Origin: a virus
IMG/VR virus record: IMGVR_UViG_3300021197_001919
Span: 1-45,371 of that record
DNA length: 45,371 bases
Direction: 5' to 3' (one strand)
Both the position numbers and the translations under genes were made by a program. The notes below the pieces were generated by a model, which saw nothing but the letters and a program-made list of their open reading frames with translations, was not told where the DNA came from and ran no database searches. This document shows, one piece after another, positions 1-45,371 of this stretch. Position 1 is the first letter of the stretch; each line of letters starts with the position of its first letter.

Positions 1-1126
1 ATCTAGATATACAAAATTCACAAAGAATAAGCACACAATACAATCGTTACAAAATGAATTACAGAGCCTAACAAGAGAAAGAAAATCAATTAGTCATTCT
101 ATGAGGGAACTGAATAAATACAAATATGATAAAGAATGTCCACTATGCTTGGGTAATGCAGATGAACACATAAAACATCAAACGGAATATAATAAAAAAC
201 ATAAGGAACTCACAAATAAGATAGACTCATCTACAGATGCTATTGAGGTGTTGGAAGAATCATTGATACAATTAGCAAGTGCAGAGGAGCAGGATAAACT
301 TTATCACGGTCTAATAGACGAACTCAATAGAATAAGTCAGGATGCTATAAAGGTTGGTGGTAAGATAACAACAGCTACAGAAAAAGTAAAATTACACAAA
401 GAAGAGCTGAAGAGATTACAAAACCAAATAGATCAGTATTATGACAATGAGGCTAAAATTAATACTAATAAGGACATAGATTCTCAAATATTAATTGTAG
501 AGCAGGGAATCAACCAAGTCGATAAGGATAAAAATATACAACAGGATTTGCACAGAAGTGTGTTGAATAAATTAGCAGTAGCAAAAACTAATAAAGAGCA
601 GTTAGAAGAAACAATTAAGCAAATTTCAAGTTTAGAACAACGAATATTGGATTATGATATATACATGTCTGCTATGTCCAGAGATGGTATATCATACGAT
701 CTAATAGGGAAAACTGTAGAATCTATAGAAGCAGAAATCAATGAAGTGTTAAACAATATGATGGTGGGATTCACTATAAAGTTGTTAATGGATGGAAAAA
801 ATATAGATACTTTCATATGTTATGGAGATGATATGTGGTCTTTAGATCTAGCTTCTGGAATGGAAAAATTTGTGAGTAACTTAGCTATTAGAGTGGGACT
901 CATAAACGTATCAACACTTCCCAGACCTAATTTTTTGTGTATAGATGAGGGGTTTGGTACACTGGATGGAGAGTCTATAGTAAACATGGAGGGGGCTTTC
1001 AACTATTTGAAAACACAATTTGATTTTGTCCTAATTATTACCCACTTGGATTCAATTAAAGATTATGTAGACCACTTGATACCTATAGACGTTATCAACG
1101 GATACAGTAATATTAAATTTTCGTAG
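1..1126 (+). CDS. 46: gp46/Rad50/SbcC-like recombination endonuclease ATPase subunit (5' end outside window)
   Basis: The reading frame is open from the window edge (first full codon at base 2) to TAG at 1124..1126, so the N-terminal Walker A part is missing. A CPLC zinc-hook motif (bases 137..148) sits in a long charged coiled coil (about bases 150..640). The C-terminal ATPase lobe follows, with an ABC-signature-like stretch ASGMEKFVSNLA (near base 850), Walker B FLCIDEGFGTLDG (near 935..970) and the switch segment LIITH (near 1033). This order is that of Rad50/SbcC/T4 gp46. In T4, gp46 with the nuclease gp47 resects DNA ends for recombination-dependent replication. The family assignment is firm; the specific T4 role is inferred. 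No gp47 is visible downstream, because the next plus-strand gene is structural. Confidence 0.92.
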   Translation, partial: SRYTKFTKNKHTIQSLQNELQSLTRERKSISHSMRELNKYKYDKECPLCLGNADEHIKHQTEYNKKHKELTNKIDSSTDAIEVLEESLIQLASAEEQDKLYHGLIDELNRISQDAIKVGGKITTATEKVKLHKEELKRLQNQIDQYYDNEAKINTNKDIDSQILIVEQGINQVDKDKNIQQDLHRSVLNKLAVAKTNKEQLEETIKQISSLEQRILDYDIYMSAMSRDGISYDLIGKTVESIEAEINEVLNNMMVGFTIKLLMDGKNIDTFICYGDDMWSLDLASGMEKFVSNLAIRVGLINVSTLPRPNFLCIDEGFGTLDGESIVNMEGAFNYLKTQFDFVLIITHLDSIKDYVDHLIPIDVINGYSNIKFS

Positions 1127-1292
1127 GTAGTAAATTTAATTTTTTTTTATCCAATGCTCCCTGGGCTTGATAGTACTCATACAATATTCTAGCTAGATTT
1201 GCAGAAACCGTTAAACCTCTAGCAGTAGAATCTTGTTTGAGTTGATTATCAATACCACTAGTCAAGCTAACGGATCGTATAACTCTATTCAT
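1113..1292 (-). CDS. Small ribbon-helix-helix-like DNA-binding protein (59 aa)
   Basis: The complement has an uninterrupted 60-codon frame, ATG at 1292..1290 to TAA at 1115..1113, filling most of the gap between the gp46-like gene and the giant fibre gene. It overlaps the gp46-like stop convergently by 14 bases. The predicted protein begins MNRVIRSVSLTSGIDNQLKQ, continues DSTARGLTVSANLARILYEY, and ends with a basic tail. A short strand with alternating hydrophobics (VIRSVSL), an amphipathic helix, a Gly-Leu-Thr-Val-Ser turn and a second helix is the layout of Arc/CopG-type ribbon-helix-helix repressors. No good Shine-Dalgarno site is visible. TATAAATA (the T4 late-promoter sequence) reads on this strand at 1352..1345, about 53 bases upstream of the ATG. 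It could be a regulator facing the structural cluster; function and expression are inferred. Confidence 0.55.
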   Translation of the reverse strand: MNRVIRSVSLTSGIDNQLKQDSTARGLTVSANLARILYEYYQAQGALDKKKLNLLPTKI

Positions 1293-1344
1293 ATTAATAA
1301 TTATTAACTTTTAGTAATTTTATACCGGTTTCTGTTTAGTTGCA

Positions 1345-1352
1345 TATTTATA
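1345..1352. promoter_or_regulatory. TATTTATA element, putative phage late promoter
   Basis: TATTTATA ends 20 bases before the ATG of the 4042-residue fibre gene. The same octamer occurs in the gaps at 13522, 18324 and 38446, always ahead of a plus-strand gene. Here its reverse complement TATAAATA, the canonical T4 late -10 box, also faces the small minus-strand gene, so this copy could act in either direction. An AGGA at 1363..1366 is the likely ribosome site of the plus-strand gene. Confidence 0.4.
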
Positions 1353-1372
1353 GCTAACTAGTTAGGACATAT

Positions 1373-4300
1373 ATGGCATATCCTCCACAATTTGGTGGAA
1401 CTACACCTGAATCGCAAGACCCAAATAGATTGTATAGTAATGTTTACAATTTAGATCAATTAGACGTTCTGGTCGAAGACAATCCATCCAATCCACAATT
1501 CTTTAGTGTAGTTGGTTTACCTCAACAGCTTTCGTATGGAAAGACGTACTTCACTATAGCATTTAACGATCCCGAGGGATCTCCATACAGACTTCGTGAA
1601 GGGTCAGGTTTACTATTTGAATTTAAAGATGCTGGAGGTATAGTTGTATTTAGCGATCTCACTACTTACGAGGATGTAAATGGTGCAGCCGTTGCTTATG
1701 TATGGATTAAGAAAGATCCACTGAGAACTTTTGATGAGTTAGAAGAGGGTAGAGGATCACTTACTATTGTTGGTGAATTAGAAAACGTATCTCCTCAATA
1801 CCAAAATGTATATAACGTAAGACTCACTGTTCCTATTGATATACGAACTGATCTTCCCAACAATACTCCAATATTATTTCAAAGCTCATCTAGAATTCAA
1901 GAATCACTAGTTATATCAGAAAGTGTAGAATTTGATGCTAATAGCGAAACGTATAAGAGGAGTATTCTAAACGTAAGTGCCTCAAACCTAGACACGTTTG
2001 GAGGCCAAGTAAAATTTTTAGAACTAAGTTACAATGAGAATGAATCAAGTGCAGATCAGTTTAGATTTTTAACGGAATACGAAATAAGTGGTTCTGGAGA
2101 AGAGTTTGAGATAAGTAGTAGTGCATCCACAGGACTTAACCCAGTAAGTAATTTTTATAAAATGCCAATGCCCAGGGAGGTCAGGCGAGGTTCTAATATA
2201 GTATTTAGGTTGAGATTTAAGAATGGATCAGGACAAGTAGCCCAAGATCCTAGCATAGGACAAGACGTCATACTTAGTGCAAGTGCAACTTTTCAAGGTA
2301 CACCTCTAGTCATAGAAAAAGATGATAACTTAATGACGGGTTCTGTAAGTGTTGGAACGGGAGTAGGTAAGGGCTTTAAAATGTCAGGAGAATCTTCCGC
2401 ATATATAGCTTCTGCAGATTATAGAGGATTTACTAGTGCTTCTGCGGGATCCGGATCGGGCATTATTTTATTCAGCGGATCAGTATTTGGAGATATCACT
2501 GACGATTATCAAAATGGAGGTGTTGGTTTTGAAGTGGTGTCGGATAGCAGCAGCTTTTTACGATTTAGGTCAAACCCATCAGAATTAGATATACGCGCTG
2601 ATGCATTCTTTGTAGGTTCTACAGCAACACAATTTATAAGTGCATCTACGGGAATCATAGAAATATCATCGAGCAAATTTCATCTAGAGCCGGACGGTGA
2701 TGTCACACTAGCAGGTACCATAACAGCCGAAGCTGGTTCAATTGGTGGATTCCTAATAGAAGAAGGTAAACTTACGGCTGGTACAAATAACAGTGCCATG
2801 ACGATGAGTGGTGCGGATAGATTGTTGAGATTTGGAAGTGGTTCGAGCTTTTCTACTGATAATGTCGATGGTATTCTTATAGGACAGGATAGTGATGGAG
2901 TTTACAAATTTGCAGTGGGTCAACCTAATTCTTACATAGTATTTGACGGACAAACGGTAAGTATTAAATCTGACGATCTAGTAGTAACGGCTTCTAACTT
3001 TACCATTGATTCAAATGAATTTAAGTTGGCTACTAGCACGGTATTTATCAGTAGTAGTGGAGTGGGAGAAATAGGTCTAGGTAGTCCTATCCCAACCGGA
3101 ATATCTGCAGCAGGTAACAAAGGATTTTTTGTTGATGGTAACGGAAATGTTCTAATAGGAAATTCTACAGCCTCACGTATACAATTTGACGGTACGGATC
3201 TTACACTGAGCTCATCTAAATTTTATTTGGGATCTGTATCTCAGTACATTAGTGGAGCACTTGGTAACATAGAGATAAGTTCTTCTAATTTTCACCTAGA
3301 CAACACAGGCAATGTTACCTTGGCAGGTACCGTAACCGCCAATGCAGGAACTTTAGGTGGTTTTGATATCTCACAAGATGCGATAACATCTACAAATTTT
3401 TTTATTAGTGGTGCCGCTACAGACAATGAATATTTTATTTCTGCATCCAGTGGACCTTCACAGTTTTTCAACGTTAGAGCTTCTGGAGACGTAACTGCTT
3501 CCAGTTTATTATTAACAGGAGGTCAGGTAGCTGGTAATACTGTCACACGGGACAGAATATCTTTTGAAAAAAACTGGGCTATATCAGCTTCCGATAACCC
3601 AGTAGAATATTTTATTAGTGCTTCAAGGTTTCAAGTATCTCAACAAGGTGATGTTACGGGATCCCAAGTATTATTTACGGGTGGTGATATTGGTGGAGCT
3701 ACTATAGATGAAAATAGTTTTGCCTTTGGAGACATATCTAAAATATCAGCCTCATCAAATCCAGTAGAAATATTTATTTCTTCCTCACGGTTTAAAGTTA
3801 AGCATGATGGTCAAGTAACAGGTAGCGAGTTTCTTTTTGGAGATAAAGCTGGAGGTAACTTTGCACAATTCACAGGTGATACTTTAACCGTTGAAGGTGA
3901 CATTTCCGTAAACTCTATTAAATCTCCAGCTCAAATAGCTGGAGCTGCAGCAACAAATGAAAATGCTTCTGCATCTATATCAGCAGGAGGACACGCTACA
4001 TTCAAATCCGCTTCTATAGGAGGATTTGTAGTAAATCCAATATCTATACAAGATTCTAATAGCAATCTCGTATTAAACGCATCTGGTCAGATAACGGCAT
4101 CAGCAGTCTCAATGTCAGGAACTGTAACAGCTACATCTGGACAGATAGGTGGCTTTGCAATAGGTAACGACCTCTCATCTAACGCCGGTACGTTAAATCT
4201 CAAAGGAGCAAGTGGACAAATAACAGCTTCAGCTGTTAGTATGTCGGGAACAATTACAGCTACATCCGGACAGATAGGTGGATTTGCAATAGCAGACGAT

Positions 4301-7300
4301 TTATCTTCAAATCTTGGCACGCTAAAACTTAAAGGAGCTAGCGGACAAATCACAGCTTCTAATGCTCTATTGAGTGGTAAGTTGCTGGCTTCGGATATTA
4401 TAGCCACAGGATCTGGTAATATTGGAGGATTCTCAATAGGTGCAAACTTAATTTCTGCATCGAGTGGTCTCTTACAACTCAATTCATCAGGTCAAATAAC
4501 AGCCTCTGCTGTTTCTATGTCGGGTAACATTACGGCAGAATCTGGTCAGATAGGTGGGTTTGCTATAGGAGATGATCTCTCATCTAACGCTGGTACATTA
4601 AAGCTCAAAGGAGCAAGTGGCCAGATAACAGCTTCCGATGCTCTTCTAAGTGGAAATTTATTTGCTAGCAATCTTACAGCTACTGGGTCTGGAATTATAG
4701 GTGGTTTTTCAATAGGTGAGAATTTAATCTCAGCTTCAACTGGACTTCTGCAACTAAATTCATCTGGACAGATAACAGCATCTGCTGTAAGTATGTCTGG
4801 AATTATATCTGCTGAGGGAGGAGATGTTGGTGGATTCTCGATAAATCAAACTTCTATTTCTTCTACAAACAATAATTTAATTCTCAAATCATCTGGACAG
4901 ATAACAGCATCAGCAATTTCTATGTCTGGTACGGTTACTGCGGAGTCTGGTCAAATAGGTGGATTTGTAATATCCGAAGAAAAGATTCAAACTAGTGATG
5001 GAACATCTTTGGTACTTAATTCTGCGGGACAAATTACTGGATCCAATATATTATTTAGTGGGGGAACGATCACATCCGATGTAACTATTCAAGGTGATTT
5101 AGCGGCTAGCAGTATTTCAACTCCAGCTGGTGGTTCACCAAAGGCTATCATTGACGCTAGAGGCTTTGCTAAATTTGTTAGTGCCTCTATAGGTGGACTA
5201 GATATATCAACAACATTTTTATCAGCAAGCAATCTTGTATTTAGATCTTCTGATGGAGGTAAGATAGCTCTGGGAACTACTGAAGCTAACGAGACATTTG
5301 GAGCTCATAATACCGGTGTGATACTTAGCGGTAGTGGAGATTTTCAAGTAGTTAGAGGTCTCAACAAATACTTAATTATTACTGGCAGCACGTTAGATTT
5401 ACAAACAGATACCGCCACGATATCAGGTAGTTCGATAGTATTGGGTTCTCCGTCATTTTTTCTTGGAGATCAAACTAATTTTGTTAGTGGATCCACAGGA
5501 AACATTGAAATCTCTAGTAGTGGTTTTCATCTTAAACCAACCGGGGATGCTATCCTATCAGGTAGTATAACTGCTAATGATGGTACTATTGGTGGTTTTA
5601 CAATAAATCAAACACAAATCACAGATACGAACGGAGACTTGGTTTTAAAATCAACGGGTGAAATAACAGCATCTGCAGTCTCAATGTCTGGAACCATTAC
5701 AGCGGATAGTGGATTAATTGGTGGATTTGATTTAGCTAACAATAAGATTTCAAATACTGGTGGTCCTGGAGATGGTTCAATTATAGACATAGTAGTAACT
5801 GTAGTTGATTCAGGAGGTAACAAATTTGCTTTGGATGGAGTGGTCACTGCAACCAAAATTTTACTAGCAGGTAATACCTACAGCTTTACACAAAATGATG
5901 ATTCAAATGATAATCATCCGTTTAGGTTTTCAGAAACGGAAAACGGAACACATGGTGGAGGCGATCCTTACACTGTGGGAGTTACGGTTAATGGAACTCC
6001 TGGTGTATCTGGAGCATACACGAGAATTACACCAACCAGAGATACTCCTCTATTATATTACTATTGTGCAAATCATGGTGGGATGGGAGGAAGTGCCACA
6101 GTTACCACAGATAGTTTAGCGTTAGAACTACAGGGCAATACAGGTGAGATAACAGGCTCAAGATTTCTCTTTACGGGAGGAACAATATCAGGATCTGATA
6201 TTCAAATCACAGTTGGTACTGCTTCTTTAATTAGTGATACTGGAGTAGAAATATCTGGTAGTAATTTTCATTTATTAAAAGGAAACATTACAGCATCTAA
6301 TGTAGATTTATCTGGAAAAATTGCTGCTACATCCGGAGATATAGGTGGCTTTAGTATTGATGCATCTACCATATCTAGTTCCAATAATTCTCTCATACTA
6401 AAAGATTCAGGACAAATTACGGGCTCGGATGTTTTATTTAATAATGGTGTTGTTGGAGGATTTGAGTTAGGTTCAAATTTAATTAGTAGTTCTAATGGTA
6501 AATTGATTCTTAAATCATCCGGAGAAATAACAGCCTCTGCAGTATCGATGTCAGGAATCATATCAGCTGTGGGAGGAGACATAGGTGGCTTTTCTATTGA
6601 TGGTACAAGTATAAGTAGCATTAATGGAAATATAGTACTGACCAGTAATGGAACAATAACAGCTAGTGATGCTTTCTTGGGAGGAGACTTACGAGCTAGT
6701 AATCTAATAGCTACTGGATCAGGTACTATAGGTGGTTGGACTATATCAGAAACAAAAATTACAAGTAGTAATTTAATTATAGATAGTGCTGGTTCTATCG
6801 AGACGGCAGATTATTCGAGCAATGTACGTGGGTGGCGAATCAGTAGCGAGAATAATGGTACTGCAGAATTTGAAAATATAAGAATAAGAGGTACACTTAA
6901 AAGTACGGTATTTGAGAAAGAAACTATAAATGCTGTTGGTGGACAGTTATTAATAGCTAACAGTACTGTATTGACAGGATCGGGTGTAACAGCTACCGAG
7001 AGCACTATGAGTGTTGTAAATGTTACCGGTTTTTCTGGTAGCTATGACGGAGCTGCGGGATCAAATGAAATAGTAATGTTAAAGAAGCAAACTAGCAATG
7101 GGTTTGCAACAGAGTATATTCAGGTGCAGAGTTCTTCCAGAGACTTTCCGGCTAGTAACACAAACTTAACTGGAAAACTTTATGTTCTAAGAGGATACAG
7201 TGGATCGTTAAGCACAGATAATGATTTTGTAGGAGACTTAGCAACACAAGCTCAGTCTTATGAACCAGGAACAGTTTTAGTGTCCACGGGGAGAATCAAT

Positions 7301-10300
7301 ACTGGATATATTAGAGCAAATTCTAATCCCAATGATACTTCTACACCATATATTGATATCGTGGAGAGAACTGGAAGTGGGGTTTATGACGTACAGCATA
7401 AACTAAGATTAGGTGATCTAAGTGGTCTAAGTTCTGGTCTAGTTGGAAGTTCACCTGGATTTGGTCTATTTAGTGAAAATGTATTTTTGACTGGTAAGAT
7501 AACAGCTACATCTGGTCAGGTAGGCGGCTTTGCAATCACAGGAAATACAATTACAAGTTCAGAAAACTTATTGGTTTTGAAATCATCAGGACAAATAACA
7601 GGATCTAGAGTACTATTGGATGGAGGTAAGATAGGAGGCTTTACTCTCACGGATAATGCAATTAGTAGTTCTAATGGATCTCTAGTTCTCAAATCTTCAG
7701 GACAGATAACAGCGTCTTCCGTAAGCATGTCTGGTGACATAGTAGCCACTAATATTACAGCAGTACGGACGGGTATCATTGGTGGTTTTGAATTAGGATC
7801 TAATTTGATATCAGCATCTTCTGGTTTACTTCAGCTAAACTCTTCAGGACAAATTACCGCATCAGCAGTATCGATGTCGGGTAACATTACGGCAGAGTCT
7901 GGTCAGATAGGTGGCTTTGCAATAGGTGACGATCTCTCATCAAATGCAGGTACGTTGAGATTAAAAGGAGCTAGTGGTCAAATAACAGCATCAGCAGTCT
8001 CAATGTCAGGAACAATTACTGCAGAGAGTGGATTAATTGGTGGGTTTGAAATAGGAAGCTCAACAATATCATCACCAGCTGGTGTATTGAATCTAAACTC
8101 TCAGGGTCAGATAACAGCATCTGCAGTCTCAATGTCAGGAGTTGTAACCGCAACATCTGGTCAGATAGGTGGTTTTGCAATAGGTACTGATTTGACTTCT
8201 AATGCGGGAACATTAAACTTAAAAGGTTCTAGTGGACAAATAACTGCGTCTGCAGTAAGCATGTCCGGAATTATATCGGCTACTGGAGGTGACATTGGAG
8301 GCTTTTCAATTGACAACAATGCAGTATCTTCCACTAATAGTAATTTGATACTAAAGTCCTCTGGTCAGATAACAGCATCCGCTATGAGCATGTCTGGTGT
8401 CGTAACGGCACAATCGGGTCAGATAGGAGGATTTGCTATAGGAGAAGACTTATCCTCTAATTCAGGTCAATTAAATCTCAAGGGAGCTAGTGGACAGATA
8501 ACAGCATCAAATGCATTATTGAGTGGTAAACTTTTTGCATCGGACATTGTGGCCACAGGTTCTGGAATCATAGGTGGTTTTTCAATAGGCGAGAATTTAA
8601 TCAGTGCATCTAGTGGTCTTCTACAATTAAACTCTTCAGGACAAATTACTGCATCAGCGGTCTCCATGTCAGGAATCATATCAGCACAAGGTGGAGATAT
8701 AGGTGGATTTTCAATAGATGGAACATCTGTCTCCTCTACAAATAATAACTTAATACTAAAGTCATCTGGTCAAATTACTGCATCAGCAGTTTCTATGTCC
8801 GGTGATATAGTTGCAAATAATATTACTGCTGTAGGTACTGGAGTGATAGGAGGATTTGAATTAACATCCACTCAATTGAATTCTGCAAATGATAACTTAA
8901 TATTAAAATCATCTGGTCAGATAACAGCATCAGCCGTCTCAATGTCAGGAACCGTAACAGCTACTGCAGGATTGATAGGCGGATTCACTATAGATGCTGA
9001 TGAGATAAAGTCTACTAATATTATTATTGATTCTGCTAATGAAAGGATAACCGTAGGTAGTCAAAATGACGTAAGAATACAAGGTGGCGGAACTGATAAC
9101 TTTATTGCTATGGGGGATAAAATTGAAGGTTTTACCGATGAAGGAAGTAGTACTGAGGGTATATTAATTGGTATGGATGGGAGCAATCCACAAGCGGAGT
9201 TTGTACAGAGTGAAGATAACTACTTTATATTTGATAATGGTATAGACATAAGAAGTGATACCATAAAAGCTAGTGGTAGCAATATTATATTAGAAGCTCC
9301 TAGATTTTATCTTGGAGGAGATGCACAATTCATTAGTGGGTCCAATGGAAATATAGAAATAAGTTCTTCAAATTTTCATTTATCTTCAAGTGGTGATGTC
9401 ACGATGGCAGGAACAATAACCGCCACGGGAGGAACTGTTGGAGGTTTCAACATAGGAGATGATCTATCTTCTACAGCAGGTACATTAAGCCTTAAAGGAG
9501 CAAGCGGTCAGATAACAGCATCAGCAGTATCGATGTCTGGAGTGATAATGGCCAATCAGGGTAATATAGGTGGGTTCTCGATAGATAGTGGAAAAATTAT
9601 ATACACGGATACTTTTGAGCTGGACGCTACAGCCACTAATAATCAATACGTAATATCTTCCTCGACATTTAAGTTGGGAGCGGATGGTGACCTAACAGCT
9701 TCAAACGCTTTATTTTCATCCGTTAGGATAATTGGAGGAGCAGAGGACAATTCAGTAATAGGTGAGGATCTCAATATACCAAGTTTTGTTGGAGGTGGAG
9801 ATCTACACTCTATATTAAACTCTAAGGGGTCTTTCCTGGGAGGAGGTACGAGCAATGTTATATCAAGTTCCGCTGGTAGTTCAAACATATACAACGCTAT
9901 AGTAGGTGGTTCCAGTGGATCCATATCTATCAGCTCATCATTTAATTTTATAGGAGGAGGTTTTCAAAATACTATTCGTGGTCCAGTAGAGATGCAAGGT
10001 ACCGATATTAGTGGTAATACTATGATGAAGTTCTCCGCTATAGTTGGTGGAGATAGAAATACAATAGAGAGACGTTCCTTTGGATCAACCATCATAGGTG
10101 GTAGACAAAATTTAATTACAGGAGTACCGGTATCAAGTAGTATTTTTCTATCCAATGGTAATCCTACTGCTAGTGTGAACCGATCTTCTGAAGATTCACT
10201 GATAGCTGGAGGAAAAGATAACACTCTTTTTGATGCAAGACAATCTATTATTGTCGGAGGAGACGGCAATGTACTATCAGGATCAGTAAACTCTTTGATA

Positions 10301-13300
10301 GGTGGCGGAGATACTAACTTACTTTATAGATCACCTCATAGTATGATACTTGGTGGAAAACAAAATCGACTTTGGCACAACGACAATACTGATACTCAAA
10401 TAATAGGTAAGAATTTAGTTGGTGGAGGAGAAAGTAACTTCCTATACAACTCAGCTCAATCCTCAATAGTTGGTGGATTCAAGAATGTAATAACCGGATC
10501 ATTTGGATCAGCAATCCTGGGAGGAGCGTTCAACCAACTTACAGCTTCACATGGATCTGTAATTCTAGGTGGAGGTTACACAACAGTTGCATTGAACAAG
10601 CCTACTGATTTTGGACATCCTATGATCGGTAGAGGAAATTATCTTCACTACTCTTCAGCTTCATTTGTGGGTGGTGGAATATATAACAATCTAGGCTACA
10701 GTTTCCATGCTGCTCTAGTTGGAGGTGAATTCAACTTTATAGATCATTCCGACGTATCGTTTATTGGCGGAGGAGCACATAATGTTTTGACATCTTCGTA
10801 TTCTTCCTCGATAGTAGGCGGAGGCAGTAACAGATTATATCAAGCTGATGTTTCCTTTATAGGAGGAGGTTCACATAACGTAGTCAGTGAAAGTAACTTT
10901 GTGGCTATTGCTGGAGGTACAAATAACACGATACAAGCAGATAGTAGCGATAGTGCAATAGTTGGTGGAGCATCTAACGCTATCATGCTAGATTCGCCTG
11001 CAGGATTTGTTGGTGGTGGTAGATCAAACGTCATAAGTGGTTCATCTATAGCAAGTGTAATTGGTGGAGGAGTCAGCAACTCACTCTTCCATGCATCTTT
11101 TAGTGGAATTCTTGGTGGATCCGATAACACTATCAGTCAGTCTGAATACAGTCTAATAGGTGGTGGTGAAGACAATACTATAGTATCATCATCACGTTCT
11201 GGTATCCTAGCTGGTGATTATAACACAATTACGGCATCGATGTATTCTTTCATCCTAGGTGGAGAGAACAACAGGATGTCAGCCAGTGAATATTCAACCG
11301 CCGTTGGTGGTAAGGATAATACCCTGGGACCAGAAAATGTAGGTTCGGGATCTATAAAGTTTAGTCAAATCCTAGGAGGAGATTCTAACGAACTCAAAGG
11401 TGTCTTCTCATCAACCATTGTTGGAGGTAGATTAAATTCAATTAGAGAGACATCAGAAAATTCCTTAATACTTGGAGGCCTGGCAGGTAACATAACCGAT
11501 GTATCAAAAGAATCCATAATAGCAGCTGGAGTGGCTAACACGATAACGAGAGGAGATAGGACTGCAGTAATAGTAGGAAACAATAATAGTGTATCAGCCT
11601 CGACACTATCAGCAATAGTTGCTGGTCGAATAAATAAGATACATTCATCAGACAGATCTACAATTATTGGAGCAAGCAACCAAGACATAATTCACTCTAC
11701 CAACGCTACGGCATTGGGTGGTGCTGGAATAATAAAATTTTCTGAAACATCTGTTGGAATCAACTCAGCTGTAATAGGACATTCAACGGGAGTAATAGGA
11801 GCAGGTGGTTCTACCATCACGGGTAGTAAATATGCATTTGCTGCAGGTCAGAACAATACAATACAACGTGGTAGTAGTTTTTCCTTCATAGGTGGAGGTT
11901 TGGCCAATGAGATATGGGGTGCATACAGACAACCCAACCTAGGGGCTGGCAAAAGTTTTACCGGGTGGACGGTATTACAGGATTCAACACTAACTACTGA
12001 AGCCAAGGAAGTTGCTGGCATATATTCTAATATCGTGGGTGGTAATAACAACGACGTGGTCTCCAGCTCGTATTCATTTATAGGTGCTGGAAATGGTGTG
12101 GTAATCAGTGGTAGTGAGTATTCGGCAATCGTAATGGGTGATGGAGGTTCAACTAATCAACGTCAACGAATATGGCATGCCGCTCACTCCTTCATAGGTG
12201 GAGGATATTATTCACGCATTCAAGGTTCACCTTTTAGTTTTGTGGGAGGTGGAGATTCAAACCAGATATCAGCAAGTAGACAGCTTAACAACCAACAGCA
12301 CAGCAATGTAATTGTTGGTGGTGCTGACAACAGAATGGAAAACGGACCCAACGTAGAGGGTTATGTCCGAACGTTGTTTGGAAGTGAACTTACCATTTCA
12401 CCCAGCGTACTAGTCCATGCCTCTATACTTGGAGGAGATGCAAATATTATATACGGTGCTGGTTCTGCACGATCATCTATTGTGGGTGGTGAGCATAACG
12501 AGATAGGAGGGACTCCTCCCTCACCAGATTTTACGTATACAGGTCCAGGTGGAGGTCACAACGCCATTGTGAATGGTGTCAATAATGCTATAGGACCCGG
12601 AGCATATAATATTATTGGTAGCGGTCAAAACAATGAAATAATAAGTTCATCATACCACACCGGTACTGATAATGCAAAAGATTATAATTCAATCCTCAAT
12701 GGTAATACTAATCTCATTCGTAACGTATTTGCAGAAGGATTAACCATAGATAAACAACCGAGTGGTAGTTCTATGCGCTATAATGCAATTTTAAGCGGAA
12801 GAAGAAATTACATATATGCTCAAGGTGAAAGCAACGATACTTCATTTAATACAATAGGTGGTGGTCTAGACCAAACAATAAAGGATTCAACATACTCTAC
12901 TATTCTTGGTGGATACAACAATGTAATATCTAGCTCTACTTATGGAATGATTTTTGGTACAGCTAATACCATGACGGGAGACAACTATTCCACGATCTTG
13001 GGTAGAAACAATACCAACAACTTTGAAGATGCACATGTGCTAGGAAACGGTCTCACGGCAACACAAGACGATACCACTTTCGTGGATAACTTAATCGTAG
13101 ATGGTGTACTCTCAAAGGGATCTGGAACATTTAGGATCACGCACCCAAACCCAGCCATGTCTGCATCAACTTGGCTACAACACTCTTTTGTGGAATCACC
13201 AACACGAGGTGACAACATCTACAGATGGAAAGTTGAGCTCACGGGTAGCTCATATGGATTCAAACTACCAGATTATTACAAACATCTCAACGAAAATGAT

Positions 13301-13501
13301 CAGATCTGGGTCAATCCAGTAGAACACTTTGGTAGAGCATATGGTGTAGTAGATTCACAACAACACATTCTCACGGTTACTGCTGATACTACGGGCTCAT
13401 ATAACGTACTCTTGATAGGTACAAGAAAAGATCAAGTAGCCATGGAGAACTTTGAAGGAGTCGAAGTCACTAAATCACTAATAGAAAGATCATTAAATTA
13501 A
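1373..13501 (+). CDS. Giant phage fibre/adhesin, 4042 aa, with beta repeats and an embedded cupredoxin-like domain
   Basis: One uninterrupted frame of 4042 codons, preceded by AGGA at 1363..1366. Residues 1-330 look like beta-rich, possibly Ig-like, attachment domains. About residues 410-2730 are tandem beta repeats: four copies of a block with the core GNIEISSSNFHL (near bases 2603, 3217, 5452 and 9304), and many copies of a roughly 43-residue unit with core GQITASAVSMSG followed by IGGF. A cupredoxin-like domain interrupts them at about residues 1460-1580. A non-repeat insert near 1880-2045 contains RLGDLSGL and GLFSENVFLTGKI, resembling the shaft region of other phage central fibres. Residues about 2786-3900 are Gly-Gly-x-x-Asn repeats. 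The C-terminus (about 3905-4042) starts KGSGTFRITHPNP and contains HSFVESP, resembling a C-terminal domain seen at the end of other fibres. Probable role: virion fibre or baseplate-attached adhesin. Receptor and exact position on the virion are unknown. Confidence 0.85.
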   Translation: MAYPPQFGGTTPESQDPNRLYSNVYNLDQLDVLVEDNPSNPQFFSVVGLPQQLSYGKTYFTIAFNDPEGSPYRLREGSGLLFEFKDAGGIVVFSDLTTYEDVNGAAVAYVWIKKDPLRTFDELEEGRGSLTIVGELENVSPQYQNVYNVRLTVPIDIRTDLPNNTPILFQSSSRIQESLVISESVEFDANSETYKRSILNVSASNLDTFGGQVKFLELSYNENESSADQFRFLTEYEISGSGEEFEISSSASTGLNPVSNFYKMPMPREVRRGSNIVFRLRFKNGSGQVAQDPSIGQDVILSASATFQGTPLVIEKDDNLMTGSVSVGTGVGKGFKMSGESSAYIASADYRGFTSASAGSGSGIILFSGSVFGDITDDYQNGGVGFEVVSDSSSFLRFRSNPSELDIRADAFFVGSTATQFISASTGIIEISSSKFHLEPDGDVTLAGTITAEAGSIGGFLIEEGKLTAGTNNSAMTMSGADRLLRFGSGSSFSTDNVDGILIGQDSDGVYKFAVGQPNSYIVFDGQTVSIKSDDLVVTASNFTIDSNEFKLATSTVFISSSGVGEIGLGSPIPTGISAAGNKGFFVDGNGNVLIGNSTASRIQFDGTDLTLSSSKFYLGSVSQYISGALGNIEISSSNFHLDNTGNVTLAGTVTANAGTLGGFDISQDAITSTNFFISGAATDNEYFISASSGPSQFFNVRASGDVTASSLLLTGGQVAGNTVTRDRISFEKNWAISASDNPVEYFISASRFQVSQQGDVTGSQVLFTGGDIGGATIDENSFAFGDISKISASSNPVEIFISSSRFKVKHDGQVTGSEFLFGDKAGGNFAQFTGDTLTVEGDISVNSIKSPAQIAGAAATNENASASISAGGHATFKSASIGGFVVNPISIQDSNSNLVLNASGQITASAVSMSGTVTATSGQIGGFAIGNDLSSNAGTLNLKGASGQITASAVSMSGTITATSGQIGGFAIADDLSSNLGTLKLKGASGQITASNALLSGKLLASDIIATGSGNIGGFSIGANLISASSGLLQLNSSGQITASAVSMSGNITAESGQIGGFAIGDDLSSNAGTLKLKGASGQITASDALLSGNLFASNLTATGSGIIGGFSIGENLISASTGLLQLNSSGQITASAVSMSGIISAEGGDVGGFSINQTSISSTNNNLILKSSGQITASAISMSGTVTAESGQIGGFVISEEKIQTSDGTSLVLNSAGQITGSNILFSGGTITSDVTIQGDLAASSISTPAGGSPKAIIDARGFAKFVSASIGGLDISTTFLSASNLVFRSSDGGKIALGTTEANETFGAHNTGVILSGSGDFQVVRGLNKYLIITGSTLDLQTDTATISGSSIVLGSPSFFLGDQTNFVSGSTGNIEISSSGFHLKPTGDAILSGSITANDGTIGGFTINQTQITDTNGDLVLKSTGEITASAVSMSGTITADSGLIGGFDLANNKISNTGGPGDGSIIDIVVTVVDSGGNKFALDGVVTATKILLAGNTYSFTQNDDSNDNHPFRFSETENGTHGGGDPYTVGVTVNGTPGVSGAYTRITPTRDTPLLYYYCANHGGMGGSATVTTDSLALELQGNTGEITGSRFLFTGGTISGSDIQITVGTASLISDTGVEISGSNFHLLKGNITASNVDLSGKIAATSGDIGGFSIDASTISSSNNSLILKDSGQITGSDVLFNNGVVGGFELGSNLISSSNGKLILKSSGEITASAVSMSGIISAVGGDIGGFSIDGTSISSINGNIVLTSNGTITASDAFLGGDLRASNLIATGSGTIGGWTISETKITSSNLIIDSAGSIETADYSSNVRGWRISSENNGTAEFENIRIRGTLKSTVFEKETINAVGGQLLIANSTVLTGSGVTATESTMSVVNVTGFSGSYDGAAGSNEIVMLKKQTSNGFATEYIQVQSSSRDFPASNTNLTGKLYVLRGYSGSLSTDNDFVGDLATQAQSYEPGTVLVSTGRINTGYIRANSNPNDTSTPYIDIVERTGSGVYDVQHKLRLGDLSGLSSGLVGSSPGFGLFSENVFLTGKITATSGQVGGFAITGNTITSSENLLVLKSSGQITGSRVLLDGGKIGGFTLTDNAISSSNGSLVLKSSGQITASSVSMSGDIVATNITAVRTGIIGGFELGSNLISASSGLLQLNSSGQITASAVSMSGNITAESGQIGGFAIGDDLSSNAGTLRLKGASGQITASAVSMSGTITAESGLIGGFEIGSSTISSPAGVLNLNSQGQITASAVSMSGVVTATSGQIGGFAIGTDLTSNAGTLNLKGSSGQITASAVSMSGIISATGGDIGGFSIDNNAVSSTNSNLILKSSGQITASAMSMSGVVTAQSGQIGGFAIGEDLSSNSGQLNLKGASGQITASNALLSGKLFASDIVATGSGIIGGFSIGENLISASSGLLQLNSSGQITASAVSMSGIISAQGGDIGGFSIDGTSVSSTNNNLILKSSGQITASAVSMSGDIVANNITAVGTGVIGGFELTSTQLNSANDNLILKSSGQITASAVSMSGTVTATAGLIGGFTIDADEIKSTNIIIDSANERITVGSQNDVRIQGGGTDNFIAMGDKIEGFTDEGSSTEGILIGMDGSNPQAEFVQSEDNYFIFDNGIDIRSDTIKASGSNIILEAPRFYLGGDAQFISGSNGNIEISSSNFHLSSSGDVTMAGTITATGGTVGGFNIGDDLSSTAGTLSLKGASGQITASAVSMSGVIMANQGNIGGFSIDSGKIIYTDTFELDATATNNQYVISSSTFKLGADGDLTASNALFSSVRIIGGAEDNSVIGEDLNIPSFVGGGDLHSILNSKGSFLGGGTSNVISSSAGSSNIYNAIVGGSSGSISISSSFNFIGGGFQNTIRGPVEMQGTDISGNTMMKFSAIVGGDRNTIERRSFGSTIIGGRQNLITGVPVSSSIFLSNGNPTASVNRSSEDSLIAGGKDNTLFDARQSIIVGGDGNVLSGSVNSLIGGGDTNLLYRSPHSMILGGKQNRLWHNDNTDTQIIGKNLVGGGESNFLYNSAQSSIVGGFKNVITGSFGSAILGGAFNQLTASHGSVILGGGYTTVALNKPTDFGHPMIGRGNYLHYSSASFVGGGIYNNLGYSFHAALVGGEFNFIDHSDVSFIGGGAHNVLTSSYSSSIVGGGSNRLYQADVSFIGGGSHNVVSESNFVAIAGGTNNTIQADSSDSAIVGGASNAIMLDSPAGFVGGGRSNVISGSSIASVIGGGVSNSLFHASFSGILGGSDNTISQSEYSLIGGGEDNTIVSSSRSGILAGDYNTITASMYSFILGGENNRMSASEYSTAVGGKDNTLGPENVGSGSIKFSQILGGDSNELKGVFSSTIVGGRLNSIRETSENSLILGGLAGNITDVSKESIIAAGVANTITRGDRTAVIVGNNNSVSASTLSAIVAGRINKIHSSDRSTIIGASNQDIIHSTNATALGGAGIIKFSETSVGINSAVIGHSTGVIGAGGSTITGSKYAFAAGQNNTIQRGSSFSFIGGGLANEIWGAYRQPNLGAGKSFTGWTVLQDSTLTTEAKEVAGIYSNIVGGNNNDVVSSSYSFIGAGNGVVISGSEYSAIVMGDGGSTNQRQRIWHAAHSFIGGGYYSRIQGSPFSFVGGGDSNQISASRQLNNQQHSNVIVGGADNRMENGPNVEGYVRTLFGSELTISPSVLVHASILGGDANIIYGAGSARSSIVGGEHNEIGGTPPSPDFTYTGPGGGHNAIVNGVNNAIGPGAYNIIGSGQNNEIISSSYHTGTDNAKDYNSILNGNTNLIRNVFAEGLTIDKQPSGSSMRYNAILSGRRNYIYAQGESNDTSFNTIGGGLDQTIKDSTYSTILGGYNNVISSSTYGMIFGTANTMTGDNYSTILGRNNTNNFEDAHVLGNGLTATQDDTTFVDNLIVDGVLSKGSGTFRITHPNPAMSASTWLQHSFVESPTRGDNIYRWKVELTGSSYGFKLPDYYKHLNENDQIWVNPVEHFGRAYGVVDSQQHILTVTADTTGSYNVLLIGTRKDQVAMENFEGVEVTKSLIERSLN
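4076..9560 (+). repeat. Tandem GQITAS...IGGF protein repeat region in the giant fibre gene
   Basis: Units of about 43-50 residues recur: an opening SGQITAS, then AVSMSG or ALLSG, then ITATSGQ or similar, IGGF(A/S)I, a polar turn, and a closing LxLKSS or LQLNSS. Several units are nearly the same at DNA level. The ordered series ALLSG unit, ATGSG-IIGGFSIGENL unit and LLQLNSS unit occurs near 4350..4800 and again near 8480..8680, as expected from block duplication. The region is interrupted by the cupredoxin-like domain (about 5750..6115) and by a non-repeat insert (about 6780..7480). A trimeric beta shaft is the likely structure (inference). Confidence 0.85.
5750..6115 (+). other. Cupredoxin-like (amicyanin/plastocyanin-type) domain within the fibre protein
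   Basis: The translated segment contains NHPFRF (His at residue 1515) and, 50 residues later, YYYCANHGGMGG (Cys 1565, His 1568, Met 1571). A His followed by C-x2-H-x2-M on the last strand is the type 1 copper ligand set, with the same spacing as amicyanin. The start TVVDSGGNKFALDG and the GNTYSFTQ strand fit a beta sandwich of about 110 residues. Both flanks are ordinary shaft repeats, so it is an insertion into the fibre. The ligand pattern is seen directly; copper binding is inferred. Confidence 0.7.
9730..13060 (+). repeat. Array of about 16-18-residue Gly-Gly-x-x-Asn repeats (beta-roll/beta-helix-like)
   Basis: About 1,100 residues are built from a short unit of the form S-x-I-(I/V)-G-G-G-x-x-N-x-(I/L) with a variable Ser-rich turn, for example SFIGGGAHNVL and SIVGGGSNRLYQ. 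The hydrophobic residue, Gly-Gly and Asn recur in register dozens of times, with occasional longer loops. The period and composition resemble trimeric adhesin head repeats of the YadA/Hep_Hag kind and other one-turn-per-repeat beta folds. The fold is inferred from periodicity only. Confidence 0.8.
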
Positions 13502-13521
13502 TGTGTTTTCGATTACACTCC

Positions 13522-13529
13522 TATTTATA
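13522..13529 (+). promoter_or_regulatory. TATTTATA element, putative late promoter
   Basis: The octamer lies in the 52-base gap after the giant fibre gene, 24 bases before the ATG at 13554. There is no minus-strand gene here, so if it is a promoter it reads as TATTTATA toward the plus-strand gene. A weak purine-rich site (GGAAAG, 13541..13546) precedes the start. Confidence 0.4.
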
Positions 13530-13553
13530 TATGGATAGCTGGAAAGTAACTCA

Positions 13554-13877
13554 ATGCCATTAACTTGGGATCAGATATCAGTGGCATTTAACAATGCCAA
13601 ATTTACTTTTGCAGAAATTAGTATTGCACTAGAACTATTTTTGCTCAAAGGAGGATATTCTGGATATAAGCGCAGACAACAAGTTTATGGAGATTTTTTC
13701 AAAAGCAATCCAGAGAAGAAAAAACAAGTTGTTAAACTCGTGATGAAGGTGAGAGGTCAGACAATAAAGCAAGATGCTGAAGTACCTGAGAAGTCTGAGG
13801 TAACGGTATCGGATATAGATTTGATCATATCAGAGATTCTCAACATAAAACCTAAGGTTGAAGTAAATGTCAATTAA
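13554..13877 (+). CDS. Conserved-looking hypothetical protein, 107 aa
   Basis: Begins MPLTWDQISVAFNNAKFTF and is predominantly helical and charged. I do not recognise a family. No signal peptide or membrane segment is visible. The middle is rich in Lys and Arg (YKRRQQVYGDFFKSNPEKKK), and the C-terminus VSDIDLIISEILNIKP looks amphipathic. It overlaps the next gene by 11 bases, which suggests translational coupling and a shared role in the structural operon. It could be an assembly chaperone or connector for the fibres, but nothing in the sequence proves that. Confidence 0.7.
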   Translation: MPLTWDQISVAFNNAKFTFAEISIALELFLLKGGYSGYKRRQQVYGDFFKSNPEKKKQVVKLVMKVRGQTIKQDAEVPEKSEVTVSDIDLIISEILNIKPKVEVNVN

Positions 13878-14382
13878 ATTGTACACAGACAAAGTTGAAT
13901 CCTTTGAATGTAACGTCGCAGTGACTGGAGCATCATTAAAGGAGTCTCAGTTCAGGGCAATATTAAAAACAAATAATAAAAATCTACTCTACGAGGGAAC
14001 AATAAACTCCTCAGGTAAAGCAGAAGTAGTCTTTCCAAAACTTAAAAATATTTTATCAGAAGGTGATTATGGAGAGATGGTATTAGAGTTGATAGCAGAC
14101 GATGCTTATTTTCAACCATATAGTGAAAAATTTATTGTGGAGACTTCAAAAAAAGCTACGGTTGAAATTATTAGATCCAAACCTAGTAAGCCAGTAATCT
14201 CTATACGGAAAGTTACTCCAGAGTCACAGCTGATAGAGGTGCTAAAAGCTAACGGGGTGACCAAAAAAATTATTATGGATAATAAACAGACTTTTGGAAA
14301 AGTTCTCCATAATTATTATCAAGACAGTAAACTCTCAATAGGTTATAATGTATTTCTCAAAAACATAATCGGTCGTATTTAG
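13867..14382 (+). CDS. Hypothetical protein with N-terminal beta domain, 171 aa
   Basis: Starts with ATG inside the end of the previous gene (11-base overlap) and ends TAG at 14380..14382, sharing one base with the next start. The first 95 residues alternate strands and turns (FECNVAVTGASL, LLYEGTINSSGKAEVVFP, EMVLELIADDAYFQPYSEKF) like a small beta sandwich. A Lys/Pro-rich linker (SKPSKPVISIRK) leads to a helical tail of about 60 residues. I do not recognise the family. Its place between fibre genes suggests a virion or assembly protein. Confidence 0.7.
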   Translation: MSIKLYTDKVESFECNVAVTGASLKESQFRAILKTNNKNLLYEGTINSSGKAEVVFPKLKNILSEGDYGEMVLELIADDAYFQPYSEKFIVETSKKATVEIIRSKPSKPVISIRKVTPESQLIEVLKANGVTKKIIMDNKQTFGKVLHNYYQDSKLSIGYNVFLKNIIGRI

Positions 14383-14972
14383 TGGCCGAATTTGATCTCA
14401 CAAACACAGTAGTTAGCAATACGTTTAATCGTTTGTTGCAAATAGCAACCGATAACGTAGTGTATGACGCTACTGGAAGTTTTTTAGATGAGTTTAAGAT
14501 ATCAGGTAGTTTTTCTACAACTGAATATTTAGAAATAGAAAATGGAACTTCGCAAACCGGTAATAAACTCCATTCCAGAAATGGTGTTTTATTTTGGGGT
14601 AATAGTAATTTAATCACTGGAGGTGGAGGCATCTCTGATATCTTGGAAGATGAATCTCCTCAGCTAGGAGGTATACTTGATATTAATAACAACGATGTCT
14701 CCGGTAGTGGAAATTTTTTAATAAATGGTTCCGGAAGCTTCAATGAGTTTAGCGTAGGGACAAATACAAATAATTTTAATGCAATTTTTAACATCATACC
14801 AGATTCAGTTGATAAAGACATCATGCTAGTCAAAAGTGGATCTATTAAATCATTTAGAGTGAACCAAGAAGGTGTATTGTCGGTGGGAGCTTTCACAAAT
14901 GCACCCACAGCAGTTACTGGGGGTTTTTACTACAACAGCTCAAATAATGAATTTTACGTAGGAGTAGAATAA
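14382..14972 (+). CDS. Tail-fibre-like structural protein, 196 aa (GTG start)
   Basis: The frame opens at GTG 14382, which shares its G with the preceding TAG; no ATG lies near the frame start, so GTG is preferred. The protein (MAEFDLTNTVVSNTFNRLLQ...) contains GGISDILEDESPQLGG, followed by LDINNNDVSGSGNFLINGSG. The form 'D-x-P-Q-L-G-G-x-L-D-x-N' is common in phage tail fibres, just before the shaft strands. The C-terminus (PTAVTGGFYYNSSNNEFYVG) resembles the short end domain of small fibres. Likely a minor fibre or fibre tip. The stop overlaps the next ATG by one base. Confidence 0.75.
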   Translation: MAEFDLTNTVVSNTFNRLLQIATDNVVYDATGSFLDEFKISGSFSTTEYLEIENGTSQTGNKLHSRNGVLFWGNSNLITGGGGISDILEDESPQLGGILDINNNDVSGSGNFLINGSGSFNEFSVGTNTNNFNAIFNIIPDSVDKDIMLVKSGSIKSFRVNQEGVLSVGAFTNAPTAVTGGFYYNSSNNEFYVGVE

Positions 14973-15658
14973 TGCCAAGTTGGAAGAAAGTAGTTACGTC
15001 GGGATCAAATGCAGAACTAGCAAACGTCACAGCAAGTGCTTTGAGGTTAGGTTCAGATGTATTGGATCTTGGGGGAAACTTAACGACACAAAATAACGGA
15101 CTAACCATAAATGCAGTTGATGCAGACAGAACCTTAACATTAACGGAAAACCTCACAATTGGTGGTGGTAGTGCCGGAACAATTACATTCAGTGCTGGAT
15201 CAAAGACGCTCACGATAGAAGACACCACAGCTGTAAATCAAGACGTCACGACGGATGGTAATCCTACTTTTGCTAACTTGACGCTAACTGGCAATCTTAC
15301 AGTCAATGGTGATACCACAACACTCTCGACAACAAATCTTGTAATCAAAGACGCGTTTGGTTTTTTTGCTACCGGTTCTGCAGCTAGTAATGTCGATGCA
15401 GGTTTAGTGGTTCAAAGTGGTTCCTATGTAGATTCTGGCTCCGCTCTTTATCACGACATAGACAGCGGACGGTGGTCAGTTGCAAAAGGTGTTGGAACCA
15501 GTGTGACAACAATTACGCCATTACATGCAGGACAGGAATCAGTAGTGACTGCTAGATTACACGGAGGTAACCCTGCGTTAAACAATGTGTTACCAGAATA
15601 CGGAGCGGGTGAAATGTTTGTAGAAACCGGATCCGGAGAAATTTTTATCTACAGTTAA
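14972..15658 (+). CDS. Tail-fibre-like protein with MPSWKKVVTSGSN docking peptide, 228 aa
   Basis: ATG at 14972 overlaps the preceding TAA by one base, with AGGAG at 14960..14964. The first 13 residues (MPSWKKVVTSGSN) are identical to those of the 786-residue fibre at 15963, which implies a common attachment site. The middle carries shaft motifs common in fibres (QDVTTDGNPTFANLTLTGNL, then TVNGDTTTLSTTNLVIKDAF). The end (GAGEMFVETGSGEIFIYS) is a compact beta tip. Role: a short fibre in the same family as the longer one, probably displayed at the same place on the virion. Confidence 0.8.
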   Translation: MPSWKKVVTSGSNAELANVTASALRLGSDVLDLGGNLTTQNNGLTINAVDADRTLTLTENLTIGGGSAGTITFSAGSKTLTIEDTTAVNQDVTTDGNPTFANLTLTGNLTVNGDTTTLSTTNLVIKDAFGFFATGSAASNVDAGLVVQSGSYVDSGSALYHDIDSGRWSVAKGVGTSVTTITPLHAGQESVVTARLHGGNPALNNVLPEYGAGEMFVETGSGEIFIYS

Positions 15659-15674
15659 TTAAAAAGAGGTTATC

Positions 15675-15890
15675 ATGGGATCAATTAGTGATCAGTTAGA
15701 AGAAGAACAGCAAGTAGAGAATACAAGATATCAAGTTGATGTCGAACCACAAGAATTAAGTCTCAGTGGAGATGAAATAAAATTTATACTCGCTAAAGTC
15801 GCGCAGTTGGACTTCAAGGGAGTAGAAATAGAATTTGCGTACAAATTGATAGTTAAGTTGCAAGATTTGTACAAAAAACAAGTACAATAA
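15675..15890 (+). CDS. Small acidic hypothetical protein, 71 aa
   Basis: ATG at 15675 with AGAGG at 15665..15669. The protein (MGSISDQLEEEQQVENTRYQ...) has an acidic N-terminal half and an amphipathic C-terminal helix ending LIVKLQDLYKKQVQ. No family is recognised and no membrane segment is seen. It sits between two fibre genes that share an N-terminal docking peptide, so a role in their assembly is possible but unproven. Confidence 0.65.
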   Translation: MGSISDQLEEEQQVENTRYQVDVEPQELSLSGDEIKFILAKVAQLDFKGVEIEFAYKLIVKLQDLYKKQVQ

Positions 15891-15962
15891 CAATTTTATT
15901 GTTGGCCCCTGAAAAGGGGGAAGTGGGCTCAATCTGAGTAACCAACCACAATAGGAGAGAAA
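15891..15962 (+). promoter_or_regulatory. Intergenic leader with two small hairpins before the 786-aa fibre gene
   Basis: This 72-base gap is unusually GC-rich for the region. CCCC (15906..15909) can pair with GGGG (15916..15919) around a TGAAAA loop, and CTCA (15928..15931) with TGAG (15935..15938). An outer GCCC/GGGC pairing is an alternative. No run of T follows, so a terminator is unlikely. A strong AGGAG (15953..15957) sits five bases before the ATG. It could stabilise the transcript or control entry to the fibre start. Confidence 0.35.
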
Positions 15963-18323
15963 ATGCCTAGCTGGAAGAAAGTAGTAACATCGGGAAGCAA
16001 TCCTGCTTTTCACCATATCACTGCAAGTGGAAATGTTAGTGGGTCTGCAGTTTCTTCAGCATCTTTTGGTACTGTTAATATAATAGGATTCAAAGGTGGA
16101 TCCACCAACCTAACTGACTTTTCAGCCTCAATATCATCTAGACTTCAATCCAGCGAAGGAGATATCACGGGTGTCACAGCTGGTACAGGATTATCGGGTG
16201 GAGGAGATTCGGGTGGAGTTACTCTCAACGTGGATTTTAGTGATTCTACATTTCAAAACCAAATATCAGGTTCCTTTGTAGCAGCCAGTAGTTCTATAGA
16301 GAGTAGGATAACTGCTGCAGAATCCGAGTTAGGAAATACATTAATTAGCTCGTCTGCTCAGATAGATACAACGATTAGTGGTTCATTTGTAGCTCCAAGT
16401 TCTAGTCTCTCAGATAGAATAACAGCAGCTGAGTCCGAGTTAGGAAATACTCTTCTCAGTAGCTCTGCTCAATTATCTACTGCTATCAGTGGAGCGTTTG
16501 GAAATCAACGAGTTGGAACAACAGATCAACCAACCTTTGCTGGTTTGGTAGTCTCTGGTAGTATAACGGCTCAAGAATATATAGTTTCATCATCCATAAT
16601 GTTTCTTACTCAATCTTTTTCGAGTGGATCTACTCAGTTTGGTGATACCGGAGATGATATACATTCATTTTCTGGTTCTTTCATTCTCAGTGGCTCTAAT
16701 GGCATGGAAGTCGTTCAGGGCAATATCTCTGGATCCTCAAACACTACAGCATCTTTTGGTCATCTTATAGTTGCTGGAGATGTGGTGCCGACAGTTAGTG
16801 GAGCATTTGATCTGGGTAGCATAGATCGACCATTTAAAGATTTACATATTATATCTTCATCAATAAAAATTTACGGTGGTGAAGGAGAGGTAGCGAGGAT
16901 TCAACTCGGAAGTAATAATGAGATTGAGTTTTTACAAACAAAAAACTTAACTTCTGCTCAGAAGAGGGACTCCAATCCAGACCAAATAAGAGCATTAGCA
17001 CCTAAAGGAAAATTTTTAGCAAAAGAGATAGGTAACCAAGACGCATCAGGTTCATTTGGTGTTATAGACTTTGCATCGAGATTGAGTGGCTCGTTAGGAA
17101 CCACTGGATCATTTGATAGATTGGAAGCATCAACTGTTAGTGGAGAGATACAAGTTACTACCGGTTCACTAACTGGAGAGATGTGGATAAATACTAATAC
17201 CGGATCCAGAATGTTTATTGGTAAGTATTCAAGAGGTTTACCTTTTGGAGCAACCGGTTCAGATCAGGATGTATCCAACTTAGTAAACGGAACAGATGTA
17301 GGTTTTACTACTGTGGATTCAGACGGTGAAGGTAATATTCACTTGAGTACTGGTGATGGTATATTTGTGGATGATAGAAATCACTGGTACACTAGCAAAC
17401 AATTCCATATAGGGGGAGAATCTCAATTCATCAAGTATGATGGATTAGACACGGTTAGCATGTCTGCTGAGATATCAGCTAAGACTGGTTCTTTTCAAGG
17501 TCAGATGTGGGTAAACACAAACGCCACAGATAGAATGTACATAGGTAAGTATGCTGGTGGTTTTACGGTTAGTGGAGATGTCGACGTTGACGTGAACAGG
17601 CAAGCTACGGATGAGGATGGAACTTCAGTAGATATTGGGTTCTACCTAAACGACTCGGGTTCAATTATAGCTCTATCGGATGGAGATGGTATCAAGGTAA
17701 ATGATTATAACTACTGGTACACTAATAGAGAATATGCAATAGGTAACGGTTCCGAATATATTAGATATGATGAGGGAAATGGATTTCAAATTTACGTCAA
17801 TAGTTCTACGATAAATGAGATAACAGCAAGTGGAACCATTAGTTCATCGGGAACTGGATCATTTGGAAGATTAGAAGCTGCTGCTATTTCAGCAACATCC
17901 ATAACGGCAAGTGGAAGATTAGAAGCTGCTGCTATTTCAACAACATCCATAACGGCAAGTACTATTAGCGTTGATGCAACCGGTTCATTTGGCAGAATTG
18001 AAACGCCTGGTATAATTAGTGCTAGTGGGACAATATTTGCCTCAACGTTTAATGATGATGGACAAAATTTAAACGTACCGGATTATGTTTTTGATGGACA
18101 ATATAAGTTACGAACTATAAATCAACTGGAAACATTTGTAAGTGAATCAAAACATTTACCAGGAGTTCCATCTACCAACGATAAACAAGAGTGGAGCACC
18201 CATAGCATGGGTGATCGAGACATGATATTACTCGAGAAGATAGAGGAATTATCACTCTATGTGATAGAATTAAACAAACGAATTGAAAAACTGGAATCAA
18301 AACGGAATATTTCAAATGATTGA
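15963..18323 (+). CDS. Phage fibre with C-terminal chaperone-like domain, 786 aa
   Basis: ATG at 15963 with a strong AGGAG five bases upstream. The N-terminus repeats the docking peptide MPSWKKVVTSGSN. Residues about 40-200 contain repeated coil segments (RITAAESELGNTL twice, with ISSSAQ and SGSFVA). The middle holds SGSTQFGDTGDDIHSFSGS and two copies of a block with MWINTNTGSRMFIGKY / MWVNTNATDRMYIGKY (near residues 405 and 520). From about residue 707, DYVFDGQYKL, then KHLPGVPS, then a heptad-like helix MILLEKIEELSLYVIELNKR, matches the C-terminal domain that ends many Bacteroidota fibre-like proteins and resembles S74-type intramolecular chaperones. I do not see enough to claim self-cleavage. 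A 48-base tandem duplication lies near residue 640. Confidence 0.85.
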   Translation: MPSWKKVVTSGSNPAFHHITASGNVSGSAVSSASFGTVNIIGFKGGSTNLTDFSASISSRLQSSEGDITGVTAGTGLSGGGDSGGVTLNVDFSDSTFQNQISGSFVAASSSIESRITAAESELGNTLISSSAQIDTTISGSFVAPSSSLSDRITAAESELGNTLLSSSAQLSTAISGAFGNQRVGTTDQPTFAGLVVSGSITAQEYIVSSSIMFLTQSFSSGSTQFGDTGDDIHSFSGSFILSGSNGMEVVQGNISGSSNTTASFGHLIVAGDVVPTVSGAFDLGSIDRPFKDLHIISSSIKIYGGEGEVARIQLGSNNEIEFLQTKNLTSAQKRDSNPDQIRALAPKGKFLAKEIGNQDASGSFGVIDFASRLSGSLGTTGSFDRLEASTVSGEIQVTTGSLTGEMWINTNTGSRMFIGKYSRGLPFGATGSDQDVSNLVNGTDVGFTTVDSDGEGNIHLSTGDGIFVDDRNHWYTSKQFHIGGESQFIKYDGLDTVSMSAEISAKTGSFQGQMWVNTNATDRMYIGKYAGGFTVSGDVDVDVNRQATDEDGTSVDIGFYLNDSGSIIALSDGDGIKVNDYNYWYTNREYAIGNGSEYIRYDEGNGFQIYVNSSTINEITASGTISSSGTGSFGRLEAAAISATSITASGRLEAAAISTTSITASTISVDATGSFGRIETPGIISASGTIFASTFNDDGQNLNVPDYVFDGQYKLRTINQLETFVSESKHLPGVPSTNDKQEWSTHSMGDRDMILLEKIEELSLYVIELNKRIEKLESKRNISND
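17865..17960 (+). repeat. 48-bp tandem duplication inside the fibre gene
   Basis: Bases 17865..17912 and 17913..17960 are identical except for one base (GCA versus ACA codon, Ala to Thr). Each copy begins GGAAGATTAGAAGCTGCTGC and encodes 16 residues (GRLEAAAISATSITAS). The near identity at DNA level points to a recent in-frame duplication that lengthens the shaft. Confidence 0.95.
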
Positions 18324-18331
18324 TATTTATA
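18324..18331 (+). promoter_or_regulatory. TATTTATA element, putative late promoter
   Basis: The octamer begins one base after the stop of the 786-residue fibre gene, 47 bases before the ATG at 18379. Two copies of AGTAACG (18336..18342 and 18350..18356) follow it in the leader. The distance to the start is longer than at the other three copies of the motif. Confidence 0.35.
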
Positions 18332-18378
18332 TGAGAAGTAACGGTTGTTAGTAACGCACAAGGGTTGAACATTATAAT

Positions 18379-21300
18379 ATGGCCATCAGAGACTTAATAG
18401 TCCTAAACACCACTCAGAGTAGACTGGAGCCCCAGCAGGGTTCAGATACCGTCAGACTCAAGGGAGGTTCGGACGAACTACTTAGAATTAGTGACTCATC
18501 AGACGTCGCTGTATTGACTATAAACACTTTATCTCCAGGATTAAACATCGTGGGTACAATCACTGGTAGTGATTTTTCAGGCAGTGGAGCAACCACAGCT
18601 TCTCTAACACATGTACTGGTTGATGGTATGACTGGTGATGCAAACCAGTTAGTCAATGTGATCCCAACAGATTCAGTTTCTAGCTCAGCACAACTAGCTG
18701 TTGCTATATCAGGTTCATGGCAAGGTGAATTTTCTAGTAGTGCAAAACTTTTTATTGGTGGAGGAGTATCCGGATCAGAAGAATCAACTGGTTCATTTGG
18801 TTTAGTGAAATCCACAACTCTTTTTGGAAATGCTTCTGAGATCAGAAACGTTACCAACCCAGGAACCATATCCGGTTCGGCTTCAACTTTTTACAGTGAG
18901 GATATTTCAGATGATATATCCGGATCTTGGAGAAACATACTAGAGTATTCAGGAAGCTATGATGCTCAATTACGTTCTGGATCATCAGACAATCTATTGA
19001 TCAACACGACACTATCAGGTTCAGAGGCATCAACCGGCTCTTTTGACAATTTATTTGTAGAGACTTCCATGAGTGGGGACGGAACATATCTCACTGGTAT
19101 CATAACTGCAGGCACAATCAGCCAATCCAGTAATGGAATATTTGACGGAAACTCATTAATTGGACAAGAGATATCCGGATCCTTTTTGGGATTTGTCTCG
19201 AGTTCAGGTACCGGTTCGGATGCATTGAATGTATTTGGGCAGATATCAGGCAGCTCTATCTCTACGGGATCATTTGATCGTTTAGCTGGACGCCTCAGAG
19301 GTGATGGATCACAAATAACCAATATAATAAAACCGGGATTGATTTCTAGTTCAGCACAACTATTTAATCCAACACCAGTCAGTAGTACTACATATGCCCA
19401 GTACAGAGGACCATCACACACATCAGGGTCATCCCTTTCGTTGGTATCATCCAGTATGTTGTTAGTGGTTTCAACTTCATTTAGCGGCTCAGCTACTTCA
19501 ACGGGTTCATTTGATGTATTGAGTGTGGATACGTTCACGGGAGATGGATCTGAGATATCAGGGTTAAACATTCCATCTGGAGCACTTTCAAGTTCCGCGG
19601 ATCTAACCGATGCTAGTGGTTCATGGTTGGAAACTTCATCGAGTCTAGTGGCTCAGTTGATCGCTTCGGCCTCCGGTCTAGTCAATCAAGACGTCACGTC
19701 TGGTAGCAGTCCATATTTCCAAGAGGTCAATGTAACCGACACAATAATTTATAACCAGCTGGTTATCAGTCAATCCAATGTGAACTACACGAGTAGTATG
19801 GCTGGAGGATCTACTCAGTTTGGTGATGATACGACTGATACTCACGAGATGACGGGATCATTGAACATAAGGGGTCACTCCAACATAAAGGCGTTTAGAT
19901 TTAACGGTGCAAAATACGAAAACTCGTTTCAGCCAAGTGGATCGGATTTCTTTGCCACTGTTAGCTCATCCGCACAGACCAACGACAAGGCAATGATTCC
20001 ACCACGACAGAGCGGAAGCTCAGCTGGGTACACGTTATCAGCTTGGATCCAAGATACGGCTCCTTCACGATCGCGATCTGGAGGATACAACAGCAACACA
20101 AATAATTACGAGTCGGGGATAGGTTCTGGCGTGGGAGGTAGACCGCAAACTGGACAACCTTACTACGATGGAACGAAGAGGGGAATCATAACGTTCTTGA
20201 GAACCTCCATGAACACCAACAGTACTCATGATGGTGGAATTGCATACACAGCGGGCAGAATACAAGCTACAGATAACGATGGCGGCAATCGAACACTCAC
20301 TGGTAACAGAAGAATTGATGATGGTCAGTGGCATCACGTAGTACTTACCGTACAACAACAAGCATCAATGAGTATATACATAGATGGTGTGTTTGACGAA
20401 TCTTACGACAGCTTTGGTAATTTTATGAGAAATCGTGAAAATATGGTCATTGGAAGTCATCTAACTCAATATACTGGTAATTTTAGTTGGGCCTTTGATG
20501 GAATGATCACTGATGCGGCAATGCACGATTACGTCATGTCAGCATCTACCGTTGCTGAGATATACAACGGAGGCGCTCCAGTAAACCTATTGGAACCGGT
20601 AGGAACCTACACACAAGAAATAGTTGATGGTATGTGGGGATACTACAGAATGGGAGACGTCACGCCTCTCAGCAGTGGTTCAGCTTTTGCATCCGCTTCA
20701 TATTTTCCCGAGGGACGTTCTGGAGGGTATGGACCTGGTTGGGAATTAAACAATGCAGCAAGTTCTAGTTATCTAACGCTTTATAGTTATGGATCGGGTC
20801 TTGCAAATGGAACAATTGGTCAGATCAGTGGTTCAAGCTACGAGGTCAATCCCTCAGTAACACCATCAAGAGATATGATCACGGTGATTGGAAACATATC
20901 GGGTTCTTCAGTCTCATCAGCATCCTTTGGAGCCTTTAGTGGGTCGGGAGATGGATTGACACAAGTGAACTTTACATCTTCCAGGATGTCACAGACTCAA
21001 TTTGGAGATCAAGTAGAAGCATTCCACATCCCAACAGGATCAACGGAAGAGAGACCAACTACAATTGATCCATCCAGAGACTTTTCGACCGGTAGTATAG
21101 CACCATACGTTTCTGCTAGTGGACTCATGAGATTCAATTCAACTCTAAGTAACTTTGAGGGTTGGGATGGTATAAACTGGATCACCATGGTGGAAGGTTC
21201 AGCAAACACTGAGGCCACAACCATTAGTGGTAGTATAGTGATATCCGGAAGTGTTCCAGGTCAGAGAGCATTAGCTGGAGGAGCTAGAAATTCTGACAGT

Positions 21301-22128
21301 GCCGATACAAAAAACATTGATGCTTTCACGATATCAACATTTGGTAATGCCACCGATTATGGGGATCTCACAGGAGTCACAAAAGGTCCATCTGGTCTAT
21401 CGGATGGAATTCACGATAGAGGAGTATTTGCAGGAGCCCTAACGTCAGCAACTGAGACTATGGAACTAATTAGTTTGACCATACCAGGCAATTCGGTAGA
21501 TTTTGGTGATCTAGGAGCATCTGGACAATTCTGTTCAGCTTGTTCAAATGGTTCAGATTCCGTCGGAGTAATATTTGGTGTAGGAAATGCAGTCACGATG
21601 GAATTTATAAACATAAGGGTCTTGGGAGACGCTATAGATTTTGGAGACTCAACTCAGGTTAGAAAATTTTCTGGAGCTACCTCTAATGGAAAAAATAATA
21701 GAGGGATAGTAGCAGGAGGACAAGGTCCAATCGTATCTGATATTGATCTCATTACAATTTCAACTAAGGGTGATGCTACTAAGTTTGGAGATTTAGCAAA
21801 TGCAGCTCAGTATGCAGGAATGGTTTCAAATGATACGGGCGAGAGAGGAGTAAAGTTTGGAGATGTACCATCTACCGCTTTTATGGAATACATCACTATA
21901 TCAACACTTGGTGATGCGGCTATTTTTGATGGACGCCTGCCAGGAAAAGCTAGAGAAACTTCCGGTGTTTCAAATGGTGTTGGTGAGCGAGCAGTAATTA
22001 TTGGAAACGGGGACGGAGATGCCACAAATCAAACCTTCACAATTTCTACATCTGGCAATGCGGTTGATTTTGGTGAATTGACGGCGGTTGGAGATCTACA
22101 CGGTAGTTTATCAAACGGAGCACAATAA
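18379..22128 (+). CDS. Giant adhesin with LamG-like domain and one six-repeat propeller cassette, 1249 aa
   Basis: The N-terminus MAIRDLIVLNTTQSRLEPQQ, then GSDTVRLKG, is shared with the genes at 22132 and 25785. Residues about 60-480 are fibre repeats of the form F-x-G-(D/N)-x-S/A-x-(L/I)-x-N(V/I), then ISSSAQL, then ISGSWQG. About residues 505-730 form a LamG/concanavalin-A-like domain, with GYTLSAWIQD, DGQWHHVVLTV, MSIYIDGV and a closing AEIYNGG. From residue 963 to the end there are six kelch-like repeats of about 48 residues with core TIST-x-GNA-x-DFGDL and SNG. Probable role: receptor or glycan-binding head of a virion fibre. LamG and kelch-like assignments rest on motif pattern; ligands are unknown. 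Confidence 0.85.
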   Translation: MAIRDLIVLNTTQSRLEPQQGSDTVRLKGGSDELLRISDSSDVAVLTINTLSPGLNIVGTITGSDFSGSGATTASLTHVLVDGMTGDANQLVNVIPTDSVSSSAQLAVAISGSWQGEFSSSAKLFIGGGVSGSEESTGSFGLVKSTTLFGNASEIRNVTNPGTISGSASTFYSEDISDDISGSWRNILEYSGSYDAQLRSGSSDNLLINTTLSGSEASTGSFDNLFVETSMSGDGTYLTGIITAGTISQSSNGIFDGNSLIGQEISGSFLGFVSSSGTGSDALNVFGQISGSSISTGSFDRLAGRLRGDGSQITNIIKPGLISSSAQLFNPTPVSSTTYAQYRGPSHTSGSSLSLVSSSMLLVVSTSFSGSATSTGSFDVLSVDTFTGDGSEISGLNIPSGALSSSADLTDASGSWLETSSSLVAQLIASASGLVNQDVTSGSSPYFQEVNVTDTIIYNQLVISQSNVNYTSSMAGGSTQFGDDTTDTHEMTGSLNIRGHSNIKAFRFNGAKYENSFQPSGSDFFATVSSSAQTNDKAMIPPRQSGSSAGYTLSAWIQDTAPSRSRSGGYNSNTNNYESGIGSGVGGRPQTGQPYYDGTKRGIITFLRTSMNTNSTHDGGIAYTAGRIQATDNDGGNRTLTGNRRIDDGQWHHVVLTVQQQASMSIYIDGVFDESYDSFGNFMRNRENMVIGSHLTQYTGNFSWAFDGMITDAAMHDYVMSASTVAEIYNGGAPVNLLEPVGTYTQEIVDGMWGYYRMGDVTPLSSGSAFASASYFPEGRSGGYGPGWELNNAASSSYLTLYSYGSGLANGTIGQISGSSYEVNPSVTPSRDMITVIGNISGSSVSSASFGAFSGSGDGLTQVNFTSSRMSQTQFGDQVEAFHIPTGSTEERPTTIDPSRDFSTGSIAPYVSASGLMRFNSTLSNFEGWDGINWITMVEGSANTEATTISGSIVISGSVPGQRALAGGARNSDSADTKNIDAFTISTFGNATDYGDLTGVTKGPSGLSDGIHDRGVFAGALTSATETMELISLTIPGNSVDFGDLGASGQFCSACSNGSDSVGVIFGVGNAVTMEFINIRVLGDAIDFGDSTQVRKFSGATSNGKNNRGIVAGGQGPIVSDIDLITISTKGDATKFGDLANAAQYAGMVSNDTGERGVKFGDVPSTAFMEYITISTLGDAAIFDGRLPGKARETSGVSNGVGERAVIIGNGDGDATNQTFTISTSGNAVDFGELTAVGDLHGSLSNGAQ
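21265..22125 (+). repeat. Kelch-like cassette, six repeats (287 aa)
   Basis: Begins after the lead-in SVPGQR and runs to the stop. I count six units of about 45-51 residues, opening at RALAGG, RGVFAG, VGVIFG, RGIVAGG, RGVKFG and RAVIIG. Each unit carries an I/L-T-I-S-type strand, GN/GD-A, a DFG-like turn (DYGDL, DFGDL, DFGDS, KFGDL, IFDGR, DFGEL) and SNG or SDG near its end. Confidence 0.8.
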
Positions 22129-22131
22129 GAC

Positions 22132-25100
22132 ATGGCAACTAAAGATATAGTATTACTCAACCCCACTAGTTCCAAACTAGAAGCCCAACAGGGTACCGAT
22201 ACAGTACGGATCAAGGGAGATTCTTCCATGATCTTTTCTGTGGAGAGAACAACAAATGAGAGAATATTTGGAGTAGCTACCGAGACGGCAAGTATAGTAT
22301 CACCAGCCATAACTGCGTCAGGTGCAATCACGATGTCCGGAACAGGATCGTTTGGTAGAATGGAAGCAACACTCTATCAGGGAGATGCATCGACTGTATC
22401 CTTTACGTTACCAGAAAATTTAGTCAGTAGTTCAGTACAGTTAGGTTCCAACATATCTGGTTCCTGGGGAGGAGATCTCTCTCAATCCGAATTCACATAT
22501 CCGGAATACGTAGCTGGTACAGAATCAGGACTGACCTTTGTATCAGGAGGACTCACGGGATCTGTGAGCTCGACAGCTTCCTTTGGGAGAGTCGAGGCTG
22601 ATATTATAGTAGGTGATGCGTCCCAACTAACCAATCTATTTGAAACAGATACGATCAGTGGATCAACACAACTCCGCACAACAATATCAGGATCCTGGCA
22701 ATCATACTTCAGTAGTTCGGATCAAGTTTATATCAGTGGAGGTGTCTCGAGTTCAATCACACAGACTTCTTCATTTGGTCATGTCGTCGCTAATTCTTTC
22801 ACCGGTGACGGCTCTGGAATAACCAAGAGCTCTTTCATCCCGGACAAAGCAATCAGTAGTTCCATCCAGATAGGAAATCAAAACATTTCGGGTTCATGGC
22901 AGGGCATCACGTCTGGTTCCGACCAGTTGTTCATCTCAGGAGGACTCACATCCTCTCATGGACCATTCAATAGTTCATCATTTGAATTTGGTGCCGACTC
23001 ACCATTATCTTTCTTCAAGCTAGGAAGCACTGCAGGTTACAAGATGATCTACAACAGTGGTTCAACCATGGGGGCCTGGATAAAAATTAAGGGTCCGGGC
23101 TATCCTAATTCAGAGAATAGAGGCGAATATGCCATCACCGGTGACGATCAACAAAATCGACAATTTCACATCTCGTCCAACAACAATACAAACTATGGCA
23201 AAGTCAACTATCTAAACTATCCTTACACAAAAGGTGGAAACGCTACTTCAACAACCCGTTTGACTGCTGATGAGTGGCATTGGGTCGTAGTAGCCACGAG
23301 AGATCGCAATGGATTTGGCGGTGATGTAGGGATCCGGATATACGTTGACGGAAGACTTGACGGTACTGGCGAGTTAGGTAATTCATCAACCGATCAACCA
23401 TTTGAGATCGATCAGTTAGGTCATAAGGGCTCTTTTACCGGTAATGCAGTTATGGATGGATTCATAACAGAGTTTGCAGTCTGGGACACAGCACTATCGA
23501 GCAGTATGATTGAAGAGCTGTACAATGCAGGTAATGGAGCGGACGCCATGGTTCCACGAGGAACCTATACGGCACATCACACCGCCAGTCTACACCTCTA
23601 CTATAGAATGGGTGATCCTGAGGAAACATCAGGTGGTCAGACGGTACCAGAGTACAATGGATCTAGATGGTTTGTACCAAACATAGCAAGTGCCAGTTAC
23701 GTAACCGCTTCTTCACACAACATGTCACTTACCTCATCAGTAGCTGGATTGGGTAACGTGCCTCACTCCGCTAACAGGTTTGAGACGGTTGTCGCAAATA
23801 CATTTACGGGAGATGGAACCGCACTAACCAATGTGTTACCTGCTGGATTCCTTAGCAGCTCAGAACAATGGGCCAGTGAAGTCACGGGTGCATGGCAGGG
23901 CATCCTATCGAGTTCCGAACAATTATTGATCTCCGGAGGAGTATCGAGCTCAGCTGCTAGAGCATCAAGTTTTTCTAAAGTCGAGGCAAACACCTTGGTT
24001 GGAGATGGATCAGCACTCAAGGGAATCTTTACCAGTGGTGAAATATCATCATCCGTGCAGATACAAGCAGAACTGACCGGATCATCCCATTGGGGTAATG
24101 TATCAACAGCTTCATTGACCACTATACTCACTCAATTTAATCAAGATGTATCACCAGGAGGTTCACCAACTTTTAACACTGTTCAAGTGAGTGGGTCAAT
24201 AAGAGCAGCCACGATGATACTCAGCAGTTCTACTTCTTTCTATACATCATCAAAAGCATCTGGTTCAACCAACATGGGTAACTCAACGGATGACATTCAC
24301 TCATTTACTGGATCACTATTTTTGTCAGGAGCTCATGCTGATCTGTTTGGAAACGTAAGTAGTACATCAACAGCCTCATTTGCTGAATTTGCAGGTGATG
24401 CTACTGGACTAATATTCACTGGAACTACACCAACTGCTAGTTTTGTAGATCCTCTTGATGCCCTGAGAGCTCAAGACTCTGAAGGTGCCCAAACAGGTTC
24501 CTTTACAATACCAAGTGGGGTCACGGGAAACTATTCTGTTCATTCCGGAAGTCTCTTGGTGAATAAGGGTAGGAGAGATGCAGATACTGGTGAAGCTCTA
24601 CTGAGACATAACATTATAGCCGAGAATACAAATTTTCAATACTTTGCGACATCAGGAAGTGCAACAGCCTACCAATCAGGTTCAACACATACCACTGATG
24701 CAACGGGTTCTGGTCTCACGGGATACGATCCCATATCAGCATCTTCGTATAGTCCACCATCACCACATGGTAGTCTCACGCATCAATTTTTTGAAATGTG
24801 GGATGGCCTCAACTACAGACCGTTCATCACGGGTTCTGTACAGGTTGGCGAGAGAGCAGTTACGGTAAGTGGATATCAAGTGTATAACGCTAAGGGCATG
24901 ACCTATCTCACAATTTCCCACGGAGGTACTACGGTAGATTTTGGAGAGATCTCCGGTAATGCAGGATTAAATAATCTTGGAGCAATGTCAAATGGTGTAA
25001 ATGAAAGAGGTGTCACGACAACACAACCAACATCTCCAAACAACAAGGGAATAGAATTTATTACAATCAGCACTCCATCCAACGCAACAGATTTTGGACT

Positions 25101-25740
25101 ATTGGCCTTTAACAAACTGTATCAAGCTGCTAGCAGTGGTACAAATGATCGAGGAATCTTCAGTGGAAAGGAAAAGTCAACAGCCCAACCATACCAGTAC
25201 GTCACGATATCAACGACCGGTAATGCAGCTGCCTTTGGAGATTCTTTTCAAGCAGGTACTTTGGGTGCAATGGCATCTAATGGTACAAACGGCAGGGCTC
25301 TACAGAGTGCCGGATCTGCAACAACTGGTATTGACAGAAAGGGTATAGAGTTCCTAACGATGCACACTCTTAGTAATGCATTAGACTTTGCAGACATGAC
25401 GGTAGCTAATCTTAACCGAACTGCACTATCCAATGACACCAACAATAGAGCTTTGTTTTTGGGAGGAGCAACAATCAACACAATAGATTATGTTGATGTG
25501 AGTACGATAGCAAACGCTACGGATTTTGGAGATCTGGCTGGTACAAACGTTGAAGGAGCTGCAACGTCCAACGGAACCAACGATAGAGGAGTTGTGATGG
25601 GAAAAGGAGAACCCGGCAAGCGTAGCATTTCAGCAGCTGCTATTGAATTCGTCACGATATCCACTCCTGGTAACGCAATCGTGTATGGAGAGAATTCAAA
25701 CTTGGGTTCAATGCAACCAATGTCCAATGGTGCAAAATAA
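22132..25740 (+). CDS. Giant adhesin paralogue with LamG-like domain and one propeller cassette, 1202 aa
   Basis: Starts three bases after the previous stop. The N-terminus MATKDIVLLNPTSSKLEAQQ, then GTDTVRIKG, is clearly homologous to its neighbours. Residues about 70-280 and 530-700 are F-x-GD(G/A)S-x-L / ISSS-x-QL / ISGSWQ fibre repeats. About 283-467 is a LamG-like domain (TMGAWIKIKG, TADEWHWVVVATRD, IRIYVDGRLDG, and a closing IEELYNAGNG). Residues 908-1202 form a six-repeat cassette. Architecture matches the 1249-residue gene upstream, so the two arose by duplication, but the LamG and propeller sequences have diverged strongly while the first 35 residues have not. That pattern fits a fixed virion attachment site with changing receptor heads. 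Confidence 0.85.
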   Translation: MATKDIVLLNPTSSKLEAQQGTDTVRIKGDSSMIFSVERTTNERIFGVATETASIVSPAITASGAITMSGTGSFGRMEATLYQGDASTVSFTLPENLVSSSVQLGSNISGSWGGDLSQSEFTYPEYVAGTESGLTFVSGGLTGSVSSTASFGRVEADIIVGDASQLTNLFETDTISGSTQLRTTISGSWQSYFSSSDQVYISGGVSSSITQTSSFGHVVANSFTGDGSGITKSSFIPDKAISSSIQIGNQNISGSWQGITSGSDQLFISGGLTSSHGPFNSSSFEFGADSPLSFFKLGSTAGYKMIYNSGSTMGAWIKIKGPGYPNSENRGEYAITGDDQQNRQFHISSNNNTNYGKVNYLNYPYTKGGNATSTTRLTADEWHWVVVATRDRNGFGGDVGIRIYVDGRLDGTGELGNSSTDQPFEIDQLGHKGSFTGNAVMDGFITEFAVWDTALSSSMIEELYNAGNGADAMVPRGTYTAHHTASLHLYYRMGDPEETSGGQTVPEYNGSRWFVPNIASASYVTASSHNMSLTSSVAGLGNVPHSANRFETVVANTFTGDGTALTNVLPAGFLSSSEQWASEVTGAWQGILSSSEQLLISGGVSSSAARASSFSKVEANTLVGDGSALKGIFTSGEISSSVQIQAELTGSSHWGNVSTASLTTILTQFNQDVSPGGSPTFNTVQVSGSIRAATMILSSSTSFYTSSKASGSTNMGNSTDDIHSFTGSLFLSGAHADLFGNVSSTSTASFAEFAGDATGLIFTGTTPTASFVDPLDALRAQDSEGAQTGSFTIPSGVTGNYSVHSGSLLVNKGRRDADTGEALLRHNIIAENTNFQYFATSGSATAYQSGSTHTTDATGSGLTGYDPISASSYSPPSPHGSLTHQFFEMWDGLNYRPFITGSVQVGERAVTVSGYQVYNAKGMTYLTISHGGTTVDFGEISGNAGLNNLGAMSNGVNERGVTTTQPTSPNNKGIEFITISTPSNATDFGLLAFNKLYQAASSGTNDRGIFSGKEKSTAQPYQYVTISTTGNAAAFGDSFQAGTLGAMASNGTNGRALQSAGSATTGIDRKGIEFLTMHTLSNALDFADMTVANLNRTALSNDTNNRALFLGGATINTIDYVDVSTIANATDFGDLAGTNVEGAATSNGTNDRGVVMGKGEPGKRSISAAAIEFVTISTPGNAIVYGENSNLGSMQPMSNGAK
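24853..25737 (+). repeat. Kelch-like cassette, six repeats (295 aa)
   Basis: Follows the lead-in VQVGER. Six units open at RAVTVSG, RGVTTTQ, RGIFSGK, RALQSAG, RALFLGG and RGVVMGK. The core TIST-x-xNA-x-DFG is recognisable in each, with variants such as TMHTLSNALDFAD and DVSTIANATDFGD. The last unit ends SNGAK at the stop codon. Confidence 0.8.
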
Positions 25741-25784
25741 CAAAAAAGTAAACTTTAAGATAATTATTCAATAGGAAGACCTAC

Positions 25785-28700
25785 ATGGCAATCAAAGATC
25801 TCATAGTATTAAACGAAACAGATTCCAAACTGGAAGCTCAACAGGGCACAGATACTGCTCGGATTAAAGGTACGTCCAGAACGGTTTTGGATATAGTATC
25901 CGATGATGAAGTTTCAGTACTAAAAGTCAATAGTTCCGGAAGTGAAGTCGTGATGGGAGGACCAGTAACGATGTCCGGCGACATATCGGGTAGTTTACCC
26001 ACCGCATCTATGGGTCATGCTAAAGCGGCAGTCTTCACGGGAGATGGATCAGAACTCACTGGAATAATCACTCCTGATACCGTGAGTAGTTCGTTGCAGC
26101 TAGCTGACGTAATCTCGGGATCATGGCAAACTGAACTCTCTAGTTCAGATCTAGTCTTTGTTGACGGAGGTATATCAGGCTCGGGTGTTTCTACGGGTTC
26201 GTTTGGAAGATTTATAGCCGTGGATACATTTGCTGGAGAAGGAACACAATTATCAAATGTCCCGTTCAATGGAATAGTATCGAGTTCCACACAGATAGGT
26301 CAAGACACTTCGGGTAGTTTTCTGGGTCAACTCAGTGGAACTGCGCCGGCACAAACATTTATTGGAGGAGGAGTATCAGCTTCTCTGAACTCCAGTAGTT
26401 CACTCCATTCAGTTGTAGCTTCCTTTGAAGGAGATGCTTCACAACTCACGGGTATGGATTTACCTCACGGATTAATAAGTAGCTCCGCTCAACTACCAGA
26501 TGTTTCTGGATCTTATGTTGGTCTATTTGTTTCAGGGTCAGTCATAGAGCTGAATAAGGGCTTGAAGGCTGCGGGATCAGGAGGAGTCAGTGGTTCAAAT
26601 GCAGGTCCTGGTGGTCAGAAAGCAATCTTTTCCGGCTTTAATAATAACGAAATTCAACACGTTACGATCAGCACATTAGGTGATACTGCAGATTTTGGTG
26701 ATCTTACCGAAACTTTGAGGTATGGTGGTGTTATATCCAACGGATCAAATGACAGGGGTATAATAGCTGGAGATTACCCAAGCACAAATACAATTAATTA
26801 CGTCACGATATCAATAAATGCAAATGCTCAAGATTTTGGTGATTTGGGTTCATTCAACAATGATAGTAGACACGGTGCAAAGAATTCTATCTCGAATGGT
26901 ACAAACGAGCGGGGCATATTCACCGGTGGAGTTTATCCCAACTATGGGGCCGATATCCATCAGTTCATAACGATATCCACCTTAGGTAATGCAAAACTTT
27001 TTGGTAATTTAGAAACCACAATGTTCAATATAGGGGCCCATGGAACCTCAAATCAAACAAACGAGAGAGGAATCATAGATGTCAGACAGGTGATGGAATA
27101 CATCACGATATCTACGTTGGGAGACTCTGCTTTTTTTGGGAACCATCTAGAAGATGGAACCACAGGTGGATTTGGTCGCATAGGACACACATCGAACGGT
27201 ACCGATAACAGGGCAGTCCGAGGAGGTACAAACTCTACTACTATAGCATATCACACCTTAGCAACTAACAGTGATAGTTTAGATTTTGGAGATTTCACTG
27301 AAACTTTTGGTACGGGAAACACCGCAACCTCTAACACTACGGATCAAAGAGGACTTTTTACTCAAGGCAATTCAACAGATACAATGAATTATCTTACGAT
27401 CAATACGTTAGCAAACGCTTTAGATTTTGGTAACTTTGAAGCCGGCTATGGGGGTCACATGGCAGCCTCAAATGCCGGTGCAACTCAACATGTTAGTGAA
27501 CTCTCGGAGATCACATCAAGTACTTTTGTTGGAGATGGAGCGGGTCTGACATTTGATCTACCACTTGGAGCTGTTTCCTCCAGCAGAGATATTGGACATC
27601 ACGTATCTAACTCGTTACACTCTCCAATGGGTGTAGCTGTGAATAATTTGGTGGCCTGGTGGGAAATGGGAGAAAACATAGAGATCTCTGGGACCGTAGG
27701 AGATCCGCAGGCAAAAGTGATCAGAGTGTTTGATAGTTCAGGAAATGGTAATCACCTCATAGCTTCAGGATCAATCTCGGGATCCAACATAGTAACTAGT
27801 TATACGCCATCTGGTAGTACCTATCATAACAACTATACGGGCTCATACAGAGCTCTTGAGTTTGATCGAACCGATCAGTTTCTACAAACAGAAAAACCTT
27901 TTGATGTTTTCTTGAAACCACAATTCACAATATCGTTTTGGTTCCGTGGTAATCTTGGTGGATACACGCAACAACAAGTATTTTTTCAAAACGGTGTAAT
28001 GGATATAAATGCATACGCCAACTATTTCAATACTACGGTTCATGGTATAACGCTACAATCTCAACAAGTAACCGGTATATCGTATCCCAAGTGGCAACAC
28101 TTCGTAATCACATGTGATAGGGACACGCGTCAAATCAACCTCCATGGCAATAATCAGGGTAATGTTGCTTCCGCGTCCATTGAAGGTCAAGCACCTACGG
28201 GTAAATACTATCACGGTACGAATCAAAGCGGATCAACACTATATGATCGTTATTGGCCTCAAAACGACGATCCCACACCAATCTACGGGAATGCAGCTAA
28301 TCCTTTTAGAATAGGTGCAAATGCAACCCTGAGCAAACTTATAACTGGAAGTTTTGATGACATCGCGATCTACGATAAAGTATTATCTCTAGAAGAGATT
28401 ACAACCCTGTACAACTACGGTACCGGTAGTCATCCCAACGCTATCTCGAGTTCCCATATGGACTCTGTACAAACGGAAATGTTTGTTGGTGGCGGTGTAA
28501 CGACAGGATACAGCTTTAATAACTCACTATCTTCTTCTGCTGGAGGAGATAGAGTGTTGATAGCCGGAGGAACAAATTCTTCAGACACTGATACGGACAC
28601 AATAGAACACATAACTGTGAGCACACCGGGTAATGCTATAGATTTTGGAAATCGCACAGAGGGCAAGTACAACATCTCAGCACTTTCCAACGGTCTCAGA

Positions 28701-31175
28701 CAGAGAGGATTATTTGCTGGTGGGTTTGATGGATCGGATGGATCCAATGTGATAGATTTTGTCACGATAGACACGACTGGAAACGCAACGGATTTTGGAG
28801 ATCTAACGGCTGCAGGATATGCTGGTGACGGCATGTCTAACGGTCCAGATGACCGCGGGGTCATTATTGTCGGTGAAGCCAACGGAGACGCTTTAGATTT
28901 TGTCACGATAAGCACGGCAGGTAATGCGGTAGCTTTTGGTAACACTTTATCATCGGCAGCCAGAACAGCTGGAGCCACAGACAATGCTACAAATCAACGA
29001 GGTATCATTGCGGGAGGAACACCTGCTCAGGATGTCATAGAATTCATCACGATATCCACACTGGGTGGAGGATCACAGTTTGGTGATCTCTCACAAAACA
29101 CCACAGGAGCTAAGGGTCACTCTAACAAACAAAATGAACGAGCAGTCTTTGCGGGAGGAGCCACGAATACAATTGAGTTCGTGACGATGAACGTACTGGG
29201 CAACTCTGTTGATTTTGGAGACATGACACAACTAAAGACCTCAGAGGATCAAACAGCTGGTTCCTCAAATGCAATAAATGAGAGAGGAATCATGGTAGCC
29301 TCAACGACTACCGCTCACTCAATTGAAAACATAACGATCTCAACACCAAGTAACGCATTAATTTTTGGATCGCTTGCAGAAGCCAGAGAGGCAACCGCAG
29401 CGACATCCAACGCAACACCCACGAGAACAATTAACAGTTCATTCCCTGAGATCACAGCGGATAGAGTATCTGGTGTTGGTACCGCGATAACAAATCACGT
29501 TCCAGCTAACCTCGTTACCTCATCGGCTCAGTTAGCCTCAGAGATATCGGGATCTGTGGGAAGGTTTGAATCCACGTACTCTCCATATAGTGTCGAGATG
29601 TATCAGGGAACAGCAACCGGATCTACCGACATGCCATTCACGGCCTCAGCCGCAATGAAGAACGAACGATCGGTTCGATTTAATAATAATGGTTCGATAG
29701 GGATCACGGGTAGTCTGATGGCTCCAATGAGTGAATCTCAGACCTGGACTTGGTCTCATTGGTTGAGACAGACAAAAAATACATTTGAAAATTCCACTGA
29801 TAACGTTATCCAGGAATACAATCACACAATGAATTCCAACTACTACAATGGCATATGGAGGCTCAGACAAAACTCTCACTTGTTCCGAGTCATCACACCT
29901 AAATTTGACGATAGTGGGACAGATACAGTCTCATTAGATTTTACCAATGAAAAAACTTTCCTGAGAACATTTGGATACCAATGGAATCACCACGTGGTCA
30001 CATACGAACAGTCTTCCAGTAAGGTCGTCGATGCTGTATCGGGATCTACACCTCACTTGTATTCAATGTACCTCAATGGTAACTTGATGACTACTAGATC
30101 TGTTTCGCTAGAGTACAGAAACCCCATGGGGATCTCCGCTAGTCATTCAGATCGAGATCCAGGTAGAGATGGACCTATACGTATAGGAGAGAGATCTCCA
30201 GCTGGATCCAACTGGCAGGGATACTTCAACCACTCGGCCTACTGGGATACAGCTCTTTCGGCATCAGCTCTTAGATATCTATGGAATGCCGGTATAGCAG
30301 CAGATCCGCTCGTGAATTCACCATCGTATAACGCAGCAGCCAATCTTGTTGGATACTACCGATACGGCGATACCCAAAACGGAGTATCTGCATCTCACGA
30401 TGGATCCGCATGGCACTTTGGTAACCTGGCTAGTGGTAGTGGTAATGGATACGAGAACACATGGGCTTCCGCGTCATTCCAAGGAACATCAGATTCATCA
30501 AATAGAATTGACTTTGATGCACCACCCAAGAATGACAGATTCTTGACCGCAAGGTATCCAGAGGCATTATCAGGATCACAAGATGCCACGATAGCCTTCT
30601 GGGCAAGAACCGGTACTACTGGTAAAAAGGTAGAGTACCTAATAGGTAATGCAGCTGAACAGGGATTTGAAATCCGTAAGGGTGGAGATGATGCAAACTT
30701 TAGGTTTGCGGTCTTGACCGGTTCGTCTGCTCACGCCACTTCAAGTTTTGAAACACACCATGCGATCCCCGACAATAACTCTGAGGGAACATCAAGTGGA
30801 TTTGCCCATTATGCTCTCACGTATGATGGGGATGGAGCACTAACGGGATACGTTCAGGGTTCTGGATCAGCACTCACGAGAACCGGCACTGCAACCGCTA
30901 GTTTGAGTTTTGATACTGGATCCTTCAAGTTTGCTGACACAGCAGGTACAGGAATCTTGAACATAGGTAGGAAATCCAGACACTCTGGATCAACATGGTT
31001 GGGAAGTATCCACGAGGTAGCGATATGGACTTCGAGTTTATCCGCAGATGCTATTGCAGACTTAGCAAAGGGACCATTTGACCTTGGTACCAAAACAACA
31101 ACAAATTACAATGCCACTTCAAGTCTTGTGACTTATTTTTCCATGACTAGTGGTTCATTCAATGGAGGCTCTTAA
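25785..31175 (+). CDS. Giant adhesin paralogue with three LamG-like domains and two propeller cassettes, 1796 aa
   Basis: ATG at 25785 with AGGAAG at 25773..25778. The N-terminus MAIKDLIVLNETDSKLEAQQ, then GTDTARIKG, matches the two upstream paralogues. Order of modules: fibre repeats (residues about 60-275); propeller cassette 1 (279-568); LamG-like domain 1 (about 620-882, LVAWWEMGEN, FTISFWFRG, WQHFVITCDRD); propeller cassette 2 (923-1213); LamG-like 2 (about 1270-1510, WTWSHWLRQT, WNHHVVTYEQ, YSMYLNGNL); and LamG-like 3 (about 1574-1780, ATIAFWARTG, FAHYALTYDGDG, a closing LGSIHEVAIWTSSLS). Compared with its paralogues it has gained one cassette and two lectin-like domains. It runs straight into the next gene (stop and start share one base). 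Confidence 0.85.
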   Translation: MAIKDLIVLNETDSKLEAQQGTDTARIKGTSRTVLDIVSDDEVSVLKVNSSGSEVVMGGPVTMSGDISGSLPTASMGHAKAAVFTGDGSELTGIITPDTVSSSLQLADVISGSWQTELSSSDLVFVDGGISGSGVSTGSFGRFIAVDTFAGEGTQLSNVPFNGIVSSSTQIGQDTSGSFLGQLSGTAPAQTFIGGGVSASLNSSSSLHSVVASFEGDASQLTGMDLPHGLISSSAQLPDVSGSYVGLFVSGSVIELNKGLKAAGSGGVSGSNAGPGGQKAIFSGFNNNEIQHVTISTLGDTADFGDLTETLRYGGVISNGSNDRGIIAGDYPSTNTINYVTISINANAQDFGDLGSFNNDSRHGAKNSISNGTNERGIFTGGVYPNYGADIHQFITISTLGNAKLFGNLETTMFNIGAHGTSNQTNERGIIDVRQVMEYITISTLGDSAFFGNHLEDGTTGGFGRIGHTSNGTDNRAVRGGTNSTTIAYHTLATNSDSLDFGDFTETFGTGNTATSNTTDQRGLFTQGNSTDTMNYLTINTLANALDFGNFEAGYGGHMAASNAGATQHVSELSEITSSTFVGDGAGLTFDLPLGAVSSSRDIGHHVSNSLHSPMGVAVNNLVAWWEMGENIEISGTVGDPQAKVIRVFDSSGNGNHLIASGSISGSNIVTSYTPSGSTYHNNYTGSYRALEFDRTDQFLQTEKPFDVFLKPQFTISFWFRGNLGGYTQQQVFFQNGVMDINAYANYFNTTVHGITLQSQQVTGISYPKWQHFVITCDRDTRQINLHGNNQGNVASASIEGQAPTGKYYHGTNQSGSTLYDRYWPQNDDPTPIYGNAANPFRIGANATLSKLITGSFDDIAIYDKVLSLEEITTLYNYGTGSHPNAISSSHMDSVQTEMFVGGGVTTGYSFNNSLSSSAGGDRVLIAGGTNSSDTDTDTIEHITVSTPGNAIDFGNRTEGKYNISALSNGLRQRGLFAGGFDGSDGSNVIDFVTIDTTGNATDFGDLTAAGYAGDGMSNGPDDRGVIIVGEANGDALDFVTISTAGNAVAFGNTLSSAARTAGATDNATNQRGIIAGGTPAQDVIEFITISTLGGGSQFGDLSQNTTGAKGHSNKQNERAVFAGGATNTIEFVTMNVLGNSVDFGDMTQLKTSEDQTAGSSNAINERGIMVASTTTAHSIENITISTPSNALIFGSLAEAREATAATSNATPTRTINSSFPEITADRVSGVGTAITNHVPANLVTSSAQLASEISGSVGRFESTYSPYSVEMYQGTATGSTDMPFTASAAMKNERSVRFNNNGSIGITGSLMAPMSESQTWTWSHWLRQTKNTFENSTDNVIQEYNHTMNSNYYNGIWRLRQNSHLFRVITPKFDDSGTDTVSLDFTNEKTFLRTFGYQWNHHVVTYEQSSSKVVDAVSGSTPHLYSMYLNGNLMTTRSVSLEYRNPMGISASHSDRDPGRDGPIRIGERSPAGSNWQGYFNHSAYWDTALSASALRYLWNAGIAADPLVNSPSYNAAANLVGYYRYGDTQNGVSASHDGSAWHFGNLASGSGNGYENTWASASFQGTSDSSNRIDFDAPPKNDRFLTARYPEALSGSQDATIAFWARTGTTGKKVEYLIGNAAEQGFEIRKGGDDANFRFAVLTGSSAHATSSFETHHAIPDNNSEGTSSGFAHYALTYDGDGALTGYVQGSGSALTRTGTATASLSFDTGSFKFADTAGTGILNIGRKSRHSGSTWLGSIHEVAIWTSSLSADAIADLAKGPFDLGTKTTTNYNATSSLVTYFSMTSGSFNGGS
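26619..27488 (+). repeat. Kelch-like cassette, six repeats (290 aa)
   Basis: Follows the lead-in PGGQK. Six units open at KAIFSG, RGIIAGD, RGIFTGG, RGIIDVR, RAVRGGT and RGLFTQG. The cassette lies before the first LamG-like domain, unlike the C-terminal cassettes of the two upstream paralogues. Confidence 0.8.
28551..29423 (+). repeat. Kelch-like cassette, six repeats (291 aa)
   Basis: Follows the lead-in SAGGDR. Six units open at RVLIAGG, RGLFAGG, RGVIIVG, RGIIAGG, RAVFAGG and RGIMVAS. The four Gly-Gly openings make this cassette the closest of the eight to a classical kelch diglycine pattern. Confidence 0.8.
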
Positions 31176-34100
31176 TGGCTTGGGTATTTAAAGATAAATC
31201 ACCTGGAAACACAGGAAATGAATTATCATCTTCAGTTCCAGCAGCGGTATCTGCATCAGACTTCTTGGAATCATCCAGAAGGGTAGATGCTCCAGCTGAG
31301 CATGAAGATTTATACGAGAGATCACTCCAGGGAAACATTAAACACATTCACGCTAGTGTGGGGGGACAAAATGTAGGCACTACGGGAAATCCCACATTTG
31401 CAAACATCACGGTAACTAACCAGTTGAATGCTGGATCTATCATCGTGGATGCCACTGGACAACCCAACTACTCATCCAGTATTGGAAATGGTTTGTCTGT
31501 GTTTGGAGATACCATTGATGACGTTCATTCTGTAACTGGATCTTTCAACGTCTCAGGTTCTCTAGAAGTTCAGACGCTTATGGATCTGTCGGGATCTTCT
31601 CACTACAGCATGTCTGCAGAATACTTTGAGGGTAAGGGAACATCTCTCGCCAATGCCAAAATAGATAATGCAGATCATGTTCCTGTAGATGTCTTTGAGG
31701 ATACAACATCCGCATTACAGTTGCCTACGGGTTCTAGACCAACACAACCTCCTGGTCAGCGTGGTATTATGGTCGGAGGCGATCAAGGTCCATCCAACGT
31801 TAGTGACCAGATACAATTTGTCACAATCAGTACTCCTTCGAACGCAACAGACTTTGGTAATCTATCAGCTGAGAAGAAAGATCAAGGAGCTGCATCGAAC
31901 GGAGTAAACGACAGAGGGATAACTTTTGGTGGTTTAGCGATAACAGATGTAATAGAATTTAATACGATTAGCACTCCTTCTGATGCCATAGATTTTGGAA
32001 ATATGTTTGAGTTTCTCCATGGAGTGGGAGGAACTTCTAACGGACCCAATGAGAGAGCCTTATTGATTGGTGGTAATGGCCAAGGACAAAAGAACACTAT
32101 AGAGTTTGTCACAATTTCAACCACCGGTAATGCTAATGATTTTGGTGATACGGTTGATCCAAGACACTTAGTCGGAGCAACTAGCAATGGAGTCAACGAT
32201 AGAGCGGTATACGTAGGGAATTCACCCGTCAGTACCGATATAGAATTCGTGACAATATCCACAACTGGTAATGCAGCAAAGTTTGGAGACACTACGGCTA
32301 ATTTTGATGGTCCTCGAGGGAGTTCTAATGATCTCAACGACCGCGCAGTCTTCAACAATGCAGCCACGATAGAATTCTTAGCTATATCACATGAAGGAAA
32401 CACTTTAGATTTTGGCGACCGTACGGTTGCAGCAAAGCTACCATCAGGGTTCTCAAACGGAACTGATGAGAGAGGAATGTTCGCTGGAGGTACAGTGGCT
32501 CCTCTCAACGATACAATTGATTACGTGACGATCTCGACACCAGGAAACGCTATAGACTTTGGGAACATGTTGAGCGCTACCGCGGCTGGATACGGATACA
32601 GTAATTCACCAACACAGAATTGGCCTTATGAGAACAGCCTGGATAGTATCACGTTGTTCACGTCAGGATCAGCAAGCTCTTACTCAAGCATCACGGGTTC
32701 ATATCTCCACATATCAGCATCAACGCAGGGACAATCTGGAGGAGTCTACAGTGGCTCATCGGCAACTCTTCTGGAAACCATTGAATCTGGTTCACTAACA
32801 GTTTCCTCAAATACACCTCCCGGAAACACTAGTGTTCATTTCATGGGAAGTGGTACCAACAATACCTCGATAGAAACCGTGAGGATAAATACTCCGGGTG
32901 ATGCTACAGACTTTGGTGGTGTTCAACTACACCGTGGATATCAAAATGCTGGTCTCAGCAATGGTATTCTGCAACGGGGAATATTCGTTGGTGGAATGTA
33001 TAATGACGACGTTCTTAATAAACAGATACAATACATAACAATTTCTACTCCAGGTAATGCAAACTCATTTGGTGAAGCAGGAGGTCCCGTGAATCAAGCG
33101 GGTGGCTTATCTAATGGTCCAGGTCAACGAGGTGTATACACGAGAACACTGAACCCTGGTCAATCTAATGGTCTTGAGTATATCACGATATCCACGCTAG
33201 GGAATGGTTTTGACTTTGGGGACCAAACGATGGAAAGAACATTAGTATCAGGTCTTTCCAATGGTGTCCACGACAGAGGAGTCTTCGCGGGAGATAAACC
33301 TTTTGTTTCTGGTCAAATGGATTTCATTACAATTTCAACTCCATCGAATGCAAGTATTTTTGGCAATCTTCGTCTACAGATGAACAAACCCGCTGCCTTT
33401 TCGAACGACACCAACGGTAGGGGTATCCTGGCCAGTGGTGGAGGTCTCAATTCAGGTATCATAAATACCATTGAGCACATCGCGATATCAACATTAGGCG
33501 ACACAGCAGAGTTTGGACATTTACAAACCGGAGCAAATGATGGAGCCACTGGAGCCTCTAATGGTCGTGGTGAACGCGGAATAGCATTTGACATGAGGAC
33601 CTCTAACCCAGTAGGACACCTTCCGCTCATTGAAACCATTACGATCGATAGACCAAGTGACGCTGTGACGTTTGGGAATTGTGTCGACACTACACCCAAT
33701 GTAAGTTCAGCAACAAGCGACGGAGCAACCTTTTATCCTCAAGCTGCATACCCATCCATGAGATTTTCTGTAGATTTAGCTCACATGAAAGCAAATGCGT
33801 CCGGAAGTGCTAATTTTCAATCCGGAGGATTATTCACGATACCGATCATCACTTCAGCCAGTACGGCTCAAAGTGGTTCCAATTCTTTCGTGAGGGGAGC
33901 CGAAGGAGCGACCGGTAGGACTGGTATCTTTGAGGCATGGACCGGACTAGTCCCACAGAGGGTAAATGTACCATCAGGTTCATCACCACAATTTTTATCA
34001 TTCCAGGCTAGATCTGGCTCTAGTGCACAGAACGCATCAATGTCAATAGCCTCTACGTTTAATGTATCGGCATCATTCACGAGCGGTAGTGCGGTATCAG

Positions 34101-36229
34101 CATCAACTGTTGCTGCAACGCAAGTATTTGGCACAAACACGATTTATACAGGTGAATGGAAGACTATCACTTCAGGTTCTATCGTACCGGGACAGAGAGC
34201 TGTTGTTGGTAATGGTGGAAGCATTAGTATTGATTACGCCACGATAAGTACACTTGGAAACGCAATAGATTTTGGAGATGGAGTGGCTTCTCTGGATTAC
34301 AGCAGAGGTCTATCCAATGGTGTCCGAGATAGAGGTTTGATCGCTGGTGGTAAGATCACGGGAGGAGCTGATAGAACTACTATAGACTTCATAACAATTA
34401 ATACTCCAGCAAATGCTATAGCTGGGTATGGTGATATTCAACACGGTGATGGGTCTAAAGGTGGTTCTCTATCAAACGGACCAGATGATCGTGGGTTGTT
34501 GTTCAGTAATGAAACAGCAACCGGTAAGATAGAATTTTTATCCTTGGTCTCACCAGGCGACGCTACTGATTTTGGAAATATGGTACATGGAGTCAGAGAT
34601 GAATTCCAACATATGTCCAACGGAGTAGGGAACAGAGGAGCATATACGGGAGGCGGTCCAGCTGCACAGACCGGTATAGAGTTCGTCACGATATCATCGA
34701 TAGGTGACGCTACAACCTTTGGAGATACTACGGTTGCACGTGCAGATCAACATGATGGTGGAGGATCTAATGATCAGAACAACAGAGGAATCTTTGCTGG
34801 TGGCTCTGATAACGTCACGATAGACTTTATAACGCTGACCAGTATAGGTAACGCTATAGATTTTGGCGATCTGGCTATGGATGGTGACGACAGCTACAAC
34901 TGGATGGCAACCAATGGTGTAGGAGAGAGAGCTCTTGTGGGAGCCGATGATGTAAATGAAATAGCATTCATCACTATCAACACAGCGGGTAACTCAACAA
35001 ACTTTGGTGATCTCAACTCTACGAACGATGATGGTAAGTTCGCTCTATCAAATGGAGCAACACATCCTGCGGAACCAGGCTCAACACTATCCGTGGAAAG
35101 AACATTCACATCTAGTTCGATAGCTTTTGGATCCGGATCAACTATATTCAATGCGTCTTCATCACTTGATATAAATGGATTTACTGGACAGCTTTCTCAG
35201 TCTAACTTTGCCACTGGGTCTTCGATAGCACTGACGTCTCGGATTATGAACACAACAGGTTCAGGACAGGTCTCAGCATCTATAAGTGCAGGAGCGCTCA
35301 TAGACTTTTCACCCAAGACGCTACCGGGTGAACGAGGTTTACTGGTATCATCAGACAGTCCAGGCAACGATACTATTGGCTTTATAACAATTAGTACGCT
35401 TGGAAATGCAGCTCTCTTTGGAGAGGTTTCTGTAGCAGCCGTTCTCAAACCCGGAGGTTCAAACGGAACTGGAGGTAGATTTGTTAAGGGAATTGGAGGC
35501 GCAAGTGGAGATGGAAATTTAAGCAATGAATTTTTCACAATAAGTACGTGTGGTAATGCAGTTCATTTTGGTTACGCTACTCATGATCGACAATATAACT
35601 CAGCAGCCACTAACGGAACGGATCAACGCTTGGTGGTCTGTGCCACAAGAAATAATGAGAATGTTGAATTCTTGACCATTTCAACTTTAGGGAACTCTCT
35701 ATTGAGTGGATTTGATACGTCTATATTCACACCTTCTAAGTCTACTAATGGAGTAGATCAAGGTGGAGCAACGTCTAATGGGAGAAACGGTAGAGCGGTA
35801 TGGACCAGTCAATTAAATGGAGGAACAGACGCTGTCCATACAATGTTTTATATGTCAATTCTCTCAGGAGGTGACTCAAAAACATTTGGTACTCTTACGG
35901 GTGCTCCTAATTTTTCTGGAGCTCTGAGTAATGACGTAGATGATCGAGCAGTATTTCATCACCAAAATAGTAATATTATGGATTACATCACGATATCAAC
36001 TCCAATGAATGCTGTAGATTTTGGCGACAATACGGGTAATGGAGGCTCTTGTGTGGGTGTGAGTAATGGAATTAATCAACGAGGTATAGTATATCAACAT
36101 GATACCCTAATTATAAATTACATAACAGTATCTACACCAAGCAATGCTGTTGAGTTTGGTGAGCAATTAGCCGCGGTGGGAGTATCAGATCAATTTGGAG
36201 GACAAGGCGGTACTGATTCAGCTTTGTAA
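31175..36229 (+). CDS. Giant adhesin with four propeller cassettes, 1684 aa
   Basis: The ATG shares its A with the preceding TAA, which suggests coupling to the gene upstream. The N-terminus (MAWVFKDKSPGNTGNELSSS) is unlike the other three adhesins, so it may dock elsewhere or bind to another fibre. About residues 50-190 are fibre repeats (NVGTTGNPTFANITVTNQL, then FGDTIDDVHSVTGSF). Four six-repeat cassettes follow at residues 196-482, 552-852, 1008-1297 and 1387-1684, separated by Ser/Gly/Ala-rich linkers of 69, 155 and 89 residues. No LamG-like domain is visible. It is the extreme case of cassette multiplication in this cluster: 24 repeats in one chain. A receptor-binding role is likely; that the cassettes fold as beta propellers is inferred. 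Confidence 0.85.
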   Translation: MAWVFKDKSPGNTGNELSSSVPAAVSASDFLESSRRVDAPAEHEDLYERSLQGNIKHIHASVGGQNVGTTGNPTFANITVTNQLNAGSIIVDATGQPNYSSSIGNGLSVFGDTIDDVHSVTGSFNVSGSLEVQTLMDLSGSSHYSMSAEYFEGKGTSLANAKIDNADHVPVDVFEDTTSALQLPTGSRPTQPPGQRGIMVGGDQGPSNVSDQIQFVTISTPSNATDFGNLSAEKKDQGAASNGVNDRGITFGGLAITDVIEFNTISTPSDAIDFGNMFEFLHGVGGTSNGPNERALLIGGNGQGQKNTIEFVTISTTGNANDFGDTVDPRHLVGATSNGVNDRAVYVGNSPVSTDIEFVTISTTGNAAKFGDTTANFDGPRGSSNDLNDRAVFNNAATIEFLAISHEGNTLDFGDRTVAAKLPSGFSNGTDERGMFAGGTVAPLNDTIDYVTISTPGNAIDFGNMLSATAAGYGYSNSPTQNWPYENSLDSITLFTSGSASSYSSITGSYLHISASTQGQSGGVYSGSSATLLETIESGSLTVSSNTPPGNTSVHFMGSGTNNTSIETVRINTPGDATDFGGVQLHRGYQNAGLSNGILQRGIFVGGMYNDDVLNKQIQYITISTPGNANSFGEAGGPVNQAGGLSNGPGQRGVYTRTLNPGQSNGLEYITISTLGNGFDFGDQTMERTLVSGLSNGVHDRGVFAGDKPFVSGQMDFITISTPSNASIFGNLRLQMNKPAAFSNDTNGRGILASGGGLNSGIINTIEHIAISTLGDTAEFGHLQTGANDGATGASNGRGERGIAFDMRTSNPVGHLPLIETITIDRPSDAVTFGNCVDTTPNVSSATSDGATFYPQAAYPSMRFSVDLAHMKANASGSANFQSGGLFTIPIITSASTAQSGSNSFVRGAEGATGRTGIFEAWTGLVPQRVNVPSGSSPQFLSFQARSGSSAQNASMSIASTFNVSASFTSGSAVSASTVAATQVFGTNTIYTGEWKTITSGSIVPGQRAVVGNGGSISIDYATISTLGNAIDFGDGVASLDYSRGLSNGVRDRGLIAGGKITGGADRTTIDFITINTPANAIAGYGDIQHGDGSKGGSLSNGPDDRGLLFSNETATGKIEFLSLVSPGDATDFGNMVHGVRDEFQHMSNGVGNRGAYTGGGPAAQTGIEFVTISSIGDATTFGDTTVARADQHDGGGSNDQNNRGIFAGGSDNVTIDFITLTSIGNAIDFGDLAMDGDDSYNWMATNGVGERALVGADDVNEIAFITINTAGNSTNFGDLNSTNDDGKFALSNGATHPAEPGSTLSVERTFTSSSIAFGSGSTIFNASSSLDINGFTGQLSQSNFATGSSIALTSRIMNTTGSGQVSASISAGALIDFSPKTLPGERGLLVSSDSPGNDTIGFITISTLGNAALFGEVSVAAVLKPGGSNGTGGRFVKGIGGASGDGNLSNEFFTISTCGNAVHFGYATHDRQYNSAATNGTDQRLVVCATRNNENVEFLTISTLGNSLLSGFDTSIFTPSKSTNGVDQGGATSNGRNGRAVWTSQLNGGTDAVHTMFYMSILSGGDSKTFGTLTGAPNFSGALSNDVDDRAVFHHQNSNIMDYITISTPMNAVDFGDNTGNGGSCVGVSNGINQRGIVYQHDTLIINYITVSTPSNAVEFGEQLAAVGVSDQFGGQGGTDSAL
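31760..32620 (+). repeat. Kelch-like cassette, six repeats (287 aa)
   Basis: First of four in this gene, after the lead-in PPGQR. Units open at RGIMVGG, RGITFGG, RALLIGG, RAVYVGN, RAVFNNA and RGMFAGG. The core TISTP/T-x-NA-x-DFGN/D is strongly kept, and the last unit ends in SNSPTQN. Confidence 0.8.
32828..33730 (+). repeat. Kelch-like cassette, six repeats (301 aa)
   Basis: Second of four. The first unit is degenerate at its opening (TSVHFMG instead of RGVFAGG) after the lead-in PPGN. The next five open at RGIFVGG, RGVYTRT, RGVFAGD, RGILASG and RGIAFDM. It ends SATSDGAT. Confidence 0.75.
34196..35065 (+). repeat. Kelch-like cassette, six repeats (290 aa)
   Basis: Third of four, after the lead-in IVPGQR. 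Units open at RAVVGNG, RGLIAGG, RGLLFSN, RGAYTGG, RGIFAGG and RALVGAD, and the last ends SNGATH. Confidence 0.8.
35333..36226 (+). repeat. Kelch-like cassette, six repeats (298 aa)
   Basis: Fourth of four, after the lead-in TLPGER. Units open at RGLLVSS, RFVKGIG, RLVVCAT, RAVWTSQ, RAVFHHQ and RGIVYQH. Several openings have lost Gly-Gly, and unit three is about eight residues longer, so this is the most divergent cassette. Confidence 0.75.
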
Positions 36230-36294
36230 AAATCTAACTGTTTAATCAGAGAGCTCGATATATATAGATATATAAATTATTGGAGGTTATCTTA

Positions 36295-37149
36295 ATGTCT
36301 AAATCAGACACACTTGTTAAAAAAAATAATTCTACACTAGTAGATCCAGAACAAATCCAACACTCGGCAATCACCGAGATCTTAAATCAACCAGGCGGTC
36401 TTACGACCATTACTGATGAAAAGCTAGCTACGATACAAAGAAATATGCCGGAAATCATCAGGGCTACACAAGCCGTTGATAGAAAGAACACTCAGACGAC
36501 CTCAACCCTAATGTCACTTACGATGTTAAATGATTCTCCATACCGGAGATTGCGTCAGGTATTAGCTCAGATATCCAGGAAGAGAGGAGCTGTAGAGGAT
36601 TCATATTTTCGACTCAAAGAGGATAAAATTAAAGCTAAGCAACTGAGAGAGCGAGGAGATGAACTCTCGGAAGCCAAAGCTGAACGTATTGAGTATGGTA
36701 TTCAACAATCAACTCGTGGTATTGAACAAGCCTTGAAAGAAATAGGTTTCTTCCAAGAGATATACAATGAGATCATGGCTTCTCATAACATTCCAGAAAA
36801 TTGGGATGAGGAAGACTCAGAGAAGGAAGAGATTGACGCACACCTCAAGATGGCTTTTAGACACGCTATTAGAGACGTGATGGCTCATGGCAGACTTGGT
36901 ATGGGTACTCTTGAGTATATGGAGCAGTATGGAGTACATCCACAAACTGCTTTCAGATTAGTATCTCAATACATAAATGATAACGATGAGAGTATTGGAA
37001 CCGGAAAAGCACCAACAGTAGATAATCTATACAATTTCTTGGATTCAATGTGTGAACAGTTTAGAGAAGCACACCTGGCAGTTATTCGTCGTATAGGAGT
37101 CAAAGGTATCATCAAGAACGATTGGCTGTATAAGACCGAACACGCTTAA
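36295..37149 (+). CDS. Coiled-coil hypothetical protein, 284 aa
   Basis: ATG at 36295 is chosen over an upstream in-frame TTG at 36280 because a strong GGAGG (36283..36287) lies seven bases before it. The protein is helical and charged. A coiled-coil-like stretch covers about residues 85-160 (SYFRLKEDKIKAKQLRERGD and onward), followed by an acidic segment (NIPENWDEEDSEKEEIDAHL) and a helical C-terminal half. No membrane segment or catalytic motif is visible, and I do not recognise a named family. It starts the block between the adhesins and the packaging genes, so a virion or assembly function is plausible. Confidence 0.8.
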   Translation: MSKSDTLVKKNNSTLVDPEQIQHSAITEILNQPGGLTTITDEKLATIQRNMPEIIRATQAVDRKNTQTTSTLMSLTMLNDSPYRRLRQVLAQISRKRGAVEDSYFRLKEDKIKAKQLRERGDELSEAKAERIEYGIQQSTRGIEQALKEIGFFQEIYNEIMASHNIPENWDEEDSEKEEIDAHLKMAFRHAIRDVMAHGRLGMGTLEYMEQYGVHPQTAFRLVSQYINDNDESIGTGKAPTVDNLYNFLDSMCEQFREAHLAVIRRIGVKGIIKNDWLYKTEHA

Positions 37150-37155
37150 TACTTA

Positions 37156-37824
37156 ATGAACAAAAGGTTATGTATAGCCACACCGGCTTATGGAGGGATG
37201 GTTCATATGGACTGGCACGATTCCATCATGTCTATGTGGCAAGCTGGTATAGAGGTGACCACGATCTGTTTAGGTAACGAATCCTTGATAACACGAGCTC
37301 GTAACACTCTCTTGAGAATTTTTCACAAACAAATGACCGGTATAGATAAGTTATTTTTCTTAGATGCCGATTGTGGGATCACGGGTCAAGATGTAAAATC
37401 CATGATGAATACACGCTATGATGTTATTGCAGCACCAGTGGCCCTCAAGGGTATGACACCAGAGGGAAAACCACATCACAATGTAGCAGAACCAAAAGAC
37501 ACATCTGGAGGTTACCAACAAGTAAAATACGTAGGTACTGCAGCATTGATGTTATCAAGAAGAGCAGTAACTGATCTAGTCGATAATGCAATAAGTTGTG
37601 GAGATGTGTATAAGAAGGGAATTCTATCAAGTGATGACTCTAGAATACAAGCAGAAGAAGGAGAATACTACGATGTGTTCAAAACGTCTATAGACGATGA
37701 TGGAATTTATCTATCCGAAGATTATCACGTATGCCAGACGTTGCGAGGATTGGGTTATAACATAATAGTAGATCCAAGAATCAAAACGAGACATAACGGC
37801 AATCACGTATTCCTAAGTCATTGA
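37156..37824 (+). CDS. Glycosyltransferase-like protein (GT-A type), 222 aa
   Basis: Starts MNKRLCIATPAYGG, a typical first strand of GT-A glycosyltransferases. It continues with SLITRARNTLL (about residues 43-53) and a DxD-type metal/nucleotide-sugar motif, LDADCG (Asp 70 and Asp 72). Near the end, LSEDYHVCQTLRGLGYNI (Glu 188, Asp 189) is the usual acidic catalytic-site region before a final strand. It should transfer a sugar from a nucleotide donor; the acceptor is unknown. It ends one base before the 2OG oxygenase gene, so the two are probably co-expressed and might act on the same target. No good Shine-Dalgarno is visible in the six-base gap upstream. Confidence 0.8.
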   Translation: MNKRLCIATPAYGGMVHMDWHDSIMSMWQAGIEVTTICLGNESLITRARNTLLRIFHKQMTGIDKLFFLDADCGITGQDVKSMMNTRYDVIAAPVALKGMTPEGKPHHNVAEPKDTSGGYQQVKYVGTAALMLSRRAVTDLVDNAISCGDVYKKGILSSDDSRIQAEEGEYYDVFKTSIDDDGIYLSEDYHVCQTLRGLGYNIIVDPRIKTRHNGNHVFLSH

Positions 37825-37825
37825 T

Positions 37826-38428
37826 ATGAACTCGTTGTTAGAACGCAATGGTTATGTTATAGAAAGAAATTTTCTTAATAACGACACTACATCAATATTA
37901 AATCTATATTCATTTAAATCTGTACAAGATCAGATATCAGTTCCAGGGGATCCTCGTGATGAAGTAGAGCATGTAAATTCGTGGAATCTAAATAGTCACG
38001 CAGCTTTTGATTCTATATTATTTTCATCTACGGAAAAAATGATACAAAAGTGTGAGGTTGAGTTGATACCCACATACTACTATGCTAGAATTTATCTCAG
38101 GAATGCTGATATGAACGGACACAGGGACAGAAAGTCGTGTCAGTTTTCAGCTAGTATCAACCTAGGACAATCTCATAACTATCCAATCTATATAGAAAAT
38201 AAAAAAACCGGTACGTATACAGAAGTAGATTTACAACCCGGAGATGCTCTAATATACAAGGGAATAGAACAAAGGCATTATAGAAAAATATTCACCGGTA
38301 ATTGGTATTCTCAATTATTTCTTCACTGGGTAGATTCTTCACAAACGGAATGGTTTTATGATAAAGGTGACAAGCCATTTGATCATGAGAAAAAATTTAC
38401 AGATAGTTGGAAATCTATTTTATACTAA
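37826..38428 (+). CDS. 2-oxoglutarate/Fe(II)-dependent oxygenase, 200 aa
   Basis: The iron triad is visible: His 99 and Asp 101 in NGHRDRKSCQFSAS, and distal His 151 in GIEQRHYRKIFTG. The 2-oxoglutarate-binding basic residue is probably Arg 153 or Lys 154, and the last strand is YSQLFLHWVD. These fit the small 2OG-Fe(II) oxygenases common in marine T4-like phages. Family function is hydroxylation or oxidation of a substrate with O2 and 2-oxoglutarate; the substrate here is unknown (protein side chain, nucleotide and small molecule are all possible). The gene lies directly after a glycosyltransferase gene, so hydroxylation followed by glycosylation is an attractive but untested idea. Confidence 0.85.
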   Translation: MNSLLERNGYVIERNFLNNDTTSILNLYSFKSVQDQISVPGDPRDEVEHVNSWNLNSHAAFDSILFSSTEKMIQKCEVELIPTYYYARIYLRNADMNGHRDRKSCQFSASINLGQSHNYPIYIENKKTGTYTEVDLQPGDALIYKGIEQRHYRKIFTGNWYSQLFLHWVDSSQTEWFYDKGDKPFDHEKKFTDSWKSILY

Positions 38429-38445
38429 AGTTCCTGAAAGTATGA

Positions 38446-38453
38446 TATTTATA
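38446..38453 (+). promoter_or_regulatory. TATTTATA element, putative late promoter
   Basis: The octamer is in the 46-base gap between the oxygenase gene and the multidomain enzyme gene, 21 bases before the ATG at 38475. This is nearly the same distance as at 1345 and 13522. There is no clear Shine-Dalgarno site between it and the start. Confidence 0.4.
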
Positions 38454-38474
38454 TTAGACAACATAGCTTAAAAA

Positions 38475-41400
38475 ATGAACCAATTTATACAAGAGATAAT
38501 CAAACCTTTACTAAAAGAAGATGAGCAGATCACTAATGTGGTAGGAGTGTATGCGGGCAGATTTCAACCATTTGGTAAACATCACCTAGCCACGTACAAG
38601 TGGTTATCTAAACAATTCAAAGATTCATATATAGCTACATCGGACAAGTCTGGCTCAGCAAAACATCCATTATCATTTAGGGAAAAGAAAAAACATATGA
38701 TAAAAATGGGTATACCTGCAAACAAAATAGTGAAAGAAAAGAGTCCTTACATAGCTAATAATATTTTAAAAAAATATGATCCCAAAACAACAGCTGTGGT
38801 TTATATATTTGGACAAAAAGATGCTGGCAGATTAATGTCAGGAAAATATTTTAGAGATTATAAGAAAGAAAAGAGCAATCTACAGGGCTATCCAGAACAA
38901 GGTTATATATCGGTAGCGCCTCACGTATCAGTAAAGGTGGGAGGCAAAGAATTAAGCGGAACTACTATTAGAAATATGCTTGGTTCTAAGTCTATGGAAG
39001 ATAGTAAGAAAAGAAAACTATTCAAACAACTATTTGGATACTACGACGACAAAGCCATGGAATTATTTACAAAAAGATTTGTTAATGAGTCTTTAATGGA
39101 AATGGGTATGACTAGTGGATATCCCGATCAGAAAGAACTCGATGATTATATGAAAAAGGTTGATAAGAACAGAAGCAAAACTGATTCCAATAAAGAATAT
39201 GTATTTGAACCCGTTAATGAAGGCGTTGATACTGACGAAGTAGCAGGGTTCATGGTATATCATTTAGACGAGACTGGAAAGAAGGAATATTTGTTGCTGA
39301 GGGATAGTACATATTGGGGACCACCAAAGGGACACTTACGAAAAGGAGAAACTCCACTTCAGGGAGCAACCAGGGAAACTTATGAAGAGACTGGTATAAC
39401 AATTTCCAATACTATTAAAAATTTTGAGTTTATCTATACTGTAAACTTTGGTACATCTAAGCAAAAAGATATTACAATGTACTTGGGTAAGACAAATAGC
39501 AAGAATGTTAAGTTGTCGCACGAGCATAGTGAATATGTGTGGGTAGATCGAGATCAAGCAATATCAATGATGAATCAAGAAAACGCAGTTGATATGTTTA
39601 ATTCTATAGAATCATTGGATATGAACGAATCTATCTCGGTACCAATAGAGGTAGGAGATACTGTCTTAGGGGGTAGGTTTAAGAATAAACCAATCGTTGT
39701 TAAGGATATAGGAAAGAATGAAAAAGGTGATATTACAATTAACGGAAGACCTCTTTTAAAGTATAGAATAGTATCAAAGTCAGATATAGAAGAATTTGTA
39801 ATCAAAACAAATATTATTGAATCTTCATTTACGCCAAATACAGCTGGGGGTATAGTAGATGATGGACCAAGATATTGGTATGGAAATCAAAATACATATC
39901 GCAAATCAGCTGAGCGAGAAGCTGCTAAGCTGGGATATAGGGTAGTAAATTATATAGTACCTGATATGGAATTTGAAGAACACGATACCTACTATCCAAA
40001 TGGACCTACCGGAGCAGTTTCATACTTTCCTGCGGGTTTGGTTGGAGCCAAGGCTGGTACCAATATACTAGCTGATCTAAAAGGTAAGCCCGCATTTAAT
40101 AAGTGGTTACAAAACATTAACAGAAGTATAGTGAGACTAGGATGGAATCTTATAGATTTTATTTCAGCTGATGATTCAATCAAACAGTCTTCAAAAGAAC
40201 CAATCAAGTCAACAAATCCAAAGGTTGACCAACCTGAACCAACGGAACCAAAAGATGAAAAGGACCAACATAACAAGATGAGTGTAGTAGAAGAACAATT
40301 ATTTACTAAGAAATGGTGGAAAGACATTCTCACCGAGGGTGGCGCTTATGGACACATGGCACATCCATTTGATGATATGGATCTCACTTTTGGAGACCTA
40401 AGAGCTATTATTGAAAATGGATTACAGGGTACTCTTGATCGGGAAGATAACGTGACGGAAAAATTAGATGGTCAAAACTTAATGATAAGTTGGAAGAATG
40501 GTAAGTTAATAGCTGCAAGGAACAAAGGACATTTGAAAAATGCAGGTAAAACAGCACCAGACGTCAAAGGCATTCAGACAATGTTCAAAGGTAGAGGAGA
40601 TATAGAGAATGCATTTGTATTTGCCATGAAGGATCTCCAAAAGGCTATAGGGAAATTGTCAGAAAAACAAAGAACCAAGATATTTCAAAACGGTAGTTCT
40701 TTTATGAATCTTGAAGTAATGTGGCCCAAATCAGCAAATGTTGTAAATTACGACAAGGCTGAAATAGTTTTTCATGGAGCACTGAGGTATAATGATGCTG
40801 GTAGCCCTACAGGAAATGTACCGGATAGTGCAAGAGCATTGGAGGGTATGATACGTCAAGTTAATCAAAACGTACAAAAACATTATAAGATATCCAAGCC
40901 TAATTTTCTCAAGGTTCCAAAGAGTCAAAATTTTGGAAAGAGACAATCATACTACAATTCCAAGGTATCTAAGCTGCAAACCAAGTATTCTCTAAAGGAT
41001 GCAGATACGTTAGCTCTGTATCATCAACGTTATTGGGAAACATTTATACAACAAGCAGAAAAGAAGTATTCTTCACGTTTAAATGATATGACATTTAGAG
41101 GTCTAGTTCGGAGATGGGCTTTTGGTGATAAGTCATTTAAGATACCGGATATCAAAAAGGCACTGAGTGATAGTCCAGAATTTTTGAATTGGGCACTAGG
41201 ATTTGATAAAAACGATCATGCCGCTACAATAAAAAGTAATATGAAACCATTTGAGATGTTATTCTTTCAACTTGGAGCAGAAATATTAAAAAATATAAAA
41301 GGATTTACAGCAGCAAATCCATCAGCTTCTGTTCAAAGAATGCAAAAGGGGTTAGATAAAGCTATAAAGGACATCCAAAAGGGAGATGACGTCAAGAAGA

Positions 41401-41567
41401 TAAAATTAGTAAAAAATCAATTAGAGAAGTTATCTGCTATAGGAGGACCGGAATCAATAGTACCCTCTGAAGGTCTAGTATTTAAATATAAAGGTAAAGT
41501 ATATAAGTTTACTGGAGCATTTGCACCAGTGAATCAAATACTTGGAGCACTAAAATTTAGCCGATAA
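38475..41567 (+). CDS. Multidomain NMNAT-like / Nudix / KxDG nucleotidyltransferase protein, 1030 aa
   Basis: Five regions follow a short N-terminal peptide (MNQFIQEIIKPLLKE). (1) Residues 22-200: NMN adenylyltransferase-like fold, GRFQPFGKHH (28-37) and LSGTTIR (160-166); the usual HxGH is GKHH. (2) About 250-370: Nudix hydrolase with a full box at 286-308 (Gly 286, Glu 292, Arg 300, Glu 301, Glu 304, Glu 305, Gly 307). (3) About 386-440: a small beta domain, VGDTVLGGRFKNK. (4) About 455-570: an unknown domain opening GIVDDGPRYWYGN. (5) 622-1030: a covalent nucleotidyltransferase (RNA/DNA ligase-like) domain with K663-LDG, FMNLEVMWP (Glu 747) and EGLVFKYKG with a later Lys (999-1011). NMNAT plus Nudix resembles NatV of phage KVP40 (NAD salvage). 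LxE/IxE motifs lie at the linkers. The domains are clear; the joint pathway is inferred. Confidence 0.88.
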   Translation: MNQFIQEIIKPLLKEDEQITNVVGVYAGRFQPFGKHHLATYKWLSKQFKDSYIATSDKSGSAKHPLSFREKKKHMIKMGIPANKIVKEKSPYIANNILKKYDPKTTAVVYIFGQKDAGRLMSGKYFRDYKKEKSNLQGYPEQGYISVAPHVSVKVGGKELSGTTIRNMLGSKSMEDSKKRKLFKQLFGYYDDKAMELFTKRFVNESLMEMGMTSGYPDQKELDDYMKKVDKNRSKTDSNKEYVFEPVNEGVDTDEVAGFMVYHLDETGKKEYLLLRDSTYWGPPKGHLRKGETPLQGATRETYEETGITISNTIKNFEFIYTVNFGTSKQKDITMYLGKTNSKNVKLSHEHSEYVWVDRDQAISMMNQENAVDMFNSIESLDMNESISVPIEVGDTVLGGRFKNKPIVVKDIGKNEKGDITINGRPLLKYRIVSKSDIEEFVIKTNIIESSFTPNTAGGIVDDGPRYWYGNQNTYRKSAEREAAKLGYRVVNYIVPDMEFEEHDTYYPNGPTGAVSYFPAGLVGAKAGTNILADLKGKPAFNKWLQNINRSIVRLGWNLIDFISADDSIKQSSKEPIKSTNPKVDQPEPTEPKDEKDQHNKMSVVEEQLFTKKWWKDILTEGGAYGHMAHPFDDMDLTFGDLRAIIENGLQGTLDREDNVTEKLDGQNLMISWKNGKLIAARNKGHLKNAGKTAPDVKGIQTMFKGRGDIENAFVFAMKDLQKAIGKLSEKQRTKIFQNGSSFMNLEVMWPKSANVVNYDKAEIVFHGALRYNDAGSPTGNVPDSARALEGMIRQVNQNVQKHYKISKPNFLKVPKSQNFGKRQSYYNSKVSKLQTKYSLKDADTLALYHQRYWETFIQQAEKKYSSRLNDMTFRGLVRRWAFGDKSFKIPDIKKALSDSPEFLNWALGFDKNDHAATIKSNMKPFEMLFFQLGAEILKNIKGFTAANPSASVQRMQKGLDKAIKDIQKGDDVKKIKLVKNQLEKLSAIGGPESIVPSEGLVFKYKGKVYKFTGAFAPVNQILGALKFSR

Positions 41568-41601
41568 CTATATAACTATATATGTATACAGGAAGCAAGT
41601 C

Positions 41602-42066
41602 ATGTCAGTAGAAAAAACACAAAACAAAATAAATCAACTCTTCAAACCAAAAGTCCAAGTTGGATACAATTCACCAACAGTAAATCAACGAAAAGAGGGT
41701 GAGGAATGGACTGATGCTAGAGGTCGAACGTGGAAGATAGAAAACAAACAAAGAAAACAAATAACTAAGATTCCACCTCGAGGGTTTGACAAGTGTTTGG
41801 ATTGTAATAAACTTATTCTAAAGAAAATAGATCAGGACACTTGGAATAGAATGGCGAGATGCTACTACTGCCAAGTTAATTTTGAAGCTCATTTGAAAAC
41901 TATTAATAAATGGGGTGAGTGGGTAAACGAACAAGAACAAGCTAGGTGGAAATCCGTGACTGAAGAATTAACTGATGCACTAAGGGGTGAACGTGAAAGG
42001 TTACCCGACTTTGATCCTACGATAGCAAACGCAATAACTAACGAACACAAGAACGGAGCTAAGTAA
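41602..42066 (+). CDS. Zinc-ribbon-like hypothetical protein, 154 aa
   Basis: ATG at 41602 with AGGAAG at 41590..41595. Two CxxC pairs, CLDC (in GFDKCLDCNKLILKK) and CYYC (in MARCYYCQVNF), about 20 residues apart, suggest one structural zinc site. Before them is EEWTDARGRTWKIENKQRKQ, and after them a helical, Trp- and Glu-rich tail. I recall similar proteins near packaging genes of marine T4-like phages but know no function. The stop overlaps the next ATG by one base, and the gene opens the run leading to terminase and portal. A role in packaging or head assembly is only suggested by position. Confidence 0.75.
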   Translation: MSVEKTQNKINQLFKPKVQVGYNSPTVNQRKEGEEWTDARGRTWKIENKQRKQITKIPPRGFDKCLDCNKLILKKIDQDTWNRMARCYYCQVNFEAHLKTINKWGEWVNEQEQARWKSVTEELTDALRGERERLPDFDPTIANAITNEHKNGAK

Positions 42067-42386
42067 TGAAAATTTTAACAAAACTTGTAGCTATATTGGC
42101 TGGAATTGCAGGAATAGTAGGTATGGTTTTAGGTTCACAAAAAAAATCTCAAGAAGTCAAAGAATTAAAAAAAGTTATAAAGAATTCTAAAAAAGAAGAG
42201 GCTAAAGTAGAAAAAGAGATAGTAAGTTTAGAACAGGATAAAGCTACTAATAAAAAAGAAATCACAAAGCTAAAGAGAAGATTAACCGTAGCTAAGAAAA
42301 AAACTGTTAAGATGGAAGAAGCCTATGAGGCGGATGATATAGAATCAGCAGAAGATTTTTTAAAAAAGTTTTCCAAAAAGAAATGA
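42066..42386 (+). CDS. Small membrane-anchored coiled-coil protein, 106 aa
   Basis: The first about 22 residues (MKILTKLVAILAGIAGIVGM) form a hydrophobic segment that reads as a signal anchor. The rest is a Lys/Glu-rich coiled coil (VKELKKVIKNSKKEEAKVEK and onward) with no further membrane segment. Size and layout resemble an inner-membrane spanin subunit (Rz type), which helps disrupt the outer membrane at lysis, but they also fit other phage membrane proteins. It overlaps both neighbours (one base upstream, four bases downstream, as ATGA), so the three small genes are translationally coupled. Confidence 0.75.
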   Translation: MKILTKLVAILAGIAGIVGMVLGSQKKSQEVKELKKVIKNSKKEEAKVEKEIVSLEQDKATNKKEITKLKRRLTVAKKKTVKMEEAYEADDIESAEDFLKKFSKKK

Positions 42387-42793
42387 GAATGGATATGAAA
42401 ATATTAAAGTATTTATTAATAACCGGTTTAGTATTGTCTGTGACAGATGGACAAACGATCAAAAAAGATGGCAAGGAAGTAGCATCTTTTACACAGTCTG
42501 AAGCACTTGAAATGTTGAAAGCTCGTGATGCTCAATGGAAAGGTAAGTTAGCAAAAGCTGATTCGTTGATAGCATCTAAGAACGTTGTGATCAACGAGTG
42601 TGAGAGTCTAGTGGCAGAAATAGAAAAAAATGCTAACGTCGAGTTTGTTTTATCTGAGGCGAAAAGCAGACAAATAAAAATATTAAAAACACGAGATAAA
42701 GCCAATGAAGAGATGATAAAGGCTCTTCAACCTAAATGGTATGAAAATCAATACTTATGGTTAGTAATAGGAGTTGTTCTAGGTAAAATCTAA
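42383..42793 (+). CDS. Exported protein with coiled coil and C-terminal membrane segment, 136 aa
   Basis: ATG at 42383 overlaps the previous stop (ATGA). In-frame ATGs at 42389 and 42395 are alternatives; starting at 42395 gives MKILKYLLITGLVLSVTDGQ, a good signal peptide. There is no lipobox Cys. The middle is a coiled coil (residues about 45-115), and the end KWYENQYLWLVIGVVLGKI is a C-terminal membrane helix preceded by aromatic residues. With its neighbour it could form a two-component envelope complex (spanin-like), or it could be an unrelated membrane protein. The stop shares one base with the terminase start. Confidence 0.7.
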   Translation: MRMDMKILKYLLITGLVLSVTDGQTIKKDGKEVASFTQSEALEMLKARDAQWKGKLAKADSLIASKNVVINECESLVAEIEKNANVEFVLSEAKSRQIKILKTRDKANEEMIKALQPKWYENQYLWLVIGVVLGKI

Positions 42794-44379
42794 TGAGCGA
42801 CATCAAACAAGCCATCCGTAGAGAGTACCTCAAGTCATCAGATGACCCTATCCACTTTTTACGTAAATATGCAACCATACAACATCCTCAGAAGGGTAAG
42901 ATCAAATTTGACCTATATGATTTCCAAGAGAGATCACTTCAAGATCTAAGACAGCATGACTATAATATAGTTTTAAAATCTAGGCAGCTTGGAATCAGTA
43001 CGTTATCTGCAGGTTATGCTCTATGGACGATGTTATTCTTTCAAGATAAAAATATATTAGTAATTGCTAAGGATAAAGACGCTGCTAAGAATCTCGTTAC
43101 TAAAGTGAGAGTGATGTATAAAAATTTACCCACTTGGTTAAAGACTACAGTGGAGGAAGACAATAAGTTGTCGTTTAGATTGGGTAATGGCTCACAGATA
43201 AAAGCTGTTGCTGCTACACCAGAAGCTGGTCGATCAGAAGCATTATCTCTGTTGATACTTGATGAGGCAGCATTTATTGATACAATTGAGACTATATGGA
43301 CAGCTGCACAACAGACGCTTGCTACGGGTGGAAGATGTATAGTTTTATCGACACCAAACGGTGTTGGAAATTGGTTTCATAAAATGTGGGTTGATGCTAT
43401 AGAAGGCACAAATGGATTTTCTTTTATAGAATTACCATGGCAAGTTCATCCCGATCGAGACCAATCGTGGAGAGATGAGCAAGATAGAATTTTAGGTCCA
43501 ACCAAGGCATCTCAAGAATGCGACGCCGACTTTTTAAGTTCAGGTAATTCAGTAGTAGATGCACAGATACTTCAATGGTATAAGGAAACAACTGTAGCTG
43601 AGCCAGTAGAACAGGGTGGTGTAGATAAAAACCTTTGGATATGGTCTTATCCAGACTATACAAAGGAATATATAGTTGTTGCTGATGTAGCACGTGGAGA
43701 TGGAACGGATTATTCAGCCACACAGGTGTTTGAAGTAGATACGATGGATCAAGTAGCTGAATATAAAGGTCAGCTAGGAACTACGGATTTTGGTAACTTT
43801 TTGATAGAACTTTCGACTAAATATAATGATGCGTTGCTCGTGATAGAGAATAACAATGTGGGATGGGCAACAATACAAACTGTAATAGATCGGGGTTATA
43901 AAAACCTTTTCTATCAATCTAAAGATCTACAGTATATTAATGTTGAGCAACACACTACTAACAGATATAGATCTGAAGATAAAAATCTCATACCTGGTTT
44001 TGGAACTTCTGCTAAGACTAGACCATTAGTAATAGCTAAGATGGAAGAATATACAAGAGAAAAATTAGTAAAATTAAAATCAACACGTTTAGTAGAAGAA
44101 CTTTTTGTATTTATATACAAGAACAACAAACCTCAAGCCATGCAGGGATATAATGATGATTTAGTAATGTCGTATAGCATAGCATTGTGGATAAGGGATA
44201 CAGCTCTTAGATTAAAATCTGAAAAAGATGCTTTGCAAAAAGCTACAATGAATTCTATCTTAAATTCAAATCAAGGGCATGATGCTGGATTCAGTAATAG
44301 AACATCTCCTGCGGGAAAGGAAAATCCATGGGAGCAAAATATTAAGGGACAAAAAGAAAGTCTCGATTGGTTATTATAA
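42793..44379 (+). CDS. 17: Large terminase subunit (T4 gp17-like), 528 aa
   Basis: The motor that cuts and pumps phage DNA into the prohead. N-terminal ATPase: a Walker A-type loop SRQLGIST (63-70), Walker B LLILDE (Asp 157, catalytic Glu 158) and the coupling motif STPNG (186-190). C-terminal RNase-H-like nuclease: Asp 298 in VVADVARGDGTDYS, Glu 352 in VIENNNVGW, and Asp 455/456 in YNDDLVMSYS, matching the three acidic positions of T4 gp17. At 528 residues it is slightly shorter than T4 gp17 (610), so N-terminal or linker parts are reduced. It directly precedes the portal gene, its docking partner. In T4 gp18 and gp19 lie between these two genes; here they are absent. Confidence 0.95.
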   Translation: MSDIKQAIRREYLKSSDDPIHFLRKYATIQHPQKGKIKFDLYDFQERSLQDLRQHDYNIVLKSRQLGISTLSAGYALWTMLFFQDKNILVIAKDKDAAKNLVTKVRVMYKNLPTWLKTTVEEDNKLSFRLGNGSQIKAVAATPEAGRSEALSLLILDEAAFIDTIETIWTAAQQTLATGGRCIVLSTPNGVGNWFHKMWVDAIEGTNGFSFIELPWQVHPDRDQSWRDEQDRILGPTKASQECDADFLSSGNSVVDAQILQWYKETTVAEPVEQGGVDKNLWIWSYPDYTKEYIVVADVARGDGTDYSATQVFEVDTMDQVAEYKGQLGTTDFGNFLIELSTKYNDALLVIENNNVGWATIQTVIDRGYKNLFYQSKDLQYINVEQHTTNRYRSEDKNLIPGFGTSAKTRPLVIAKMEEYTREKLVKLKSTRLVEELFVFIYKNNKPQAMQGYNDDLVMSYSIALWIRDTALRLKSEKDALQKATMNSILNSNQGHDAGFSNRTSPAGKENPWEQNIKGQKESLDWLL

Positions 44380-44382
44380 ATA
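44375..44382 (+). promoter_or_regulatory. TATAAATA, exact match to the T4 late -10 box, overlapping the terminase stop
   Basis: The octamer covers the terminase stop codon and ends nine bases before the portal ATG. If used, transcription would start almost at the start codon, leaving no room for the AGGA ribosome site (44382..44385). Read-through from the terminase gene is more likely, so this may be coincidence in AT-rich DNA. Confidence 0.2.
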
Positions 44383-44391
44383 GGATATTAA

Positions 44392-45371
44392 ATGGCACAA
44401 GAAAAAGAAAACATTTTACAACGACTAGGAAATTTACTACAAAGTAATATAGTTATACGAAAAACTGGTGATAATCGACTAGTTGTAAAAGATTTAGACT
44501 TTAATCAAAGTGGATTACTTAGCAATTTTGTAGATCGATACAGCAAGATCATGGGGGGCAGTGGTTTTGGTTCACAATATTCTGCAATGCAAAATAGCAG
44601 GAATGCATATGAAGTAGCCCGGACAGAATTATTTAGAGAATATGAGCTCATGGACTCCGATCCTATAATCAGTAGTGCTTTGGATATTTACTGCGACGAA
44701 TCTACAATTGATAATATTAGTGGTGAGATACTAACCATCCAAACAGACAATGGTAAACTCCATTCAGTACTTCATAATTTATTCTATGATATATTGAACA
44801 TAGAGTTTAATTTATGGTCGTGGATGAGAAATTTAGTAAAGTATGGAGATTTTTTCCTATTAATGGATATAATGGACAAGTATGGTGTAGTGAATGTTAA
44901 GCCATTATCACCTTATGAAGTCAGAAGGTTGGAAGATCACGATCCAGAGAGTCCTAAAAAAATTAACTTTGAAATAACTGGAGATGAATCTTCTAGAAGA
45001 CCTAATTCAGCTAAACCTAAAATGTATGAGAATTATGAAATAGCTCATTTTAGATTGCTCAGTGATAGTAATTTTTTACCATATGGTAAATCTATGTTGG
45101 AGGGAGGTAGAAGAGTTTGGAAACAATTGTCTCTTATGGAAGATGCCATGTTAATTCATAGGATTATGAGAGCTCCTGAAAAGAGGGTATTCAAGTTAGA
45201 TATTGGTAATATACCACCTAATGAAGTTGATAATTTTATGCAAAAGATTATTAACAAAATGAAAAAAATACCCGTTATAGATCAAAATACAGGTGAATAT
45301 AATTTAAGATATAACATGGAGTCCGTAACTGAAGATTACTTTTTGCCAGTTAGAGGAGGAGACTCAGGTAC
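44392..45371 (+). CDS. 20: Portal vertex protein (T4 gp20-like), 3' end outside window
   Basis: ATG at 44392 with AGGA at 44382..44385, open to the window edge (326 full codons; T4 gp20 has 524). Recognisable portal features are YELMDSDPIISSALDIYCDE, LVKYGDFFLLMDI, the LSPYEVRRLED segment, and RIMRAPEKRVFKLDIGNIPP followed by EVDNFMQKIINKMKK. The last visible part (ESVTEDYFLPVRGGDSG) is the conserved 'tEDYwlP' region before the C-terminal half. The portal forms the dodecameric ring at one head vertex through which terminase packages DNA. Adjacent to gp17, it is expected to be followed by prohead protease, scaffold and capsid genes outside the window. Confidence 0.95.
   Translation, partial: MAQEKENILQRLGNLLQSNIVIRKTGDNRLVVKDLDFNQSGLLSNFVDRYSKIMGGSGFGSQYSAMQNSRNAYEVARTELFREYELMDSDPIISSALDIYCDESTIDNISGEILTIQTDNGKLHSVLHNLFYDILNIEFNLWSWMRNLVKYGDFFLLMDIMDKYGVVNVKPLSPYEVRRLEDHDPESPKKINFEITGDESSRRPNSAKPKMYENYEIAHFRLLSDSNFLPYGKSMLEGGRRVWKQLSLMEDAMLIHRIMRAPEKRVFKLDIGNIPPNEVDNFMQKIINKMKKIPVIDQNTGEYNLRYNMESVTEDYFLPVRGGDSG

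Follow-up and report, generated by a model that had tools for sequence, protein, structure and literature searches.

Six-unit repeat cassettes of viral adhesins as predicted six-bladed kelch-type propellers with a constant number of blades

We analysed a stretch of DNA of 45371 bases, a viral record of IMG/VR that is called the window throughout this text, in which four neighbouring genes (A to D) encode adhesins carrying blocks of a tandem repeat (Table 1). An original prediction, made from the sequence, had counted here eight blocks of six units each, with the repeat never scattered. An HMM of the unit, built from 20 clear units, iterated and searched at full sensitivity, agrees with this reading: there are eight blocks in the four genes, and 8/8 contain exactly six units of 47-49 residues, with the weakest true units at 25-31 bits and the best stray match at 13 bits, the strays being isolated and weak. 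The spans had been given as 287-301 residues and were measured as 285-301, so the upper bound stood and the lower one was set slightly too high. That most cassettes follow a PGQR or GER lead-in was roughly right, as PGQR, GER or PGER stands before the cassettes of A and B and before D1, D3 and D4, and the other three are preceded by GGQK, GGDR and PPGNT.

Table 1. Positions of the adhesin genes, their cassettes and lectin-type domains in the window
Feature	Position	Strand	Description
Adhesin gene A, 1249 aa	18379..22128	+	Stalk-like part at the N-terminus; LamG-like domain; a single cassette of six units at the C-terminus
LamG/ConA-like lectin-type domain in gene A	20248..20556	+	PF13385, residues 624-726, E 3e-14
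Cassette A1	21265..22125	+	Gene A residues 963-1249; six units; lead-in PGQR; end at stop codon
Adhesin gene B, 1202 aa	22132..25740	+	One C-terminal cassette
Cassette B1	24853..25737	+	Gene B residues 908-1202; six units; lead-in GER; end at stop codon
Adhesin gene C, 1796 aa	25785..31175	+	Two cassettes plus LamG-like domains
Cassette C1	26616..27482	+	Gene C residues 278-566; six units
Cassette C2	28545..29426	+	Gene C residues 921-1214; six units
LamG/ConA-like domain in gene C	30561..31058	+	PF13385, residues 1593-1758, best of three stretches, E 1.9e-21
Adhesin gene D, 1684 aa	31175..36229	+	Four cassettes in series
Cassette D1	31760..32614	+	Gene D residues 196-480; six units; predicted six-bladed propeller, pLDDT 93.2
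Cassette D2	32828..33730	+	Gene D residues 552-852; six units
Cassette D3	34196..35065	+	Gene D residues 1008-1297; six units; lead-in PGQR
Cassette D4	35333..36226	+	Gene D residues 1387-1684; six units, most degenerate; lead-in PGER; predicted propeller, pLDDT 81.4

Judging by a gp20-type portal (PF07230, E 5.6e-42) and a gp17-type terminase (PF03237, E 6.3e-10) encoded in the window, the surroundings of the adhesin genes are those of a T4-like phage (myovirus), and an SbcC-type protein is also encoded there. The portal (44392-45369) is nearest to those of Microcystis phage Mel-JY01 (52%) and Flavobacterium phages immuto (47%). An ORF of 4042 residues (1373-13501) has no PHROG match and only sub-threshold Pfam matches, and a 1030-residue protein (38475-41567) has a cytidylyltransferase-like part of NMNAT type (residues 25-113) and a NUDIX domain (residues 259-367). 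At 37826-38428 the PHROG label is ferrochelatase and the Pfam match a 2OG-Fe(II) oxygenase, and the PHROG label looks doubtful. One contig of the IMG/VR sample, L005, is 99.7% identical to a part of the window across 12.9 kb. Of the 39 substitutions between them 18 lie in one 669-base gene (37156-37824), all 18 of them synonymous, a pattern as after recombination with a relative; L005 also misses one base at window position 34003, by which gene D is split between cassettes 2 and 3, and this is either a sequencing error or a real frameshift. A comparison of these two strains for hypervariability of the loops found few changes falling in the cassettes.

The original prediction had proposed six-bladed beta propellers. 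The AlphaFold2 model of cassette D1, with an input alignment of D1 and 93 other cassettes, reached a pTM of 0.90 (pLDDT in Table 1) with about four strands per unit, and that of the most degenerate cassette, D4, a pTM of 0.84, where it should be taken into account that the alignments held six-unit cassettes only and single cassettes were folded, so that other blade counts were never offered to the ring. In a Foldseek search of the PDB with the D1 model, 50/50 of the best matches were kelch propellers, natural or designed (TM 0.78-0.82, 10-16% identity), including the SAKe6 designs, KLHL12, KLHL3, a Plasmodium kelch protein and KEAP1. The matches of D4, at TM of about 0.6-0.7, were six-bladed propellers of two types, kelch and YWTD (LRP6, LDL receptor). 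In the viral library the top matches were phage proteins without a name and one from a Burkholderia phage that is labelled as kelch-motif containing, with a protein of Synechococcus phage S-SKS1 in fourth place. At the level of prediction, both models thus bear out the proposed fold and resemble closed propellers, not the open solenoids that would have spoken against it, and we consider the assignment of the cassettes to six-bladed propellers as well supported by modelling.

The sequence relation to the kelch family is less direct. The unit model of 47-49 positions lies within the kelch criterion of roughly 44-56 residues, the double glycine that ends strand B is present (columns 6 and 7 are G in 86% and 91% of residues), and so is the strand-C tyrosine (column 18, Y 72%, F 13%). 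The strand-D tryptophan is absent, column 30 being F in 95% and W in 1%. Only one of 94 cassettes reaches the Pfam Kelch_1 profile (PF01344), at E 0.089, and hhalign to kelch gave 4% (insignificant) for the family of the window, family 1, and 45% (weak, same phase) for the related family 2, with less than 3% to NHL and WD40. No named family was found for the repeat in Pfam, NCBIfam or PHROGs, where it falls only in unnamed PHROGs, for example 26444 and 19111, and a PDB sequence search gave no significant match. By sequence the repeat is not a PF01344 member, though it would be logical to suggest that it functions as kelch propellers do and possibly descends from one.

With the kelch domain of Keap1 and the KLHL proteins the cassettes share the predicted fold (TM about 0.8), the four strands per unit, the strand-B double glycine and the strand-C aromatic, as well as the strand phase of the block ends and the variable loops (PMC4668279). 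They differ in the low identity mentioned above, in the phenylalanine of the strand-D motif DFGDL that replaces tryptophan, in the unmatched Kelch_1 profile, in belonging to a viral adhesin and not to an E3 ligase adaptor, and in having several rings per chain. Kelch-type propellers in phage have been described before: the giant phage vB_PcaM_CBB encodes the kelch-like proteins CBB_550, 552 and 554, of which CBB_552 was found in the virion (PMC5259590). Those proteins, unlike the cassette repeat, are recognised by InterPro kelch signatures, and the paper reports no copy-number analysis (PMC5259590).

The order of segments at the block ends is instructive. Strand B of the unit is RGxFxGG, strand C is IDYVTIST, strand D is NATDFGDL and strand A of the next blade is AAxSNG, and every block opens at strand B, which ends in the double glycine, and closes with AAxSNG. 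In Keap1, too, the double glycine is at the end of strand B, and blade I is made complete by strand A from the C-terminus (PMC4668279). As the B-to-A phase of the cassette blocks is the Keap1 phase, the ring would be closed by the last strand, as the missing piece of the first blade; the pairing of strands A and B that would shut it is suggested by analogy, and the segment order at the block ends fits it. Over 3000 units the variability is high in two loops, BC (3.19 bits) and DA (3.28 bits), and low in the conserved CD turn (1.33 bits) and AB turn (1.67 bits), and most insertions stand at the start of the BC loop. In Keap1 the ligand pocket is built by the BC and DA loops (PMC4668279). Since by this geometry both variable loop sets of the cassettes would lie on one face, we infer a role in receptor binding. 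From the loop variability, the LamG domains and the place among phage genes, the variable face may be suggested to bind a host-surface molecule.

The count of six holds far beyond the window. Relatives were gathered in IMG/VR by degenerate DNA patterns, which gave more than 200 stretches among the matches listed, that is, a sample; the statement of the original prediction that similar repeats occur in marine phages was thereby borne out. A first segmentation into blocks, where gap size was the sole criterion and the number of units per block was not limited, gave among the matches listed 273 six-unit blocks, nine of 6+6 and one of 6+6+6, with linkers visible. In the full set, among the matches listed, a second segmentation, whose merge step was limited to six units, found six units in 500 of 518 complete blocks, and a count per ORF without any segmentation gave 6 (290), 12 (84) or 18 (3) units in 377 of 399 complete ORFs among the matches listed. 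Clustered by single linkage at 70% identity, the 500 six-unit cassettes fall into 427 groups (among the matches listed). Homologous blocks of seven or of another regular number were not found among the IMG/VR matches listed; five, seven or irregular counts had been named in the original prediction as evidence against it, and the fives that did appear come from a missed degenerate unit or a frameshift. Controls counted per ORF in bacterial loci, where units are missed more often, gave multiples of six in 8/31 (WD40), 14/34 (kelch) and 10/30 (NHL). Because the unit recurs in sixes in many other contigs, and the control repeats do not, the sixes of the window are not due to chance.

Inspected one at a time, the remaining 22 ORFs either contain a degenerate unit or a frameshift or are short, the last group being three ORFs with 1, 2 and about 2.5 units. 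Several candidate exceptions were set aside: L153, L160, L017, L022, L005, L082, L041, L127, L104 and L062 contain degenerate units below the threshold, the end units of L206 and L220 are degenerate (read by eye), frameshifts interrupt the ORFs of L091, L067 and L135, and an apparent seven-unit block in L107 has one unit split in two. The short gene of L081 (ORF at about 13347-13931, + strand) has a clean N-terminal part, two units and the usual end (SNA, stop), and is either what a deletion has left behind or a chain able to form six as a trimer. The short ORFs of L138 (+0_1764, about 2.5 units) and L134 (+0_1331, 1 unit) stand directly behind normal gene starts (MPLRPPAGFI... and MSIKNW...) and next to intact six-unit genes, and look like deletion derivatives. 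Two records of cellular genomes also carry the repeat, L125 (Desulfobacter vibrioformis) with one intact cassette of 6 and L126 (a single-cell assembly of Epulopiscium sp.) with intact genes of 12, 12 and 6, and these may be of prophage, of phage contamination or of host origin.

The rule also holds in two sequence-distant families. Searching the INPHARED phages by tblastn gave no match with a window cassette, and a more canonical cassette reached S-SKS1 alone. This isolate has a distant unit, YGYFGGG...DRIDFSNETTSAPGNNLPQAR, and the linker SGGASERIKGSRT follows unit six in 3/3 of its traceable genes. Its repeat proteins (SWZG_00001, SWZG_00289 and neighbours), annotated as hypothetical, are broken by frameshifts in the record: at the ends of NC_020851.1 (L228, L229) three repeat genes are split by frameshifts and record ends, with 6+6 across the frames, and a reading of 8-9 units per protein was rejected, the ORFs being frameshifted pieces of 6+6 genes. 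The S-SKS1-type repeat (family 2) is a sister of the window family, with a profile-profile probability of 94% and blocks of six units, and differs from it by about 30% identity to a family-1 cassette and by the double ring in all intact genes found. In IMG/VR, 45/45 intact complete genes found have 12 units as 6+linker+6. One irregular gene (L245, ORFs +0_974 and +1_1325) is frameshifted and has 4+linker+6; its units 1/3 and 2/4 are closely similar, which is what the loss of a two-unit piece, or its collapse in assembly, would leave. Two divergent, mutually identical ORFs read as 9 units with a unit-sized gap present. A third repeat type is carried by the single-cell Marine viruses AG-345-L05 and AG-345-O18, in which three ORFs have 18 units each, with one linker behind the sixth and another behind the twelfth. 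In AG-345-L05 another ORF (L359, +0_3621) has, by eye, about six units of the third type and then a stretch resembling LamG, so that the domains are paired as they are in the window.

Under this constant number the units turn over. In the S-SKS1-type family the identity of units is 0.604-0.628 within a gene and 0.569 at the same position in other contigs, and position barely matters (0.569 at the same position vs 0.564 at others). Of 539 units, 318 have their nearest relative at another position of another gene, 101 within their own gene and 120 at the same position elsewhere. For 29 of the 12-unit genes of this type the median internal identity is at least 60%, which is the threshold used in a survey of recently amplified propellers (PMC9218822). 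Near-identical pairs of units also occur at unequal positions, a sign, to judge by their sequences, of recent duplication or conversion that left the total as it was. In family 1, neighbouring cassettes of one ORF have an in-register identity of 0.436 vs 0.414-0.425 when shifted, and from this weak memory of position it follows that descent from a six-unit ancestor contributes. Turnover is thus evident in the S-SKS1-type family and, the signals being weaker, only suggested for the family of the window. The WRAP-type propellers (PMC9218822, PMC6805158) resemble the cassettes, as they too are closed rings, with amplification and homogenisation of the blades inside single genes. They differ in one respect: recently amplified propellers show a continuum of blade numbers, and it was stated that 'there is no counting system' in the amplification (PMC9218822), whereas here the number is essentially six or a multiple of six.

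We propose that each cassette is a closed six-bladed kelch-type beta-propeller, in which one unit would supply strands B, C and D together with strand A of the next blade, and the last strand A would complete the first blade and so close the ring. The adhesins of this T4-like phage, proteins of the tail-fibre type, would carry the propellers in series together with domains of LamG/ConA-like type. The BC and DA loops of a propeller would be gathered on a single face, as they are in Keap1, and this face would bind a molecule of the host surface. Ring closure would make six, or multiples as separate rings, the accepted number, and selection would hold this count while the blades duplicate, recombine and drift. 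This explanation as a whole, with ring closure as the probable cause of the fixed count, we hold with strong confidence. The strongest competing account of the number is that six is merely inherited, an ancestral six-unit cassette having been copied whole many times with the count unchanged and no selection acting on it. The position memory of family 1 speaks in its favour, but in the S-SKS1-type family such memory is nearly absent and units are homogenised within genes, near-identical pairs at unequal positions point to recent duplication or conversion with the total kept, and neutral turnover would spread the counts, as in WD40-type propellers (PMC9218822), so that we regard pure inheritance as unlikely.

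That the repeats form an open beta-solenoid or a fibre shaft, six being a rule of length and no ring being involved, might be expected from tandem repeats in phage fibres, which often build shafts, and from cassettes that stand in series; the high-confidence model with whole-length matches to closed kelch rings, the linkers that part the blocks wherever there are 12 or 18 units, and the phase of the block ends make it very improbable. Still less credible is an artefact of the counting procedure, since, although the second segmentation merges up to six units only, the first one had no such limit and gave the same sixes, with 6+6 and 6+6+6 parted by linkers, the count per ORF needs no segmentation and the control repeats give a spread. 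A question of another kind is whether the propellers are receptor-binding heads at all or serve as passive spacers, structural connectors or an enzyme-like domain. The cassettes of C and D do lie inside long chains, up to four in series, yet the variable positions gather in the two sets of loops from which the ligand face of Keap1 is built, and lectin-type LamG-like domains are found in the same proteins; we therefore see such a role as doubtful, though the most plausible of the alternatives discussed here.

A part of these results is ordinary, as a closed ring needs a fixed blade number and six-bladed kelch rings as such have long been known. The original prediction had given the six-unit rule as one not known to be described, and in the open-access literature we found no paper on kelch or propeller phage fibres that states it. 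What is less ordinary is a large natural set in which the blades turn over and their number is constant.

It can be suggested, and we see the chances here as evenly balanced, that the blade is the unit of evolution, whereas selection acts on the whole ring: single blades undergo duplication, conversion and exchange, be it between positions, between cassettes or between genes, and only rings of six, one to four per protein, survive. If true, this would be a natural exception to the blade-number continuum of recently amplified propellers. Rare two-unit genes, such as that of L081, might by analogy reach six as trimers (3 x 2), in the way the Ralstonia lectin RSL reaches six as a trimer. How propellers settle on their blade number is an open question (PMC9218822, PMC6805158), and hundreds of viral genes with blade turnover at a constant six make it testable in natural sequences and by simple folding tests. 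The cassettes also reveal a large unannotated class of marine phage adhesins, whose likely ligand-binding loops are legible from sequence.
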